Under the pieces are notes generated by a model that did no database searches, was not told where the DNA came from, and saw nothing but the letters and a program-made list of their open reading frames with translations. 64,000 bases of DNA from Williamsia sp. 1138 (lineage in GTDB: Bacteria > Actinomycetota > Actinomycetes > Mycobacteriales > Mycobacteriaceae), in assembly GCF_002095435.2 (NCBI RefSeq), contig NZ_MJEJ02000039.1, forward strand, positions 62,001 to 126,000. Reading direction: 5' to 3'. Shown piece after piece: positions 1 to 64,000 of this stretch. The number at the start of each line of letters is the position of its first letter. The first letter of the stretch is position 1. The position numbers and the translations under genes are program-made.

Positions 1-977
1 ACGGGCTCCTCTGGGTGCAGCAACCGTTGCAACATGGCCAGTGATTCGGCGGCGAGATCGCCGAGGACGATACCGACGACCCAGTCGAATTCCCCTGCCG
101 TCCATGCGTGGACGACGGGGATGTCCCACCCGAGGAACCACTCGTCGGTCGAGCGCCGTCGCCGCGCCAGGCGCCCCAGGGGCCACTCACCGATGGCGGC
201 ATCGAACGACCCGTCCTCCTCGTGTGAACGAAGCAGGTGCATGTTGAGGTCGAGGGTGATGGGGATCGCGAGATCGCGGCTGGTGACGTGCTCACGGAAC
301 CAGTTGTGCTGCTCGTCTTTACGGATGCCCACGCTCGGCGTTTGCATTGAGTGGAAATCACCCCGCCGGAGAAACTCAGACGTTCCGATCTCGCCGGTCC
401 AGACGAACATCGCCGGATCGATCGGGATGCCGGCGGTGAACTCGATGAAGCTGACAGCGGTTCCGGCAGCGTCGACGCGCTGTTGCAGGACCGCGCCTGT
501 GCGTTGATCCACGGTCAATTGCCGGGCGTAGGGCTCCTTATCGCGGGGCGGGGCCAGTTCAACCGACCAACACGGCCTCCCCAGATACTCGATGTCCCTG
601 ATCGGTCCCGTCGGCGTCGTCCAGCGGCCACCGACCCAGTCTCCGGCCGAGCGCGTGACAAGCAGTTCTTTGCCGGGCCCGATGAACGACATCTCCCGAG
701 CCGCACCACGCAGCGGCAGTTCTTCGTGGCGGGCAAACCGCCAGACAGTCTGGCCGTCGGTCATCACGACCAGGTCGCCGGCCACCGTCTCCACCCGGAC
801 TTTTGGCCCATCTCGCCACACTTGCAGGTCGTCGACACCCGAGACGTAGACGGGTGCGATGTCGCCCATGTGGCCGTAGAGGCCGCCCTGGACCTCTCCC
901 GATCGGGAGATGACTCCCTGGATGGGCGCATGCGGGCCGTCGACCATCGTCTTGAGAACTTCGATCCACGCAGTCAT
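1..977 (-). CDS. LolA/RseB-like hypothetical protein, 3' end outside window
   Basis: An open frame runs leftward from ATG at 977 to the window edge without a stop, giving about 325 residues; the C-terminus is missing. The protein has no signal peptide or membrane segment in the visible part. Residues 1-200 alternate short beta-rich stretches (for example VYVSGVDDLQVWRDGPKVRVET and, later, RQLTVDQRTGAVLQQR and FIEFTAGIPIDPAMF), the pattern seen in LolA/RseB-type half-barrel proteins, where a line about the residue being taken from a trained example is followed by a PIDPxxF ending. The family assignment rests on this pattern only. The region after residue 200 is not recognised. The next gene (1093) is divergent, leaving about 115 bases for both promoters. 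Confidence 0.6.
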   Translation of the reverse strand, partial: MTAWIEVLKTMVDGPHAPIQGVISRSGEVQGGLYGHMGDIAPVYVSGVDDLQVWRDGPKVRVETVAGDLVVMTDGQTVWRFARHEELPLRGAAREMSFIGPGKELLVTRSAGDWVGGRWTTPTGPIRDIEYLGRPCWSVELAPPRDKEPYARQLTVDQRTGAVLQQRVDAAGTAVSFIEFTAGIPIDPAMFVWTGEIGTSEFLRRGDFHSMQTPSVGIRKDEQHNWFREHVTSRDLAIPITLDLNMHLLRSHEEDGSFDAAIGEWPLGRLARRRRSTDEWFLGWDIPVVHAWTAGEFDWVVGIVLGDLAAESLAMLQRLLHPEEP

Positions 978-1092
978 GAATCAACCGTGACACAAGCTGA
1001 GCGCGGTGGCAGTCGGTCGGTAAAGTATTCGGAGTCAACTGTTCCCGCGTAGTGCAGGTCCGCCGCGTCGGATTGTCTGCGAGACTGCATCC

Positions 1093-2376
1093 ATGGTGAA
1101 GCAGCTGGTGGCGCCTGCCGCCGTAGCGGTCGGCGGATTCGTTGCCGTTGTCGTACTTCTGACGCGACTCGGTGGCGGTAGCCTACTTTTCGACCACCAG
1201 GACCCGTGGCGGGCGTTGATCGAGGGCGACACGGCGTGCGCCGCACTGGCCGCCGTGATCGCTGTGGTCGTCAGCGCCGCGGTGCGTGATCGCGGCATTG
1301 CGGTCGTCCTTGGCGGCGCCGGTCTCGTGATATTCGGTGCGATAGCTTTAATTGACACGTCGGCGACCTGGTCGAGTTATGGCCTTGCGGTGGCCAGCGG
1401 GTTGGTGGTCGCTGCGGCGGGATCTGAGGCCGCCCGCGGCGCGAACCGAAGTGCGTTGCAGGCCTCGTTCATCGGGGGAGCGCTGGCCGGTGTATTCCTG
1501 GCCAGACCGCTCGATCAATACCGTCCGCGGTCCGGGTACCTTGGCGACGACGTCCCGGTCGGCACCCCCGCGGACTGGCCCCTCGTCATCGGTGCCACGG
1601 TCGCCCTCTTGTTGCTGGCCGCGTCCTGGTTCACGGCTTCGAAGAGTTCTGCCGATGACTCACGCGCTTCCAGGGTGCATACGGGCCGCGCCCTGGGGCT
1701 GGGGATTGCGATACCGGTTGCGTCGGTGCTGCTGTGGTGGTGGTTCATCTCGACTGAGGTCCTCGCCGACGATGCTGATCTCGGTACCAGTACATGGTGG
1801 TACGGAATCCTGCTGTTGCCTCTAGTCATCGGTGGGGTGTTGTGGCTGCCCGGACGGGACGGTCTGGTCCTGGCCGCCGTGCTCGCCACAGTGGCCGCAG
1901 CGGCCACTGTGCCCAAGTGGCAGGGATCATGGCCTGTGCTCGTGGTATTCGTCGTCCTGATCATCGGCGGGATATGGACCGGACGCCGCATGCCGCACCC
2001 CTTGGGCGCGGTGGGCGTGCTCGTGGTGTGCACCTTGGTGAACATCAGCGATCAATCACCCTGGAAGGTAATCGGAATCATCGCCGCCTTCGTGGTCCCG
2101 GCGGCCGGCGGCCACCTCGTCGCAGCCTGTCTGCCCACAACCGACGTTCTCAGCACCGTGGCGGTCACGTCACCGGCAATGCTGTATGCGGTCACCGGCA
2201 TCACGTTTGGTTTGATGGCAGCGTTCGGCGGCTCAAGTGTGTCGGGTTTCGACAGTTACGCGCCGAACACCACAGAATTGGTCTTATCGGTGGTCACGAT
2301 CGTCGCGTGCGCTGCTGCGATCGTCATCGTCACCCGCCGCCGGCCGGCGGTCGACGCGGAGCAGTCGTGCCCATAG
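1093..2376 (+). CDS. Polytopic membrane protein, unknown function
   Basis: A 427-residue protein that is almost entirely hydrophobic, with roughly a dozen predicted transmembrane segments beginning at residue 5 and ending near residue 412, joined by short loops. The only longer polar stretches are around residues 140-155 (after LARPLDQYRPR) and 183-198. No transporter, transferase or protease motif was recognised, so no substrate is suggested. It starts with ATG at 1093, 115 bases from the divergent LolA-like gene, and ends just before a convergent small membrane protein gene at 2404. It is an integral plasma-membrane protein by composition; its function is unknown. Confidence 0.75.
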   Translation: MVKQLVAPAAVAVGGFVAVVVLLTRLGGGSLLFDHQDPWRALIEGDTACAALAAVIAVVVSAAVRDRGIAVVLGGAGLVIFGAIALIDTSATWSSYGLAVASGLVVAAAGSEAARGANRSALQASFIGGALAGVFLARPLDQYRPRSGYLGDDVPVGTPADWPLVIGATVALLLLAASWFTASKSSADDSRASRVHTGRALGLGIAIPVASVLLWWWFISTEVLADDADLGTSTWWYGILLLPLVIGGVLWLPGRDGLVLAAVLATVAAAATVPKWQGSWPVLVVFVVLIIGGIWTGRRMPHPLGAVGVLVVCTLVNISDQSPWKVIGIIAAFVVPAAGGHLVAACLPTTDVLSTVAVTSPAMLYAVTGITFGLMAAFGGSSVSGFDSYAPNTTELVLSVVTIVACAAAIVIVTRRRPAVDAEQSCP

Positions 2377-2403
2377 GAAACGCTGCAGGTGCGAGCCGAG
2401 AGG

Positions 2404-2622
2404 TTATTTCTGACCCCGGATACGAATGAGCTGCAGGCCGCCGGAAATCGCGACGAGCGGCCAGCAGATAACCGCTACCCACAGGCTCGGGTTGCGTTCG
2501 CCGTTGGCGAGGTCGTAGACGGCGAGCGCCGTCAGAGCGATACCGGCGACGACGCAAAACCATGCAAGTCCTGCGCGCGCCGACGAACCGGGGGGTGTGC
2601 TGCCAGTAAAAGTCACGGGCAT
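2404..2622 (-). CDS. Small two-helix membrane protein
   Basis: A 72-residue protein on the minus strand, convergent with the polytopic membrane protein. The frame is open further upstream, but the ATG at 2622 is preferred because the protein that follows has a short polar N-terminus (MPVTFTGSTPPG) and then two clean transmembrane segments, about residues 18-37 and 47-63, and a basic tail (IRIRGQK). This arrangement is common in uncharacterised small actinobacterial membrane proteins. No functional motif was seen. Confidence 0.55.
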   Translation of the reverse strand: MPVTFTGSTPPGSSARAGLAWFCVVAGIALTALAVYDLANGERNPSLWVAVICWPLVAISGGLQLIRIRGQK

Positions 2623-2740
2623 GAATCTACCGGCGCTCGTACACCTTCGCTCTGCTGAAGCGAGGGGCCGCGTGTCTCGGGAGTGATTCCTGCGGCTTGA
2701 GGGCATGTTTATCGGCGAGGCCGCCGGGTACGTCCTGGTC

Positions 2741-2950
2741 ATGACGAAAGAAGAAGCTCTCCGCCGAATCGATGTACAGCTGGATACCTTCGCATCTGGG
2801 GCGCTCGGATATGCAGAAGGCTCTTCGTCCGACCATGAAGAAGGTGTCGAAGAACGCGTTCGTCTGCGCCGAGAGGCCAAAGAGAAAGTCGCAGCTCTCG
2901 ACGATGGTGACCCGGAGATCGACAAGATTGCCACCGAACTCAACCTCTGA
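2741..2950 (+). CDS. Small charged hypothetical protein
   Basis: A 69-residue, strongly charged protein starting at ATG 2741 (an earlier in-frame ATG at 2705 would add 12 residues). It begins MTKEEALRRIDVQLDTF and has a glutamate-rich middle and a helical, lysine/arginine/glutamate-rich second half, so it is probably soluble and alpha-helical. There is no Cys and no membrane segment. The codon use looks coding and the opposite frames do not give a better candidate. No family was recognised. Confidence 0.5.
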   Translation: MTKEEALRRIDVQLDTFASGALGYAEGSSSDHEEGVEERVRLRREAKEKVAALDDGDPEIDKIATELNL

Positions 2951-3104
2951 CCCCGCCATCAGTGTCGTATGCCCCATATGGTCACTTTCTGAGAACAGCC
3001 AGTATTCATTCTGGAGTTCAGTAGCCTCCCTAAAGAGCTCTCCGTAACGGACATGCCGAAGTCGACGACATGTCTCCTGGAGCGGCCACTATCGGGGGAG
3101 AAGA

Positions 3105-4439
3105 ATGGACGTCGGGGTTTCATCGCATACAAAACGGCTTTGGACCTATGCGTTGATTCTGATTTCCGTTGTTGCTTTGGTGGTCGTGGTTGTCGGACTG
3201 TTGTTACCGCGGGCCGACCCGGAACTGACAACCGCACCCACGTCGTCCTCACAGGAGCCTGACCCCGCGGCGCCCGAGATGCCTGACATCGTCGAAGAAC
3301 CCGTCGACCTCGATGCTCCGATACCTGGGTGCGATGTTGTGGAAACGCCGGACGAAGGCTATTCGGTGATCACCGGCACCAGTGGTGAACCGAGCTACGA
3401 CAACCCGAAGTTCCCGTGGTTCAACGGCCCTAAAGCCACGGAGATGTCGAACGCCGTGGCCGAGGTGTTGCCGTCCAGAGCGAAGATCGAGTTCGCAAGT
3501 CCGGAGCGGTCGCTGATCTTTCAGCCGATCACCGACTTCGGCGAGGACACTCCGGACCGGCCGGACGGGTATACCTCCGCTAACGGTTCGGTGACCAACG
3601 GGGACGCCAAGGGTGGCCTGTATGTCGGCGTCGCGCAGTCGTCCAGACCGATTCCCCCGTGTGTGGCAGGAGACCTCGACGAGCGGCGCATCCTGCCCGA
3701 TGGTGTCGTCGTCGACGTCCAGGACACCTGGCGGGAGACCGACGGGGTACGCACCTTGAGCAGGTCAGCGATCGCCTACGTGCCGGATGGTTCGCGGATC
3801 AGCGCACAGGCCAGTGACGCGTCCGGGAGGACGGGGGCTGAGAACAGCGGTGCGATCCCGGTGTCGGTCGGCGACCTGGTACGCATCGTTACCGACCCGC
3901 GGCTCCGCATCAGCACCCCGGTACCTCCTGGCACACCCGCCCCGCCGGCAGGGTGTCGCAGTGGCTCATTCGATGACTCCGGTCCATCCGTCACCCGCGA
4001 GCTGGCCCGCAAGCTCGACACCGTTCTCGCATCGATCGATCTGGGCGGTGCGAAGCTGCCGCCGCTGCAGTTGGGCGGGTACTCGGAAGCCTTCTTGTGT
4101 ACCGGGGTGCCGAACGTAACACCGACCGCAGCGCTGGATATCTCGATCGCGGGTGGGCAGAAGCTTCCGGTGGAGGAACGCCCGGTCCCGGGTGCCGGAA
4201 GCCAAAAGACGCTGCGAACACTCGGAGACGGGACGGTGGTGCAGACAGACGTCTCCTTCTCGAGTAGCAGATCGATGACCAATCCCGACGACTACACCAG
4301 TGAGGCGATCAACTCCGTCGTCGTGACACGACCTGCAGGGACCCAGATCTCGGTGAGTTCGACAGCACCGTCACCGGACGAGGCCCTGCCGTTGCCCCAG
4401 CTCGAATCCATAGCGCTCACAACCGGATTGGAGTTGTAG
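3105..4439 (+). CDS. Membrane-anchored extracytoplasmic protein, unknown function
   Basis: A 444-residue protein with a single N-terminal transmembrane anchor at about residues 11-34, followed by a Pro/Thr/Ser-rich linker (residues 38-70) and a long soluble domain predicted to lie outside the membrane. The domain contains spaced Cys residues (near 75, 188, 287 and 337) that could form disulfides after export. ATG 3105 is preceded by a good purine-rich binding site (GGGGGAGAAG). The stop is two bases before the GTG of the next gene, a beta-propeller-like membrane protein, so the two are probably one operon and may act together at the cell surface. No known domain was recognised. Confidence 0.75.
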   Translation: MDVGVSSHTKRLWTYALILISVVALVVVVVGLLLPRADPELTTAPTSSSQEPDPAAPEMPDIVEEPVDLDAPIPGCDVVETPDEGYSVITGTSGEPSYDNPKFPWFNGPKATEMSNAVAEVLPSRAKIEFASPERSLIFQPITDFGEDTPDRPDGYTSANGSVTNGDAKGGLYVGVAQSSRPIPPCVAGDLDERRILPDGVVVDVQDTWRETDGVRTLSRSAIAYVPDGSRISAQASDASGRTGAENSGAIPVSVGDLVRIVTDPRLRISTPVPPGTPAPPAGCRSGSFDDSGPSVTRELARKLDTVLASIDLGGAKLPPLQLGGYSEAFLCTGVPNVTPTAALDISIAGGQKLPVEERPVPGAGSQKTLRTLGDGTVVQTDVSFSSSRSMTNPDDYTSEAINSVVVTRPAGTQISVSSTAPSPDEALPLPQLESIALTTGLEL

Positions 4440-4441
4440 AC

Positions 4442-5811
4442 GTGCCCGGTAAGAGCACCTTGGCCCTGGTCGTCGCCGCGGTGATTGCAGTGGTGACGGT
4501 CTCCGCGGCTGCGATCGTGCTGGCGGACCGCGCTCCGACGTCGGTCAAGAAGATCACCGGGACCTCTGCGGAAACACCGGGGCTCGCGTGGTCGTTCGAT
4601 CCCGCCGAGTATCTCGATCGTCCGTTCGCCGGTCTGACCGACCCACGGTTGGGTTCGTCGTTCAATGCCGGCGAGCCCGGCTTCATTCTGACCGGCGACA
4701 CGTTCCTCACCATCGCTGGTAGTCCGACCGAGGGACTCGAATTGGACAAGCCGGTCATGATCAGCGTCGATGCAAAGGATGGGACTGCACGCTGGCAGGC
4801 GCCCGCCCACGATCTTCTCGGATGCAGCGACACCCCGCTCGGCGGAAAGATCTACTGCTTCGCAATGAGCGAGATCGTCACCTACGACATCGATTCAGGC
4901 GTGTCCGAGAGGCGGACGATACCCGAATCGGTGTACGGCCTCACGACCACCTCGGACGCGCTGTACATCGTCGAGGGCAGTCTCGAGGAGAGTGTCGAGG
5001 GCAGCGATGTGCCGTGCATTCGGGGACCTTCGACGATATTTCCGCGAATTGGTCGCAGCCGGTCGACATTGGTGGCTATTACGAAGACCTGTACGGCATC
5101 GACGTCCTGGCCGTGACCGATGGGGTTGGACTCGTCCGGATCGGCAATCAGATGGCGCAGTTCGACGCCGAGTCGGGGACTCCGCTGTGGACGACCGGCG
5201 ACGGTGTTTGTGTTTCGCAGGCGAGTCTAGAACCCGGTGGCGTTGTGGCGCAGATCAATAGCGACTGCGAGTCCTACGACTCCGTGTCCGGGCAACTTCT
5301 CCGAGGACCAGACGGAAAGGTGCTGACCACGACGGACAGTACAACCGCGCATAGGCCGATGCTCGAACACCGCGACGATGCCAGTGACCCCATCCTGCTG
5401 GGGGATTCGGCGTACGACCGTTCGTCCGGCGAGCTGCTCTGGACCAATCCCAGCATCGTCAGCGGGTCGCAAGGAGCCGTGACGGCCATCGTCGGCGACA
5501 CGATCTATCTGCGAGATACGAACACCCAAAGCGAGACAGGCATCGACCTGCGGACCGGGAAGCAGTTGTGGCACAACGATACGACGCAAACGTTTGATGT
5601 GGCCGGTGCTGGTGGCCGCACGCTGCTAGGCAATGACGGGACCGCACTGACGGAGTTCGACCTCAGGACCGGCTCGGTGGTCTGGACAGCTCCGTTCGTT
5701 TCGATCGACAGCGATCCCGAGACCTTCGCCACCGGTAGAGCGGCGCAGCGGTATCGCGATGGGTGGATCTACTCGTCGGATCGCCGAATGATCGGTCTGG
5801 CACCCCTGTGA
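4442..5811 (+). pseudogene. PQQ-like beta-propeller membrane protein, frameshifted near 5013-5025
   Basis: The gene starts with GTG at 4442 and encodes an N-terminal membrane anchor (about residues 4-28) followed by repeats typical of PQQ-binding-like beta-propellers. The repeats include ISVDAKDGTARWQAP, AQFDAESGTPLWTTG, YDRSSGELLWTNP, IDLRTGKQLWHND and FDLRTGSVVWTAP, each an Asp/Ser-Gly-x-x-x-W blade signature. The first 192 or so residues are in one frame; the rest, from about position 5016 (HSGTFDDISANWSQP), are in the frame one base back. One missing base in GTGCATTCGGGG restores a continuous protein of about 456 residues. Both halves are well preserved, so a recent mutation or a sequencing error is more likely than old decay. 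It is probably an extracytoplasmic protein working with its upstream neighbour. Confidence 0.75.
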
Positions 5812-5920
5812 TCGCCCGGTTGTGAATGTCCACTGAACGATGGCTATCGGTGTGCTGCCGACCGTGAAATTATCCGGTGGGCCGCGATGTGCCTACAAGC
5901 CAAAGTGAGGGGTGGGACGG

Positions 5921-6368
5921 GTGCTGATGGAGCTCGCGTGGATCGGAAGCCCGGGGCTGTCGTACGCATCGGTGGCGATCGCGTTGATGCTGCTGGCGTT
6001 GGTGATCGGGTTGATCGATGTGCTGTGCCGCGACGACACCGGAGTTCGGCTGATGCCGCGGTGGGCGTGGTTTCTGGTCGTGGTGGCGGTGCCGATTGTC
6101 GGCACGCTGGTATGGCTTGTCTTCGGTCGTCCACGAGCGCGCAGGGTTCGGCGTCGGGGGGCGTGGTGGAAGGCGAGGTATGCCTCAGGCATCAGCGGCG
6201 GTCGTCTCGGCATTTCCGGAGTACGACAGGCCGGGCAGGTTCATCCCGCAGGACCCCGCGGCCGACGCCGCATTCCTGCGGCAGGTCCGTGAGCGGGCGC
6301 AGGAGCAACGCCGTGTGGCCGAACTCGAACGTCGTCGACGCGATGAAACGAACGGATCCGCCACCTGA
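5921..6368 (+). pseudogene. PLDc_N-type membrane protein, frameshift at a G6 run (6156-6161)
   Basis: The N-terminal part, from GTG 5921 (or ATG 5927) after the site GAGGGG, has two transmembrane segments and reads like the phospholipase-D-nuclease N-terminal (PLDc_N) family: DVLCRDDTGVRLMPRWAW followed by VPIVGTLVWLVFGRPR. The family's usual C-terminus (FPEYDRPGRFIPQDP then AFLRQVRERAQEQRR) is present, but in the +1 frame. The switch can be placed at the run of six G at 6156-6161; removing one G gives an uninterrupted protein of about 148 residues ending at TGA 6366-6368. The family is a two-helix membrane protein of unknown role. Indels in G runs are a typical assembly error, so the gene may be intact in the organism. 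Confidence 0.7.
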
Positions 6369-6371
6369 TAC

Positions 6372-6740
6372 CTACCGGCTTGTCGCTGCCAAGTCTTTTA
6401 TGTATTCGTCGCCCCACTGATTGAGTTCGAGCGCAAAGGCTTTCAGACCCTCACCTGTTGCAGTCAGTGAATACTCCACTCGTGGTGGAACTTCGGCATA
6501 CGCATGTCGCACCACGATCCCGTCTTGCTCCAACTCGCGTAGCTGGCGCGTCAGCACCCGGGGGGTCACGTTTCCCACGCGACGGCGGAGCTCGCCGTAG
6601 CGAAGCGGCCCCTCGAGAAGATGCTTGACGATCGTCATCTTCCACGCACCGCCCAGTACGGCGATGGCGACTTCCACAGGACATACATCCATCGCGCGCT
6701 GAACTGGTCCTCTAATTTCGCCAGGCTCTGCTGTAGCCAT
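6372..6740 (-). CDS. HxlR-family transcriptional regulator
   Basis: A 122-residue winged-helix regulator. The HxlR signature is clear: a conserved Cys at residue 20 (AMDVCPVE) followed by AVLGGAWKMTIVKHLLEGPLRYGELRRRV, then the recognition region TPRVLTRQLRELEQDGIVVR and the wing VEYSLTATG. Start ATG 6740 is chosen because GGAGG lies five bases upstream; the longer frame from 6761 would place that site inside the gene. HxlR proteins are dimeric repressors or activators, and the N-terminal Cys often senses electrophiles or oxidants. A perfect 28-bp palindrome lies just upstream (6758-6785), between this gene and the divergent membrane protein gene, and is the probable operator for both. Confidence 0.9.
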   Translation of the reverse strand: MATAEPGEIRGPVQRAMDVCPVEVAIAVLGGAWKMTIVKHLLEGPLRYGELRRRVGNVTPRVLTRQLRELEQDGIVVRHAYAEVPPRVEYSLTATGEGLKAFALELNQWGDEYIKDLAATSR

Positions 6741-6757
6741 GCCCACCTCCAATAGGA

Positions 6758-6785
6758 ACATTTTCGTCCATATGGACGAAAATGT
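6758..6785. promoter_or_regulatory. Perfect 28-bp palindrome, probable HxlR operator
   Basis: ACATTTTCGTCCAT at 6758-6771 is followed directly by its exact reverse complement at 6772-6785. The element sits 17 bases upstream of the HxlR start (6740) and 41 bases upstream of the divergent membrane gene's ATG (6827). It is placed so that a bound dimer could cover both promoters. HxlR-family proteins commonly control themselves and a divergent gene through such a site. Confidence 0.75.
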
Positions 6786-6826
6786 ACATACTAACTTTTC
6801 TGCGCACAGCTTGCTATACCAGAAAC

Positions 6827-7225
6827 ATGGAATCGGTTGAAGCGTCGCAAGGCCTCAGACACGTGGACGGTGCAGTGGTTGCCCTTGTGAGCGTGACCCC
6901 TGTCATCACGTGGGCGGGAGGTGTAGTGCCCGCTGCCGACGCCGTGCTCTACATCCTGGCCACTATTGTGTCGATCGCTGCGTTGCTGCTCATCCAGGTG
7001 AGGGTGGGCCTGCGAGTGCAAGACGGAGCAGGCATCGGCGTGGTGATCGTGCTCATTACCGGTGTTGCGGCGTGGGCAGTGACCATGGTGCTCACGCTCC
7101 TGCAATCACCCATCGCGATACCCAGCCTGATCGCTGCGATCCTGCTGCTGTCCCGCGCACTTTGTGAACCGCTCGCTACAGACAGGCGCGAGTCTGACGG
7201 GCGGGTGCTCGGTGATGGCAGCTAG
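6827..7225 (+). CDS. Small membrane protein, likely HxlR target
   Basis: A 132-residue protein starting at ATG 6827; an upstream in-frame ATG (6782) is less likely because it lies inside the operator palindrome. About four transmembrane segments are predicted (roughly residues 15-33, 35-55, 65-88 and 92-110), followed by a polar tail (EPLATDRRESDGR). It has no recognisable motif. The divergent HxlR gene and the shared palindrome suggest that it is induced by the signal the regulator senses; in many HxlR systems the target is an oxidoreductase or efflux protein, but nothing in this sequence shows which applies. Confidence 0.65.
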   Translation: MESVEASQGLRHVDGAVVALVSVTPVITWAGGVVPAADAVLYILATIVSIAALLLIQVRVGLRVQDGAGIGVVIVLITGVAAWAVTMVLTLLQSPIAIPSLIAAILLLSRALCEPLATDRRESDGRVLGDGS

Positions 7226-7259
7226 CGGAAGCTACCCGGTAACCCCTTGCCGCAGGGTT

Positions 7260-7709
7260 TCAGGGTGCGAGGAAGCAGGCAGGGCCGACCGGGGTCGCGG
7301 GTTCGACCTCGACGATTTCGACTGGACCACCCGCTGACGTTTGGTAGGCCATGATGGCGTGCTGTCCGGGCGCGGTCGGAGTCCAGAGCGTGAACGCATG
7401 GTCGAAGATCACGGGGTTGACGAAGTAGGGATCGACGGCGTTCCAGATGAGGTCGGTGGGAAAAAAGGTGGCGGCCTGGTTGTAGTCGACAATCGAAACG
7501 CCGGCAGTGCTGGGTGTCCCGGGTGAATCGGCGGTCTTGGCAACAACGAGGTAGGTACACCCAGTCCCGTATCCGTTGCCGGGAAAACTGATTCCGGGCA
7601 TCACCGTGGTATCGACCACGTCAGCGGAGGCCGACGGTGCGAAAGCGGCTGCGGTCGCGAGAACGGCCCCGACGATCGAGGTGATACTGGCGATTCGGAT
7701 TCGTCTCAT
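7260..7709 (-). CDS. Small secreted protein
   Basis: A 149-residue protein with a classical Sec signal peptide: a basic start (MRRIRIAS), a hydrophobic core at residues 8-25 and a probable cleavage after SASA-DV near residue 29. The mature part of about 120 residues is rich in Pro, Gly and aromatic residues and has two Cys (CTYLVV and PACFLAP) that could form one disulfide. It resembles the many small uncharacterised exported proteins of mycolic-acid actinobacteria. No enzymatic motif was seen. It converges with the preceding membrane protein gene. Confidence 0.75.
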   Translation of the reverse strand: MRRIRIASITSIVGAVLATAAAFAPSASADVVDTTVMPGISFPGNGYGTGCTYLVVAKTADSPGTPSTAGVSIVDYNQAATFFPTDLIWNAVDPYFVNPVIFDHAFTLWTPTAPGQHAIMAYQTSAGGPVEIVEVEPATPVGPACFLAP

Positions 7710-7917
7710 TCCCGTAAGTCGGCATCACTACGTATTCCGTTACTCGCTTGGACCCGTCAACGGAACAACCTGAGCTGCGTTCGACTTGCTATGCGAATAC
7801 GCTTAGCGCAGGCCGACAATTATCCCGTCGTCTGAAGAGATGAACTCCGGTCTTTCTGTGGCGCAAATTCTTTACACCGCCTAATCGGCAATTGGTTCCG
7901 CGTCATAGTGTGCATAT

Positions 7918-8421
7918 ATGTCTGGTGGTGGGGGTTCTCTCCGTTTACGAACGGTGGGTGATGCAGCGTGGTGGGTGTTCATTGTTGCCAGCCTGATTGC
8001 GGGTGGCGTGACTTGGCTTGCCGGTGAGCGTTATGTGCCGTTCGTGCCTCCGTCGATGGGAGCGGGCACCGATGTGGCGTATTCGGGTTCGTACTCCGGC
8101 CTCGACGGTGTGGTGATGACGAAGGCCTACGTCGCGGACGAGACCACCAACTGGTGGCTGGAACCGGCGTTCTACTCGGTCGCCGCGTTTGTCGTCGTGG
8201 TCGCCGCAGCACTGTGGGAAGCATGCACCCAACGCGACGTGATTGCTGCGGCGGCAACTGTGACCGTTCCCTTCGCGGCGCTGGCGGTACTGGGATTGGC
8301 AACACCGGGCGTAATTCTCGATGACGACCCGAGCCCGACTGCGACGTTGGCGCTGGTGGTGGTCGCGGTGGGATTGCGGGGTTGGTGGAAGAGAACAGTG
8401 CCCCCGACGAGTGGGCAATGA
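7918..8421 (+). CDS. Membrane protein, unknown function
   Basis: A 167-residue protein with one N-terminal transmembrane segment (about residues 17-36), an extracytoplasmic loop rich in Gly, Ser and Tyr (residues 38-80), and three further hydrophobic segments (about 82-98, 108-130 and 138-154). It ends in a basic tail (GWWKRTVPP). ATG 7918 has no strong ribosome binding site. A lipoprotein gene follows 39 bases downstream in the same direction, so the two may be co-transcribed. No family recognised. Confidence 0.6.
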   Translation: MSGGGGSLRLRTVGDAAWWVFIVASLIAGGVTWLAGERYVPFVPPSMGAGTDVAYSGSYSGLDGVVMTKAYVADETTNWWLEPAFYSVAAFVVVVAAALWEACTQRDVIAAAATVTVPFAALAVLGLATPGVILDDDPSPTATLALVVVAVGLRGWWKRTVPPTSGQ

Positions 8422-8460
8422 CATGCCCATTTGTATGACATCGCTAGGGGCTCAACGGCT

Positions 8461-8895
8461 ATGCGGATGAAGGCGCTTCGCATCCCGCAGCTTGTGATAG
8501 CGGCGGCTGCACTTTTGCTGGCGGTGGGTTGCGCCCAGTATGTCGACCTACCGCCAGCCACTGCAGTCCAATTGCAAACGCCCGCATGCACAGGCAACGA
8601 CCCACCCGACCCAGCGCGACTTCCGCTGGACTTTGCTCCTGTTGAGGCGTTGGTCTGTGGGGAGATGGCCAAAGGCGGTCCACGCGAAAATCCTGGCGAT
8701 CGATACCTCGAAACGAGATATCGAGGCGACTTCACGGTTGCAGTCAAGGCTCTCAGAGGCCGAGATCGCAAGAAACAAACCTGCGACTACTCACTTGCCG
8801 CAATGCCTGAGCTCTGGCTGATTGATGCCAGCGGTGGTGGGCTGATTCCTCGCTACCCGCTCGACGAATGCGGCGGCCCCACCCTCGACGTCTGA
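8461..8895 (+). CDS. Putative lipoprotein, C-terminus probably frameshifted
   Basis: From ATG 8461 the protein has a basic start and hydrophobic core ending in a lipobox (LLLAVGC, Cys 24), so it should be a lipid-anchored surface protein. The mature region carries conserved-looking Cys residues (ACTGND, LVCGEM, TCDYSL, DECGG) and ends here after 144 residues at TGA 8893-8895. One base back, an open frame continues with KIILELPVLHQEQ and a Pro/Ser/Thr-rich tail to TGA 9039-9041. A single C missing in GTCTG at 8890-8894 would join them smoothly into a protein of about 193 residues. Function unknown; possible partner of the upstream membrane protein. Confidence 0.65.
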   Translation: MRMKALRIPQLVIAAAALLLAVGCAQYVDLPPATAVQLQTPACTGNDPPDPARLPLDFAPVEALVCGEMAKGGPRENPGDRYLETRYRGDFTVAVKALRGRDRKKQTCDYSLAAMPELWLIDASGGGLIPRYPLDECGGPTLDV

Positions 8896-9109
8896 AGATT
8901 ATCCTTGAGCTACCCGTCTTGCACCAGGAGCAACGTGTGGCACCACCGACGCCGACGGTGACGTCCGCAACACTCGCCTTCCCGATTCCTTCCCCAGGCG
9001 ACGACAATCCGCCACCATCCTCACCACCACAGCCGCGCTGAGGCGTCAACGCAGTCCCTGTCAATGCCAGGTGTCGGTGACGTGGGCCCTGATGGGGCCG
9101 TTGGTTCGG

Positions 9110-9856
9110 TCACAGCAACGCGCCGCCGGAGACTTCGATGCGTTCACCTGTAGCCCAACGGAACTCGCGGGACACCAGGGCTGAGATCGCGTCGGCGATG
9201 TCATCCGGGTCGCCCACCCTTCCGAGAGCGGTCTGTCCAGACAGTGCCACGCGCATGGCCTCGTCATCGCGCATGGCTCCGCCATTGAAGTCGGTTGCTG
9301 TCGGGCCGGGCGCAATCGAATTGACCCGAATACCCCGCGGGCCCAGTTCGAGTGCCAGGCTGCGGGTGAGCGCTTCGAGCGCCTTCTTCGACGCCGCGTA
9401 GACGGAAGTCGCCGGGCTCACGTGTCGGCTGAGCGAACTGGACACGTTCACGATGCTTGCTCCGTCCGACAGGTGGGGCAGAAAGGCTTGGGCGACAAAG
9501 AGCGGACCACGAACGTTGACGGCGAAGGTGGTGTCGAAGTCCTCCGCGGTGACGGCGCCGAGTGGTGCGAACAACCCCACGCCGGCGTTGTTCACCAGCA
9601 CGTCGATGGTGTTGGCGTTCCACACCTGCCCTATGTCGGCGAGCACCGCGACGCGTGCCGCCTCGATGGAGGAAAGGTCTGCGACATCCAGCTGAACTGT
9701 GATGGCTTCGCTGCCCGCCTCGACTATGCGGTCCACCACCTCGCTCGAATCGCCCCGTGAAGCCACGACGACCTTGATCTTGTTCCTGGCCAGCGCGATC
9801 GCGGTGGCTCGTCCGAGTCCGCGGTTGGCGCCGGTCACGAGGGCTATACGGGACAT
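9110..9856 (-). CDS. Short-chain dehydrogenase/reductase (SDR)
   Basis: A 248-residue classical SDR oxidoreductase. The Rossmann dinucleotide-binding motif TGANRGLG is at residues 8-15, the NNAG motif at LVNNAGVG, the catalytic Ser in NVSSSLS, and the YxxxK motif as YAASK. PG motif follows in RVNSIAPGPTATDF. Arg after the first strand (VVASRGDSS) suggests NADP(H) rather than NAD(H). The substrate cannot be told from sequence. A TetR regulator is transcribed divergently 88 bases away with a palindrome between them, so the enzyme is likely repressed by that regulator and induced by a small-molecule ligand. Confidence 0.92.
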   Translation of the reverse strand: MSRIALVTGANRGLGRATAIALARNKIKVVVASRGDSSEVVDRIVEAGSEAITVQLDVADLSSIEAARVAVLADIGQVWNANTIDVLVNNAGVGLFAPLGAVTAEDFDTTFAVNVRGPLFVAQAFLPHLSDGASIVNVSSSLSRHVSPATSVYAASKKALEALTRSLALELGPRGIRVNSIAPGPTATDFNGGAMRDDEAMRVALSGQTALGRVGDPDDIADAISALVSREFRWATGERIEVSGGALL

Positions 9857-9873
9857 TTCGTCTCCAGTCAGAT

Positions 9874-9893
9874 AAGTAAATGAGTACTTACTT
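9874..9893. promoter_or_regulatory. TetR-type operator candidate between SDR and tetR genes
   Basis: Inverted arms AAGTAA (9874-9879) and TTACTT (9888-9893) flank an eight-base centre (ATGAGTAC). The site lies 17 bases from the SDR start and 51 bases from the TetR start, in the only intergenic space they share. Confidence 0.55.
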
Positions 9894-9944
9894 GTAAGCT
9901 AGACCGTGTTGTACTGCTCGTCAACTCGATGCATAGGAGAGTCA

Positions 9945-10511
9945 ATGGCCCGCGACGCCGAAGCCACCAGAGATCGAATCCTTGTTGCGGCAACCGAAGA
10001 GTTCGCTGCGCACGGGTTTGCAGGTGGGCGCGTTGAGCGGATCGCCGCCAAGGCGCAGAGCAACGTTCGGATGATCTACGCGTACTACGGGGGCAAGAGC
10101 GGGTTGTTCGATGCGACCCTGGCAGAGGCTCTGCGACGCATGGCCGAGAACGTCCCTCCGCGGCCAGACGACCTTGCCGGCTGGGCCGGTGACGTGTTCG
10201 ATCATCATCAGCGGTTTCCCGAAGTGCTCCGGCTGAGCATGTGGGCTCAGCTCGAACGGCCAGAGGTCACTGCTGAGCCGCGTGAGATCTATCGGGACAA
10301 GGCGCTTGCTGTGGCGACGGCGGTGGCCCAACCGCTGTCCGCCGTTGATGTCTTGGTCTTCATCTACGCCATTGCGCAGGCCTGGCAGTTGTCACCGAAA
10401 GGGCTTACGGGGCTTGATGAAGACCTAGACGGTGATGATGGGGTCGCCGCTCACAGGCAAGCGGTCGTCACCGCAGTGGAGCGCATGTTGCAAGCCCATT
10501 CCAACGCGTAG
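9945..10511 (+). CDS. TetR-family transcriptional regulator
   Basis: A 188-residue regulator starting at ATG 9945, with AGGAGA five bases upstream; the frame is open to 9906 but that start has no binding site. The N-terminal helix-turn-helix domain (residues 5-50) shows the TetR pattern: TRDRILVAATEEFAAHGFAG, then VERIAAKAQSNVRMIYAYYGGKSGLF. The C-terminal ligand-binding half contains the motif common in this subfamily (HHQRFPEVLRLSMWAQLE). Expected role: repress the divergent SDR gene and itself through the palindrome at 9874-9893. The ligand is unknown. Confidence 0.9.
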   Translation: MARDAEATRDRILVAATEEFAAHGFAGGRVERIAAKAQSNVRMIYAYYGGKSGLFDATLAEALRRMAENVPPRPDDLAGWAGDVFDHHQRFPEVLRLSMWAQLERPEVTAEPREIYRDKALAVATAVAQPLSAVDVLVFIYAIAQAWQLSPKGLTGLDEDLDGDDGVAAHRQAVVTAVERMLQAHSNA

Positions 10512-10534
10512 AACTGGGGCTTAGACAACCGAGA

Positions 10535-10626
10535 CCTGAAAAATCTGCTCCACTTTCGCAAAAATGCTCCACTTCCAGGGCACTGGAAGTGGAGCAGATT
10601 ACTGAAAGTGGAGCAGATTTTTCAGG
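10535..10626. terminator. 92-bp nested inverted repeat between convergent genes
   Basis: Two palindromes are nested. The outer arms are 23 bases each (10535-10557 and 10604-10626) and are exact reverse complements. The inner arms are 14 bases each (TGCTCCACTTCCAG at 10565-10578 and its complement at 10583-10596) with the loop GGCA. Seven unpaired bases lie on each side between inner and outer stems. TGCTCCACTT is present in both outer and inner arms, so the element is also a direct repeat. It lies between the end of tetR (10511) and the end of the STAS gene (10642), where a two-way terminator is expected. A small non-autonomous mobile or REP-like element is an alternative. Confidence 0.7.
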
Positions 10627-10641
10627 CGGAGTGCCTGACGG

Positions 10642-11130
10642 TCAAGCGATAAGAGATTCCGTGTCGTCGCGGTCAGCGTGGATATACGTTGTGATCGCAG
10701 CGTCGACGGTGGATGAGATGGTCAGAATACGGTCCAGACCAATGAGTTTCATGGTTCCTGCTGTCGCGGGACCATTGGCGACGATACCCAGATGTCCGCT
10801 CGGTGACATCGCGGATTGGGCGTCGATCAGGACCTGCATGCCCGCTGAGGACAAGAAGGTCGTACCTGTCAAATCAATGATCAGGCAACGCGATTCGGCC
10901 TTGAGTGCCTCGAGCACTGCTTCGGTGAGTTGGGGCGCGGTCAGCAGGTCGATCTCGCCGCTGACCGAGAGGATGGTCGTACCCTGTCGCTGCAGGGTGA
11001 GGACGCCGAGAGGGGCGCCCCTGTGAGGCTTCAGAGTGTTGCTTTTAGAAATTAGAGCTGATGATTGTGTATGCACGGTGGTTGTCCTTTCGACGACCAA
11101 CTGTGCTGACCCGTCGTGCGCGAAAGACAC
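10642..11130 (-). CDS. STAS-domain anti-sigma-factor antagonist
   Basis: A 162-residue protein with a STAS domain at about residues 42-140. The strand GTTILSVSGEIDLLTAP and the conserved loop IIDLTGTTFLSSAGMQVL contain the Ser that anti-sigma kinases phosphorylate in SpoIIAA/RsbV homologues. The roughly 40-residue N-terminal extension (AQLVVERTTTVHTQSS) is unstructured or wrongly included; a later start is possible. Proteins of this type bind an anti-sigma factor when unphosphorylated and so release a stress sigma factor. No kinase or sigma gene lies in the window, so the partner is elsewhere. Confidence 0.85.
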   Translation of the reverse strand: MSFAHDGSAQLVVERTTTVHTQSSALISKSNTLKPHRGAPLGVLTLQRQGTTILSVSGEIDLLTAPQLTEAVLEALKAESRCLIIDLTGTTFLSSAGMQVLIDAQSAMSPSGHLGIVANGPATAGTMKLIGLDRILTISSTVDAAITTYIHADRDDTESLIA

Positions 11131-11240
11131 GACTGTCAGAAAATGGCTCGGACTGCACCGGGTTCAATGATGCCACAGAATGCTTACCGGAGGGTAACAA
11201 CCCGGCCTTTTTGCAGGTCAGGGGGCCGCCTTGTAAGCGG

Positions 11241-12554
11241 TCAGCTCGGCCTGCCGATGAGACGGAACGCAGAAAAGGCATGGGCGGGTTGCGCGGCGGA
11301 CCAATAGAAGCCTTGTCCGTAACTGGCGCCGATGAGACGGGCCTGTTGCGCCTGTTCGGCTGTTTCGATGCCTTCGATGACCAAGAACTGACCGAGTTCG
11401 GCGGTCAACGCGGTCAGCGCCCGCGCGATGGCGCGACCGGTGGGGGTCTGGAGCGACGAACCGACTGCGCGATCGGCCTTGAGTCCGTCGACGCCGAACG
11501 AGAGGAGATGCTCGGCAGGCAGCCAGGGGCCGCCGATGTCGTCGAGGACCACGATGTAACCACGCTCCTGCAGGTCGTTGATGACCCGGGAGTTGATCAG
11601 TGCCGTGGTGGGAACGGCGACGGTCTCGGTGATCTCGAGAATGATCGACTCCGCTGCGATACCGGCGTCGGTGGCCACCTTGTCGATGCGGTCGGCGCAG
11701 TCCGGACGGTAGAAGTGGTGGGCGGAGAAGTTGACGGCGACCCTCACGTTGGCAGCCTCGGTGTCAGTGGACCGCCACCGCTGCAGATCGTCGAGTGCCC
11801 GCGCCAAGATGGCCAGATCGAAGTCGATGATCAGATCGGTGTTCTCGATCAACGGCACGAAGGCGCCCGGCGGCAGAACGCCGAGGGTGGGGTGGAGCCA
11901 CCGCGCCAGGGCCTCCACTGCGATGAGATTCCCGTTCTCCAGATCGATGATCGGCATGTACCAGGGCACGATCTCGTCGTTGTCGACTGCGTTCGCCACT
12001 TCGCCGACGCCGATCCCGATTGTCCTCACCGCGGTGTCGTGCACGTCTGCGTTCGACAGACCTGTAGGGGAGAAGTTGGTCCCTCGCGATCGTGCGGCGT
12101 CGAGCGCGTCACCCGCAAGGATCGCGCATCGCTCGAGCGCCGCGATGTCGATGGACTGCTCTGAGTGCGGATCTTGATCGAGGACGCACACGGTGGCCAC
12201 CGGAAGGCCCTCGCGTCCGAGCACAGGAACGCCCGCGTAGGCGCGAAACCCCACATCGCGCATGAGCGTTATCAGGTCCGAATCTCCACCGCCGTCGGCG
12301 GCGTCGGCGACGACTATCGGCGCATTGCCGGCGACGACTCGAGCACATCCAGACAGGCGCAGCGGCACTATCAGGCCAGCGCTCATTCCGTGGGCGGCGA
12401 TGGTGTACTGATGGGCGCCGTCGACCACGTTGACCAGGGCGATCGGGAATCCTGTGACCTGAGCGGCCAAGTCGACAACCGCAGTCAGTCCAGGCGTCGT
12501 TGCCAACTGGGTGTAGTGCGACGCCGAGCGTGCGCGGCGGTCGTCGTCGGTCAT
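11241..12554 (-). CDS. GAF-EAL protein, probable cyclic-di-GMP phosphodiesterase
   Basis: A 437-residue cytoplasmic protein: N-terminal GAF-like sensor domain (about 20-155) and C-terminal EAL domain (about 190-430). EAL hallmarks are present: the signature EAL in AVEALARWLHP, NFS in VAVNFSAHHF, LEITE, the Asp pair in VVLDDIG, Lys in LKADRAV, and EGIET. The metal- and substrate-binding set therefore looks complete. However, loop 6, usually DDFGTGYSS, reads DDIGGPWLP, which may lower activity. EAL enzymes hydrolyse c-di-GMP to pGpG. Because polysaccharide synthases are common c-di-GMP targets, this gene could tune the polysaccharide operons nearby, but no PilZ domain was recognised in the window. 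Confidence 0.88.
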   Translation of the reverse strand: MTDDDRRARSASHYTQLATTPGLTAVVDLAAQVTGFPIALVNVVDGAHQYTIAAHGMSAGLIVPLRLSGCARVVAGNAPIVVADAADGGGDSDLITLMRDVGFRAYAGVPVLGREGLPVATVCVLDQDPHSEQSIDIAALERCAILAGDALDAARSRGTNFSPTGLSNADVHDTAVRTIGIGVGEVANAVDNDEIVPWYMPIIDLENGNLIAVEALARWLHPTLGVLPPGAFVPLIENTDLIIDFDLAILARALDDLQRWRSTDTEAANVRVAVNFSAHHFYRPDCADRIDKVATDAGIAAESIILEITETVAVPTTALINSRVINDLQERGYIVVLDDIGGPWLPAEHLLSFGVDGLKADRAVGSSLQTPTGRAIARALTALTAELGQFLVIEGIETAEQAQQARLIGASYGQGFYWSAAQPAHAFSAFRLIGRPS

Positions 12555-12714
12555 GGCCAGACTCCTCGGGGTCTCAGGGGTTGAGTCTGCCGAAGTATGA
12601 GTATTACCGATTATGTGACAGAAATGGGGTCACAACGCGTCTTTTCGGGGCGATGAGTGTGCCTGAGTCCACCCGCGCGGCCCGAGGCGCGCAGAGGTGT
12701 CCCATCGTGCAAGC

Positions 12715-14337
12715 TCAAGCTGCGTCGGTGAACCAGTCGCCGGGCGGCGGTTCCGGATCGGGCAACTGTTCGAGTTCGGCAATCCACCGTTGCTCCTCGG
12801 CGTGCCACTCCGGGTGTTCGGTCTGCCAGTTGGCCTCGAAGAGTTCTTCTTTGGCTCTCTGCCGGAACCAGGCGGCGTGTGCTTCTTCGGCTTCGTCTTG
12901 TGCGCGCAGGGCAGCCACAGTCTCCTGAAAGTGACGTTCAGGAAAGTGGGTGTGGTTGGGAGTGAGGGGGTCGTCGGTGCCTCGTTGGCGCCACCCGACT
13001 CGACCCACCCACCCGGGCGGGCCGGTTTCGGAGGTGATGATCTCGGTGATCCACCCGTGCTCGCCGTCGTGTATCTGCCCGTGGTCGGGGTCGCAAACCA
13101 AGGTGAGGACAGTGATATCGGTATAGCCGCCGTTCTTCCATTCGCGCATGTGGTGCACGGCGGTGCGAGTCGCTGGTTGGTCGCATCCTGGGCGGGAGCA
13201 GCCGCGCTCGGCTGCGATGAGCGCGATGCGCTGGTGGGCGGAGGCCAGTCGGGCCTCGCGACCGAGAAACAGCGGCCGGTGAGCGTTGTCCAGGAGTGCG
13301 AGGAACTTTCGGCTGGAGCCGGCGAGCGCCAGCGCATCCCGGACCGGCAGGGTTCCGCCGGATGCGGTGGTGGCGATCCCGACCTCGTTCTCCAGCTCCT
13401 CGAGGGTCATGGTGGCAACGACTTTCGCGGCCTGCCCCCGGTGCTGGCCCACGGCCCGCGAGCCGACCACGTGCTCGAGCATGCGGTGAAATGCGTCGTG
13501 GTTGCGTTGCTCTTGCGAGCGGTCGTCGCGTTCTGCGGCGGCGGCGAGCACGTCGTTGTCGGCCATATCGCTATTGCCGCTCGGGGATTCCGGGTCAGCG
13601 GGATTGTTCATACCCTTCCTGGCCCACTTCTCGGCCACGACATCCCACAGCGCCCGGGTCGCAGGGGTGAGGGTGCCGGTGATGCCGGACATGTGATCGA
13701 AATCGGGTCCTGACACCTTGAATGCTCGTGCGCGGGTGCGGTCAGCGTCGTCGGTGAACTCGCCGTCCGGGTTGAGGTAGGCGATCAGTCGCTGGGCAGC
13801 TTTGGTCAGGTCCTCAGGCGACATGGTGCGCGCGTAGGCTGCCAGATCAGCTTCGACCTTCGACCACATCTCCGGGACTCGTAGAACTCCCGGCAGCGCC
13901 TTCAAGGTCTTGTGGATGACTCGGTAGTGCGCAAACTCGATGGCACCGTCGGTCATCGCGGCAGCGGTCGCCGGGTAGGGGGCCGGGAGCAGGTCACCGG
14001 AGAGCTCCCGGCGGTGGCCGATCCGCTCGGCGGCTTTGTAGCGTGCGCCGGCGTGATCGACGTTGAGCCGCAACAGAGATGACAGGTACTTACCCGGCTT
14101 CAACCCGCGCTTGGCCGCCACACCGCGCTCGCGCAGTTCCAGCGCCCACCGCACCGAGAGTGCGTCCTCGCGGCGCCGCCCGGTCTCGACGATCTGTGCG
14201 GTCTCGACCACTTGCTCGTCCGAGAGCGACGTCAGAGACACCTGACTCAGGTGCTGCGAGATCGCTTCGCGCGCAGCGACCAGCTCGGCGGCATCCATGT
14301 GCTGGATGACGTCGAGAAAGTCGACTGGTTCGCTCAT
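12715..14337 (-). CDS. DUF222 and HNH endonuclease domain protein (13E12-repeat type)
   Basis: A 540-residue protein with an N-terminal DUF222 helical domain (about 5-330) and a C-terminal HNH nuclease module: CSRPGCDQPATRTAVHHMREWKNGG followed by DP and DHGQIHDGEHGW. The Cys pairs and HH are the zinc-binding and catalytic residues. The start ATG 14337 is preferred over a TTG ten codons upstream. This architecture occurs in many copies in Mycobacteriales genomes (REP13E12-like genes) and is linked to mobile or repetitive elements, though most copies have no proven activity. Pro/Glu-rich C-terminal tail (DPEPPPGDWF). No terminal repeats could be seen here. Confidence 0.88.
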   Translation of the reverse strand: MSEPVDFLDVIQHMDAAELVAAREAISQHLSQVSLTSLSDEQVVETAQIVETGRRREDALSVRWALELRERGVAAKRGLKPGKYLSSLLRLNVDHAGARYKAAERIGHRRELSGDLLPAPYPATAAAMTDGAIEFAHYRVIHKTLKALPGVLRVPEMWSKVEADLAAYARTMSPEDLTKAAQRLIAYLNPDGEFTDDADRTRARAFKVSGPDFDHMSGITGTLTPATRALWDVVAEKWARKGMNNPADPESPSGNSDMADNDVLAAAAERDDRSQEQRNHDAFHRMLEHVVGSRAVGQHRGQAAKVVATMTLEELENEVGIATTASGGTLPVRDALALAGSSRKFLALLDNAHRPLFLGREARLASAHQRIALIAAERGCSRPGCDQPATRTAVHHMREWKNGGYTDITVLTLVCDPDHGQIHDGEHGWITEIITSETGPPGWVGRVGWRQRGTDDPLTPNHTHFPERHFQETVAALRAQDEAEEAHAAWFRQRAKEELFEANWQTEHPEWHAEEQRWIAELEQLPDPEPPPGDWFTDAA

Positions 14338-14394
14338 GTGTTCGACTATAGGACAGGCCTCCGACAACGGTCGCCGGGCTCCGTCTGCACGCGA

Positions 14395-14604
14395 CTACCG
14401 TCCGGGCGGTACGTCGATGCTGCGAGTGCGGGCGACCTCGTTCGCGTGCTCGAGTTCGCCTCGGCTGCCGTTGTGCTCGAGTTGATCGCCCTCGGGCGTA
14501 GTGCTGTCGAAAGCCGCTTGTACGCGCGCCCTCAGGTCCTTTATGTGCTGCACGAGTTCGTCGTCGCTCATGGTTTCGGGCGTGCGATGCGAGTGTTCCG
14601 TCAT
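14395..14604 (-). CDS. Small hydrophilic hypothetical protein
   Basis: A 69-residue, highly charged protein (MTEHSHRTPETMSDDELVQH at the start, then a coiled helix ELVQHIKDLRARVQAAF). An internal Met at residue 12 is a possible alternative start. It lies 57 bases upstream of the HNH gene in the same direction and about 50 bases downstream of the tyrosine phosphatase gene. No family recognised. Confidence 0.45.
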   Translation of the reverse strand: MTEHSHRTPETMSDDELVQHIKDLRARVQAAFDSTTPEGDQLEHNGSRGELEHANEVARTRSIDVPPGR

Positions 14605-14655
14605 CGCCCCAGTATCGCCGAGATGAGATTCGTTGAAACGGCCTTTATGTCTCGG

Positions 14656-15135
14656 TTACAGCCCTCGGGTGATCACGGGGATCGCAGCGTCGACCGCCTG
14701 GGCGATCTCGGCCGCGGCCCTGTCGAACTCTGCGGCCGGCTTGCCCAGAGGATCGGCGATGTCCAGGGATGCAGCGTTGCGATCGGCGCCGGCGGCAGGG
14801 TCGAGGCCGGCCTCGCGGAGAGTGATGATCGTGCGCCAGCGGATCGGCGCCAACTGGCGTGCTGCTGCCCGGTGGTCGCGGGCCAGGCACAGGACCAGGT
14901 CGCTCTCGGCTACGAGGGGAGGGGTGAGAAAGCGGGAAGCAAAGGGAAGTGGATCGAGGCCTAGAGCTCGCAAAGCCCGGGCGCTTTCGGGGTGCATGTC
15001 GTGGCCGTTCATGGCGCGGGTGCCGGCACTGGAGACGGTCCAGCCCAATCCGAGTTCGCTGCTCCGCTGTTCGAGCATGCGCTGGGCAATCGGCGACCGG
15101 CAGATGTTGCCGGTGCACACCACAAGAATTTTCAC
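14656..15135 (-). CDS. Low-molecular-weight protein-tyrosine phosphatase
   Basis: A 159-residue LMW-PTP starting with GTG 15135. The P-loop CTGNICRSPIA (C-x5-R-S, catalytic Cys at residue 7 and Arg at 13) and the general-acid loop LDIADPLGKP (Asp-Pro) are intact. The body follows the bacterial Wzb/PtpA pattern (SSAGTRAMNGHDMHPESARALRALG, LVAESDLVLCLARDHR). Wzb-type enzymes dephosphorylate the tyrosine kinase that controls capsule chain length. A Wzc-like kinase is encoded at 42.4 kb, and the phosphatase copy inside that cluster is decayed (30.75-31.28 kb), so this copy is a candidate to serve the cluster, although PtpA-like roles are also possible. Confidence 0.9.
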   Translation of the reverse strand: MKILVVCTGNICRSPIAQRMLEQRSSELGLGWTVSSAGTRAMNGHDMHPESARALRALGLDPLPFASRFLTPPLVAESDLVLCLARDHRAAARQLAPIRWRTIITLREAGLDPAAGADRNAASLDIADPLGKPAAEFDRAAAEIAQAVDAAIPVITRGL

Positions 15136-15656
15136 CGGTTCAGTATGCGTGCTTCGGCCCCCGAACAGGCGCTCGGTGGCCTGCCGACGTGGCCCAAAGA
15201 TCAGTCGTGCTGTGGTTGAGCAATATTGAGTCGAAAAACTCTCGCCGAGAGTCTTGCGAGCGGCACGAGTGGGTGCTAAAACATTTCCCACAGCGATGTG
15301 GTCGCGCCATCCAGGTGGCGGGGCCAGGACGATGAGGGAGGTGCCTATCGACGTAGCTTGTGCTTCATTGCGCCCGGTCAGATGGTCGTGCCGGGGTATG
15401 CAACTCAGTAGTCCAGTCGCCGCCAGGTGACTGATCCCTATCCATTCGGTGGTGCCGCCCGGACACTCTGGGCGGCACCACCCTTGATTGAGCACCATGC
15501 GGTGGGCGGCCACCGCACATCAGTGCCGACCCCGGCCTGCAGGGTTCGCCGGGCCCAGGCAGAATGCGACGCGGCGAGCGTGCGACGATGTGCCGTAACG
15601 CTAGCTACGCCGGCACCGAACGCCGGCGACAACACACGAACCCGAGGGAGACTTCA
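15136..15656. other. Intergenic region with a perfect hairpin
   Basis: About 520 bases between the phosphatase gene and the first small-peptide gene. No convincing coding frame was seen. It holds a 13-bp perfect stem, GGTGGTGCCGCCC at 15448-15460 and its complement at 15470-15482, with a nine-base loop. There is no T-run on either side, so it may be a regulatory structure as easily as a terminator. Confidence 0.5.
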
Positions 15657-15758
15657 ATGTCGACATACACCGCGATTGACGCCGCTATCGATGGCTTCCT
15701 GAACACCACTCCCTGGGCGATGGACCTCCTGCTCTTCTTCGTCGGCGGAGTGCAGTGA
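15657..15758 (+). CDS. Small acidic amphipathic peptide, 33 residues
   Basis: ATG 15657 is preceded by GAGGGAGA seven bases upstream. The peptide starts MSTYTAIDAAIDGFLNTTPW and ends in a hydrophobic run (MDLLLFFVGGVQ). It has no Lys or Arg and three Asp. At 100 degrees per residue, T5, D8, D12, N16 and D23 fall on one face of a helix, so it should be an amphipathic helix. It has no signal peptide. These traits match the tiny PorA/PorH channel peptides of corynebacteria, which are acidic, lack signal peptides and act in the mycolic-acid outer membrane. That link is inferred from properties, not sequence identity. See also 16037 and 26770. Confidence 0.6.
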   Translation: MSTYTAIDAAIDGFLNTTPWAMDLLLFFVGGVQ

Positions 15759-15896
15759 TCTCTGGGGTCCAGTCCTCGTCTGCGAATCCTGTTGCAGAAG
15801 AGTCGCTAACCTGAGTTTCACCAGGCTTCACCACTGATTGAACGCGGTTGTCTGACCCCTAGCGATGACTAAATCGTCACCGGTCCTCGCAGGAAA

Positions 15897-15933
15897 TGCG
15901 GCGAATTCGAATAATTAATTCGAATTCGCCGCA
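15897..15933. terminator. 16-bp perfect stem, terminator candidate
   Basis: TGCGGCGAATTCGAAT at 15897-15912 pairs exactly with 15918-15933 across the five-base loop AATTA. It lies 138 bases after the stop of the 33-residue peptide gene and 103 bases before the next peptide gene, so it can end transcription of the first or separate the two units. The AT-rich inner part is unusual for this genome. Confidence 0.55.
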
Positions 15934-16036
15934 CCTGTTTCTGAAAGAATCGATATGCTGAGTCGGCACGATGCTTTATTCCGTCCTCAACTCTTATCAT
16001 GGATAAGTATGTTGACATTTAAAGGAGTATGACTTC

Positions 16037-16105
16037 ATGACCTCAGTATTCACTTTGGACATCCTCGAGATCATCGCATTCGTCATCGAGACATTCGGCT
16101 CGTAA
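16037..16105 (+). CDS. Small acidic amphipathic peptide, 22 residues
   Basis: ATG 16037 follows the strong binding site AAAGGAGT by eight bases; stop TAA 16103-16105. The peptide (MTSVFTLDILEIIAF and a seven-residue end) has D8, E11 and E18 within 80 degrees on a helical wheel, with all other faces hydrophobic, and no Lys or Arg. It is followed by a strong terminator hairpin (16148-16190). The combination of a good ribosome site, a short amphipathic product and its own terminator argues that it is a real gene. Possible roles are a PorA/PorH-like channel peptide or a modulin-like secreted peptide. Confidence 0.6.
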   Translation: MTSVFTLDILEIIAFVIETFGS

Positions 16106-16147
16106 CCGAACAGTTCCCGATATAAGTAATCGGGGGGTTTGATCCGC

Positions 16148-16190
16148 TGACCCGGTCTTCCGGAGCTTCGCAGCCCGGGAGACCGGGTCA
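16148..16190 (+). terminator. Terminator hairpin after the 22-residue peptide gene
   Basis: TGACCCGGTCT (16148-16158) and its exact complement (16180-16190) form an 11-bp stem that can extend by five further pairs including one G-T, with an 11-base loop. It is followed by ATTTCGTTT. It also lies downstream of the convergent lipoprotein gene and may serve both. Confidence 0.7.
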
Positions 16191-16354
16191 TTTCGTTTCG
16201 GCAGGACCGACACTTTCCTGGCGCGCTCGCCGTGACTGCCATCCGTCTTTGACCACGAGCAAGAAGAACGCTGAGAACTGCCCAATCGAAGAATTCCGCG
16301 ACTTGGATAGCGGAGGGGTTGTGAGATCCGCCGAGACTGCAGAAATGACGTGGC

Positions 16355-17170
16355 CTACTCGGCCGATGGCTTCGCAGCGGCAGTCTCGGTAGGCGCGACC
16401 GACAAACTCCGAAACCAGAACTCGGTATTGTCTCCGCGCCAGCCAACTCGCCCGGGCCGCAGTTGGGGCGGCGACTGCCGTGCTCCGATATCGATTGCAC
16501 CGAGGACGAGTTCGCCATCCTGACGGACCGCGAGAGATACCGAGTTGTTGTCGATGCCCACGTCCGCTGTGAAATGCGACCATGTGCGTGTCGCCGCCGG
16601 AAGCGGTGCCGTGGCGATGGTGCGGTACACACCCCTGCCGGTGCCCCGGGGAGCCTTGCGCTTCCAGACAATCGTTCCCGAACGCCGGACCAGGGTCACT
16701 GCGTACAGGTCGTCGGGTGAGCGGTACCCGAACAGGAGATGAACACCGTCGTAGTCCTGCTCCGGGGTCCGCTCGGTCTCGGTCGGCTCGTCTGCCCACA
16801 GCTCGCAGCTCATCGAAAAGCGGGCGAAGTCGTCGCGTTTGGACAGAGCTCTCAGGACTGCCGAACCGGTCGCTTTCGACGAGCCCGAGTCCGGTGAATT
16901 GCCGTCTATCGGGCCGCTCCATCCGCACCCGCCGTCGTGGAACAGTGACCCGCTGGTCACGGTCCAGTCCGGTGACGTGACCGCGCCGTCCGTTTCGGAT
17001 CGGCGGAGTGCGTACTCATTGGTCACCAGGCCTCGTCCCGCAGCGAACTTCGGCGCCCAGCGGGTGTCGGCAGGTGATCGTTGACCTCCACCGCATGCGA
17101 CGAGACCCCCGGCCGCGATGGCCCCTAGCCCCAGGCCCAAAGCTCGTCGTCGAGACAGGTGCTGCGGCAT
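16355..17170 (-). CDS. Putative lipoprotein of the polysaccharide operon
   Basis: Start ATG 17170 overlaps the stop of the deacetylase gene by one base (TGATG). The 271-residue product has a twin-Arg-like leader (SRRRALGLGLGAIAAGG) ending in a lipobox (GLVACGG, Cys about 26), so it is exported and lipid-anchored. The mature part reads like a concanavalin/LamG-type beta-sandwich: DDFARFSMSCELWAD, YDGVHLLFGYRSPDDLYAVTLVRR, HFTADVGIDNNSVSLAVRQDGELV, with a closing WFRSLSV. A similar fold occurs at the end of the deacetylase encoded upstream. It probably binds or positions the exported glycan. The enzymatic role, if any, is unknown. Confidence 0.75.
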   Translation of the reverse strand: MPQHLSRRRALGLGLGAIAAGGLVACGGGQRSPADTRWAPKFAAGRGLVTNEYALRRSETDGAVTSPDWTVTSGSLFHDGGCGWSGPIDGNSPDSGSSKATGSAVLRALSKRDDFARFSMSCELWADEPTETERTPEQDYDGVHLLFGYRSPDDLYAVTLVRRSGTIVWKRKAPRGTGRGVYRTIATAPLPAATRTWSHFTADVGIDNNSVSLAVRQDGELVLGAIDIGARQSPPQLRPGRVGWRGDNTEFWFRSLSVAPTETAAAKPSAE

Positions 17171-18792
17171 CAGCGGGGTTCTATCTGCAGATCCGTCCAC
17201 GCCGGGAACGGTTGCGCCGCCGCGGTCCTGCTGCCGATCACGCTGAAGCCACCGCGTCCGTCACGAGAGGGCACCGTGGCCACCACCGCGCCGTCCACCC
17301 AGATCCTGGTCTCTTGCGGCGACACCGTGACCTTGACGCGGTGGGTGGCACTGTCGCGGAGCACCGTGCCGGCCAGTGTTCGGTTGGCGCTGTCGGTGAC
17401 GGTGGCGCGGTCCCGGCTGACCATCAGCCGCACCGATTGATCGGTACCGGAGCCGGTGCGCACCCGCAACCCGGTGGACATGCCGCGGCGGATGTCGACG
17501 GCGGTACCGGTCAGCGTGTAGTTGGTCCACTGGTCGGTGCGTTGTGCTGCCCACAGCGCCTCGGTGTAGGTCAGCGTGTCCGCATCGAATCGAACGATGC
17601 CCGAGGCCAATTCACCGTCATCGATCGGACCTCGGAAGTAGCGTCCGGGTTCGAGCCAGCTGCTGTCGACGGCAACGGGGTCCATCGCGGTGACGGGCAG
17701 GGTCTGGGCTCCGCGCATGCGGTCGAACAGTTGACGCTCGGTGTCCCCGCGCTTGATCTCCAGCCGTTCGAGCGGGGTGACCTGTTCGGCGGAGACCGGT
17801 GCCGGCGCGATCGCGTGGCTCTGATTGGTGAAGGCGGCGGCATAGTGATCGCGGATGACCTGCGACGAGATCTCGACGGCAGAGTTGCTGATCCGCGAGC
17901 TCGGAGCCGAGAACGGATAGGAGAACAGTTGAGGTGCAGGGAGGTCGTGGGCAGCGAACTTCCGTTCAGACGCCTCGACGTCGAGGAGCATGCGTTCGCG
18001 GAACTGTGCGTCGTCTTCGACCTGGCCGTTGACTGTCTCGTGGGCGGCCATGGTCGGGAGTAGTTGCCCGTTCTCGGTGGTGCGGTAGTGCAGATCGTCG
18101 GTATGGGATTGGAAGGACCAGCGTCCGGAGTCGTGCATCCGGTTGATCTGTTGCCAGGTCAGGTAGTACGGCTGCCGAGTGCTCACCGATGATGTGATCA
18201 GGAAGCTGACGGCGCTGAAGCCGTAGTCGTCGAGGATGGTGTCGGCGTACTTGTAGAGGCCGGAGGTGCCGTCGTCGAAGGTGATCACCACTGATTGCTT
18301 CGGTGGGGTGGAGGCCCCCAACAGGTAGTCGACGTACTGTTTGCCGGTCAAGGTGCGGTAGCCGGCGGTGTGGAGCATCTTCATCTGCGCGGCAAAGGCT
18401 TCCGGGGTGATGACGTACTCGCCCGCGTCGGGGTCGGTGCTTATGTCGTGGTAGGTCAGCACCAGGGGAGCCGCGCCGAATCCTGCTCCGAGACGGCCGG
18501 TGTTCTCGGCGGCCCACCCTGCGTACAAGGCGGTGTCTTCGGAGGTGAAGGTGGGCGCCGCGGTGTCTTCACGGAAGCCGATGTACTTCTGCCACCACCA
18601 GATACCAACTGCCGAGGCGACCAGTGACACCACGACACCGATCGCCAGAACCCGGACGATGAGCGCTGTGAACCGGTGCCCGACGTGCCCCCGGCGGGTC
18701 GGTGGGCCGAGCTCGGGCATCAGCGCCGCTCCGCGTGACCGGGTGATGTGCGCTTGCGCGGTCGCGGCGCGATGTCGTTCGAGCAACGTCAT
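17170..18792 (-). CDS. PgaB/IcaB-like polysaccharide deacetylase with C-terminal beta-sandwich
   Basis: A 540-residue membrane-anchored protein. Residues 1-45 are cytoplasmic, a transmembrane segment spans about 46-67, then a NodB-homology domain (about 105-340) and a LamG-like domain (about 375-540: LEPGRYFRGPIDDGELASG, YTLTGTAVDIRRGM, RIWVDGAVVATV). Catalytic motifs are LTYHDI, VVITFDDGTSGLY (the TFDD acid/metal motif) and FQSHTDDLHY (metal-binding His, with the second His in DLH). This is the layout of enzymes that remove acetyl groups from a beta-1,6- or beta-1,4-linked N-acetylhexosamine polymer during export (IcaB/PgaB). Start ATG 18792 overlaps the preceding 35-residue gene by four bases (ATGA). 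Confidence 0.85.
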   Translation of the reverse strand: MTLLERHRAATAQAHITRSRGAALMPELGPPTRRGHVGHRFTALIVRVLAIGVVVSLVASAVGIWWWQKYIGFREDTAAPTFTSEDTALYAGWAAENTGRLGAGFGAAPLVLTYHDISTDPDAGEYVITPEAFAAQMKMLHTAGYRTLTGKQYVDYLLGASTPPKQSVVITFDDGTSGLYKYADTILDDYGFSAVSFLITSSVSTRQPYYLTWQQINRMHDSGRWSFQSHTDDLHYRTTENGQLLPTMAAHETVNGQVEDDAQFRERMLLDVEASERKFAAHDLPAPQLFSYPFSAPSSRISNSAVEISSQVIRDHYAAAFTNQSHAIAPAPVSAEQVTPLERLEIKRGDTERQLFDRMRGAQTLPVTAMDPVAVDSSWLEPGRYFRGPIDDGELASGIVRFDADTLTYTEALWAAQRTDQWTNYTLTGTAVDIRRGMSTGLRVRTGSGTDQSVRLMVSRDRATVTDSANRTLAGTVLRDSATHRVKVTVSPQETRIWVDGAVVATVPSRDGRGGFSVIGSRTAAAQPFPAWTDLQIEPR

Positions 18793-18896
18793 AGGAGCGT
18801 TCCCCGGCTGAGCACAAAGATGTAGACCACGACGGCCGACGCGATGAACGCGACACTGAACAGTGCGCGTAAGAGCTTCCTGGACTTCAGATTCAC
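18789..18896 (-). CDS. 35-residue single-pass membrane peptide, synthase accessory candidate
   Basis: GTG 18896 overlaps the stop of the glycosyltransferase gene (GTGA), and its own stop overlaps the deacetylase start (ATGA). The product has a basic N-terminus (VNLKSRKLLRALF) and one transmembrane helix (about residues 12-30), then RGTLL. The double overlap is strong evidence that it is translated. In PNAG operons the equivalent position is filled by the small membrane subunit IcaD/PgaD (about 100-140 residues), which assists the synthase; this peptide may be a minimal version. No sequence identity is claimed. Confidence 0.65.
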   Translation of the reverse strand: MNLKSRKLLRALFSVAFIASAVVVYIFVLSRGTLL

Positions 18897-20398
18897 AGTG
18901 ACCTCGACCAGATGTTGCGTCGAATCGTGAGCAGTGAGTAGGGGAGCAGCCAGGACAGACAGAGTGTGGAGATGAGTCCCATCAGCGGCCGGTACCGCCA
19001 GCGGGTCGAGTTGGGGTTGTCGACGGCGAACGCCACGGCCCAGGCGCAGCCTTTGATGAAGATGCCACCCAGGTAGAGGGCGGTCAGCAGCCACAGTCCG
19101 TTGACGGGTGCCCAGATCATGTGCCGGATCGCCATCAGTGGCGCGGCCGCGACCCAGACAGCGTGCCCGTAGTAGAGGACGGACGGCTGAAGCCCTCTGC
19201 GCCACATGAATGTTCCGGAGAAGCACAGGTTCCGGATGAAGCTCTTCTTCCAGCGCACCTGTTGCTTGAAGAAGGCGCGGGGTGACTCGGGCACCACGGT
19301 CCATACCTTCGCCGACCGTACGTAGCCGACCCGCCACTTACGCTCGGGGTAGTCGATCGCGGCGACAAAATGGGATTCCGGGTACTGCTCTTTGAGCGCC
19401 CGGCCCCGCCACTTCTGGCCCAGGACGTATCCGGTGAGTTGGCGGTCGGTCGCGAATTTGAACTCGCCGCCAAGAAAGCGGTCATTGGCCCACGCCGGCA
19501 GGTAGTTCCAGATGGCGTCGCGGCGGAACACCGCAAGCGGCCCGGACACGCAGGTCACCGAACCGAGGGAGGCTTCGGCGGCCTTGACGACGCGGAACGA
19601 TCCTTCGTACCAGGTGTCCTGGATCTTGGTCAGCAGGGTGGAGTCGGCGTTGAGCGCGCGCGCATGTCCCGACACCGCACCCAGGTCCGCCTCGGACACC
19701 AGGGCGGCGACGCAGCGGCGCAACGCATCCGGTGCCAGGACGCAGTCGGAGTCGGTGAAGGCGATCACCTCGCCCGTGGCGACCTCGGCGCCGCGAACCA
19801 ACGCGTTCTTCTTCCCGACGTTGCGCTCGAGTTCGATCAGCGTGAAGTTCAGCTCGGTGGTGAGGTGTCGCAAGATCTCGGTGGTGCCATCGGTGGAGGC
19901 GTCGTCGACGACGATGACCTCGAGGCCGGGATAGTCAGACTCGACCATCGACCGCACGCACCGCTCGATCACGTCGCGTTCGTCTTTGATCGCCACGAGG
20001 AAGCTCACGGTGGGCACTGCCGGCAGGGGCGGAAAACTGAGCGGCGCAACGTGGTTGGAGTGCCGCGACTCGGCCGGGTCTTCGTACCGTGCGTAGGCGA
20101 GGACGAAGGCGTAGATGGTCGACGACAACACTGCGAACCCGTACAACATGATCCACGGATCGAAGATTATCTCGGGAAACTGCCGGGCCAGCAGAGCGAA
20201 CAGCGGTGTCAGCGCGAGTACCGCAATCAGGAACTTGGCGGCTCTGCGGACGTGTGGGTCCCAGTTGTCGAACCATCGACGTCGCGGACGCGGTGCGCCC
20301 CACGTGTCTGCATCTATCTGCGCAGCTGACCCAGTGGGCGGCGTCCATGTCTGTACCGGCTCGGTCCGCGATGACCGAGCCGAGTGCTGAATAACCAT
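18893..20398 (-). CDS. Processive family-2 glycosyltransferase (hyaluronan/PNAG synthase type)
   Basis: A 501-residue membrane enzyme. Two N-terminal transmembrane segments (about 52-70 and 82-102) precede a GT-A catalytic domain (about 125-380) with VSFLVAIKDERDVIERC, VIVVDDASTDGTTE, FTDSDCVL (DxD-like metal site), SVTCVSGPLAVFRRD, and the processivity motif QQVRW (FFKQQVRWKKSF). Two or more C-terminal helices follow (about 412-470). These motifs define enzymes that both polymerise and export linear glycans such as hyaluronan, chitin or poly-N-acetylglucosamine. The deacetylase downstream argues for an N-acetylhexosamine-containing product, and the sugar dehydrogenase upstream for a uronic acid component. 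Confidence 0.9.
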   Translation of the reverse strand: MVIQHSARSSRTEPVQTWTPPTGSAAQIDADTWGAPRPRRRWFDNWDPHVRRAAKFLIAVLALTPLFALLARQFPEIIFDPWIMLYGFAVLSSTIYAFVLAYARYEDPAESRHSNHVAPLSFPPLPAVPTVSFLVAIKDERDVIERCVRSMVESDYPGLEVIVVDDASTDGTTEILRHLTTELNFTLIELERNVGKKNALVRGAEVATGEVIAFTDSDCVLAPDALRRCVAALVSEADLGAVSGHARALNADSTLLTKIQDTWYEGSFRVVKAAEASLGSVTCVSGPLAVFRRDAIWNYLPAWANDRFLGGEFKFATDRQLTGYVLGQKWRGRALKEQYPESHFVAAIDYPERKWRVGYVRSAKVWTVVPESPRAFFKQQVRWKKSFIRNLCFSGTFMWRRGLQPSVLYYGHAVWVAAAPLMAIRHMIWAPVNGLWLLTALYLGGIFIKGCAWAVAFAVDNPNSTRWRYRPLMGLISTLCLSWLLPYSLLTIRRNIWSRSL

Positions 20399-20401
20399 CT
20401 G

Positions 20402-21679
20402 TCAGTGCATATCCGGGATGAGGCGAGGCTCGGAACGAAAGGTCATGTCCAGCACCTGCGGCCGACCGGTGTCGTGACCCGAGGTCCACCACTCGGTCTC
20501 ACCCGGATGGAGGGTGTGCACGAGGATCAGGTCTGCCGACTCGGCGGCCTCGCTCGACGAGGTCGGAACCCGTTTGCCGTCAATGGTGATGGCAGGGACA
20601 AAGGCGTCCGAGTAGGTGACCATGGCACCGGCGCGAGTCAGGTCGGTGATGATTTCCAGGGCGGGGGACTCACGCACGTCGGCGACACCGGACTTGTAGG
20701 CAACGCCGACGATGTGCACGCGGGAGCCGGCCATCGGCCGACCCGCATCGGCGAGCCGGGCGCGGATCTTGCTCACGATCGCCGACGGGCGTTGCACGAT
20801 GCCGGCCATCGCCGCCTCGGTGATCGGGGCGCTGCCCCTGGTACGCCGCAACTGCCACAGCAGGTAGTGGGGATCGCAGGGGATGCAGTGCCCGCCGACG
20901 CCGGGCCCCGGTGTGAACCGCATGAAGCCGTACGGCTTCGTCGCCGCGGCGTCGATGATCTCGGTGATCGGCAGCCCCATCGACTCGGCGACCTCCGCGA
21001 ACTCATTGGCGAAGGCGATGTTGACGGCCCGGAAGGTGTTTTCGAGCAGCTTTGTCATCTCGGCGACCTCGGGGGAGGACACCTCGTGCAACTCGGCAGC
21101 GGTGGCGGCCAGAGTCTCCGCGGCGTGATGGGTACACGACGGTGTGACGCCACCGATCACTCGCGGGGTGGCCGTGGGAGAGTGACCGCTGACACCAGGG
21201 TCGATGCGCTCAGGTGAGAAGGCAACGAACACATCCTGGCCCACCACGAAGCCGCGATCAGTCAACGGACCCACCAGCAGTTCACGGGTGCAACCAACGT
21301 AGGTCGTTGACGTCAGGATGATGCTCTGACCACTTCTTGCCTGCGCGACAACGGTGTTGCAGGCCGAGTGCAGGGCCGTCAGTTCAGGCGCCTGGCTCTC
21401 GTCCACGGGAGTGGGTACGCACACGATGACGGTGTCGGCCTTACTGATCCGGTTCGCATCGACGGTGAGTTCGAGAAGTCCCGAGGCCAGGTCGGTACGC
21501 AACCGGGTGAGATCGGCCGGTGGGAGGTCGATGTTCGCTTCGGCGATGTTGGTGAGGCGTTCGACGGCGACGTCGAAGCCGATCACCCGGTGGCCGGCCG
21601 CAACCAACGACATTGCCGTCGGCACGCCGACATATCCCAATCCGACTACCGCAACCACAGCATTGCCCGAACGGTTCAT
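20402..21679 (-). CDS. Nucleotide-sugar 6-dehydrogenase (UDP-GlcNAc/ManNAc dehydrogenase type)
   Basis: A 425-residue member of the UDP-glucose/GDP-mannose dehydrogenase family. The Rossmann motif VVGLGYVGVP is near the start, the second NAD-binding region is FSPERIDPG, and the active-site block GPGVGGHCIPCDPHYLLW carries the catalytic Cys. A C-terminal UDP-binding domain begins at VHIVGVAYKSGVADVRESP. The HCIPCDPHYL form is typical of the WecC/WbpA/TviB branch, which oxidises UDP-N-acetylhexosamines, rather than the UDP-glucose branch represented at 31.3 kb. ATG 21679 is favoured over 21694 because GGAAGG lies upstream. It heads the minus-strand polysaccharide operon; three bases separate its stop from the synthase start. 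Confidence 0.88.
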   Translation of the reverse strand: MNRSGNAVVAVVGLGYVGVPTAMSLVAAGHRVIGFDVAVERLTNIAEANIDLPPADLTRLRTDLASGLLELTVDANRISKADTVIVCVPTPVDESQAPELTALHSACNTVVAQARSGQSIILTSTTYVGCTRELLVGPLTDRGFVVGQDVFVAFSPERIDPGVSGHSPTATPRVIGGVTPSCTHHAAETLAATAAELHEVSSPEVAEMTKLLENTFRAVNIAFANEFAEVAESMGLPITEIIDAAATKPYGFMRFTPGPGVGGHCIPCDPHYLLWQLRRTRGSAPITEAAMAGIVQRPSAIVSKIRARLADAGRPMAGSRVHIVGVAYKSGVADVRESPALEIITDLTRAGAMVTYSDAFVPAITIDGKRVPTSSSEAAESADLILVHTLHPGETEWWTSGHDTGRPQVLDMTFRSEPRLIPDMH

Positions 21680-22368
21680 TACTTTGCCTTCCATAATCGC
21701 CGGATCTATTCGGGGCAGGGCGTCGCGCAGTGCGATGCAATCCGGTGGCGGAGTTTCGATCTGACTGAACGTTCGAGGAAAAATGTCGCTCAGATCAGTT
21801 CAGACGGTGACCCCGCACAGCTGGTGTTCGCGCAGTCGTACGCGACTTCCTGCCTAGATCCGTCGCAAACTGTACTCGAAACAGGCGAAAAACCCCGCTC
21901 GAGAAAAGAATTGCCGCCGATTCATCTGTTGGGTCCACGGGCTGGCCTGGCTGGGTTCGCACGGTTTCCGAAACCCAAGAGTTTTCTATTTGACACAACA
22001 CTCATTGAAATAAGAATGGAGATGAAGTTGCAGACAATTCGCAATTCCGGGGTCGACGGCCGGGGTGGAGGCGATTTTGGTGAGACGTAAGCGAACTTAT
22101 GACCGTCACGGTCGCCGATCCTTGAACGTGCCGGCGCGCCGACCCCCAGCTGACCGTCGACGCGTCCTAGGTTCTGGACTCAGGTTCTAGTTAATTGGCC
22201 TTCGTTCGCTGAGAACCCAGTCATCGAAACAGTGCGAGGAAGGCTGTGTGCAGGTCGTTCCCACCATCTGAGACGAACCGTTCCTGGCGGTAGGCGTGAT
22301 TCGTCAGTGCCGTTGTCCAGCAATGACATAGACGATCAAAAGTGCCCTAAAAGGCAGGTCCGGTTCGA
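21680..22368. other. Upstream region of the polysaccharide operon, no gene seen
   Basis: About 690 bases between the dehydrogenase start and the next gene, both on the minus strand. No frame with coding character was seen on either strand. TTGACA occurs at 21990-21995 on the plus strand, but there is no good -10 at normal spacing. The promoter for the dehydrogenase operon probably lies here. The AT-richer part is around 21970-22030. Confidence 0.4.
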
Positions 22369-23010
22369 CTACCGGCACTCGCGAGATTCGAGCGTCTCGA
22401 AATACGGCGGCAGCCGTTTGCCGTCGAATGGCTCGAACCAGTTGTCGAGTGTGCCCGCGGTTCCGCTGCGGCGGCCCGCGCCGTTATCGCTCGCGTCAGG
22501 GCGGTAGAGATGGTCGTGATCGGCGCCTGCCAGCAACTCCCGTGCGAGTGTGGACCGCCAGTCGTCCGCCAGGTCGAGGCCGTAGGTGTCTTTGTAGAAC
22601 TGGACGTGGTCGAACAGCACGCGAATGAGTAACTCTTGGGCGACGCAGTCCGGTGGTGACCACTCCCGGGTCAGCCGGGCGAACAGGTCGGCTGCCGCGA
22701 CTATCAGCTTCTGTATGAATCGAAAGTCGTATTCGTGCGCGAAGCGTCTGGGTAGGAAGGGCAGGATGGTTCCGTCTGTGGTCAGCGACACTCCGGGATC
22801 GGCCATGGACCTGCCTGCAAGGTCTTCGAAGAGCCCATCCATCACGTAGGAGGAAGCAACCCACAACGCGGCAGACAGGGCGTCAGCCTGCCGCTGCTGG
22901 ACCGCCCGGGCGACGGGGTCGCCCTCCTCAGGGTCGACGCCGAGGAGCTCAGGTGGGATACCGGAGACCCGGCGGGCTGTGTGCATGAACGTGGTCGTCG
23001 TTTCACCCAT
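22369..23010 (-). CDS. Hypothetical soluble protein
   Basis: A 213-residue protein. ATG 23010 is chosen because a GGGGGG-rich site lies about six bases upstream; the frame is open to 23049. It is rich in Asp/Arg, has no signal peptide or membrane segment, and a helical central part (QADALSAALWVASSYVMDGL, FDFRFIQKLIVAAADLFARL, CVAQELLIRVLFDHVQFYKD). No domain recognised. It stands alone, with long gaps on both sides. Confidence 0.6.
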   Translation of the reverse strand: MGETTTTFMHTARRVSGIPPELLGVDPEEGDPVARAVQQRQADALSAALWVASSYVMDGLFEDLAGRSMADPGVSLTTDGTILPFLPRRFAHEYDFRFIQKLIVAAADLFARLTREWSPPDCVAQELLIRVLFDHVQFYKDTYGLDLADDWRSTLARELLAGADHDHLYRPDASDNGAGRRSGTAGTLDNWFEPFDGKRLPPYFETLESRECR

Positions 23011-23258
23011 TCGAGGCCCCCCAAGAGGATAAGTCGGGTTACGGCGCACGTATCTCGGCGCATAGAAATTCTAATCAAAGGCAGTCTGCCCAAGGCTAGA
23101 TACTGCTAAACGCGTCGATAATTAGGGAAGGGGCGACCGATCAATTTAATGAGCCACAACAACGTCCGGGGCTGGACGCATGGATTTCTTACTCGCAGTA
23201 ACGAGGCGAGCGGCGCCGTCTGGTGGGAAGACTGGCGTGTCCCTTGTTGCCGGCGACG

Positions 23259-23489
23259 TCAGGCACGCAGCGACTGCGGGATGTCCACAGGAGCGGCGGA
23301 TTCACGCAATTCTGCTGAGAGGGAATCGTTTTCGCGATTGAAGTTGCTCGACAATGCGATGACGGAAGGCACTTCGGCATAAATCTGCTCTCGCGCATCA
23401 GCGCGCTTGACCATCCGACCGATTGCCAACGCGACAGCAACAGACACCAGTATCCAGACGACGGCCCCGATGCCGCTCAACCACCACAT
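23259..23489 (-). CDS. Small membrane protein, paralogue of the 23869 gene
   Basis: A 76-residue protein if started at ATG 23489 (an upstream ATG at 23507 is possible). It opens MWWLSGIGAVVWILVSVAVA, one transmembrane helix, then GRMVKRADAREQ and a Ser/Glu-rich soluble tail. The first 35 residues match the protein encoded divergently at 23869 (MWWxxxGAVxW, V/A-rich helix, IGRxxxxAD), so the two are paralogues. Function unknown; the basic ring after the helix suggests the tail lies in the cytoplasm. Confidence 0.6.
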   Translation of the reverse strand: MWWLSGIGAVVWILVSVAVALAIGRMVKRADAREQIYAEVPSVIALSSNFNRENDSLSAELRESAAPVDIPQSLRA

Positions 23490-23660
23490 TTGCAGAATTA
23501 TGACCATTGAGAACTGGAAAAGAAAGCCAGATCTAGGAATTGATTGTTACGGTCATAAATTGACCGGGAATGTCCGAATTCTAGGCATAGTGATTTCCGG
23601 AAGCGGCGATGAAGCTGCAGAAAATGCCCGCCCGGCGGAAGTCGTCTCAGGCCTCGGGCA

Positions 23661-23676
23661 GAAGTGACGTCACTTC
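23661..23676. promoter_or_regulatory. Perfect 16-bp palindrome in a divergent intergenic region
   Basis: GAAGTGACGTCACTTC is its own reverse complement. It sits in the 379-base gap between two divergent paralogous membrane protein genes, 172 bases from one start and 193 from the other, so it is nearly central and could be a shared operator. No other palindrome of this length was seen in the gap. Confidence 0.4.
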
Positions 23677-23868
23677 ACGCGTCGACTTCCACACCGGTGA
23701 GGCGCGGGCGTCCAGTCGGAGGTCATTCCCGACGTCTGCTCTGACGGTCGTTGCATTGGCGATGTGTCAGATCTCTTGCCGGAAACTGCGCACACTTAAT
23801 CAATCATGTGACCGACACGTAATCCTTTCGAGGCTGTTTGATGTCCTTTTCTGTCCATACTGAATGAC

Positions 23869-24024
23869 ATGTGGTGGATCGCTATTGGTGCCGTTCTCTG
23901 GGTACTCGTGGCGATGGTGGGTGCAATGCTCATCGGACGGGTGATCAGCCACGCCGATCTCGAGGACGAAGCGGTTGCGCTCCGCCGACAAAATCGAGAG
24001 TCGAATCTCCGTCTTCTTCGCTGA
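23869..24024 (+). CDS. Small membrane protein, paralogue of the 23259 gene
   Basis: A 51-residue protein from ATG 23869 to TGA 24022-24024. It has a single transmembrane helix at about residues 3-24 (WWIAIGAVLWVLVAMVGAML) followed by GRVISHADLEDEAVALRRQN, a short charged helix. Its start and the boundary after the helix align with the protein encoded at 23259-23489. No ribosome binding site is obvious (CTGAATGAC upstream), so a weakly translated or leader-coupled gene is possible. Function unknown. Confidence 0.6.
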   Translation: MWWIAIGAVLWVLVAMVGAMLIGRVISHADLEDEAVALRRQNRESNLRLLR

Positions 24025-24245
24025 CAATCGAAACCGCACTTGAGTGCCGGGGCCTCACTGAGGTTCATGCGAACGGACGACGTCGCCGAGGTTTCACGTA
24101 TCAGTCACTGCATAGTGTTGTTGCACAACCATCTTGACTTCAGGCGCGCGTGCTGAATGGTGGCTACCCCGATATGCGAATCTGGTCGCAGTGACGGACA
24201 ATCGTTCGAGACGCCCACTGAGGGTCCATCGAAAAGTCGGGGAGT

Positions 24246-25289
24246 ATGAATAAAGTCATCCGTGTAGCTTTCTGTTCGGCGTTGGCCGCGTGCCTCGCCG
24301 TGGGCGCGCCGACGGTGGGTGCCGCACCGGTGGCGCCGGACTCGAGCGCCACCTCCAGCGGTGACATCGGATACTGGGATCAACAGTTGGCTCAGCGGGA
24401 TCGATCGATATTGAACCGGGCTGCGGTGGGAACAGAACGCGAATCTGTGGTGCAGGTGTACTCGAGTGCGATGAACCGCTCGGTGCCTGTGCATATTCGG
24501 CGGCCCAAGGACACGGCAACGCCGGCCCCGGTTCTGTACCTGCTCGATGGTGGCGGCAGGTATGCGTCCACCGACATCGCCCAGTACCTCGACGATGCTC
24601 ACGTCAACATCGTGTCGCCCGCAGGCGGCATCAACGCCTACTGGACGGACTGGAAGAGTCCTGATCCCGATGTGGGTATCGCCAAGTGGGAAACGTTCAT
24701 GACCAAGGAACTCCCACCGGTGATCGACAACATGCTCGGGACCACCGGGCGTAACGCGGTGGCGGGGATGTCGCGCGTAGGAACGTCAGCCTTGCAGTTA
24801 GCGATCGCGAAACCTGGCCTCTACGACGGTGTTGCCGCCTACAGCGCGTGTGCCAACGTCAGCGACCCAGTAGGGCAGGCGTTGATCCGAATCACCATGA
24901 ACCACGTCGGGGTGGGAAACCCGGAAAACATGTACGGGCCGTCCAACGATCCGGAATGGGCCGCTCACGATCCGTGGGTTCATGCCGAACGTTTGCGGGG
25001 CACGGCAGTCTTCTTGTCGGCGGGCAGCGGCCTGCCGGGCCAATACGATCGACTGAACAACTCCTACATCGGTGGCGATATAGCCAAGTTGGCGGACCAG
25101 ATCATCGCTGGCGGCGCGATCGAGGCGGTGACCAACGGGTGCACCCGTGCTTTCGCGATCCGTTTGACTGCCCTGGGTATGCGTCCGACCACGCACTTCC
25201 GGCTGACGGGTACTCACGCCTGGAGTTACTGGAACGATGATTTCCACGCGTCGTGGCCGATGCTGTCGAGTTCGCTGGGCTTGGGATGA
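24246..25289 (+). CDS. Secreted mycolyltransferase-like esterase (antigen 85 family)
   Basis: A 347-residue exported alpha/beta-hydrolase. Sec signal peptide: residues 1-27 (VIRVAFCSALAACLAVGAPTVGA-AP). The antigen 85 layout is visible: VLYLLDGGGRYASTDI (oxyanion region), VNIVSPAGG, the nucleophile elbow AGMSRVGTSALQLAIAKP (Ser in GMSRVG, compare GLSMAAS in antigen 85), and the catalytic His in TGTHAWSYWNDDF. Such enzymes transfer mycolic acids between trehalose monomycolate, trehalose dimycolate and arabinogalactan in the cell envelope. The presence of the gene indicates that the organism is a mycolic-acid producer. GGGGAG precedes ATG 24246. Confidence 0.88.
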   Translation: MNKVIRVAFCSALAACLAVGAPTVGAAPVAPDSSATSSGDIGYWDQQLAQRDRSILNRAAVGTERESVVQVYSSAMNRSVPVHIRRPKDTATPAPVLYLLDGGGRYASTDIAQYLDDAHVNIVSPAGGINAYWTDWKSPDPDVGIAKWETFMTKELPPVIDNMLGTTGRNAVAGMSRVGTSALQLAIAKPGLYDGVAAYSACANVSDPVGQALIRITMNHVGVGNPENMYGPSNDPEWAAHDPWVHAERLRGTAVFLSAGSGLPGQYDRLNNSYIGGDIAKLADQIIAGGAIEAVTNGCTRAFAIRLTALGMRPTTHFRLTGTHAWSYWNDDFHASWPMLSSSLGLG

Positions 25290-25337
25290 AGCTCCGCGGT
25301 CAGCGGATGAGGCCGACCAGCCTTACGATTAGTACCA

Positions 25338-25904
25338 ATGAAATGGGCTCGAAGGTTACTGATCGCAGTCTGTGTTGTTCTCGTCGTTTTGCCTGTGCTG
25401 CTGGGAGTTTCGGGTTACCTGCTGTTCACCAAGGGTCACATGGATCCAGTGACCAGGGCAGATGCGATTGTTGTTCTCGGTGGTGAACACGACGGCCGTG
25501 AAGCATACGGACTGGACCTGGCCACACGGGGATATGCCGACACCGTCTTACTCTCGAACCCGTACTGGTCCGGTGACAAGGTCATGAAGAAGGCCTGCGC
25601 TGCCTCGACCGCTGAAGTAGAGGTCGTCTGCTTCAAGCCGCAACCCGGAACCACTCGTGGTGAGGCAATCTTCACCCAGCAGATGGCAGAACGGTTCGGA
25701 TGGGACCACGTCATCGTCATCAGCTGGCGGTATCACCTCTTGCGGGCACGCTTCGTTTTCTCCGAGTGCTTCACGGGGAGGGTGACGATGACTGGAGTTC
25801 CCCGCGCCTATGACTTCTCACTGGCGAAGTGGGAGAGCGTGTATGCCTACCAGGTGGTGGGCTTTGTGAAGGCAGCGGTGGTGGGGTGCGATCGTTTTCT
25901 GTAG
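25338..25904 (+). CDS. YdcF/SanA-like DUF218 membrane protein
   Basis: A 188-residue protein with an N-terminal membrane anchor (about 7-29) and a DUF218 domain: ADAIVVLGGEHDGREAYGLDLATRGYADTVLLSNP, then PQPGTTRGEAIFTQQMAERFGWDHVIVISWRYHLLRARFVF. The VVLGG and late R-H/R-A-R residues are the conserved positions. DUF218 proteins (YdcF, SanA, ElyC) act at the cell envelope, and some are tied to peptidoglycan or vancomycin phenotypes, but no reaction is established. It starts 48 bases after the mycolyltransferase stop, possibly in the same transcript. Confidence 0.85.
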   Translation: MKWARRLLIAVCVVLVVLPVLLGVSGYLLFTKGHMDPVTRADAIVVLGGEHDGREAYGLDLATRGYADTVLLSNPYWSGDKVMKKACAASTAEVEVVCFKPQPGTTRGEAIFTQQMAERFGWDHVIVISWRYHLLRARFVFSECFTGRVTMTGVPRAYDFSLAKWESVYAYQVVGFVKAAVVGCDRFL

Positions 25905-25916
25905 CGCGCAGTCGTT

Positions 25917-26288
25917 TCATGTGAGCTTGCCGTACACCGTGTAAACGATGTGACTGATCAAGTAAGCGTCAACCGCTGCCAGTGCAGAAATCGCGACATT
26001 TTGTAGGACGGCCACGAAGATCGCACCCACTCCCTGTACGGAGATCCGGCGTGGGAGGGTCGACATCACCGCAAGCGACGAGCTGGCCCCCGAAAATCCG
26101 ATCATTGCGGTGGTGACCGACCAGGATGTTTGCGACTCGCCGGCCACGGCGACGGCGAGGAGCGCCGCACTGAACGCGTTCAGCGCGAGGACTATCCGCT
26201 GGTCCCGCCACGGCAACAACGTGAGGGCACAGTAGGCGAAGGCGCCGCCTGCGGCGCCACCCAGCGTGACTTGGAGAAAAGGACTCAT
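25917..26288 (-). CDS. CrcB/Fluc-like membrane protein, subunit 2
   Basis: A 123-residue, four-helix membrane protein. The fold pattern of fluoride channels is visible: GGAAGGAFAYCALTLLP (first helix), LALNAFSAALLAV (second helix with the conserved Asn), MIGFSGASSSLAVMSTL (where the break and Phe-box would be), and a fourth helix. The usual TTFSTF segment reads SSSLAVMST, so the Phe box is not conserved. Overlaps the preceding paralogue by four bases (ATGA). In actinobacteria, CrcB often occurs as two unlike subunits forming a heterodimer; this pair fits that arrangement. Function is uncertain because of the lost residues. Confidence 0.6.
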   Translation of the reverse strand: MSPFLQVTLGGAAGGAFAYCALTLLPWRDQRIVLALNAFSAALLAVAVAGESQTSWSVTTAMIGFSGASSSLAVMSTLPRRISVQGVGAIFVAVLQNVAISALAAVDAYLISHIVYTVYGKLT

Positions 26289-26653
26289 CGAGCGCCGAGT
26301 CGGGCGGTGAGCCGGCCCGTGGCGATCGCGCCGGTGGCGACGAAAACTGTTGCGACGAGATACGCGACGGACATCCAGACGTGAGTGGATGTTGTGGCAA
26401 CAACGACCGCGACGCTAAGAGCGCCTAGTCCGCTTGAGAAGCCGAGCGCGAACCAGCGCATAGTTCGTCGATACCCGCCCGTCGACAACGAGCCGAGTAC
26501 AACGCCGGATACACCGATTGCGATCAGACTGACAGCGAAGTCGTGTCGAGGACCGGGATACCACTCATCGAGCAGCAACCGTGCTCCGGCGCCCAAAGCA
26601 CCGCCCGTTGCGGCGCAAATGAGTTCGATGCCGCGGAAGGCGCGCTGGGGCAT
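26285..26653 (-). CDS. CrcB/Fluc-like membrane protein, subunit 1
   Basis: A 122-residue, four-helix membrane protein. The opening AATGGALGAGARLLL matches the CrcB first helix well, and GFSSGLGALS corresponds to the GFCGGLTTFS region. In the second helix, the segment equivalent to TLLVNLLGSFLLG reads SLIAIGVSGVVLG, so the conserved Asn is absent, and the Phe box is also lost. The partner gene (25917-26288) keeps the Asn. The proteins may form a heterodimer that exports fluoride, or have another role. Confidence 0.6.
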   Translation of the reverse strand: MPQRAFRGIELICAATGGALGAGARLLLDEWYPGPRHDFAVSLIAIGVSGVVLGSLSTGGYRRTMRWFALGFSSGLGALSVAVVVATTSTHVWMSVAYLVATVFVATGAIATGRLTARLGAR

Positions 26654-26734
26654 AGCACCAGTTTAGGTGCGGAAGCGTAGTCGAGCAGCCGGCGGCGTTG
26701 GGGGATTGGTCACTCCACCACCGTCAAGACGGGT

Positions 26735-26761
26735 ACGGACCCCGGAGACCCCGGGGTCCGT
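26735..26761. terminator. 11-bp perfect hairpin downstream of a peptide gene
   Basis: ACGGACCCCGG (26735-26745) and its exact complement (26751-26761) enclose the five-base loop AGACC. On the minus strand it starts nine bases after the stop of the 30-residue peptide gene, so it is the likely terminator for it. There is no long T-run. Confidence 0.65.
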
Positions 26762-26769
26762 CAATGCTT

Positions 26770-26862
26770 TTATCCGCCCGAGCTACCTGCAAACAGGCTG
26801 GTGACAACGAATTGAATGATCTGACCAAAAACTTCAATGAACCCGAACAGCTCTGATGACAT
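26770..26862 (-). CDS. Small acidic amphipathic peptide, 30 residues
   Basis: ATG 26862 follows AAAGGA (CGAAAGGATCGAGC) at normal spacing; TAA at 26772-26770. The product begins MSSELFGFIEVFGQIIQFVV and ends SLFAGSSGG. It has two Glu, no Lys or Arg, and no signal peptide. E10, Q14, Q17 and T21 fall within 60 degrees on a helical wheel, giving an amphipathic helix. With its own terminator hairpin, it looks like a monocistronic gene. It shares its overall properties, but not clear sequence identity, with the peptides at 15657 and 16037 and with PorA/PorH channel peptides. Confidence 0.6.
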   Translation of the reverse strand: MSSELFGFIEVFGQIIQFVVTSLFAGSSGG

Positions 26863-27520
26863 GCTCGATCCTTTCGACATTTATATTTACAACCGATGGA
26901 CTTCGGTCCGACCATGTACAGAATGCCTCAAGCACATTAATCGGTGGTCTTTTTGGACAATACTAAGGCCCAACCGCGGCAGACAGCGAAATGTACCAGC
27001 GGGGCGGTGGAATAGCTCGTTCAGGGCCGGGATGCCCGACACGATGCGGTTGGCCTAGCCGCTCCGGGCGGTCGGCAAGGCTCAGGGCTCGGCCTCGGTC
27101 ATTGTTGTCACCTGGGTCGCAGTCTGTACGGACCCTTGTCACCCGCTCATCCGCGAACAACACGTAGATCATAAATACAAATGGCCTTCCGTCGGCAATG
27201 GGAGTGGGACTGCGTTTCGGGAGGATCGTTGATTTGAGCGTTCTGCATGTGCGTAGCTTCCTCGCCCCGTATATGGTTGATCCGGCCGTGACCCCAGCGG
27301 TAGCTCAGCGGCGACTCCTTCTCGATGTATACATGGTTGATCTTCCAGTCGTCGGAAAGCCGCCTATTTGACGGCTGCGGCCGTGCAGTCGAACACTGAC
27401 TTAAATGTATGAGGAAGCCGCTGCAGCAGAGATGTTTTCGGTCGGCCTGAACATTGAGTTGGAGGCCGGAGGGTACCTCGGAACCAAGCCAACCGTGATC
27501 TTAGGAGGCATGATCTAGCC
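26863..27520. other. Intergenic region, possible gene remnant at 27204-27371
   Basis: About 660 bases between a minus-strand peptide gene and the SGNH gene. A 55-codon frame from GTG 27204 to TGA 27371 (VGLRFGRIVDLSVLHVRSF, then APYMVDPAV) has some coding character but no ribosome site and no recognised family; it could be a remnant. The motif ATGGTTGAT occurs twice within it. The rest shows nothing. AGGAGG at about 27503 probably serves the SGNH gene. Confidence 0.35.
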
Positions 27521-28276
27521 ATGACTGGTGGACGAAATTCTCGGAGCCTGCGAGGAAAGATTGCGATCGGAACTACAGTTCTGGGACTAGTGATAGTGCT
27601 CTTTGCGGGCGGGTTCGCGTACGACCAGTCACGAAAAAACGCACCAGTCCCAGCTACCGCCTCGGATTTTACATTCACTGAGCCGCCATTGCCTGACGAC
27701 GGCGTGGTCCGGCTAGCGGTTATTGGAGACGCGGTCTCAAAAGGTACGCCCAAGAACACGACCGTTTGGCCCGAGATTGTTGCCCATGAGCGAGGCTGGG
27801 AGCTGACCAACGCGGCCGGGGGTGGCGGTGGCTATGTCAACGGACTCCCGAAACACCGTGCTTTCGCGGATAAACTGAACGAGGCGGTCCGAAACACCCC
27901 CGAGATCGTGGTTGTAGCTGGTAGCCGCAATGACTCTAACGCGGCCCCTGCAGTAGTTGCGAAGGAAGCCCTTGCCCTGCTGACAGACCTAACCACGCGG
28001 TTACCCGAGAGCCAAGTGATCGTAGTTGGGCCGATATGGGACTACAAAAAGCCAACGCCAGAAGTGCTAGCTGTGAACGAGTCGGTGCGACAGGCTGCAA
28101 ACCAGCTAGGCCTGACGTTCGTGGACGCGATCGCGGCAAACTGGCTGTCAACGCCGGGCTTGCTCCAGGGCGACACTGCTCACCCGACCGATGCAGGTCA
28201 GAAGGTTATTGCTGAGCAGATGAATGCGGTGCTGCCCGAAATAGAAACTCCGGCGCCACCAGTTGAGGCCAAGTAG
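27521..28276 (+). CDS. SGNH/GDSL-like membrane-anchored protein, catalytic Ser replaced
   Basis: A 251-residue protein with a basic N-terminus, a membrane anchor at about residues 14-34 and a flavodoxin-like SGNH domain (about 62-235). Block I reads VIGDAVSKG, where GDS is expected, so the nucleophilic Ser seems to be Ala (a Ser lies two residues later). Block III is present as GSRND and block V as DTAHPTDAG (Asp-x-x-His). Family members remove or transfer acyl groups on lipids and polysaccharides. Without the Ser, this protein may only bind a glycan, or act with the shifted Ser. It lies just upstream of the exopolysaccharide locus. AGGAGG is about 13 bases upstream. Confidence 0.75.
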   Translation: MTGGRNSRSLRGKIAIGTTVLGLVIVLFAGGFAYDQSRKNAPVPATASDFTFTEPPLPDDGVVRLAVIGDAVSKGTPKNTTVWPEIVAHERGWELTNAAGGGGGYVNGLPKHRAFADKLNEAVRNTPEIVVVAGSRNDSNAAPAVVAKEALALLTDLTTRLPESQVIVVGPIWDYKKPTPEVLAVNESVRQAANQLGLTFVDAIAANWLSTPGLLQGDTAHPTDAGQKVIAEQMNAVLPEIETPAPPVEAK

Positions 28277-29255
28277 GTTAGCGGCGCAAAGCTTGCGTGT
28301 CATGATCTGAGCTGAGTCGCCACACAGCTGTGGGCCGCCTACGAAGCATTTGTCGAGGCTCCAGAGCTGGCAGCTTCGACGGACTTGCGAGTACCAGGTG
28401 TTCGCAGTTCTTCGAGGTCGCACCTGCCGCGCCACGGTCGACCCGAAGTCGGCACGTCCGCGGCTGGGTTACACATCGTCCAGCTCAGCTCCCGTGGCTT
28501 ACTGATTCTTAGAAGCCGTTTGGTTTCGAGCCTGGTCATGCACCTTCGTTGAGCTGACCCAGGGGTGGACGTTGGCCGGCGGCCTCCAGATAGACATAAC
28601 TCCAGTTGTGGGCTATAAATGATCGTGACGATCATCGCCAGCGTCGAGACTGTGCGCCTGATGCTCCGATCTTGGTGAGATGTGCCATGCCTCGGATCCG
28701 TTGATGGCGACATTTTGCCAACGTCGGTATAGATAGTGACTACGCCGAATTGCGTGGGGCTTAATCGTCGGCGAGTCGCGAAAGCATTGATTCTGTGCTG
28801 TGAGTTAGGGGCCACATCGCGGTTTCTTTTGCGAAACCTAATTGAAACCCAGGGCCGTGACTTGTCAAATCGCTACTTAGGCGTCGCGCACGTGCTGATC
28901 CCGCTCAGTCACCAGGCGTGTTGCGCGGCAGACGGTTTCGTAGCGCGTAACCTCCTCTTCGCATCCGCGTTACGGTGTTCTCTTGGCGGACATGTTGCGA
29001 AGTAAGTGATGTAAACCACAAAACTATAATTAAGGTTATGTAATACTAAAATTGAGAAATATCATTGACTCACTTGGGTCGCGAAACGATTGTGAAGGCG
29101 CTACTCTTCCCTTATTCGGCTAAATCGAAACCAAATAAGACGGGGTCGCGGCCACTTTATAGTTATATTTCGACGCCCTGCCTGACGCTGTGGTCGGGAA
29201 TCGGCCATCGCTCGCACGCTGAGCGCTGGCCGCCTGGAGCGTCGGGGAGGAAGAG
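28277..29255. other. Long leader region before the exopolysaccharide operon
   Basis: Almost 1 kb without a convincing gene; frames on both strands lack coding character. GC falls around 28980-29070. A good promoter-operator candidate lies at 28591-28635 (separate entry), which would give a leader of about 630 bases before the ATG at 29256. No known riboswitch was recognised. Confidence 0.45.
28591..28635 (+). promoter_or_regulatory. Promoter candidate with overlapping palindrome upstream of the EPS operon
   Basis: TAGACA at 28591-28596 and TATAAA at 28614-28619 are spaced by 17 bases, a good sigma-70-type match in a GC-rich genome. ATGATCG and CGATCAT (28619-28625 and 28629-28635, three-base centre) form a palindrome beginning at the last base of the -10, where a repressor would block initiation. 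Confidence 0.4.
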
Positions 29256-30767
29256 ATGACACGCAGTACGAAAGTGGTGAGCACCGACTGGCGGACGCCT
29301 TCGCAGGTGTCACCGGTCGACATACGCCCTCGACCCAACACCTGGGCCGATACGTATGTCGCCCGAGTCCAGATGTTGGACGCACTGGTCGTCGCAGTCG
29401 CAGTGTTAGGTGCTCAGCAGCTGCGGTTCGGATTCCCGTCCGTGCTCGATCCGATCGGTAGGTTTAACACTCCCGGCATCTTCGTCTCGTTGGGGTTTGT
29501 CGTTGCGTGGGTCATTGCTCTCCGGGTGGTACAAAGCACAGACAAACGAATTGTGGGTTCAGGGCCCGAAGAATACAGCCGGATAGTTCGGGCGTCGTTC
29601 GCCGTGTTCGGGTCGCTAGCAATAGTCGACCTACTGTTCAAGTGGGACGTCGCGCGAGGTCTGCTGGCGATCGCTCTACCAGCAGGCACGCTCGGTCTGC
29701 TTCTCGCTCGGTGGTGCTGGCGTTGGAACCTCGCTCGCGAGCGCCGCAACCGCCAGAATATGAACCAGGTATTGGTTGTCGGAAGTCCAAGCTCCGCAGC
29801 CCCGTTGATCACTCATCTGGACAGGAATCCGAGTCTGGGCCTGGAGGTGGTCGGGCTCTGTGTACCGCCGGGCCATCCAGCGCGTCACAGGGAGAATGTG
29901 ACTATTGGGGACAGGAACCTGACTGTGTTCGGCGACTGCAGCGATGCCAGGGACGGAGTCGAGAAGTCGGGGGCCACGGCGGTTGCAGTGACCTGTGCCG
30001 AAACTTTAGGGCACTCGGTGATGCGTGAATTGTCGTGGGATCTCGAGGGCCTGCACGTCGACATGCTCATCGCGCCAGGTGTTGCGGACGTGGCGGGCCC
30101 GCGGATGATGGTTCGACCGGTCGCGGGCCTTCCGCTTCTCCATATCGACAAGCCTCGGTATGAAGGAGCAAACAAATTTCTGAAGGCTGCATTCGATCGT
30201 CTCGGTGCGGCTGTGATTTTGCTCGTCGTCACACCGGTCATGGTTGCATGTGCGCTGGCGGTGAAGTTCGGGTCGAGAGGCCCGACTTTCTACCGCGCAG
30301 AACGGATCGGTCTCAACAACGAACCGTTCCAGATGTGGAAGTTTCGCACAATGATAGATGGCGCGGACCAACAGAAGCTGGCACTCGCACAACTAAACGA
30401 AGGCGCAGGCGTTCTCTTCAAGATGCGAGATGATCCGAGAGTAACTCCTGTCGGGAAGTTCATGCGTCGGTTTAGCTTTGACGAACTCCCACAACTGTTT
30501 AATGTCCTCGGAGGGTCGATGAGCTTGGTCGGCCCGCGCCCGCCCCTACGCACGGAGGTGGAGCAGTACAGCGGACTTGTCACACGCCGCATGTTGGTCC
30601 GCCCAGGAATTACTGGACTTTGGCAAGTCTCGGGCAGATCGGATCTCAGTTGGGACGAGTCGGTGCGCCTCGATCTGTCATATGTCGAGAACTGGTCAAT
30701 CATGCAGGACGCCATGATTCTTTGGCGGACCTTAAAGGCAGTCGTACGGAGTGACGGTGCCTACTGA
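29256..30767 (+). CDS. Polyprenyl-phosphate sugar-1-phosphate transferase (WcaJ/WbaP type)
   Basis: A 503-residue integral membrane enzyme that starts exopolysaccharide synthesis by moving a sugar phosphate from a nucleotide sugar to undecaprenyl/decaprenyl phosphate. Four N-terminal helices (about 35-165), a Rossmann-like middle domain (QVLVVGSPSSAAPLITHL) and a fifth helix with the catalytic domain follow: KAAFDRLGAAVILLVVTP, GPTFYRAERIGLNNEPFQMWKFRTM, RRFSFDELPQLFNVLGGSMSLVGPRP (the DELPQ and GPRP motifs), and RPGITGLWQVSGRSDLSW. GGGGAGG precedes ATG 29256. It opens the plus-strand cluster. The likely sugar is glucose or galactose, but this cannot be read from sequence. Confidence 0.93.
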   Translation: MTRSTKVVSTDWRTPSQVSPVDIRPRPNTWADTYVARVQMLDALVVAVAVLGAQQLRFGFPSVLDPIGRFNTPGIFVSLGFVVAWVIALRVVQSTDKRIVGSGPEEYSRIVRASFAVFGSLAIVDLLFKWDVARGLLAIALPAGTLGLLLARWCWRWNLARERRNRQNMNQVLVVGSPSSAAPLITHLDRNPSLGLEVVGLCVPPGHPARHRENVTIGDRNLTVFGDCSDARDGVEKSGATAVAVTCAETLGHSVMRELSWDLEGLHVDMLIAPGVADVAGPRMMVRPVAGLPLLHIDKPRYEGANKFLKAAFDRLGAAVILLVVTPVMVACALAVKFGSRGPTFYRAERIGLNNEPFQMWKFRTMIDGADQQKLALAQLNEGAGVLFKMRDDPRVTPVGKFMRRFSFDELPQLFNVLGGSMSLVGPRPPLRTEVEQYSGLVTRRMLVRPGITGLWQVSGRSDLSWDESVRLDLSYVENWSIMQDAMILWRTLKAVVRSDGAY

Positions 30768-31283
30768 CCGGGTCACAGTGCTATTCGTCTGCACCATGAA
30801 CCCTTCTGCGTCGCCCGCGTTCAGGCAAAGTGTGCGCAGCGCCGGACATCGCGAGATGAACGGCAGGCCGATGCACACCCGTAGCGTGCGCGTGCTCAGT
30901 GAGTGTGGGATTGATCCGATCGGAGCTTCCAGCTGTCTCAAGTCGCCAGACCTCGTCTGCGATGGCGACAGGTTTGTGGCTACTTGTGGTCGCCACGCGG
31001 GAGCGAGTCTGCGAGCACCTCAGCTGTGGATTCGGATGCAGTCGGCGCGCGAATCTCAGATTTCCGGCTTGGCGCCGCCCGCGCCTCGACGTCTCGACGA
31101 TCCGCAGCCTCCGCTGACGCAGGCATCGACATCGAATGCCCGATCGCGCGGCGGGGCGTGGCGTTCGATCGCGCCGCGGCCGATATCGAAGAGTCTATGA
31201 ACGGTTTTGCCTCTCGAAACGAACACCAGCGAATCCGGGACTCGGTCGGAAAAGTAGCGAAAAAGGAGAAGCCATGCGTATGA
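30751..31283 (+). pseudogene. Decayed low-molecular-weight tyrosine phosphatase
   Basis: The first part (GTG 30751) reads VTVLFVCTMNPSASPAF, where an LMW-PTP would have VLFVCTGNICRSP; the P-loop Arg and several residues are lost. It then continues with RSAGHREMNGRPMHTRSVRVLSECGID, clearly the family's second block. The C-terminal block appears in another frame near 31125: GIDIECPIARRGVAFDRAAADIEESMNGFASR, matching the DIADPLGKPAAEFDRAAAEI block of the intact copy at 14656. Substitutions and at least one frameshift show that the gene is dead. Its place between the initiating transferase and later genes is usual for a Wzb-type phosphatase. It extends into the start region of the next gene. Confidence 0.75.
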
Positions 31284-32608
31284 CCGTTCTGGGAACCGGC
31301 TACCTGGGTGCAACCCATGCGGCCTGTATGGCCGAACTGGGCCACGACGTCCTCGGCGTCGACGTAGACCCTTCGAAGCTCGCCAAGCTGGAGGCCGGCG
31401 AAGTTCCCTTCTACGAGCCGGGATTACAGGAAGTCCTTAAGCGCAACATCGACGAAGGCCGCCTTAGATTTACTGATTCTTACGAAGAGGCAGCCGACTT
31501 CGCAGACGTCCACTTCTTAGCTGTCGGGACACCGCAGAAGCGCGGAGAGTACGGGGCTGATCTCAAGTACGTCGACGCCGTAATCGACACTTTGAGTCGG
31601 TTGATCACGAGACCAGCGGTCATTTTTGGCAAGTCAACCGTTCCAGTCGGAACCGCCGAGCGTCTGGGACGACGGGCTCGTGAGCTCGCACCCAGTGGTG
31701 TTCAGATCGAGGTGGCATGGAACCCAGAGTTCCTCCGCGAAGGTCATGCGGTCGAGGACACGCTACGTCCAGACCGTTTAGTTGTTGGCGTTGATGAAAC
31801 TGCCCCGAGTCGCGCAGAAGGAATCGCAAGGGAAATCTACGAAAAAACGATTTCCTCCGGCACGCCGTTCGTGCTCACAAACCTTGCAACGGCGGAACTG
31901 GTAAAGGCCGCGGCGAATGCATTCCTCGCAACTAAAATTTCCTTTATTAATGCGATTGCTGAGGTCTGTGAGGCTGCGGACGGCGATATCACACAGCTCG
32001 CCGACGCCATCGGACATGATGATCGAATTGGGAGAAAGTTTCTCAACGCAGGAATAGGATTCGGCGGAGGATGTCTTCCCAAAGACATCAGGGCTTTTAT
32101 GGCACGCGCAGGCGAACTTGGCGCAGACCAGGCGCTTACCTTCCTTCGGGAGGTAGACAACATCAACATGCGCCGCAGGACACAGATGGTGGAACTGACC
32201 CGCCGTGAATGCGGCGGATTCTTGGGTGCGCGTGTGGCGATACTAGGGGCTGCATTCAAGCCTGAGTCCGACGACGTTCGCGATTCACCTGCTCTGAACA
32301 TAGCAGGTCAGATACACCTCCAAGGCGCAGACGTCAGAGTATATGACCCTAAAGCAATGGAGAATTCGCGGAGACTATTTCCGACGCTCACCTACTCTGA
32401 ATCGATCGAGGAGGCGTGCGAGGGCGCGGACGTACTCTTAGTACTTACTGAATGGAAAGAGTTCATCAGTTTAACGCCTCAAGACATCGGCAAGCGAGTC
32501 AGATCAAAACGCGTGATTGACGGTCGAAATTGTTTAGATGGTGCCCAATGGCGTGCAGGCGGTTGGACGTATAGGGGCCTCGGACGAGCGTTGGGGAACA
32601 CTAAATGA
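31274..32608 (+). CDS. ugd: UDP-glucose 6-dehydrogenase
   Basis: A 444-residue enzyme; ATG 31274 is preceded by AAAAGGAGAA, so the longer open frame upstream is not used. Typical UDP-glucose dehydrogenase features: TVLGTGYLGATHAACMAELG (NAD site), AVGTPQKRG, STVPVGTAERL, WNPEFLREGHAVEDT, NAFLATKISFINAIAEV, and FGGGCLPKDIRAF with the catalytic Cys, then VAILGAAFKPESDDVRDSP. It oxidises UDP-glucose twice to UDP-glucuronate, the expected acidic precursor of the polysaccharide. It differs from the HCIPCDPHYL-type enzyme at 20.4 kb. Confidence 0.93.
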   Translation: MRMTVLGTGYLGATHAACMAELGHDVLGVDVDPSKLAKLEAGEVPFYEPGLQEVLKRNIDEGRLRFTDSYEEAADFADVHFLAVGTPQKRGEYGADLKYVDAVIDTLSRLITRPAVIFGKSTVPVGTAERLGRRARELAPSGVQIEVAWNPEFLREGHAVEDTLRPDRLVVGVDETAPSRAEGIAREIYEKTISSGTPFVLTNLATAELVKAAANAFLATKISFINAIAEVCEAADGDITQLADAIGHDDRIGRKFLNAGIGFGGGCLPKDIRAFMARAGELGADQALTFLREVDNINMRRRTQMVELTRRECGGFLGARVAILGAAFKPESDDVRDSPALNIAGQIHLQGADVRVYDPKAMENSRRLFPTLTYSESIEEACEGADVLLVLTEWKEFISLTPQDIGKRVRSKRVIDGRNCLDGAQWRAGGWTYRGLGRALGNTK

Positions 32609-32678
32609 ACGGCTACAGGGGACGCCTATACGGGTTCGCCTACCTATCTGCTGGAATACCAACGATGGAGGTATCCCA

Positions 32679-33812
32679 GTGAAACACGCAACACATGCAC
32701 AGCATATTTTGTACCTCGCAGTAATTCCGTGGTACAGACAAGAATGTGTCAACGTATTGGCTGGGCGCATGGGAGACAGTTTAAGGGTCTTTGCGTCTGA
32801 GTACGGGCTGGATCCAACAGTGAGAACTGGTATCGACAGCGGAAACTATACCCTTGTGAGCAGACGCGGCATTCTTGCGGATCGGATCTTGTTTCAGGCG
32901 ATCCCGCTTGAGGTGTTTCGTACTAAAGGATCCGTAGTCGTCGACCTGAATCCGCGAAGTTTTTCTGCGTGGGCAGTCCTGTTATATAGACGTTTCACAG
33001 GTAAGCGGATCCTTGTGTGGGGGCATCTTCATCCGAGGCGCGGTGCGGGGACAAAAACTGCCGCAGTCCGGAGAGCTATGCGCCGGATTGCGTCGGGTGC
33101 GATTCTATATGGATACGACAGCGTCACGGCCGCTCGGTCTGAACTACCCAACCAGCCGGTGTGGGTGGCCGCAAACGCGATATACAAACGCACAGCGATG
33201 CACTCGACCGGATTGAATCAAACCCGGAACACCATGATATATGTAGGTCGTCTGGAAATGTCCAAGAACGTGGACCAGCTCATTCTCGGGTACCGCGACT
33301 CTGAACTCTGGCGAGTCAATGTCAGATTAGGAATAGTCGGCGAAGGTTCTCTACGGAAACAAGTCCAAGAACAGGCTGAAGAATTCGGACTTTCGGACTC
33401 TGTTGATTTTTATGGACAGGTCAACGACGAAGCCGAGCTTGCGAAAATATACGGGCAGGCAATTTTCTCTTTGTCGCCGGGATATGTGGGTCTCAGCGCA
33501 ACGCAAAGTCTTGGCTTCGGTGTGCCGATGGTCTATGCACGAGATGCGCCTCATGCGCCCGAGGTGGAGCTTAGAAGACTGGGATTTATGCAAGAATACG
33601 AACCCACGACTGCGGATGGACTCGCCGCGGCGATGAAAGTGGCGTACGCAAAGTACATATCGATCCCGGAATCGACAACGGACCGAATCGCCGTTACGAC
33701 CGCATCTTTCTACTCCGCTGAGATAATGAGTGACGGCATAATTTCGGGACTCTTGAATAATGCTGTCGAATACGGGACTGACGGATGGCCAATCGGAAAG
33801 AATCAAGAATGA
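32679..33812 (+). CDS. Family-4-type glycosyltransferase
   Basis: A 377-residue cytoplasmic GT-B enzyme. GTG 32679 is chosen because GGAGG is eight bases upstream, although the frame stays open further back. The C-terminal half shows the GT4 pattern: MIYVGRLEMSKNVDQLILGYRD, LGIVGEGSLRKQVQEQAEEFGLSDSVDFYGQVNDEAELAKIYGQA, then SLSPGYVGLSATQSLGFGVPMVYARD (the E-x7-E region is diverged, with Ser-Ala-Thr-Gln in place of the first Glu). It should add one sugar to the lipid-linked repeat. Its stop overlaps the next gene by ATGA. The donor and linkage are unknown. Confidence 0.85.
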   Translation: MKHATHAQHILYLAVIPWYRQECVNVLAGRMGDSLRVFASEYGLDPTVRTGIDSGNYTLVSRRGILADRILFQAIPLEVFRTKGSVVVDLNPRSFSAWAVLLYRRFTGKRILVWGHLHPRRGAGTKTAAVRRAMRRIASGAILYGYDSVTAARSELPNQPVWVAANAIYKRTAMHSTGLNQTRNTMIYVGRLEMSKNVDQLILGYRDSELWRVNVRLGIVGEGSLRKQVQEQAEEFGLSDSVDFYGQVNDEAELAKIYGQAIFSLSPGYVGLSATQSLGFGVPMVYARDAPHAPEVELRRLGFMQEYEPTTADGLAAAMKVAYAKYISIPESTTDRIAVTTASFYSAEIMSDGIISGLLNNAVEYGTDGWPIGKNQE

Positions 33813-34402
33813 CCGAATCGAGATCTCGTCTGCCTAATAGCTTGCGAACCGCGGCGTCTGGCGTTCTCAACTGGATGGCATTGGGAAAAAACGTTCAAAC
33901 GGGGAGAAACTTTAGGGCGGGCCGCTCAGCGATAATTAGTGCTCCTCATAGTTTGACTTTTGGGCACAATGTGAGTGTCGGTCCCCGCTCGGTGATCCAA
34001 GTAGATGGTCAGATGGGGAACTTCCTAATGGTTGGAATGAACGTTCACATCGTAGGACGCGATGACCACGCAATCGATGAAATTGGTACTCCAATGCTGT
34101 TTAGCACTTGGTCCGGTGATCGAGAACCGCGTGACACCGACTTCGTGACAATAGGTGACGATGTTTGGATCGGAGCCTCCGCGACTGTTCTCAGCGGCGT
34201 TACGATAGGAAGCGGAGCGGTCATTGGAGCAGGCGCTGTAGTAATCAACGATGTCTCCCCCTTCGGAGTAGCAGTAGGTGTTCCAGCGCGCGAAGTGAGC
34301 AAGCGGTTCGACGATCAAGAGCAGCGTGACCGTCACCTCGCGCTGTTAGCGGAATGGGACGAAGCGCAGTCACTGTCCACGACATCGAATCAGGTTGGTT
34401 AA
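33809..34402 (+). CDS. Left-handed beta-helix (hexapeptide) acyltransferase
   Basis: A 197-residue trimeric acyltransferase-like protein. Hexapeptide repeats run through about residues 45-165: ISAPHSLTFGHNVSVGPRSVIQ, then VTIGDDVWIGASATVLSGVTIGSGAVIGAGAVVINDV, ending in VGVPAREV. A catalytic His is present in NVHIVGRDDH. ATG 33809 overlaps the GT stop (ATGA); the upstream ATG 33785 lies inside that gene. It most likely O-acetylates a sugar of the repeat unit. The acceptor is not known. Confidence 0.85.
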   Translation: MTESRSRLPNSLRTAASGVLNWMALGKNVQTGRNFRAGRSAIISAPHSLTFGHNVSVGPRSVIQVDGQMGNFLMVGMNVHIVGRDDHAIDEIGTPMLFSTWSGDREPRDTDFVTIGDDVWIGASATVLSGVTIGSGAVIGAGAVVINDVSPFGVAVGVPAREVSKRFDDQEQRDRHLALLAEWDEAQSLSTTSNQVG

Positions 34403-34404
34403 AA

Positions 34405-35688
34405 ATGGCTGATCTGAACCTTGTGGGTATCAACTATTGGCCAGAGCCAACAGGCATTGCGCCATATATGACCGGCCTCGCTGAGGGACTGGCGGGGCGT
34501 GGAATTGATGTTGAAGTTATTACGGGGTACCCCCACTATCCGGCATGGAAGACGGACTCCACCTTCCATGGGTGGTCAACGTGCGACTTGATCGACGTGA
34601 AGCGTCCGGCAGTCCATCGGCTGCGGCACTACGTGCCGAGCCAGCCGTCGGTGCCGCGTAGGCTATTGATGGAGCTGGCGTTCGCGGTCCGCGTGGTCAC
34701 GCATCGTCATGGCAATCGTGACGATGCGGACACGATCTGTTCGAGTCCGACGCTACTTAGCGCCGCGGCGGTTCTGCTCCGAAAGAAAGTTAGCCGTCAA
34801 AAAGGATCTGTGACGGTTTGGGTACAGGACTTCTACGGGCTCGGAGCCGTGGAGACTGGACAGGTGAAGGCTGGGCGTCTGGTCGCCGCGATTCGTTTCG
34901 TGGAAGGTTGGGTTCTTAGAAACTGCGATCACGTAGTTGTTATACACACGTCGTTCAAGAGTCACATAGTGCACGACTACAAAATACGCCCGGAGAAGAT
35001 CAGTATCATCAAGAACTGGACGCATACGTCCAGGAAAGATCGTCTTGAGGATGAACGCGACATCAGACACGAATATGGATTCGGGGAAACCGCGACGGTC
35101 GTATTGCACGCCGGGAACATGGGCCGCAAGCAAGGCTTAGAGAACGTGGTAAACGCAGCGCGCCTAGCACTAGCGGCCGAGTCGAATGCCGATATGGTAT
35201 TCGTATTTCTGGGCGACGGAAACAGGCGCACGGCACTCGAGGACGCGGCACGTGGCATGCCAAACGTAGTTTTTATTGATCCTGTGGACAGCACGACGTT
35301 CCAGCTGTTACTCGCAGCTGCTGACGTACTTTTGGTCAACGAAGCTGCCACAGTGCAGGGCATGGCTGTGCCGAGTAAATTGACTTCGTACTTTGCTGCA
35401 GGTCGCCCCGTAATAGCGGCGACTCATTGCGGGACTGGGACGGCACAAGAGCTGGAGGCGGCCGGTGCCGGCATTAGAGTGGAACCCGACGCCCCCGCGG
35501 AGATCCTGGGCGCGGTTGCCAGGTTAAGCAGTGTCGAGGGTCTTGCGAAAACATGCGGCGAGAATGGTAAGCGATACGTCGAAGCAAACCTGACAGAAGA
35601 CGCCGCGATCAACAAATTCGTCACTCTCATTCGAGGATCTAAGCAGAAGACGAGTGCGTTGACGCAGTCGGAAGGGGCAATGAAATGA
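34405..35688 (+). CDS. WcaI-like family-4 glycosyltransferase
   Basis: A 427-residue GT-B enzyme from ATG 34405, two bases after the previous stop. The opening NLVGINYWPEPTGIAPYMTGLAEGLAGRGIDVEVITGYPHYP is characteristic of the colanic-acid WcaI family (N-terminal Rossmann domain). The C-terminal domain has VVLHAGNMGRKQGLENVVNAA, VFLGDGNRRTALE, and NEAATVQGMAVPSKLTSYFAAGRPVIAATHCGTGTAQELEAAGAG, giving the donor-site residues. It adds a sugar (fucose in colanic acid) to the repeat unit. It ends with an ATGA overlap with the WcaF-like gene, the same pairing as in the colanic-acid locus. Confidence 0.9.
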   Translation: MADLNLVGINYWPEPTGIAPYMTGLAEGLAGRGIDVEVITGYPHYPAWKTDSTFHGWSTCDLIDVKRPAVHRLRHYVPSQPSVPRRLLMELAFAVRVVTHRHGNRDDADTICSSPTLLSAAAVLLRKKVSRQKGSVTVWVQDFYGLGAVETGQVKAGRLVAAIRFVEGWVLRNCDHVVVIHTSFKSHIVHDYKIRPEKISIIKNWTHTSRKDRLEDERDIRHEYGFGETATVVLHAGNMGRKQGLENVVNAARLALAAESNADMVFVFLGDGNRRTALEDAARGMPNVVFIDPVDSTTFQLLLAAADVLLVNEAATVQGMAVPSKLTSYFAAGRPVIAATHCGTGTAQELEAAGAGIRVEPDAPAEILGAVARLSSVEGLAKTCGENGKRYVEANLTEDAAINKFVTLIRGSKQKTSALTQSEGAMK

Positions 35689-36221
35689 CGTCTCCCAACT
35701 TCTCGCTCGCGGGCTTCACAGGCGATGGATACTCCAAGGGCAAAGGCCGAATCGCGCAGATCGGCTGGATGTCGGTGCGGAGCCTACTGCGATGGTGGTG
35801 GATTCCTAGTAAACTTCGAGTCTTCGTGCTTCGGCTTTTTGGCGCCGACATTGGGCGCAATGTTCTGATAAGGCACAGCGTCACAATACACTGGCCCTGG
35901 AAGCTCAGAATTGGCGACAATTCATGGGTTGGGGAAGGCGCGTGGATTTTGAACTTAGAGCCAGTAAGTATCGGATCCAATTGTTGTATTTCGCAAGATG
36001 TTCTGATCTGCACCGGGAGTCACGATCGGCGTTCTGCAACCTTTGAGTTCGACAATGCCCCCATAGTGATAGGAGACGGTGCGTGGATTGCGGCGAGAGC
36101 AACAGTCCTGAGGGGTGTCACTATAGGAGAACATGCTGTCGTAGGCGCTTGCTCATTAGTCTTCACCGACGTAGGGCCATCAAAACTCATTCATTATCCG
36201 GCAGCGGTTGCAGGTAAGTGA
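35685..36221 (+). CDS. WcaF-like colanic-acid-type acetyltransferase
   Basis: A 178-residue left-handed beta-helix enzyme. Its N-terminus (RSLLRWWWIPSKLRVFVLRLFGADIGRNVLIRHSVTIHWPWKLRIGDNSWVGEGAWILNLEPVSIG) has the arrangement of WcaF and related acetyltransferases. The active-site His is in VLICTGSHDRRSATF, and hexapeptide turns follow (VIGDGAWIAARATVLRGVTIGEHAVVGACSLV), with a short Pro-Ala-containing end. It should move acetyl from acetyl-CoA onto a sugar of the repeat. The start is coupled to the WcaI-like gene by ATGA. Confidence 0.9.
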   Translation: MTSPNFSLAGFTGDGYSKGKGRIAQIGWMSVRSLLRWWWIPSKLRVFVLRLFGADIGRNVLIRHSVTIHWPWKLRIGDNSWVGEGAWILNLEPVSIGSNCCISQDVLICTGSHDRRSATFEFDNAPIVIGDGAWIAARATVLRGVTIGEHAVVGACSLVFTDVGPSKLIHYPAAVAGK

Positions 36222-36225
36222 AAAC

Positions 36226-37683
36226 ATGGTAGCAACAATAGCGCTGTTTAATACCCTTATCGGGGTCTGTGCCATCGTCATCGCAACTAAAGGGCGGGTT
36301 GGATACCTGATATCACCGTTCTCGGTTTCGATGGCGTTGTTGATAGCTATATTCGGCATCCGGCCGCTACTGATCAGTTCAGACCAAGATCATCTCTTTT
36401 ATGGCTACTCGGTCGCATCGGGATATCTATCCGCGGTACTGGTTGGCGGTGTGGCAATTCTGTCTCTGACGCTCGGATACTGGCTTATTTCTACCTCGGG
36501 TGTGCACTCAGAAAAGGTCTCGGCTGCAAACGGCCACAACCCCGCGCAGGCGAGGTCGTCTGATCCATTGCAGCCGGACGACGTTATGACGCGAATTGGT
36601 CAGCTGTCTGCGTCGACGATGGCAATCATATGTGTAGCCCTGGTCATGAGCTGGGTATCGCTGATGGTTGTAGCTGGTGGGGGGCCTGGTGTACTTACAG
36701 AAATGGCCGGCGGTAGGTCGGATGCGACTGCACTCGCGACAGAGAATCTGCCCCTTATCGTCTACTCTTTGCCTGCGGCAGCGGCCTATGTGGCCTGTTT
36801 TTGGAGAGTTGCGGTCGAGCGAATTGATAGCAACCTGAGTGGGGGAAGCAAGCTAATATTTTGGGCAGTGATTCTTGCGTCACTGGCTCCCCCAGCGCTA
36901 CTCGGCAATCGTCGTTTTATACTACCGTGCGTAATTGCAGCAGTCATCGCTTCTAACCTGCCGCTGTCGAAATGGACCGCACGCGTCTCCGCGGTGAAGA
37001 TCGTGCTGTCGATCGTCGTCGTAACGGTACTCGCTGCCATCCCTTATGTTCGTAGCGCAGGGTCCAGGCAGGCTGGCGACAACTTGCTTAGTGCGCTGTC
37101 AGGCTACATCAACACCGAAGGCTTTGGTGGTGTCTTCACCAACTTCTTCCGTTCTTACGATACAGAGATGTACGACTATATTGCCTTAATATCGCCAAAG
37201 CTCGGTGGCGCGGTGCCGTATGGACTTGGGCGTGGGGCATTCGTAGATATCGGGGTCGCCGCGTTGCCAGCGGGTACGGTACAAATTCCGTCATGGTCAA
37301 ATCAGCTACTGGTAGAGAACTTTGGCCAAACATGTGCGTCCGGGATTTGCCCCGTACCAAGTTTTGCTGGAACAGCCTATTTCGATTTTGGCTATCTTGG
37401 AGTTGCAGTATTTGGCATCGCTCTTGGAATTGCATCGCGAAAGTTCGAAAACATCGTACACAACTATCGCGGCCTTGCGTTTCTCGCGATTCTAATCGCT
37501 GGTTCTCTTCCCGCGACTGCCGTTCGGGGTAACTTTCCGTCGCAGATTTGGATCGGCCTCAACATATTTGTGCTTGCGGCGGCGGTCGTCTGTGCTGTGG
37601 CGCTTGTCTGTCGCCCACAGGAGAAGAAGCGACTAGGACGCGTTAGCGCTAGTCCACTTGTGGGTGGAAGAACATCTTCGTGA
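36226..37683 (+). CDS. Wzy-type polysaccharide polymerase
   Basis: A 485-residue polytopic membrane protein with about 11 helices and one large extracytoplasmic loop (about residues 285-370: SAGSRQAGDNLLSALSGYINTEGFGGVFTNFFRSYDTEMY). This is the layout of Wzy polymerases, which join lipid-linked repeat units on the outer side of the membrane. Sequence identity between Wzy proteins is low, so the call rests on topology, Arg-rich loops (GNRRFILP, VRSAGSR) and position between glycosyltransferases and the flippase. ATG 36226 has AGGTAAGTG upstream. The stop overlaps the flippase GTG (GTGA). Confidence 0.78.
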   Translation: MVATIALFNTLIGVCAIVIATKGRVGYLISPFSVSMALLIAIFGIRPLLISSDQDHLFYGYSVASGYLSAVLVGGVAILSLTLGYWLISTSGVHSEKVSAANGHNPAQARSSDPLQPDDVMTRIGQLSASTMAIICVALVMSWVSLMVVAGGGPGVLTEMAGGRSDATALATENLPLIVYSLPAAAAYVACFWRVAVERIDSNLSGGSKLIFWAVILASLAPPALLGNRRFILPCVIAAVIASNLPLSKWTARVSAVKIVLSIVVVTVLAAIPYVRSAGSRQAGDNLLSALSGYINTEGFGGVFTNFFRSYDTEMYDYIALISPKLGGAVPYGLGRGAFVDIGVAALPAGTVQIPSWSNQLLVENFGQTCASGICPVPSFAGTAYFDFGYLGVAVFGIALGIASRKFENIVHNYRGLAFLAILIAGSLPATAVRGNFPSQIWIGLNIFVLAAAVVCAVALVCRPQEKKRLGRVSASPLVGGRTSS

Positions 37684-38915
37684 CGGCTACCGACGTAAGA
37701 GGTGTCGCGGGCCAGGCCGGCTATATTGCCGGAGGCCGACTTATAGGAGCCTTGATCCAAGCTGTCTGCTTGGCTCTCGTTGCTCGCAGCCTCGGACCAG
37801 CTGACTTCGGGCTTTTTGCTATGTGGTACGGGCTTGCGGTCGTTTTGCAAGCCTGCCTGAACATGGGGCTAACACCGCTGCTGGTTCGGATCAGAGCGGT
37901 CGGCGGACGAGACGCTGACGTACTTCGCATTCTGACTATTAGCCGGCATGCCTTGTTTGTTTTTTCGAGTTCAGTGACCTTGGTTGCGGTGCTGGCAGCA
38001 AGTCTGTTGGGCGCGGAATGGTACCTGGTCGCCTTGGTGGTGTGGGTGGCAGCGGACAATTTGGTAGAAATCTATTTGGCGATCCCGCTAGCGGATGGAC
38101 GCGCCTGGGAAAACGCCATGTCACTTGTGTTCCGTCGATCGATATCGGGTGCAATATTGTTGGTTGGCCTTTGGAGCAATTCTAGTTCGGCTTTGTTTTA
38201 CTCTGCTGGTCTCGCGATAGGTTCAACTCTCGTTTTGTACCCGGTTATGAGGTCGGGCAATTCTCGTTTGCGCGAGTCGCAGTCGGCATTGACCTACCGC
38301 CAGCTGTTTTCCGAGGCTCGATATTTTTGGTATAACTCGCTGGCCACGCAGGCGAGAAATGTAGACGTATTTGTCGTTTCGCTCTTGGCGACCGGTTCGA
38401 GTGCTGGCGCCACTACGGGTTACTACGCGGCGGCCAGTCGGCTGACTAGTCCTCTACGTATCGTCCCTACATCCTTTGCTTCTGTTTTGATGCCGGCCGC
38501 TGTGCGGTCCGCTAAGGCGGGCAGCTATCGGGGCATTGTCCGTGCGACGCTATTAATTTGCGTGGTCAGCTCGTTAGGGTTTCTGATCGTGGCAGTTCTG
38601 GCGCCGATCGCGTTGCCGTTCATTCTGGGAAGTGAATATGCTGACGCAGCGTCCACAATCCAGATAGTTTGTGTGGGTTTAGTGTTCGCGTCGGTCTCGT
38701 CGCAGTTGAACGCCGTACTACAGGCCTTGGGTCACGCGCGTCTCGTGTCGAACGTGTCGGTAGTTTCAACGGCCATGTGCCTACTTCTTGTGGCAGCGCT
38801 CGTGCCAATCGGCGGTGCGGTCGGGGCGGGTTGGGGTTTAACGATTAGTTATTTTCTTCAATCAATAATTCTCGCGTTTGGTACAGTACATGTGATTCGG
38901 AGGACCAAGAAGTGA
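37680..38915 (+). CDS. Wzx-type polysaccharide flippase (MOP superfamily)
   Basis: A 411-residue protein with about 12 transmembrane helices starting from GTG 37680. The N-terminus (GQAGYIAGGRLIGALIQAVCLALVARSLGPADFGLFAMWYGLA) is typical of Wzx/RfbX-like flippases, and the second half repeats the pattern (LFSEARYFWYNSLATQARNVDVFVVSLL, YYAAASRLTSPLRIVPTSFASVLMPA). It moves the polyprenyl-diphosphate-linked repeat across the membrane. It lies between the polymerase and the pyruvyl transferase, with overlaps on both sides. Confidence 0.88.
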   Translation: MTATDVRGVAGQAGYIAGGRLIGALIQAVCLALVARSLGPADFGLFAMWYGLAVVLQACLNMGLTPLLVRIRAVGGRDADVLRILTISRHALFVFSSSVTLVAVLAASLLGAEWYLVALVVWVAADNLVEIYLAIPLADGRAWENAMSLVFRRSISGAILLVGLWSNSSSALFYSAGLAIGSTLVLYPVMRSGNSRLRESQSALTYRQLFSEARYFWYNSLATQARNVDVFVVSLLATGSSAGATTGYYAAASRLTSPLRIVPTSFASVLMPAAVRSAKAGSYRGIVRATLLICVVSSLGFLIVAVLAPIALPFILGSEYADAASTIQIVCVGLVFASVSSQLNAVLQALGHARLVSNVSVVSTAMCLLLVAALVPIGGAVGAGWGLTISYFLQSIILAFGTVHVIRRTKK

Positions 38916-40087
38916 CAAACTTCTACATTAGCATCGCGGCTGCTGAAGGTAACGTCGGCGACATTGTCATTCGACGCGAAGTCATCCGTCAGTTCCGCGC
39001 TTCTGGATTGCAGCCCTACATTTATAGGGGTGCTATGAGTGATAGTTATGTGGACGCATTCAACCTCGATGCGTCGGAAGTTGTCACTCCTTCGCCTGTG
39101 CGGTTTCTCGCCGCTCTGTTCCGCGACACGGCTTCACGAGGCCGTCCCGTAGTTGTAATGGCGCCCGGGCCGATACGCGTTGGCGGCTCTGCCAAGACGA
39201 GTCTCAAGCATATTCTTCTAATTTTGGTCCTGTCTTTGGTTCGCCTTTCTGGTGGCAATGTGTTGACGGTAGGGCGATCTGTAGAAATCGGTCGGCGGTA
39301 TGGGCTAGTGGTGGAGCGTGCTCTCGCAGGCATTTCTAATATCTATATCGCGCGCGACTCTCGGACCTCCCAATTGATTGGCGATAAGTCGAGACTCTTC
39401 CCTGACTACGCGTTTCGCGGACAGCCTTTACAGTCGCGCGCGGCAAATGTCCCCTCGGCTGTGCGAAGTTTATTGGTGGTTTCTTTGCGCCATGACAGAC
39501 TATCGATTGAGGATGCCCCTACCATTGACGCGATAGGAAGGTACGCTCTGGTCCACGGGTTAGAACTGAAGTTTGTTGCGCAGGTGAGAGAAGATTCAGA
39601 TCAGAATGCTCGTTTAGCCGCGTGGCACGGCGCGAGTTTCGATGCCTGGGATTTCGGCGTTTCGCATTCGTTAATAGAAGAGCGCCTTGCGGAAACATAC
39701 ACGCGTGCCACCGCCGTGGTAAGCGATCGTTTGCATGTTCTGATCCTGGCTGCTCGGTTGGGTGCTATACCGATTATCTTTCATAGACCTTCCGTCACAA
39801 AACTTCCTGACGCGCTCGATTACGTTCTCCTACCTCAACGAATCGAGTCTGGCGATGTGTCGGCCGTATTCAGGACGGACTCCGCCGAACACAAGCGCAT
39901 TGAAGACAGGATCGTTGTGGCCGCTGCTCGTATGGAGGAACTCGACGCTGAACTGGTAGAGAAGGTAGCCGTTTCCGCAGGCACAAAGTCGTCTTCGGAC
40001 CAACCCGCGCACGCTGCACCGTGCAGTGTGGCGGCCGGCAGAGATGCCCAAATCGATGTGAAGGAATGGTCCCAGAATGGCAAATAG
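38912..40087 (+). CDS. Polysaccharide pyruvyl transferase family protein
   Basis: A 391-residue enzyme from GTG 38912, overlapping the flippase stop. Features of the WcaK/CsaB family: the opening [26 protein letters not shown] (N-x-G-D), a central [11 protein letters not shown] with PDYAFRG, and late [23 protein letters not shown], which holds the conserved Arg-Leu-His. Such enzymes add pyruvate from phosphoenolpyruvate as a ketal, giving an extra negative charge. The last 45 residues ([11 protein letters not shown] and after) form a low-complexity extension. It overlaps Gmd by 11 bases. Confidence 0.88.
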
Positions 40088-41123
40088 CAAGATCGCATTA
40101 ATAACGGGAATAACAGGTCAAGACGGATCTTATCTTGCAGAGTTCCTGTTGTCCAAGGGGTATGTCGTCCACGGGCTAATTCGCCGGTCTTCGTCCTTTA
40201 ACACGGCGCGTATTGATCACCTCTATGTGGACCCACACGACCCGTCTGCCCGTTTGTTCTTGCATTACGGTGATTTAAGTGATGGCGCCCGTCTTGTGAC
40301 GTTGCTTGCCTCGATTCAGCCCGATGAGGTGTATAACCTGGGAGCTCAGTCTCATGTGCGCGTTAGTTTTGACGAGCCGGAGCACACTGGCGACACCACT
40401 GGGATCGGTTCGATCCGACTACTCGAAGCGGTTCGGGTAGCAGGTATAAAGTGTCGTTTCTACCAAGCGTCGAGCTCGGAAATGTTTGGTGCTTCGCCTC
40501 CGCCCCAGAACGAAGAGACTGTTTTCTACCCGAGGTCGCCCTACGGTGCCGCGAAAGTTTATGCATACTGGGTGACTCGAAACTACCGCGAAGCTTATGG
40601 GCTGTTTGCGGTGAACGGGATTCTCTTTAATCACGAGTCGCCACGCCGGGGTGAGACGTTTGTGACTCGAAAGATTACTAGAGCCGTGGCGCGAATCAAA
40701 GCGGGTCGCGAGCGTTTCGTGTACATGGGTAATCTCGACGCGGTGCGTGATTGGGGATACGCGCCCGAGTATGTCGAAGGGATGTGGCGGATGCTGCAGG
40801 TAGATGAACCGGACGACTATGTTTTGGCAACTGGTGGTCGGTACTCTGTAAGAGATTTTCTACATACGGCTTTTGAGCACGCGGGCTTGAATTGGGAGGA
40901 TCACGTCCGGTTTGATGAGCGCTACCTGCGACCAACCGAGGTTGATTCGCTGATTGGGGACGCTAGTAAAGCTGAGAGTGTTCTGGGCTGGAAGCCGAAA
41001 GTCCATGCTCCTGAGTTGGCGCGGATAATGGTCGATGCGGACATCGAGTCGCTGAGTTGTGAGGGCAAATCCTGGATTGACGTCCCCTCAGTGTCCTCGC
41101 TGAGCGGGGAGATGTCCCGATGA
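40077..41123 (+). CDS. gmd: GDP-mannose 4,6-dehydratase
   Basis: A 348-residue extended SDR. The signature [23 protein letters not shown] (NADP site) and [15 protein letters not shown] are exact Gmd features; the catalytic residues are in QASSSEMFG (Ser/Glu) and [15 protein letters not shown] (YxxxK). Substrate loop [23 protein letters not shown] is complete. It converts GDP-mannose to GDP-4-keto-6-deoxymannose, the first step to GDP-fucose. AAGGAA precedes ATG 40077; the last codons overlap the next gene by ATGA. Confidence 0.95.
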
Positions 41124-42091
41124 CGGGTCACCTGCATAAGGGCGTCGGCCTCGACCGCTCTGGTGTCACTTACGTTGCAGGACATAGGGGTCTTGTCGGA
41201 TCTGCTATTTGGCGGCAGCTCGCTGACCGTGGTTTTTCGAATCTTGTCGGAATGTCAAGTAGCGAACTTGATTTGAAAGATCGAGAATCGGTTTTCGAGT
41301 TTTTCAGGGAGCGCAGGCCAGCGGTAGTTGTATTAGCTGCTGCCAAAGTCGGCGGTATTCTGGCGAATAGCACTTACCCGGCCGAGTTTTTGTCTGAGAA
41401 CATACAGATTCAAGTTAATGTGCTCGACGCCGCGTTGGCTGTTCGGGTTCCGCGTTTGCTATTTTTGGGTTCGACATGTATCTACCCGAAGTATGCCGAG
41501 CAGCCGATTAAGGAATCCGCGCTGCTGACCGGGGAACTAGAACCGACCAATGACGCTTACGCGATAGCTAAGATCGCGGGAATTCTGCACGTTCAAGCGG
41601 TCCGTCGTGAGTATGGCCTGCCCTGGATCTCTGCTATGCCGACAAACTTGTATGGGCGCGGCGATAACTTCTCGGCGTCTGGCTCCCACGTGCTTCCAGC
41701 GTTAATACAAAGGTACGAAGAAGCCAGACGTTCGGGGTTGCCATCGGTTACGAATTGGGGTTCGGGTTCACCAAGACGTGAGTTTCTCCACGTGGACGAC
41801 ATGGCTTCTGCATGTTTGCATTTGCTGGAGACTTATGATGGTCCGACTCAAGTTAACGTCGGCACTGGTGTTGACGAGACGATCGCAAATATCGCTGAAA
41901 TTGTTCGTGAGGTTGTCGGGTACGAGGGAGAGACACTTTGGGATACGACGAAACCTGACGGCACGCCTCGAAAGGTTGTTGATATATCAACACTCCGCCA
42001 GAGTGGTTGGTCTGCGAAGATTGACCTGCGGGACGGAATCGCTGACACTGTTCAGTGGTACCGGGACAATCTTGCATCCCTCAGGATCTAA
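41120..42091 (+). CDS. fcl: GDP-L-fucose synthase
   Basis: A 323-residue extended SDR following Gmd. [23 protein letters not shown] is the NADP-binding motif, [23 protein letters not shown] includes the catalytic Ser and Cys region, and [23 protein letters not shown] holds YxxxK. It carries out the 3,5-epimerisation and 4-reduction of GDP-4-keto-6-deoxymannose to GDP-L-fucose. Residues 1-16 ([16 protein letters not shown]) are an extension; an internal start at VTYVAG is possible, but the ATGA overlap supports 41120. Confidence 0.94.
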
Positions 42092-42369
42092 GCTTGGACA
42101 TAAGCGTGTGGTCTCCGGGGTCGAAGGGTGTTCCTCGGGGTGTGATGCCGCTATCCAGCGCGCGGGAAATGCGGACGTCGTGCATAATACAATTCATGGG
42201 CGATGGTTTTCCTCTGTCCCTAGATGTTGGTCCAATTGCTGTGAACATTCGTCGGGGGATGGATGTCTGCTTTTTCTCGCGAGACAGCGGACTGGGCGCT
42301 GGGCAAATTTTCGAGTGCACATGACAGTGACGCATCCAGACGAGCGTGCGACGACGGGAATGAGTTTTA
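42092..42369. other. Gap between fcl and the kinase gene
   Basis: About 280 bases with no gene that can be supported, though the rest of the cluster is closely packed. Frames here read like disrupted coding sequence rather than like ordinary spacer, and CATAAT at 42184-42189 might be a -10 for the kinase gene, but no good -35 was found. Confidence 0.35.
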
Positions 42370-43860
42370 ATGCGAACAGTCCAGCGACCGCAAGACCGTA
42401 GCGCCGACACGTTGCGTTCTGCGCTTGATACTTTGAAGCGGGGATGGATCCTTGTCCTCTCCATAACGTTGTTCTGTGGAGCAATCGGTCTTTTGGTGAA
42501 CCTACTTCAGGAACCCACTTACAGATCTACGGCGACGCTATACGTGACGTCAGGAAGCGACGACAACGCTCAATCTGCACTCCAGGGCTCGCAGGCCTCG
42601 CAACAGCGGGTAATGTCGTACGCTAAGCTAGTCGATTCAGACGCAGTCGTGTCCGCAGCGCTTGCAGACGGTGGCGGGGACCTTTCCGCTTCCGATGCAC
42701 GGTCAGCGTTGAGTGCATCAACTACTCCGGACACCGTTCTTCTCAATATTTCAGCTGAGGGAACGAACCGGGAGGCCGTTGCTAGACTGGCTAACTCAAT
42801 TGCGCAATCCATGGTCGTCTATGTTCAACAGTTGGAGACACCGAGTGGTGGTGGTTCGCCCCTAGCAAAGCTCACGGTTGTTACACCTGCCAGTTCCGTG
42901 GACTCTCCTGTTGCGCCGCAAACAGCTCGCAACACCCTGCTTGCTCTGGTTGTGGGCTTCATTCTCAGCGTTGCAGTGGTTTTTATTCGCGACAGGCTCA
43001 ACAATCGTGTTCGTGACGAGGGTGAGCTAGCTGATGTAAGCGCGGCGCCCGTGCTCGCAACTGTTCCGTCCGATGACCTGCTACGGGAACAGGGCCTCAT
43101 TGACTTCAGCTCCGGGGCGACTTTGGCCGCAGAAGCTTATCGGAAACTTCGTACGAACCTCGCGTTTACCACTGTAGATAGCCCGTCGCGAATCATCATC
43201 GTGACAAGCGCGCTCGCGGCTGAGGGAAAGACCACGACTGCGATGAACCTCGCCGCTGCCTTGGCCGAAACAGGAAAGCGAGTAGTTCTCGTCGACGCCG
43301 ATCTTCGCCGTCCTCAGGTGTACCACCGGACAGGTGGGATGGGCGACGTCGGTTTCACTAACTACCTTAAGGGTGACGGATCTCTGGCGGACCTCCTGCA
43401 GCCATCTGAGGTCAGTGGGCTTCAAATCTTGGCTTCAGGCCCTCAACCGCCCAATCCCGCTGAGCTGCTCGGCTCGAAGAAGGCGGGTCAGGGAATTAGC
43501 AACCTGTCTGAGATGTTTGACTACGTCATTATTGACTCGCCCCCGCTGCTGCCTGTCACAGACGCAGCAGTTCTCGCGCAGTGGGCTGATGGTGTGGTGC
43601 TCGTCGCCCGCGCAAATCAGTCGCGGGTTCCGGATGTATCTGCGGCTATCGAACAACTAGAGGCCGTCCAGGCGACGCTTGTCGGTGTGGTTCTTACCGA
43701 TGTGCCCACCCGCGGCGGCGCATACAAGTACGGCTACTACTACACCTCGTCGGATGTTGTGAAGAAGCCGGGATTCTTCAGTCGTTTCGGCAAGACGAAG
43801 CCGCACCAGCACCAGAACATTGAAGTCGCCCTCGAACCTGCGCCGGCCAGTAAGAGTTAG
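42370..43860 (+). CDS. Wzc/CapAB-like bacterial tyrosine kinase and chain-length regulator
   Basis: A 496-residue fusion of a Wzz-type membrane region and a cytoplasmic BY-kinase. Helices near residues 25-45 and 190-210 enclose an extracytoplasmic domain with the Wzz-type end (SSVDSPVAPQTARN, Pro/Gly motif). The kinase domain has Walker A (ALAAEGKTTTAMNLA), Walker A' (VVLVDADLRRP) and Walker B (YVIIDSPPLL). A Tyr cluster for autophosphorylation is present as YKYGYYYTSS near residue 450. In actinobacteria these two parts are often fused like this. It controls chain length and export; its phosphatase is likely the intact LMW-PTP at 14.7 kb, as the local copy is decayed. Confidence 0.92.
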   Translation: MRTVQRPQDRSADTLRSALDTLKRGWILVLSITLFCGAIGLLVNLLQEPTYRSTATLYVTSGSDDNAQSALQGSQASQQRVMSYAKLVDSDAVVSAALADGGGDLSASDARSALSASTTPDTVLLNISAEGTNREAVARLANSIAQSMVVYVQQLETPSGGGSPLAKLTVVTPASSVDSPVAPQTARNTLLALVVGFILSVAVVFIRDRLNNRVRDEGELADVSAAPVLATVPSDDLLREQGLIDFSSGATLAAEAYRKLRTNLAFTTVDSPSRIIIVTSALAAEGKTTTAMNLAAALAETGKRVVLVDADLRRPQVYHRTGGMGDVGFTNYLKGDGSLADLLQPSEVSGLQILASGPQPPNPAELLGSKKAGQGISNLSEMFDYVIIDSPPLLPVTDAAVLAQWADGVVLVARANQSRVPDVSAAIEQLEAVQATLVGVVLTDVPTRGGAYKYGYYYTSSDVVKKPGFFSRFGKTKPHQHQNIEVALEPAPASKS

Positions 43861-43898
43861 GTGCTATTGCGCCTCAACCCAAGTGAGGAGGGGCCCTC

Positions 43899-46800
43899 GT
43901 GGGCATGGTGCTCCGCCAGCAGCTGACTCGCGCCCAGCGAGCGCTCTGGTCGGCCCAGCAGGCGATGCCCCTGTGCCCGATCAATATCGCCGAATATGTT
44001 GAACTGACAGGCGATATTGATCCGGAGCTCCTTCGTACGGTGACTCAAGAGGTCGGCCGGCAGACCGGGATCGCCTTCACCCGGTTCGAACAGACCTCGA
44101 GCGGTATCGAGCAGGTCATCGACCACGATCTGAGCGGCGACATCACCGTCTCGGATCTCCGTGGCGAATCCGAGCCGATGAACGCGGCCCAAGAGTGGAT
44201 GCGGGCCGACTACACGCGACCGGTGGATCTGTTCACCGACCGCTTGATGGCGTCTGCGATCCTGCGCGTTGCCGACGACCGGTGGCTGTTCTATCAGCGC
44301 GGACACCACCTCACGTTCGATGGCACCGGTGCTTTCAAGACGCTCAAACTGGTTGCGACTGCCTATAACCAGCAACTTGCCGGCGGTTCTGTCGACGCCA
44401 TTCCAGCCGCCGACCTGACTGGTCTCGCGCAGGCAGACATCGACTATCGAGCGTCGTCGCGGTACGAAAAAGACCGCGAATATTGGCGGGGGCACGTTGC
44501 TGAACTGACGTCGCCGGCGTCCCTGAGTCATCGAGTAGGCCACGCTGGGGCTGATCCTCTTCGGGTTTCCTGCGTGATCCCGGCTGACTTGATGGAACTG
44601 TTGCAGCGGGCCGAATCAACGCTGAAGACGTCCCTGCCGGTGCTGGTCGCCGCCGCAGCCACCGGCTACCTGAGCAGAATGACCGCACGCGATGATGTGG
44701 CACTGAGCCTTCCGGTCGCCGGTCGCACCACCGCGACCCTCCGCAACACATACAGCACCGTCTCCAACGTCGTCCCGTTGCGGACAGGCGTCGGAACGCG
44801 ATCAACCCTCGCGTCTGCGGTGGCGACCACCCAGGGCGCCATGATGGGAGCGCTCCGGCACCAGCGGTTCCGCTTCGAAGACATACGCGAGCTCATGGGC
44901 GGTGCAACGTCGTCATTGGCCGCCCGGGAGTTTGCCGGGCCGCTACTGAACCTGATGCTGGCCGTCGATCCTCTGCAGTTCGGAGATGCCACAGGGTCGT
45001 TGCACATCCTGACCACCAGCGCAGTCGACGACTTGGCGGTGAATCTCTACCGCACCGGCAATCCGCACGACTCCAACGAATTCAGATTCGACCTTGAAGC
45101 AAATCCAAACCGATATTCCCTCGATGAACTGCGCGGTCATCATGGCCGGTTGCTGGCGTTCATCGAGTCCTTCGCTGCCACAGCGGTGTCGGCACCGGAT
45201 GCCACGGTCGACGATTTGCCACTGCTGTCTCGGATCGAACAAGACCGAGTTCCGCTCGCCGCAGCGCCGCCGCCGTGTGCGACGACACTCCCGCAGCTGC
45301 TGGACGACGCGGCCATCCGTCACAGTGACCGCCCGGCGCTGCACGCCGGTTGGGCGCACTGGACATACGACGCACTGGCGGCACGGTCTCGTCAACTCGC
45401 GCACATCCTGCAAGCCCGAGGTGCGAGACCCGGAACCATCGTTGCCATCGGCACTGGTCGCGGGCTCGACCAGGTGCTCTCGTTCTGGGCGGTAGCTCAC
45501 ACCGGCGCCACCATCATGCAACTCGACCCCGCACATCCCGCGCAACGGATCATTGCGCAAGTGGCCAACGCGAATCCCGTCGTCATCCTCACGGCGTCAG
45601 GCGGCATCGAGGCCGAAGACGACGATCGCTGGTTCGATCTGACGCACGTTGATCTGGCAAGTTCATCCGACGCTCCTGTGGTCCTGGAGCGCCCGGTGCA
45701 GCTCGCGGACGTTGCGTACCTGGTCTACACCTCGGGGTCCACGGGAACCCCAAAGGGCGTGCAGGTCACCCACCGTGGCTTGGCGGCGCTGATGCAGCAA
45801 CAGCGACACCTGGGGGCTGACGACGTATCGCGCGTATCCGGTCTCGCATCACCGGCCTTCGATGCGTCGATTTTCGAGATCCTGTTCGCCGCTGCGGGTG
45901 GAGGCGCGTTGTGTCCCGCGCCTGCGGGCGTTGTCGGTGGCGCCGAACTCGCTGAGTTTCTCAACAGTGGCTCTGTCACGCACACGGTGATCACCCCCAG
46001 CGTGCTCGCGTCGATGGACCCGGCCGCGTTGCGCGACGATGTGTGCACCACATTGATGCTCGCCGGCGAGGCCTGCCCGCCTGATGTGGTGCGTCATTGG
46101 GGGACCGGGCGCAAGGTGTTCAATCTCTACGGCCCCGCCGAGTCCACCGTCATGGCGACAGCTACCGGAACGCTCCCCGCGAGTGGCACTGAACGACCGC
46201 CGATCGGCACGCCGATCGAGGGCATGTCCTGTTTCGTACTCGATCGCCGTCTACGCCCGGTGCCGCCCGGAGCGGTAGGCGATCTATATCTGGCGGGACC
46301 CGCCCTGGCACAGGGGTATTCCAAGCGCTCCGATCTCACTGCAGCTGCCTTCATCGCCAACCCGTGGGATGGGCAGGGGAGCCGGATGTACCGCACCGGC
46401 GACCGCGTTCGCTGGAGCGAGAACTTCACAGAACTGCACTACGTGGGCCGCAGTGACGACCAGGTTCAGATCCGCGGTGTGCGTGTGGAACCGGGCGAAG
46501 TCGCCATGGCGGCCATGACCCACCCGGCGGTCCAGCAGGCCGCCGCGATCGTGGTCGGCGACGACGCGGATGCGCGCCTGGCCCTGTACATCGCCTCGCC
46601 CGACGAGGACAGGCGCCTGATCAAGCGGGTCCGCAACCACATCAGTCAGCGTTTGCCGACGTCGATGTGGCCGGCGCACATCGTGCAGCTCGACGCGCTA
46701 CCCATCACGACCACGGGAAAACTGGACCGGGACGCCCTTCCGCACCCCGCCGATGTGGAGACCAGGACACATCGGGCTGCGGTCACTGCCTCGGAAAGGA

Positions 46801-47030
46801 TTCTCGCCGAGGCGATCTCCGACGTCTTGACCATCACGAACCCGTCGATGGACGACGACATCCTCGCGCTCGGTGGATCGTCTCTGGATGCCACGCGAAT
46901 CGTCGCTCGGATCAAAGCGGTCACCGGGTCGACGCTGGGCGTCCGAGACGTCCTCGAGGCTGCTGACCTCGCCGAGCTGGCGGAGGTCATCGACCGAACC
47001 GCGTCGGGCCCTCGACGTGCGGACGCGGTG
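43899..47030 (+). other. NRPS module 1: starter C, A1, T1
   Basis: C1 begins near the N-terminus with LRQQLTRAQRALWSAQQAMP and has HHLTFDG at residue 136. A1 core motif YTSGSTGTPKG lies near residue 609. Specificity positions read by eye against GrsA are D-A-F-V-M-A-L-V-M-K; this does not match a code I can name. T1 is LGGSSLDA. A C domain before the first A domain is the usual sign of acyl-group attachment to the first amino acid. Confidence 0.8.
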
Positions 47031-50000
47031 GTGGGCCGATCGCCGCGACCTCGGGCCTCGTCCGGACAGATGTCGTTGATCCTTGCCGACCGGCTCCAGC
47101 CGGGCTCGACCGCGAACCACCTGCGCGCCGCCATTGAACTGCGGGGGTCTTTGGATCGAGACGCACTCATCGCAGCCATCGCGGACGTGGTGGAGCGGCA
47201 TGAGGCCCTGCGCACCATCATCCGGGTGGTAACCGACGGTACGGCCTGGCAAGAGATCGTCGGTGTGAGTGAGGCTCTGTTCGCCGCAGACTTCGACCCC
47301 GAGACCCCGGAGACCGACTTCGACCTGCTGAGCGCTGAGGCGATCGATCCGACCGTCCGGCCCCCGCTCGCCCTGCGGCTCAAAATAATTGACCCGGATG
47401 TGCACCAGTTGTTGGTGCGCACCCACCACGCAGCGGTGGACGGTTGGTCGCTGGGCGTGATCGTCGCCGATCTCGCCACCGCGTACCGCGCCCGTATCGC
47501 CGGCGCTGCCCCGGCATGGGTCCCGACAACGCAGTACATCGATGCCGGGGTGGATGCGCGGGTGGCCTCGGAGGTGTCCACCGCACAGCTCGAACGCTGG
47601 CAGCGCAGGCTCGAGAACTTGCCGTCGCGTCCCGAGCTGCCGACGGACCTCTCGGGCGCGCGCGGCCAGACCGGACCTGCGCCGGCTGCGGTGGTGCGTC
47701 GTGCACTCGGTCCGGAAATGTCGGCAGCCCTGAATCAGGCTGCGACACAGCGGGGGACGAGTACCTTCGCCTGGCTGCACGCATGCCTGGCGGTGAGCCT
47801 TGCCCGCTACACCGGCGCTGATGACCTCGTGATCGTCGTTCCTCAAGCGGGACGGTCGGGACCCGACCTCGATAACGCGGTCGGGATGTACGTCAACCCG
47901 GTGGCGACCCGCATCCGTATCGCGGCGGCCGATACATTCGACGACGTCCTGGTCCAGTCCACCGACGCAATTGATTTCGCGCTCGACAACGCCGACGTAC
48001 CGTTCTCCACGGTGGCCTCAGCAGTCGAACCCCGGCGCGATATCACCGTGTCACCGCTCGCGGACATCCTGCTGACGTATCAAAATCAGCCCCTCGGGCA
48101 ATGGACTGTCGACGACCTCCAGATCGAGGTACACCCGGCTGATTCCCGTCATGCGCGGGCCGCACTGCAGTGGAGTGTCGACGACACCGCAGACGGGCTG
48201 CGTGTCGAGCTGACGTACCGCAGCGATCTGTTCAGTCAGTCGATGGCGGCGGCACTATGTCACGCATACGTGACAGCGATCGCGCAGTCTGTTGCCGTTC
48301 CGAATTCGTTTCCTGCACAGCTGGTCCCGGGAACGCAGGCGTCCGCCCGCAGTGTGGTGCGTCCGGTCGGCGGCACGCTGGTGGATCGAATCCGAGACAT
48401 CGCACGACAGACCCCGTACGCACCCGCTCTGACCTTCGGGGAGGAGACCCGCGACTACGGCCGACTCGTTGCAGACGCGGAGACCTTGGCGTCCGAACTC
48501 CAGGACGTCGGCGTCGGGCGCGGCGATCTGGTTGCCGTGGCACTGCCGCGCAACGCTGATGCGCTCGTGGCCCAGCTCGCGGTGATGTGGGTCGGCGCCG
48601 CCTACGTACCAATTGATCCCGACTACCCGCAGCAGCGGATAGCGGCGATCCTCGAGGACGCGAACCCCCGCGCGGCGGTGGTCGGATCGTCGACCAGGCA
48701 CCATTTTCCGGACTCCATGCCCCGAGTCGACCTGGACGACCGGCGGGTATCTACCCAGTCCAGTACACCTTTCACGCCCGTCGACATCACCCCGTCCGAT
48801 GGGGCCTATGTGATCTTCACGTCGGGATCCACGGGCCGACCCAAAGGTGTGTCGGTCACACACGGCAACGCGATCGCGCTTCTCGACGCCGCTCGGCAGA
48901 GCTACACCTTCACCCCAGATGATGTGTTCAGCTGCACCCATTCCACGGCGTTCGACGTCTCGGTCTTCGAGATCTTTGCTGCGTGGACCTCGGGCGCACG
49001 CGTGGTCTTGGTGGACAGACCCACGGTTCTCGACCCGCAGCTGCTCTGGCCGCTGCTGCGTCAGAGCGGGGTCACGATCTTGTCGCAGACCCCGTCGGCG
49101 TTCTATCCGCTTGCCGCCGTGGCGACCCGCGACGCAGACCCCGGGCAGCTCCGGGCGGTGGTGTTCGCGGGTGAGGCACTGCGACCGGCCCGGCTGCTCG
49201 ACTGGCGTGCAACCTTCGGCGAGCGGGTCCTGTTGTCCAACATGTACGGGATCACCGAGACAACCGTGCATCTCACGATCGGACCGGTCACGCCTTCGGA
49301 CCCACGGTCACTGATCGGTGAGCCGCTCGCCGGAACCTCGCTGATGATCCTCGATCGTCATCTGCAGCCCGTACCGGTGGGGGTGTGGGGTGAGCTGTAC
49401 GCCTGCGGCCCACAGGTCACCCGCGGCTACGTGGGCAGACCTGCCTTGACGGCCGAGAGGTTCGTCGCGTGCCCGGAAGGTCTCGGCGGCGGCAGAATGT
49501 ATCGCAGCGGCGACATCGTGCGGATGACGATCGACGGCGATCTCGAGTATCGGGGTCGATCCGACCGCCAGGTGCAGGTCCGCGGGCACCGCGTCGAACC
49601 CGGCGACATCGCAGCAGCACTGACCACCATTCCTGGTGTGGCTGAGGCAGAAGTACTGATCCGCAACACCGAATCCGCCGGTGGCGGCGACATCACCGGT
49701 TACGTCCGGCTGCGCACCGATGATCCGACCGACGAGGTGGCCGACGAAGATGGGTTGCGGGTTGCCGCGGGGCAGGTCCTGCCCGGGTACCTCGTTCCCG
49801 CGCGGATCGTCGTCGTGGAGCGGTGGCCGCTGAACGCATCGGGCAAACGCGACCTGGCGGCGTTGCCCGTCCCGGCCGTGCACGCGGAACCGGTAGACGA
49901 CGGGGCCATCTCGCCGGTACGAGCGATTGTCGCGGAGGTGCTCAAAATCGACCCGGGCACCATCGGCCCGAACGTCGGCCTGTTCGATCTGGGCGCGAAC

Positions 50001-53000
50001 TCGTTGTCGGCCATGCACATCGCGTTGCTGCTGTCCGAGCGCACCGGTCGCGACGTCGGTGTTCGGATGGTGGCCGACTCCACGTCCATCGCGGACCTCG
50101 AGACGGCGGTCGACTCGGCGCCGCGACACACCAACGCCGGTCTGCCGATGGGCCAGACGTCGCCGCCCCCGCCGACGCCACAGCAACGGGCCCTCTGGGT
50201 CCTGAGCCGTATCGATGCCGGTAGCGCCGTCTATCATCTCCCGGCGGTCCTCGACCTTCCCGGAGCTGCGACCCCGCGGACCGTCGTCGACGCCTTGACC
50301 GATGTCGTTGCGCGGCACGAGGTTCTCCGCACCGTGCTGGCCGACAACGCCGGACTTCCCCAACCGCAGCTCCTTCCGATCGACCGGGTGCGCAACCAGC
50401 TGTCGGGGTTGCTGTCCCCACGTCCACTTCCGGCTGCGCACGCAGCAACGAACCTGCAGGCGGAGGCGCTGCGGCCGTTCGATCTCGCCACCGACCTGCC
50501 GTGGCGTGCCGATCTGTTCAGCGCGGAACCGGGCGCCGTACAGAACGAGGCACAGGGTGCGGCACCCACGTTGCGGTTGCTGCTGGTCGCACACCACGTC
50601 GCCGTGGACGGCTGGTCGATGACGGTGCTGGCAGAAGACTTCGGTCGAGCACTGCGCGCCCGGATCGCCGACACCGCACCTACCTGGCCGGCGCCGGCGG
50701 CCCAATACCGCGACCATGCCTGGGCAGCAACCAAGGCACTGGGCACTCCCGGCCATTCGAGTGCGTATCGAGACCAGTTGCTCGACCACTGGTCACGGGT
50801 ACTCGATGGCGCGCCGATTCACCTGCAGTTGCCGTTCCAATCGAACCCGGCTCAGATGCCGTCGGGTCCCGAACCGGCGCAGTACCTGGATGTCGCAGTC
50901 TCCGAACGCACCCGGGCCGCCCTGCAGCAGTTGGCTGTCGGTGAGAGTGCCAGCGTGTTCCACGTACTGCACGCGGCGCTCGCAGCCACGCTCGGACAGT
51001 TCACCGGAACCGACGACATCGTCATCGGTACGCCCACCGCGGGCCGGACGACGGACATGATGTCGGCGGTGGGGATGTTCGTCCAGACGGTCGTGCTGCG
51101 GAGTGACACTGCGCCCGCGGCGTCGTTGCGGACCGCAATCCGGTTGAGCCACAACGTGGTGACCGATGCGATCGCCCATGCAGAGGTCTCGTTCGAGGAG
51201 GTGAAGGAGCAGCTCGCGCCGCCGCGAACCCTTGACTCTGATGCCTACCTAGACGTCATGATCGCCTACCAGCTCGCCCCCACCAGCCCGGCGGAGCGTG
51301 ACGTCACGCTGACGCCGCTCCGGGTGGGCCAGGCGCGCGTACCCCTCGAGTTCACGATCACCGACAACGGCGAGGGCGCGCCTCTGCAGATCACCCTGAC
51401 CTACGGGCTGTGGCACGTCCGTCCCGCGATGGCGCAACGATTGATCGGTGCACTGGTCCGGACCATCGAGGCGATGGCCGCGGCCGTGAATCCGGCAACG
51501 GTGACAATGCACGAGCTGACGGCCCCCGACACCGAACACCTCGCCGGCGCCCAGACGCCGGCGGTGCTCGCGCCACGAGACGACTTCGTCGACGTCACCG
51601 AAGCCATCGTGCTGCGCTCCCATACGCATCCCGACGCGGTTGCCGTGATCGACGGCGACGGCGCCGTCACCTACTCCGAACTCGTCAGCCGGGCGATCGA
51701 TGTCGCAGGAGTCCTGCGCGACCGGGGCGTGGGCCGGGGCGACTTCGTCGCAGTGCTGGCAGATCGCAGGACCGACACCGTCGTCGCGATGGTCGGCGTC
51801 CTGCTCGTCGGCGCCGGTTACGTGCCCATCGAGCCCACCTATCCGGCCGAGCGGATCGCGGGGATCCTGCGCGATGCACGTCCGGCAGCGGTCCTGGGTG
51901 CCTCCCGGTATGCAACGGCAGCAACCGGTCTCGCGGACATCGTCGACGTCGGGTCGACCGCCCCGTCGCCGGCGGCACTGGACGACCTACGCGAGAGCGC
52001 AACCTCTCCGCGCCCGGACGATCCCGCCTACGTCATCTACACCTCGGGGTCCACCGGAACTCCCAAGGGGGTGGTGATCACCAGATCGAACATGGCGTCG
52101 CTGCTCGAGGCCGCGTTGTCGACGATCGACGCCGGTGCCGACGACGTCTGGACCTGGTTCCACTCGGCGGCATTCGACTTCTCCGTCTGGGAGATCTTCG
52201 GGCCCTTGACGTCGGGCGGCAGGGTGGTGGTCGTCGACCACGACACCGCGCGCGAACCGGCCGCACTGGTCAATGTGCTGAACCGCCACGCCATCACCAT
52301 CTTGAACCAGACCCCGACCGCGTTCTCCCGGTTGCTGCAGCTACCCACGGCGACGACAGGCAACGGCGAGGCGCTCCCGGAGTCGCTGCGCGTGGTGCTG
52401 TTCGGCGGCGAGGCCCTGGACCCGAAAGCGTTGGCGGCCTGGCACGCCCGGCATCATCACGTGCGACTGGTCAACATGTACGGCATCACCGAGACCACGG
52501 TGCACGCCTCGGTCACCGATGTCGACGTCACCGATTCGCGAAGCCTGATCGGGTCGGCACTGCCGGGCGTGGGTCTGGTCGTCCTCGACCGGTATCTGCG
52601 GCCGCAACCGGTGGGCGCCACCGGTGAGCTGTACGTCACCGGTCCACAGGTCACCGCGGGCTATGCCAACATGCCGGGGTTGACCGCCACCCGATTCATC
52701 GCCACACCGTGGGGAACTGCCGGATCCCGGATGTACCGCACCGGCGACCTCGCACGCTGGGTCGACGACAGCAGGCTCGAGTATCTGGGACGCGGGGATC
52801 AACAGCTGAAGATCCGTGGGCACCGGATCGAACCGGGGGAGATCACCGCAGTCCTGCGCGCGCAGTCCGGTGTCACGGATGCAAAGGTGTTGCTGCGCAA
52901 CCGCGACCGGGTCGGCGAAGAGGTGCTGGTCGCGTACGTGGTGGTCGATGGAGCCGATGTCTCGGCGACCCAGCTACGCACGGCGTGCGCGGCGATCCTG

Positions 53001-56000
53001 CCGGCACATCTGGTTCCGGCGCAGGTTCAGATCATCGACGACTGGCCACTGACCTCCACCGGCAAACTCGACGTCGTCCGGTTGCCTGACCTGACCGCGC
53101 CCGAGACCAGTCGGCCGCTGCACGGGACCGAGGTCGCCGTCGCGGCCGTGGTCGCGCAGGTCCTCGAGATCGAGGCCGGTGCAATCGGCCCCGACACCAA
53201 CTTCTTCGAGCTCGGCGGGAACTCGCTGTCGGCCGCGCGCCTGTCTGCCGCCATCAGTGCCGCGACCGGTGCCGACCTGCCGGTCCGTGCGATCTTCGAA
53301 CAGCCGACCATCTCGTTGCTGGCCAGTGACATCGACACCGCCTCAGTCCGGCCGCGTGCGCTGCCGGTCGCGACACCTGTGCGGCGCGAACGTCCGAGCC
53401 GTCTGCCGTTGACGGCTCAGCAGCAGGCGCTGTGGCTGAACTGGCAGCTCGACCCGGAACGCACCGACTACAACCTCGGCGGTCTGGTCCCGATGGCGGA
53501 CATGTCCACCGAACGTATCGAGGCTCTGGTTCGCACCTTGGTGGCGCGGCACGAGAGTCTGCGCACACGTTTCCCGGCCGATTCAGCAGGCCCCCGGCAG
53601 CAGCTGGTGGACACGGTCGAGGTCGATACCTCCGCGCAGGTCGTGGCAGATCCCATGGCGGCGCTGGCAGAGCTGGACCGACCGTTCGATCTCGAGAACG
53701 AACTGCCCTGGCGGATAGCGGTGTTCGAATCACCGATGGGCGGGGTAGAGCTTGCCGTGGTGGTGCATCACATCGTCGTCGACGGTGAATCCGTTCGGGT
53801 ACTGCACGCGGAGGCCGCTGCGCTCGCCGCAGGAATCGAGCTGCCCCCGGCGTCCCTGGACTACGGGGACTACACGGCGTGGGCCGGAGAGAGCCTGGCG
53901 CACAACGGTCAGGTCCTGCGTCAGTACTGGGAAGGTGTGTTCGCCGAACCGGTCTCACGTCCGCAGTTGCCAGGCTTGCGTCCACCGGTGGCCGAGATCG
54001 GGCCGGCCACGATCGCCGAGGTGGTCATCGCACCGGCGCGCATGCGGCAGCTGCGGGAGCAGGCACAGGCGCATCACAGTTCACCGTTCATGGTCGTCCA
54101 CGCGGTGCTGGCCGTTCTCCTCGCCCGGCTCGGGGATGAGCCCGACGTCGTCGTCGGGACGGTGGCGGCGGGCCGCGACACCCCGGAGTTCGCGGGAACG
54201 GTCGGCATGCTCGCGCGAACCGTGCTGCTGCGCACGACTATCGACATCGAGCGACCCTTCTCTGCGGTCGTCCGCCAGGTCACGCGAACCGATCTCGACA
54301 GTCTCGCGCACGGCGCATATCCGGCGGAGGCCATCGCCGACCTGGCGGATCCAGAACATCGCCGCGGGGTCCGTCCCGTAGTCGACGTCTTCCTTGCCGA
54401 CCTGGGAACTGCGCTCGAGGGCAACCACACGAACGTCGAGCGTCCCTACGCCCGGTTCGGCCTCGACCTGACGGTCGCCGAGGTCGGAGATGCCCTGCAG
54501 ATCAGGCTGGCGTATTCGCAGTCCCGGATGGACACCGCCGACGCGGAGCTGTTCGTCGACCGGCTGGCGAACCTGCTCTACGCGGTCTTGGACGACCCGG
54601 CCGCCCCGCCGGCACGCCACCTCGTCGGAGCAACCGGGGACCTCGACTCGATTCCGCGGCTCACGGACTTCGAGCCGTTGCCTGATCTGTTGCGGCGCAG
54701 CGTGATGGCGCAACCCATGGCGACAGCGGTGGAGGACGACGCGTGGCTCCTGAGCTACCGCGACCTGGACTCGATCAGCACCACCGTTGCCCGGGCCCTG
54801 ATCGCCCGCGGTGTCGGCGCAGGTGATGTCGTCGCGATCTGCGTGCAGCGCTCGGCGTGGTCGGTCCTGGCCACCTGGGCCATCGCCAAGACCGGCGCCG
54901 CCTTCGTCACCCTGGGCGTGAACGATTCGCAGACCCGGCAACGCAGCATGGCGCGCGCAGCCGGGGCGACGATCGGCCTGCACGGGCCGGGGGAGCAGCC
55001 CGCACTCTCGGCGGTGGACTGGCTCGATCTCGCGGAGATCGGCAGGGACGCGGGTGAGGCGGGCGAGTTCAGTGACGACGAACGCCGGCGGCCGATCCGG
55101 CCGGATGACGTCGCGTACGTCATCTTCACCTCGGGATCGACCGGGGAACCCAAGGGCGTCAGCGTGACCCACGCTGGCCTGCCGGCCCTCGTAGACGCCG
55201 TCATCGCGCATGTGGAACTCACACCGGACAGTCGGGTCCTGCACAACTACGCCACGACCTTCGACGCCCACCTCATCGAACTGATCCCCGCCTTCGCTGC
55301 GGGGGCCACCGTCGTGGTGTGCCCACCTGCGGTGATCGGTGGCACCGAGCTGGCAGAACTGCTGACGCGCAGGGCGATCACCACATTCTTCTCGACGCCC
55401 GCAGTGATGGCGACGATCGATCCGGAACCGCTCAGCACGGTGCGGATCGTCGCGACCGGTGGCGAGGCGCTCCGGGAATCGGTGGCCGCACGCTGGTCAC
55501 CCGGACGCCGCATCGTCAATTTCTACGGCCCCACCGAAGCGACCATCGCAGCGACGGCCAACCCCGCGGTCCTTCCGGCGCCGGTCATCCCGATCGGACG
55601 GTCGATGGCGGCCGCCGCGGCATACATCCTCGACCACCGGTTGCGGCCGGTGCCTCACGGAATCGTCGGCGAACTGTATCTGGCCGGCCCCGCGCTGGCG
55701 CGTGGTTACACCGGCGCCACCGGTGTCACCTCGACGAGATTCGTCGCGAACCCGTTCGACCACAACGGTTCCCGTATGTACCGAACCGGCGACCTCGTAC
55801 ATCGCAACGCCGCCGGTGACATCGTGGTGCACGGCCGCAGCGACGAACAGCTCAAGATCAGGGGTGTCCGCCTCGAACCGGCCGAGATCGACGCGGCCCT
55901 GACGTCCCTTCCCGGTGTCGAACGGGCGACCACCGCGCTCTCGACCAGTGGCGTCGAACCGGTTCTCGCGTCCTGGCTCATCCCCGACCCGGACCACCCC

Positions 56001-59000
56001 TTCGACGCCGGATCGATCCGGGACCAGCTGCGCACGATCCTTCCCGGCACGCACATACCGACGCACATCACCGTCGTGGACCACTTCCCGATGACGCCGA
56101 GTGGCAAGCTCGATCGCCGAGCGCTGCCCGCGCCGTCGCCGGTGAGCAACGACGTGGTGCCACTCCAGACGCCCACCGAGATCACGCTTGCCGGGGTCTG
56201 GGCCGAGGTGCTCGGCGTGCCCGCCGAATCGCTGGGGCGCCAGAGCGAGTTCTTCGCCACCGGCGGTACGTCTTTGTCGGCGAGCCGAGTTGCCGGCCGG
56301 CTTCGTCAGCAGCTGGCCCGCGACGTGACGGTGCGACAGGTGCTCGACGCGCGCAGTCTCGCCGATCTCGCGGCATCCGTCGACCTGCTCGCACCGTCGC
56401 TGCCTTCGAGCGATGCACCCCATCACCGGCCTGTTCCTGCCGACCTCGGGTTGGCCTATCCGCAGCAACGGCTGTGGGTTCTGAACCGGATCGACCAGAC
56501 CTCGACGGCCTATGTGATCCCGATGGTCCTGCGCCTCACCGGTGTACTCGACACCGAGCGGCTCGCCCACGCGGTGGCGGAACTGCAGCGTAGGCACGGA
56601 ACCCTGCGGACCACATTCCCACAGACCTCGCGCGGGCCGAGGCAACTCGTCGGCGATCGCGCCGCGGTCCGGCCCGCGCCGGTGACCGACGTCCCCGGCG
56701 ACGGTGTCGCGGGGCGGATCGCCGAACTGATCACCACGCCGTTCGATCTCACCGAAGAAGCGGGTTTCCGGGCCGAGGTGCTGGTCGCGGGCGAGGGGCA
56801 GGCCTGGCTGGTGATCGCGCTGCACCACGTGGCTGCCGACGGTTGGTCGATGCCGATCCTGCTCAGCGATCTCGTCGGTGCCTACTCCGGAGAACTCGCG
56901 CCCGAACAGGCCTTGACGTACGCAGACTTCACCCAATGGCAGGGTGCCCGCCTCGGCGATCCGGCCGACCCGTCGAGCCGATACGCGCAACAGATCGCAT
57001 TCTGGCGTCGGGAGATGGTCGATGTGCCCGGCCCCGTGCATCTTCCGGGTCGAGCGACCGACCTCGCCGACATCGGTGCTGGCGGAGCGGTTCACGGGAC
57101 CGTCGATGCCGACACGCTGGCGTCGCTCACTGCAGTCGGGCAGGCAGAATCGTCCACCCTTTTCCACGTCACGCACACGGCGTTGGCCGCGCTGCTGGCG
57201 CAGCGGACAGGATCGCACAACCTCGTTGTCGGCGCACCGGTGCTCGGGCGTGACGACCCGGTATGGGAACCGGTTGTGGGCATGTTCGTCAACACCCTGG
57301 CGCTGCGCACCGTCGTCGATCCCGAATCGACCGTCCGCGCGGCCCTGCGCCGCACCCGCGACACCGATCTGACCGCTCACGCGCACGCAGACGTGCCCTA
57401 CGACGCGGTGGCGCGCGCCGTGAGCCCGGCCGGTCGGGCCGGGACCGCGGCCACCGCCGGCGCCGACCCCCTGATCTCGGTGCTCCTGGTCCATCAGGAA
57501 GCACTCGGTGCGATGACCTCCGACCACCTGGCCCTGCCCGGGCTCGAGGTCGAGATCCTTTCCGGCACAGCAGAGCTCGTGGCGCCGAAGTATGACCTGG
57601 AGTTCGTGCTGGCTGCCGGGGCCGGCGGCGCCCTCGACATCACGGTGGTGCACGGTCCGGCGATTCCCGCCGTTCTGGCGAGCGAGTTGCTCGCCGAGTT
57701 CACACGCTTGCTGATCGCGGCGGCCACCGGACCGGATCAGCCGTTCCCCGTGGTCCACACGCACGAGATCACCCCGCACCCCGAGCCTGCCGAGATGGCC
57801 GTCGCCGAGCCGCCGAACTGGTCGCCGGCAGCCGAAGACTCCGAGCTGGAGGGCATCGTCACCGCCGCGATGGCCACGGTCCTGGGCCTGTCCGTCGCCG
57901 AGATCGACCGCGAGGCAAACTTTTTCGACATCGGTGGTACCTCGCTGTCCGCCACCCAGGTGGTCGCGATCATCGGGGAGGCCACGGCGACGGCAGTTCC
58001 GGTGAGGCACGTGTTCGCGGCGCCCTCGCCAATCGCTCTGACGTCGCTGCTGGTGCAGTCGGAAACGCCGGGCGTCGAGGCACTTCCACCGCTGACCGGT
58101 GTCGGTGCGCCTCCCGACCTCGGACCGGTGCCACTCTCGCCCGCCCAACACCGGCTGTGGCTCATCCAGCAGATGTTGCCCGAGCGTCCGCTGTACGCGG
58201 TGCCGGTCGTGGTCGGTGTGCCCACCGGCGCCGACCCCCAGTCCGCATGGAGCGCGGTCGCTGCCCGGCACGCGCCCCTGCGCACCATCTACCCGGAGCG
58301 CAGTGGCGCACCCGTGCAGCTCACGCTCGACGACATCCCGCCGATCACCGACCTCGGCGACCACGACTTGACCGATGCCGTCGCGACCTTGCTGGCAACG
58401 CCTTTCGATCTGACCGCATCCGTACCGGTCCGGCCTGCGCTGGTCGATCAGTCCGGACACAGGTTCCTGGTGATCGTCGCCCACCACATCGCGATGGACG
58501 GTGAATCGGCCGCGGTGCTCCGCCGGGACCTCGACGCCGCCTTGGCAGGCCGTGCGCTACCACCGCTACCCGTCGACTACGGCCAGGTGTCGCGCTGGCA
58601 GAACGTCGTCAACGCCAGAACACGCGAGGCGATGCTGAGCTACTGGGCGCAGTCGCTGGCCGGATATCCGGGAGTGCTCGAACTGCCCGACTGCGCTCCT
58701 CGGGATCCGCAGCGGTCACTGAGCACCGCGACCGTGGTGGTACCCGTCGACGAGGCGACCACCGAGGCGGTCGCGCTCACCGCCCGCCGTCGCGGTGTCA
58801 GCGAATTCCACGTCTACCACGCAGCTCTGGCACTCACGCTCTCGATTGCGTGCGGTACTGACGATGTCGCCGTCGGCACGCCGGTGTCGCTTCGCCGGCA
58901 TCCGGAGACCGCGGACATGGTCGGCATGTTCGTCTCGACGGTGGCGCTGCGGACCACGCTCCACACCGGAATGACGACAGACGATCTTCTCGAACTCGTC

Positions 59001-61799
59001 CGCGACACCGATCTGGCTGCGCTCGATCATGCGCTGCTGCCGTTCGATGAGGTGGTGGCACAGCAGGATCCGATCCGAGAGCTGGGCAGACATCCCGTCG
59101 TCCAGGTGACTTTGTCGGTCAATGACGAACCCGGCGGCCACGTACCCGATGAGCTGAGCCCGAACTCGGAGTTCGATCTGCAGGTGACCGTCGGCCGCGA
59201 CGCCGCGATGTTCACCCGCGCGACCGCGCTCTATGACAAGCGCGCCATCGAGACCCTCGCGCTGCGCTGGAAGGTGGCGCTGCGGTTGATCGTCGCCGAC
59301 GAGGTCACGTCGCTCGAGGCGGCCGATCTGCGCACCGAAGAGGAGCGGGCCGACCGATTGCACCGCATCCCCAGCCGACCCGAGGTGACACTGGGAGAGA
59401 TGCTGCAGGATTCGCTGCGCAGGCGTCCCGACGCGGTGGCCGTCGACGACGGCGTCATCGCCGCCACCTACGCGCAACTCGACCACTGGTCGGCAGCTGT
59501 TGCCGCAGACCTGCAGGCTGCCGGGGTCGAGTGGGGTGACCCGGTGGCGATGATGTTGCCGCGCAGCGTGGAATCGGTGGTGGCATTCTGGGCCATCGCA
59601 CGACTCGGCGCGGTGTACGTCCCGGTCGACCCGCGATACCCGTCCGAACGCATCGAACGGATGATCGCGGTCAGCGGCGCGCAGGTCGCGGTGGCGGCGT
59701 CGAACGCGGCCCACCACTGCCGTTTTCAGGTACCGGTGGCCGCACCCGACGACAACGCGCGCGTTGCCGGGTGGACGCCGATGCGCGTCGACGGCGCCGC
59801 CTACCTCCTGTTCACCTCCGGTACCACGGGCACCCCGAACGGTGTCGTGGTCTCGCACCGGGGATTGCGCAATCTGGTGGAGCCGGCGGTGTTCTCCGCC
59901 ACCGACGACGACCGCGTCGCCCACCTCGCCAGCCCGAGTTTCGATGCGTCGATTCTGGAGATGGTGTGGGCGTTCGCGTCCGGGGTGACCCTCGCCGTCG
60001 TCCCCGCCGACGACACCAGCGGCCGGACTCTCACCGACCAATTACGGCTCCTGGGCGTCACGCAGGCTTTTGCCACCCCATCGGTGCTGGCGACCCTCGA
60101 CGAGACCGCGCTGCCCGCCCTGCGTGCGCTGTTCGTCGGTGGCGAGGCATGCCCTCCGGAGCTCGTCCGGCGGTGGAGCCACGGTCGGACTCTGACGAAC
60201 CTGTACGGACCAACAGAGACCACCGTTCTCGGTACCGCGCGTGGCTCGATGCAGGCCGAGAGCGCGGCCGTGATCGGTCGCGGAGTGCCCGGATTGCGCA
60301 GCCATGTACTCGACTCACATCTGCGTCCGACTCCGGACGGAGCCGTCGGCGAGCTGTATTTCACCGGCTCGGCATTGGCGATCGGATACCGCCGGGACCC
60401 GGCACTCACCGCCGCTCGGTTCGTGGCGGCGCCCGGGGGTGAGCGGATGTACCGCACCGGAGACCTGGTGCGCCGGTTGGAAAGTGGTGATCTCGAATAT
60501 CTCGGCCGGGCCGACCGTCAAGTCAAGATCCGCGGCCAGCGGATCGAGCCCGGCGAAGTCGATGCCGCACTGGTCGCCGCCGGTGCGCGCAGCGCGGCCA
60601 CCGTGTTGCGCACCGGCCCCACCGGGCCCGTCCTGGTGTCGTACGTAATCACTGCCGATTCCACCGATTCGACTCCGGAGCGCTTCATGGACGTCCTGGT
60701 CTCGCAACTCCCTCATCACCTCGTGCCGGCCGCCGTCGTCCTGGTCCCGGAGCTGCCGCGCACACCGGTGGGCAAACTCGACACCGCTGCGCTTTCCGAA
60801 CCGGTGTGGACCGTGGCCGGCGGCGAACCCCGTACCCCGACCGAAGCTTCCGTGGTCGAGGTCTTCCGCGACGTCGTCGGCAACCACGAACTCGGCATCT
60901 ACGACGACTTCTTCGCGGTCGGCGGTAATTCGCTGCTGCTGGCCTCCGCGGCCGCGGCACTCACCGGCCGCCTCGGCCGACCGGTGCCGGCAGCTGTCCT
61001 GTTCGCGCAGACGACACCCGTGGCGCTGGCCGCCGTCCTCGATCAATACGCAGACCTGACAGCGGGTCTGGGCGCGGTCGTGGACCTCTCCACCGATCGG
61101 ACAGGCACCCCGTTGTGGTGCATCCACCCGATCAGTGGGCTGGTGAACGACTACCGTCCCCTCGCCGCCGGGCTGCCGATGCCGGTGCTCGGGCTGCAGA
61201 TGCCCGGGCTCGACGACCCGGCCGCACCCCACCTGTTGACCATCGAAGAGATGGCGGCACACCACGTGGCGACGATCCGCAGCACCCAGCCGAGTGGCCC
61301 TTACCGACTTCTCGGGTGGTCGCTCGGTGCGGTCCTCGCACACGAGGTGACCCGCCAGCTCACGGCGTCCGGCGCCGTCGTGGAGACACTCGTACTGCTC
61401 GATCCCCGCCTTGATCACGAGGCGGCCCGCGGTGCGACCATCGACGCGTCGCTGGAGGTGGCGCTACGAGCCATCGATCCCGAGAGATTCGAGCAGTACC
61501 GGGTACGCTGCGTCGAGGCGATCACCGCCGCCGCAGCCTATCAGCCAGGGCCTTCCCGGGCGGAGAGAACGATTCTTGTAGCAGCACAGGACAATCCGGA
61601 CCCCACTCAATGGCAAGCGCTGCTCGCCGGGCCGATGAACCTCGAACGAGTGCCCGTCGCGCATCATGCGATGGGTGGCGAAGAGGCGATGACCGCGATC
61701 GCCGCAGTGGTGGCAGGTCACATCGATGCTCCCGTCTCGGACCGGCTGAGCAGCAACACAGATCTCGACATCAACGATGGCACCAGGAGAGAGAATTGA
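43899..61799 (+). CDS. Six-module nonribosomal peptide synthetase with thioesterase
   Basis: A single protein of 5,966 residues. GTG 43899 follows GAGGAGGGG. Domain order with rough residues: C1 10-450, A1 464-950, T1 991; C2 1053-1480, A2 1494-1990, T2 2031; C3 2092-2550, A3 2570-3065, T3 3105; C4 3171-3580, A4 3593-4075, T4 4122; C5 4185-4640, T5 4678 (no A domain); C6 4746-5150, A6 5165-5630, T6 5675; TE 5730-5966. All six HHxxxDG motifs and all six carrier Ser sites are present. No epimerase, methylase or reductase domain was seen. The leading C domain suggests N-acylation, giving a lipopeptide, which is inferred. It starts 38 bases after the kinase stop, so it may share the exopolysaccharide transcript. 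Confidence 0.95.
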   Translation: MGMVLRQQLTRAQRALWSAQQAMPLCPINIAEYVELTGDIDPELLRTVTQEVGRQTGIAFTRFEQTSSGIEQVIDHDLSGDITVSDLRGESEPMNAAQEWMRADYTRPVDLFTDRLMASAILRVADDRWLFYQRGHHLTFDGTGAFKTLKLVATAYNQQLAGGSVDAIPAADLTGLAQADIDYRASSRYEKDREYWRGHVAELTSPASLSHRVGHAGADPLRVSCVIPADLMELLQRAESTLKTSLPVLVAAAATGYLSRMTARDDVALSLPVAGRTTATLRNTYSTVSNVVPLRTGVGTRSTLASAVATTQGAMMGALRHQRFRFEDIRELMGGATSSLAAREFAGPLLNLMLAVDPLQFGDATGSLHILTTSAVDDLAVNLYRTGNPHDSNEFRFDLEANPNRYSLDELRGHHGRLLAFIESFAATAVSAPDATVDDLPLLSRIEQDRVPLAAAPPPCATTLPQLLDDAAIRHSDRPALHAGWAHWTYDALAARSRQLAHILQARGARPGTIVAIGTGRGLDQVLSFWAVAHTGATIMQLDPAHPAQRIIAQVANANPVVILTASGGIEAEDDDRWFDLTHVDLASSSDAPVVLERPVQLADVAYLVYTSGSTGTPKGVQVTHRGLAALMQQQRHLGADDVSRVSGLASPAFDASIFEILFAAAGGGALCPAPAGVVGGAELAEFLNSGSVTHTVITPSVLASMDPAALRDDVCTTLMLAGEACPPDVVRHWGTGRKVFNLYGPAESTVMATATGTLPASGTERPPIGTPIEGMSCFVLDRRLRPVPPGAVGDLYLAGPALAQGYSKRSDLTAAAFIANPWDGQGSRMYRTGDRVRWSENFTELHYVGRSDDQVQIRGVRVEPGEVAMAAMTHPAVQQAAAIVVGDDADARLALYIASPDEDRRLIKRVRNHISQRLPTSMWPAHIVQLDALPITTTGKLDRDALPHPADVETRTHRAAVTASERILAEAISDVLTITNPSMDDDILALGGSSLDATRIVARIKAVTGSTLGVRDVLEAADLAELAEVIDRTASGPRRADAVVGRSPRPRASSGQMSLILADRLQPGSTANHLRAAIELRGSLDRDALIAAIADVVERHEALRTIIRVVTDGTAWQEIVGVSEALFAADFDPETPETDFDLLSAEAIDPTVRPPLALRLKIIDPDVHQLLVRTHHAAVDGWSLGVIVADLATAYRARIAGAAPAWVPTTQYIDAGVDARVASEVSTAQLERWQRRLENLPSRPELPTDLSGARGQTGPAPAAVVRRALGPEMSAALNQAATQRGTSTFAWLHACLAVSLARYTGADDLVIVVPQAGRSGPDLDNAVGMYVNPVATRIRIAAADTFDDVLVQSTDAIDFALDNADVPFSTVASAVEPRRDITVSPLADILLTYQNQPLGQWTVDDLQIEVHPADSRHARAALQWSVDDTADGLRVELTYRSDLFSQSMAAALCHAYVTAIAQSVAVPNSFPAQLVPGTQASARSVVRPVGGTLVDRIRDIARQTPYAPALTFGEETRDYGRLVADAETLASELQDVGVGRGDLVAVALPRNADALVAQLAVMWVGAAYVPIDPDYPQQRIAAILEDANPRAAVVGSSTRHHFPDSMPRVDLDDRRVSTQSSTPFTPVDITPSDGAYVIFTSGSTGRPKGVSVTHGNAIALLDAARQSYTFTPDDVFSCTHSTAFDVSVFEIFAAWTSGARVVLVDRPTVLDPQLLWPLLRQSGVTILSQTPSAFYPLAAVATRDADPGQLRAVVFAGEALRPARLLDWRATFGERVLLSNMYGITETTVHLTIGPVTPSDPRSLIGEPLAGTSLMILDRHLQPVPVGVWGELYACGPQVTRGYVGRPALTAERFVACPEGLGGGRMYRSGDIVRMTIDGDLEYRGRSDRQVQVRGHRVEPGDIAAALTTIPGVAEAEVLIRNTESAGGGDITGYVRLRTDDPTDEVADEDGLRVAAGQVLPGYLVPARIVVVERWPLNASGKRDLAALPVPAVHAEPVDDGAISPVRAIVAEVLKIDPGTIGPNVGLFDLGANSLSAMHIALLLSERTGRDVGVRMVADSTSIADLETAVDSAPRHTNAGLPMGQTSPPPPTPQQRALWVLSRIDAGSAVYHLPAVLDLPGAATPRTVVDALTDVVARHEVLRTVLADNAGLPQPQLLPIDRVRNQLSGLLSPRPLPAAHAATNLQAEALRPFDLATDLPWRADLFSAEPGAVQNEAQGAAPTLRLLLVAHHVAVDGWSMTVLAEDFGRALRARIADTAPTWPAPAAQYRDHAWAATKALGTPGHSSAYRDQLLDHWSRVLDGAPIHLQLPFQSNPAQMPSGPEPAQYLDVAVSERTRAALQQLAVGESASVFHVLHAALAATLGQFTGTDDIVIGTPTAGRTTDMMSAVGMFVQTVVLRSDTAPAASLRTAIRLSHNVVTDAIAHAEVSFEEVKEQLAPPRTLDSDAYLDVMIAYQLAPTSPAERDVTLTPLRVGQARVPLEFTITDNGEGAPLQITLTYGLWHVRPAMAQRLIGALVRTIEAMAAAVNPATVTMHELTAPDTEHLAGAQTPAVLAPRDDFVDVTEAIVLRSHTHPDAVAVIDGDGAVTYSELVSRAIDVAGVLRDRGVGRGDFVAVLADRRTDTVVAMVGVLLVGAGYVPIEPTYPAERIAGILRDARPAAVLGASRYATAATGLADIVDVGSTAPSPAALDDLRESATSPRPDDPAYVIYTSGSTGTPKGVVITRSNMASLLEAALSTIDAGADDVWTWFHSAAFDFSVWEIFGPLTSGGRVVVVDHDTAREPAALVNVLNRHAITILNQTPTAFSRLLQLPTATTGNGEALPESLRVVLFGGEALDPKALAAWHARHHHVRLVNMYGITETTVHASVTDVDVTDSRSLIGSALPGVGLVVLDRYLRPQPVGATGELYVTGPQVTAGYANMPGLTATRFIATPWGTAGSRMYRTGDLARWVDDSRLEYLGRGDQQLKIRGHRIEPGEITAVLRAQSGVTDAKVLLRNRDRVGEEVLVAYVVVDGADVSATQLRTACAAILPAHLVPAQVQIIDDWPLTSTGKLDVVRLPDLTAPETSRPLHGTEVAVAAVVAQVLEIEAGAIGPDTNFFELGGNSLSAARLSAAISAATGADLPVRAIFEQPTISLLASDIDTASVRPRALPVATPVRRERPSRLPLTAQQQALWLNWQLDPERTDYNLGGLVPMADMSTERIEALVRTLVARHESLRTRFPADSAGPRQQLVDTVEVDTSAQVVADPMAALAELDRPFDLENELPWRIAVFESPMGGVELAVVVHHIVVDGESVRVLHAEAAALAAGIELPPASLDYGDYTAWAGESLAHNGQVLRQYWEGVFAEPVSRPQLPGLRPPVAEIGPATIAEVVIAPARMRQLREQAQAHHSSPFMVVHAVLAVLLARLGDEPDVVVGTVAAGRDTPEFAGTVGMLARTVLLRTTIDIERPFSAVVRQVTRTDLDSLAHGAYPAEAIADLADPEHRRGVRPVVDVFLADLGTALEGNHTNVERPYARFGLDLTVAEVGDALQIRLAYSQSRMDTADAELFVDRLANLLYAVLDDPAAPPARHLVGATGDLDSIPRLTDFEPLPDLLRRSVMAQPMATAVEDDAWLLSYRDLDSISTTVARALIARGVGAGDVVAICVQRSAWSVLATWAIAKTGAAFVTLGVNDSQTRQRSMARAAGATIGLHGPGEQPALSAVDWLDLAEIGRDAGEAGEFSDDERRRPIRPDDVAYVIFTSGSTGEPKGVSVTHAGLPALVDAVIAHVELTPDSRVLHNYATTFDAHLIELIPAFAAGATVVVCPPAVIGGTELAELLTRRAITTFFSTPAVMATIDPEPLSTVRIVATGGEALRESVAARWSPGRRIVNFYGPTEATIAATANPAVLPAPVIPIGRSMAAAAAYILDHRLRPVPHGIVGELYLAGPALARGYTGATGVTSTRFVANPFDHNGSRMYRTGDLVHRNAAGDIVVHGRSDEQLKIRGVRLEPAEIDAALTSLPGVERATTALSTSGVEPVLASWLIPDPDHPFDAGSIRDQLRTILPGTHIPTHITVVDHFPMTPSGKLDRRALPAPSPVSNDVVPLQTPTEITLAGVWAEVLGVPAESLGRQSEFFATGGTSLSASRVAGRLRQQLARDVTVRQVLDARSLADLAASVDLLAPSLPSSDAPHHRPVPADLGLAYPQQRLWVLNRIDQTSTAYVIPMVLRLTGVLDTERLAHAVAELQRRHGTLRTTFPQTSRGPRQLVGDRAAVRPAPVTDVPGDGVAGRIAELITTPFDLTEEAGFRAEVLVAGEGQAWLVIALHHVAADGWSMPILLSDLVGAYSGELAPEQALTYADFTQWQGARLGDPADPSSRYAQQIAFWRREMVDVPGPVHLPGRATDLADIGAGGAVHGTVDADTLASLTAVGQAESSTLFHVTHTALAALLAQRTGSHNLVVGAPVLGRDDPVWEPVVGMFVNTLALRTVVDPESTVRAALRRTRDTDLTAHAHADVPYDAVARAVSPAGRAGTAATAGADPLISVLLVHQEALGAMTSDHLALPGLEVEILSGTAELVAPKYDLEFVLAAGAGGALDITVVHGPAIPAVLASELLAEFTRLLIAAATGPDQPFPVVHTHEITPHPEPAEMAVAEPPNWSPAAEDSELEGIVTAAMATVLGLSVAEIDREANFFDIGGTSLSATQVVAIIGEATATAVPVRHVFAAPSPIALTSLLVQSETPGVEALPPLTGVGAPPDLGPVPLSPAQHRLWLIQQMLPERPLYAVPVVVGVPTGADPQSAWSAVAARHAPLRTIYPERSGAPVQLTLDDIPPITDLGDHDLTDAVATLLATPFDLTASVPVRPALVDQSGHRFLVIVAHHIAMDGESAAVLRRDLDAALAGRALPPLPVDYGQVSRWQNVVNARTREAMLSYWAQSLAGYPGVLELPDCAPRDPQRSLSTATVVVPVDEATTEAVALTARRRGVSEFHVYHAALALTLSIACGTDDVAVGTPVSLRRHPETADMVGMFVSTVALRTTLHTGMTTDDLLELVRDTDLAALDHALLPFDEVVAQQDPIRELGRHPVVQVTLSVNDEPGGHVPDELSPNSEFDLQVTVGRDAAMFTRATALYDKRAIETLALRWKVALRLIVADEVTSLEAADLRTEEERADRLHRIPSRPEVTLGEMLQDSLRRRPDAVAVDDGVIAATYAQLDHWSAAVAADLQAAGVEWGDPVAMMLPRSVESVVAFWAIARLGAVYVPVDPRYPSERIERMIAVSGAQVAVAASNAAHHCRFQVPVAAPDDNARVAGWTPMRVDGAAYLLFTSGTTGTPNGVVVSHRGLRNLVEPAVFSATDDDRVAHLASPSFDASILEMVWAFASGVTLAVVPADDTSGRTLTDQLRLLGVTQAFATPSVLATLDETALPALRALFVGGEACPPELVRRWSHGRTLTNLYGPTETTVLGTARGSMQAESAAVIGRGVPGLRSHVLDSHLRPTPDGAVGELYFTGSALAIGYRRDPALTAARFVAAPGGERMYRTGDLVRRLESGDLEYLGRADRQVKIRGQRIEPGEVDAALVAAGARSAATVLRTGPTGPVLVSYVITADSTDSTPERFMDVLVSQLPHHLVPAAVVLVPELPRTPVGKLDTAALSEPVWTVAGGEPRTPTEASVVEVFRDVVGNHELGIYDDFFAVGGNSLLLASAAAALTGRLGRPVPAAVLFAQTTPVALAAVLDQYADLTAGLGAVVDLSTDRTGTPLWCIHPISGLVNDYRPLAAGLPMPVLGLQMPGLDDPAAPHLLTIEEMAAHHVATIRSTQPSGPYRLLGWSLGAVLAHEVTRQLTASGAVVETLVLLDPRLDHEAARGATIDASLEVALRAIDPERFEQYRVRCVEAITAAAAYQPGPSRAERTILVAAQDNPDPTQWQALLAGPMNLERVPVAHHAMGGEEAMTAIAAVVAGHIDAPVSDRLSSNTDLDINDGTRREN
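47055..50130 (+). other. NRPS module 2: C2, A2, T2
   Basis: HHAAVDG near residue 1176; A core FTSGSTGRPKG; specificity positions D-V-F-S-V-A-M-V-H-K by eye. The MVHK end is shared with the Thr-type A3 domain, but the first half differs. T2 is LGANSLSA. Confidence 0.75.
50172..53345 (+). other. NRPS module 3: C3, A3 (threonine code), T3
   Basis: HHVAVDG near residue 2232; A core YTSGSTGTPKG. Specificity positions read D-F-W-N-L-G-M-V-H-K, one conservative change from the known threonine code DFWNIGMVHK, so threonine is the expected substrate. T3 is LGGNSLSA. Confidence 0.8.
53400..56390 (+). other. NRPS module 4: C4, A4, T4
   Basis: HHIVVDG near residue 3290; A core FTSGSTGEPKG; specificity positions D-A-I-F-A-G-F-I-A-K by eye, suggesting a neutral hydrophobic residue. 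No named match. The A4 sequence has FDAHLIE where FDxSxxE is common. T4 is TGGTSLSA. Confidence 0.75.
56440..58075 (+). other. NRPS module 5: C5-T5, no adenylation domain
   Basis: C5 starts with LAYPQQRLWVLNRID and has HHVAADG near residue 4309. After its last C motif the sequence goes through a Pro/Glu linker to T5, IGGTSLSA at about residue 4678, with no A-domain motif (no TSGSTG, no YGPTE, no GKLDR). Both C5 and T5 keep their active residues. T5 must be loaded in trans or by another A domain, or the module is skipped. Confidence 0.85.
58130..61060 (+). other. NRPS module 6: C6, A6 with altered A3 motif, T6
   Basis: HHIAMDG near residue 4862. The ATP-binding loop reads TSGTTGTPNGV instead of the usual TSGTTGxPKG. 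Specificity positions D-A-L-F-F-G-L-V-L-K by eye. The terminal Lys motif GKLD is kept. T6 is VGGNSLLL. Confidence 0.8.
61075..61799 (+). other. NRPS thioesterase domain
   Basis: Type-I thioesterase, starting TPLWCIHPISGLVNDY. The nucleophile elbow is GWSLGA near residue 5806, the acid is Asp in VLLDPRLDH, and the His is in VPVAHHAMGG. It releases the peptide by hydrolysis or macrocyclisation. Confidence 0.85.
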
Positions 61800-63580
61800 C
61801 GAGCGCTACAACGCCAGAACCCGCCCCGAGAAGAAGGTCACGTCTGCGATGGTGGCTGCTCGGGACCTTCGTGGTGTTGGTGCTGCTCGTCGCGGCGGCC
61901 CTCTACCTGGGATTCCTGGCTGCCACGGCCAAGAGCTCGATCGACTCGGCACGCGGTCATGCCGCCTCCGCACAGCGAGCCTTCCTCGCGGGTGACACCG
62001 ACAAGGCAGTACGAGAGGCCGATGCTGCTGTGGTTGCTGCGGATGCCGCGAAAGGCGATACGCACAACCCCGTGTGGTCGGCGGCAGCCGCGATCCCGTG
62101 GCTCGGCGATCCGCTGCAGTCGGTGCAGGAGATGACCGATTCGGTGGATGCGCTGGCGACGGATGTACTCGCGCCGACAGCGGAACTGGCTGGGGTCATC
62201 AACCCTGACAACCTGCGGTCGGCAGACAACACGATCAACACGGCGGCGCTCGCGCAGGCGCAACCGCAGCTGGCGGTCATCGCCGACCGCGCCGAAGCCA
62301 TCCAGGCCGACGTGACGTCCACGGACGGAAGCTGGTTCGGCACGGTGTCGGATGCCCGGACCCAGCTGCTGGACCAACTCACCGAATCTGCACGGTTCAT
62401 CCGCGGTACCGACACGGCCGCTCAGTTGCTCCCACCGATGCTCGGCGCGAACGGCGAGCGCAATTACTTCTTCGGATTCCAGACACCGGCCGAATCCCGT
62501 CCCACAGGAGGACTTCTCGGGGCCTACGGGGTGGTGAGCGCAGAGAACGGACGGGTGAACGTCGACGATCTCGGGACCAACGCCGAGATCGATGCGCCGG
62601 CAAACCCCGTCGATCTCGGGGAAGAGTACGACTACAACTACAAGTACAGCCGCCCCTACACCGACATCCGGAACAGCAATATCAGCGCCCACTTCCCGTA
62701 CGCGGCGCAGATCTGGATGAACATGTGGCAGCAGCAATCCGGCACCCAACTCGACGGCGCGGTGGCGCTCGATCCCGTCGCACTGAGTTACCTGCTCGAC
62801 GCCACCGGGCCCGTGACCCTCGACAGCGGCCAGAAGGTGAGCGGCGATGACGTCACCGAGCTGACCCTGTCGACCTCCTACCAGCAGTTCGCGAACAACA
62901 ACACCGCGCGCAAGGCGTACTTGCAAGAGATCGCCCAGAAGTCGGTGTCGGCGCTGACGTCGATGCGCGGGAACACGTCCAAGGTGCTCGAAGCGCTGGG
63001 GCGTTCGGTACACGAACAGCGACTCATGGTCTACAGCGCCGACGAGAAGGAGCAGCAACTGCTCGTCGACGCCGGCCTCGCGCACGAGGTCGCCGAGACC
63101 ACTGCTCCGTACGCGAACGTCGTGGTGGGAAACCTGGCGGGCAACAAGATCGACTACTACCTCCAGCGGGAGATCACCTACAAGGCCGGCAGCTGCGACT
63201 CCGACACCCGCACGTCGACCGTCGAGGTGAAGTTCACCAACAACGTGACCGACCTGAGTTTGCCGCCGTACGTGATCGGCAGCCTGGGCAATCCACAGCT
63301 GCAGCTGCCGAACGGCACGAACTTCTCCGCCGTGACCCTGTACGGAACCGAAGGCGCCACCATCGATTCGGCGACCATCGACGGCGAATCCATGCTGATC
63401 GCCGTCGGCACCGAACGCGGACACCCCTTCGCCACCGGGCAGATCCAGATCCCGCCCGGCGAGACGGTGACGGTGACCTACCAACTCACGGAACCGACCT
63501 CGGCCGGCGAACCGGTCGTGCCGGTGCAGCCGCTGGTCGACGATCCGGAAGTGACGGTCGATGTCCCTGTCTGTGAATGA
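61796..63580 (+). CDS. DUF4012 membrane-anchored extracytoplasmic protein
   Basis: A 594-residue protein from TTG 61796, overlapping the NRPS stop (TTGA), after AGGAGAGAG. Residues 1-17 are basic, the anchor is about 18-40, and the rest is outside the membrane. A helical, Ala-rich part (about 40-200) is followed by the DUF4012 core, which contains NYFFGFQTPAESRPTGGLLGAYGVVSAENG, then WMNMWQQQSGTQLDGAVALDPVALSYLLDATGPVTL and VVVGNLAGNKIDYYLQRE, ending in a beta-rich domain. DUF4012 proteins are often found beside surface-polysaccharide genes in actinobacteria, but their reaction is unknown. Its coupling to the NRPS suggests a role in handling the peptide or attaching it to the envelope. Confidence 0.88.
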   Translation: MTSATTPEPAPRRRSRLRWWLLGTFVVLVLLVAAALYLGFLAATAKSSIDSARGHAASAQRAFLAGDTDKAVREADAAVVAADAAKGDTHNPVWSAAAAIPWLGDPLQSVQEMTDSVDALATDVLAPTAELAGVINPDNLRSADNTINTAALAQAQPQLAVIADRAEAIQADVTSTDGSWFGTVSDARTQLLDQLTESARFIRGTDTAAQLLPPMLGANGERNYFFGFQTPAESRPTGGLLGAYGVVSAENGRVNVDDLGTNAEIDAPANPVDLGEEYDYNYKYSRPYTDIRNSNISAHFPYAAQIWMNMWQQQSGTQLDGAVALDPVALSYLLDATGPVTLDSGQKVSGDDVTELTLSTSYQQFANNNTARKAYLQEIAQKSVSALTSMRGNTSKVLEALGRSVHEQRLMVYSADEKEQQLLVDAGLAHEVAETTAPYANVVVGNLAGNKIDYYLQREITYKAGSCDSDTRTSTVEVKFTNNVTDLSLPPYVIGSLGNPQLQLPNGTNFSAVTLYGTEGATIDSATIDGESMLIAVGTERGHPFATGQIQIPPGETVTVTYQLTEPTSAGEPVVPVQPLVDDPEVTVDVPVCE

Positions 63581-64000
63581 CACCACCGCGATCGAGGTCG
63601 CAGACCTCCGGATGAGCTACCGCGGTGTCGATGCACTGAAGGGGATCGACCTGGTGGTACCGGCCGGCACGGTGATGGGACTCCTGGGGCCCAACGGGGC
63701 AGGCAAGACCACCACCGTCAAGATCATCGCGACGCTGTTGGCCCCGACGTCGGGTGCGGTGCACATCAACGGCATCGACGCCCGGACGCATTCGCACCAG
63801 GTGCGCAGTCTCATCGGATTGTCCGGACAACATGCCGTGGTCGACGACAACCTGACCGGGCACGAGAACCTGGTGATGATCGCGAGACTGTCGGGTCTGG
63901 GGCGCAAACAGGCCACCCTGAGGTCACGAGAACTGTTGGAGCAGTTCAATCTCGCCACGGCGGGTAAACGTCGGGTCGCCACCTACTCGGGCGGGATGCG
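63561..64000 (+). CDS. DrrA-type ABC transporter ATP-binding protein, 3' end outside window
   Basis: ATG 63561 lies 20 bases inside the DUF4012 gene (GTG 63573 is a possible alternative). The 146 visible residues contain Walker A GPNGAGKTTT, the Q-loop SGQHAVVDDNLTGHENL and the start of the signature (YSGGMR). The DDNLTGHENL and LSGLGRKQA segments are typical of the daunorubicin-resistance (DrrA) group, which exports drugs and envelope lipids such as PDIM and glycopeptidolipids. The Walker B part and the permease must follow outside the window. The position after the NRPS suggests that it exports the peptide or a conjugate. Confidence 0.9.
   Translation, partial: MSLSVNDTTAIEVADLRMSYRGVDALKGIDLVVPAGTVMGLLGPNGAGKTTTVKIIATLLAPTSGAVHINGIDARTHSHQVRSLIGLSGQHAVVDDNLTGHENLVMIARLSGLGRKQATLRSRELLEQFNLATAGKRRVATYSGGM

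Follow-up and report, generated by a model that had tools for sequence, protein, structure and literature searches.

Three unrecognised micropeptide genes in Williamsia as candidates for O-mycoloylated peptides of the mycomembrane

The stretch of Williamsia DNA analysed here (64 kb, hereafter the window) contains three genes for peptides of 22–33 residues that are well supported as real and unrecognised; they are referred to as the family A gene, the B1 gene (a subtype of family B) and P0003 (family E). Small acidic helical peptides are enriched beside genes for Cmt1-type mycoloyltransferases. On our best reading, the Williamsia genes extend PorA/PorH/ProtX-like micropeptides beyond Corynebacterium, and it is likely that the three encode O-mycoloylated mycomembrane micropeptides working in the manner of those proteins. 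They belong to a wider set of very small peptides, some of which are encoded beside the type of enzyme that attaches mycolic acid to proteins, and therefore probably function in the outer membrane, perhaps as minute pores. That the peptides are expressed, exported, mycoloylated, located in the mycomembrane and able to form pores we infer from the genomic evidence.

Table 1. Positions of the small genes and associated features in the window
Feature	Coordinates	Strand	Details
Ribosome site of family A gene	15644..15651	+	GAGGGAGA, 5 nt upstream of start
Family A gene, 33 aa	15657..15758	+	MSTYTAIDAAIDGFLNTTPWAMDLLLFFVGGVQ; conserved frame, translation as originally predicted
Hairpin between A and B1 genes	15897..15933	+	16 pairs, likely terminator; fold z -6.3
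Ribosome site of B1 gene	16022..16027	+	AAGGAG, 9 nt upstream of start
Family B gene, subtype B1, 22 aa	16037..16105	+	MTSVFTLDILEIIAFVIETFGS; conserved frame, translation as originally predicted
Hairpin after B1 gene	16149..16189	+	likely terminator of B1; fold z -4.8; scan gives inner stem 16173-16188
Cmt1-type mycoloyltransferase, 347 aa	24246..25289	+	PF00756; Ser/Glu/His aligned with Cmt1
Hairpin downstream of P0003	26735..26761		11 pairs; z only -1.8 in 66-nt fold
Family E gene (P0003), 30 aa	26770..26862	-	MSSELFGFIEVFGQIIQFVVTSLFAGSSGG; conserved frame, translation as originally predicted
Ribosome site of P0003	26868..26875	-	GAAAGGAT, 5 nt upstream of start

The frames, strands and lengths given in the original prediction were reproduced exactly by translation, and the ribosome site claimed for each gene is present. 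None of the peptides contains Lys or Arg, and acidic residues number three, three and two in A, B1 and P0003, in agreement with the "two or three" first described. At 22–33 aa and free of basic residues, the peptides have no Sec-type N-region, so that judged by composition they lack a signal peptide, as first described. A rule requiring ATG, a ribosome site, 20–55 aa, acidic and hydrophobic character and no Lys or Arg picks exactly these three ORFs in the window, against a mean of 0.12 and a maximum of 1 in 40 second-order Markov shuffles of it; an earlier rule with an earlier shuffle gave 0.27 such ORFs by chance. The acidic residues had also been placed on one helical face, which holds for B1 (p 0.02) and P0003 (p 0.001) and fails for A (p 0.16) when each peptide, taken as one helix, is compared with shuffled sequences. 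AF2 models, made for the family A peptide and P0003, predict helices at residues 6–17 and 19–31 in the former (pLDDT 84.8, pTM 0.43) and a single helix at 3–25 in the latter (pLDDT 82.2, pTM 0.37), with a non-helical, Ser-bearing tail outside it.

Conservation of the frames in relatives, whose absence was to refute the original prediction, was found. Each frame is a conserved island among related Williamsia, with 91–93% identity vs 30–47% in the least conserved flanks, and starts and stops are conserved. Around the ribosome site of A, three relatives share on average 86% of bases 15640–15656 with the window, and AAGGAG also precedes the B1 genes of L007–L009. The pN/pS ratio is 0.36 for A (calculated without the G001 gene and the shorter type found as a second copy), 0.34 for B1 and 0.04 for P0003. 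Family A has 13 copies (a partial G005 match, E 0.17, is left out) and family B 23, both in 9/9 Williamsia genomes, while family E has 20 copies in eight of the nine, plus two genomes of genus g9; the P0003 subtype occurs in four of the nine. When genome contigs were searched with a degenerate DNA pattern based on family A, 10 stretches matched, nine titled Williamsia and one Kitasatospora; viral contigs gave none. Queries of Pfam and NCBIfam with the three window peptides plus ten relatives returned no match, nor did PDB with P0003, or tblastn on plasmids with P0003 and one g23 peptide. Frame conservation, low pN/pS and membership of multi-copy families thus give good support to the claim that these are unrecognised genes.

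The mycolyltransferase said to lie in the window is indeed present, 1.5 kb from P0003, and is of the Cmt1 type. Among PDB entries it matches Cmt1 (E 9e-54) ahead of PS1 (5e-30) and Ag85C (6e-24), and the Ser-Glu-His of Cmt1 is kept in an alignment read by eye. The mycolyltransferase adjoining paralogues of the B1 gene is also far nearer the protein O-mycoloyltransferase Cmt1/MytC than antigen 85. For families A, B, E and C in Williamsia (a set that excludes family D and the 39-aa peptides of G000 and G007), 16 of 62 copies have a PF00756 gene within 2 kb vs 0.55 expected, using a PF00756 list that omits matches weaker than about E 1e-22. These 16 copies make up two orthologous arrangements and therefore represent few independent events. 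No PF00756 gene lies within that distance of the other 46, which include every family A copy (13).

In other genera, a small-ORF rule (R2) was set before a blind count and was the sole rule used for it, after exploration in which the rules were loosened and tightened. An R2 peptide gene was present within 1.5 kb at 9 of 40 Cmt1-like loci vs 0 of 40 control stretches (Fisher 0.0012), leaving 31 loci without one; shuffled flanks of the same loci gave a mean of 0.75 R2 loci, and a looser rule (R1) gave 20/40 vs 9/40. Controls were taken 20 kb upstream on the same contig, save three at about 30 kb and one that lay 20 kb to the downstream side, and were scored over their whole length (159 kb), the test loci over their flanks only (119 kb). 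Batch 1 includes a test locus shortened by a contig end (L281), and batch 2 omits two Cmt1-like matches, G112 at 2900163 (beside another match) and G134 at 1235 (contig end). R2 misses some likely members, such as the g20 and g24 peptides in L284, L287, L316, L326 and L327. Non-blind reading showed a Cmt1-like gene in G140 with four R2 peptides in the 4 kb upstream of it, an alternation of peptides and Cmt1-like genes in G134 (a locus also among the blind nine), and, on a plasmid of Corynebacterium crudilactis, a Cmt1-like gene followed by two peptides with SS ends. No R2 peptide was found at the seven Rhodococcus plasmid Cmt1-like loci, in a survey that read 8 of 19 plasmid records with such a gene, nor was an R2-type peptide found in the 1.5-kb flanks of the Cmt1-like orthologue in G001 (76%).

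In the source texts available, the PorA/PorH pair of Corynebacterium is described as an O-mycoloylated hetero-oligomeric channel, with PorA S15 in a linker between helices, and with PorH S56 (of 57 residues) and ProtX S37 (of 38) near the C-terminus. The Williamsia peptides resemble PorA/PorH in being under 60 aa and predicted to be helical, in lacking a signal peptide, and in having two genes together, since an A gene is separated from a B gene by 278 bp in the window and by 140 bp in G003. PorA and PorH are substrates of Cmt1/MytC, and Cmt1-type genes neighbour some Williamsia peptide genes, an arrangement that itself differs from PorA/PorH. As an account of how the peptides work, the original prediction of PorA/PorH-like peptides is supported by their size, the lack of a signal peptide, the helix predictions, the candidate Ser/Thr acceptors and the linkage to Cmt1-type genes in Williamsia and other genera; family membership is not supported. 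Unlike PorA/PorH, the window peptides are shorter and show no detectable homology to PorA (one sequence compared), match no Pfam or NCBIfam model, have several paralogues per genome, and are not encoded between groEL2 and ppk2; a scan of 20 neighbouring ORFs found no GroEL or polyphosphate kinase. The homo-oligomeric channel peptides PorACj (40 aa) and PorACur (37 aa, termed smallest in the title of its paper) are likewise, in the text available, single small helical peptides taken as pore-formers, but they are longer and at the groEL2–ppk2 locus.

In the mechanism that we propose, micropeptides of 22–33 residues would leave the cell without a signal peptide, a Cmt1/MytC-type mycoloyltransferase would add mycolic acid to a Ser (or Thr), and the mycoloylated short helices would oligomerise in the mycomembrane, as is thought for PorA, PorH and ProtX of Corynebacterium glutamicum. 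Suggested sites are the Gly-Ser at the C-terminus of P0003 and of B1. In family A the suggested site is Thr/Ser-17, which the model puts in the turn joining its two helices, a position that recalls PorA S15 as described; A and B1 could be partners in a hetero-oligomer. Gly-Ser is present in 11/11 aligned family E rows, and one B1 paralogue terminates in AA, not GS. Thr or Ser occupies column 17 in 12/12 aligned family A rows, and a distant relative in G023 has Gly there (alignment by eye).

It is possible, if somewhat doubtful, that the peptides are instead mycoloylated lipopeptides with a structural or tethering role in the mycomembrane and form no pore. Whatever favours the best reading, the pore step aside, applies here as well. 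ProtX (cg2875, C. glutamicum), a 38-aa protein with no signal sequence mycoloylated at the penultimate Ser37, has no known function in the available text of PMC5310785; it is like the Williamsia peptides, compared by description only, in being tiny, and P0003, B1 and many relatives also have a Ser near the C-terminus. MspA porins (PF09203) are described as signal-peptide-bearing beta-barrels of about 200 aa, and are reported as channels from other mycolata, e.g. Rhodococcus. The three peptides, unlike these, have no PF09203 match, and the genome already has two MspA-type genes elsewhere, which we count against the pore reading; 22 aa is also below the smallest channel peptide found in the literature available (PorACur). 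The A–B pairing and the amphipathic helices of B1 and P0003, in contrast, recall the PorA/PorH pair.

Phenol-soluble modulins are short, amphipathic, signal-less peptides exported by ABC transporters. Amphipathic peptides of the modulin or bacteriocin kind, secreted into the medium via a dedicated ABC transporter, would fit products that are small, signal-less, multi-copy and partly amphipathic, and in Williamsia the C/D-type peptides adjoin a heterodimeric ABC exporter on the same strand. However, this exporter type is widespread, with matches in 208 of 251 genomes and peptides beside it at just 5 of 21 loci read, and was not upheld as a general peptide-specific partner; nor is Cmt1-type enrichment expected for a released peptide. 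The alternative named in the original prediction is weakened because the peptides, unlike modulins, are linked to Cmt1-type mycoloyltransferases; we regard it as unlikely.

For mycoloylated PorA/PorH-like micropeptides, the ABC exporter in one paralogue cluster, that of B2, C and D peptides, is a candidate route for export without a signal peptide. The route of PorA, PorH and ProtX across the plasma membrane is described as unclear in the available text of PMC12632848 (2025), and the clusters with an exporter offer a named candidate for this type of export. Protein mycoloylation outside Corynebacterium was left open in the available text of PMC5310785 (2017); the peptide–Cmt1 cassettes make it directly testable in Williamsia and relatives. 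If our reading is true, genome annotation may overlook a class of mycomembrane proteins, because such micropeptides are so short. We suggest, more tentatively, that O-mycoloylated micropeptides may be numerous across the mycolata in general, evolving fast and for the most part missing from annotation. They would be the smallest porin-like subunits known; many would be encoded in cassettes with a dedicated Cmt1-type enzyme, and in some cassettes a linked heterodimeric ABC exporter would serve as the export route.

Location near Cmt1-type genes and, in the window, glycan genes could also indicate small regulatory or accessory subunits of mycoloyltransferases or neighbouring glycan enzymes, but several dissimilar peptides per enzyme and many copies away from any such enzyme make this very unlikely. 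That such very short frames beside hairpins are leader peptides or chance ORFs is highly improbable: pN/pS is low, starts and stops are conserved, the genes have paralogues and occur throughout the genus, and each is followed by a hairpin, as independent genes would be. An Rfam scan of 15000–27500 gave nothing at gathering score, and a scan for sigma-70-type promoters gave nothing. A hairpin lies near each gene, as originally reported, and those of A and B1 are strong; the stem beside P0003, with z only -1.8, was scored terminator-like solely on the + strand and has no T run after it on the gene's own (-) strand.

The three short open reading frames translate as originally predicted, and they are the only ORFs in the 64 kb window that pass a rule combining an ATG start, a ribosome site, 20-55 residues, acidic and hydrophobic character and no Lys or Arg. 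Over forty second-order Markov shuffles, such ORFs averaged 0.12 per window. The expected conservation of the frames is borne out in relatives, with mean identities to the window of 91, 93 and 93% for A, B1 and P0003 in genomes G005, G002 and G007. In the same genomes, the identity of nearby stretches drops as low as 34% in the A-B1 interval, 47% downstream of B1 and 30% on the upstream side of P0003; better-kept flanks include those just before the B1 ribosome site (78%) and over the P0003 hairpin (82%). The pN/pS ratios are 0.36 for A (nine sequences), 0.34 for B1 (five) and 0.036 for P0003 (four). Conservation thus indicates that all three are real genes. The strong hairpins reported beside them hold up in part: one lies downstream of each gene, that of P0003 being the least remarkable, with no T run following it on the gene's strand.

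Positions of the peptide genes and other features
Feature	Sequence	Position	Strand
Peptide gene A, 33 aa	Window	15657-15758	+
Peptide gene B1, 22 aa	Window	16037-16105	+
Glycan genes, first group	Window	17170-21694	
Cmt1-matching enzyme	Window	24246-25289	
Peptide gene P0003, 30 aa	Window	26770-26862	-
Glycan genes, second group	Window	27521-32608	
NRPS ORF, 5966 aa	Window	43899-61799	+
DUF4012 protein	Window	61610-63580	
ABC1 match	G005:C11	932643-934463	
Peptide pair locus	pCRULAC1 (L356)	3822-4049	
Split Cmt1-like match	G140 (L235)	9795-10722	
141-base ORF	Rhodococcus plasmid (L352)	4469-4609	
141-base ORF	Rhodococcus plasmid (L354)	4454-4594	

Among the 251 genomes searched, family A has 13 copies in all nine Williamsia genomes and one distant relative, in G023. 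Family B, which includes B1 and B2, has 23 copies in the same nine, and family E, which includes P0003, has 20 copies in eight of them. Outside Williamsia, family E also occurs in two genomes of genus g9 (G201 and G130, E about 1e-11 and 1e-10). Weaker partial matches in other genera were judged to be chance. A coding-pattern scan with the 33-aa peptide returned ten stretches, of which nine bear a Williamsia title; the tenth (L088), under the name Kitasatospora arboriphila NRRL B-24581, carries a Williamsia-type family A gene and is probably a mislabelled record.

The window enzyme matches Cmt1 (9e-54) ahead of PS1 (5e-30) and Ag85C (6e-24) among PDB entries, and an alignment read by eye retains the residues of the Cmt1 Ser, Glu and His triad. 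Its menB-linked counterpart likewise matches Cmt1 (4e-79), PS1 (7e-49) and Ag85A (5e-31). The distance from P0003 to the enzyme domain is 1.66-1.76 kb in all four genomes with the P0003 subtype. Glycan genes flank the peptides, encoding a polysaccharide deacetylase, a GT2, two UDP-glucose/GDP-mannose dehydrogenases, a GDSL lipase-like protein and a sugar transferase.

The original prediction likened the peptides to corynebacterial PorA and PorH. Membership of these families by descent is not supported; in apparent way of working, the peptides seem to be of the PorA/PorH/ProtX kind. PorA is reported to be mycoloylated in vitro by Cmt1/MytC, and its S15 lies within a short linker joining two helices in C. 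glutamicum (PMC11927696). Family A is predicted to form helices at 6-17 and 19-31 (pTM low, 0.43), so that like PorA it would have a Thr/Ser position at the turn: residue 17 is T or S in 12 of 12 aligned rows, and Gly in the G023 relative. The reported sites in PorH (S56 of 57; PMC12632848) and ProtX (S37 of 38; PMC5310785) lie near the C-terminus, as do serines of P0003 and B1. For P0003 a single helix spanning 3-25 is predicted, leaving a GSSGG tail outside it (pTM low, 0.37), and the Gly-Ser of this tail is retained in all 11 aligned family E rows. B1 ends in Gly-Ser, replaced by AA in one G007 paralogue. Modification sites are reported to lie in flexible stretches rich in Ser and Gly, with Ser about nine times as frequent as Thr (PMC11066868). 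Across 22 representative peptides, ten exceed shuffles in amphipathicity at 0.05, and 14 have GS, SG or SS within the last eight residues (5.2 expected); some of the 22 had been picked by a rule (R2) that favours this motif.

Given the predicted helices, the Ser/Thr positions and the parallels with PorA, PorH and ProtX sites, the most economical reading is that a Cmt1-type enzyme mycoloylates the peptides, whose helices would then assemble in the mycomembrane. Pore formation is the weakest step of this proposal. Rhodococcus channels have been assigned to the MspA family (PMC9233653), and the two MspA genes of this genome lie elsewhere than the peptides. The generality of mycoloylation outside Corynebacterium was described as an open question in 2017 (PMC5310785). 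Among the largely open-access titles and abstracts listed, which in one search covered 12 of 187 papers, none describes peptides of this kind in Williamsia, Rhodococcus or Gordonia.

A small-ORF census around family copies turned up additional acidic peptides. In G008, G006 and G002, two ABC exporter genes share a menB-adjacent cluster with B2, peptides C and D and a Cmt1-type gene. This set of peptides and enzymes recurs in G003 and G004, and in G005 C and D accompany the cluster's enzymes; the ABC1 match in G005 contains a TAG within the aligned stretch, and the true start may be further downstream. In the window's genome the exporter pair is accompanied by B2, the enzyme and a 39-aa peptide, and G007 has a similar 39-aa peptide adjoining the enzyme. 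In G001 the enzyme is retained (76%), but its 1.5 kb flanks showed no peptide of this kind. In genus g23, other peptides adjoin the exporter at four of six exporter loci (six among the 21 loci read), and a seventh, in G184, also has one. G014 (g7) groups a 50-aa MGS-peptide, an exporter pair and a Cmt1-type gene.

In Williamsia, a PF00756 match stands within 2 kb of 16 of the 62 copies of families A, B, E and C (0.55 expected); these 16 represent two conserved arrangements and are not independent. For other genera, R2, shaped by previously seen loci and fixed before a blind count, was applied to 40 further Cmt1-like matches in list order (two skipped) and 40 controls on the same contigs. It was passed at 9/40 loci (13 ORFs) versus 0/40 controls (Fisher 0.0012), the nine being not fully independent (four genera, g9, g12, g20 and g23; five in g23, two in one g12 genome). 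With shuffled flanks, the number of R2 loci averaged 0.75 and never exceeded 2. The looser rule R1 gave 20/40 loci (29 ORFs) versus 9/40 controls (9 ORFs). Six of the 21 top non-Williamsia loci, previously seen and thus non-blind, pass R2. G140 (g6), chosen through a peptide match, has four R2 peptides upstream of a Cmt1-like gene; the match of that gene is split over two reading frames, reflecting a broken gene or an assembly error. In G134 (g23), three small acidic peptide genes are interleaved with two Cmt1-like genes on one strand (L318), with more Cmt1-like matches nearby on the contig.

R2 peptides occur in one of eight plasmid regions read, that of Corynebacterium crudilactis pCRULAC1, and in none of the seven from Rhodococcus plasmids. 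On pCRULAC1, a Cmt1-like gene is directly followed by 32- and 37-aa peptides, each with an SS end, the second excluded by R2 for its His; the incomplete PLSDB gene table lists neither of them. The 'LRA-13 beta-lactamase' that PLSDB predicts on two Rhodococcus plasmids is a 141-base ORF and likely a spurious resistance call. Elsewhere in the window, the first 3000 residues of a large NRPS contain three AMP-binding and three condensation stretches, and the NRPS ORF is followed by one for a DUF4012 protein.
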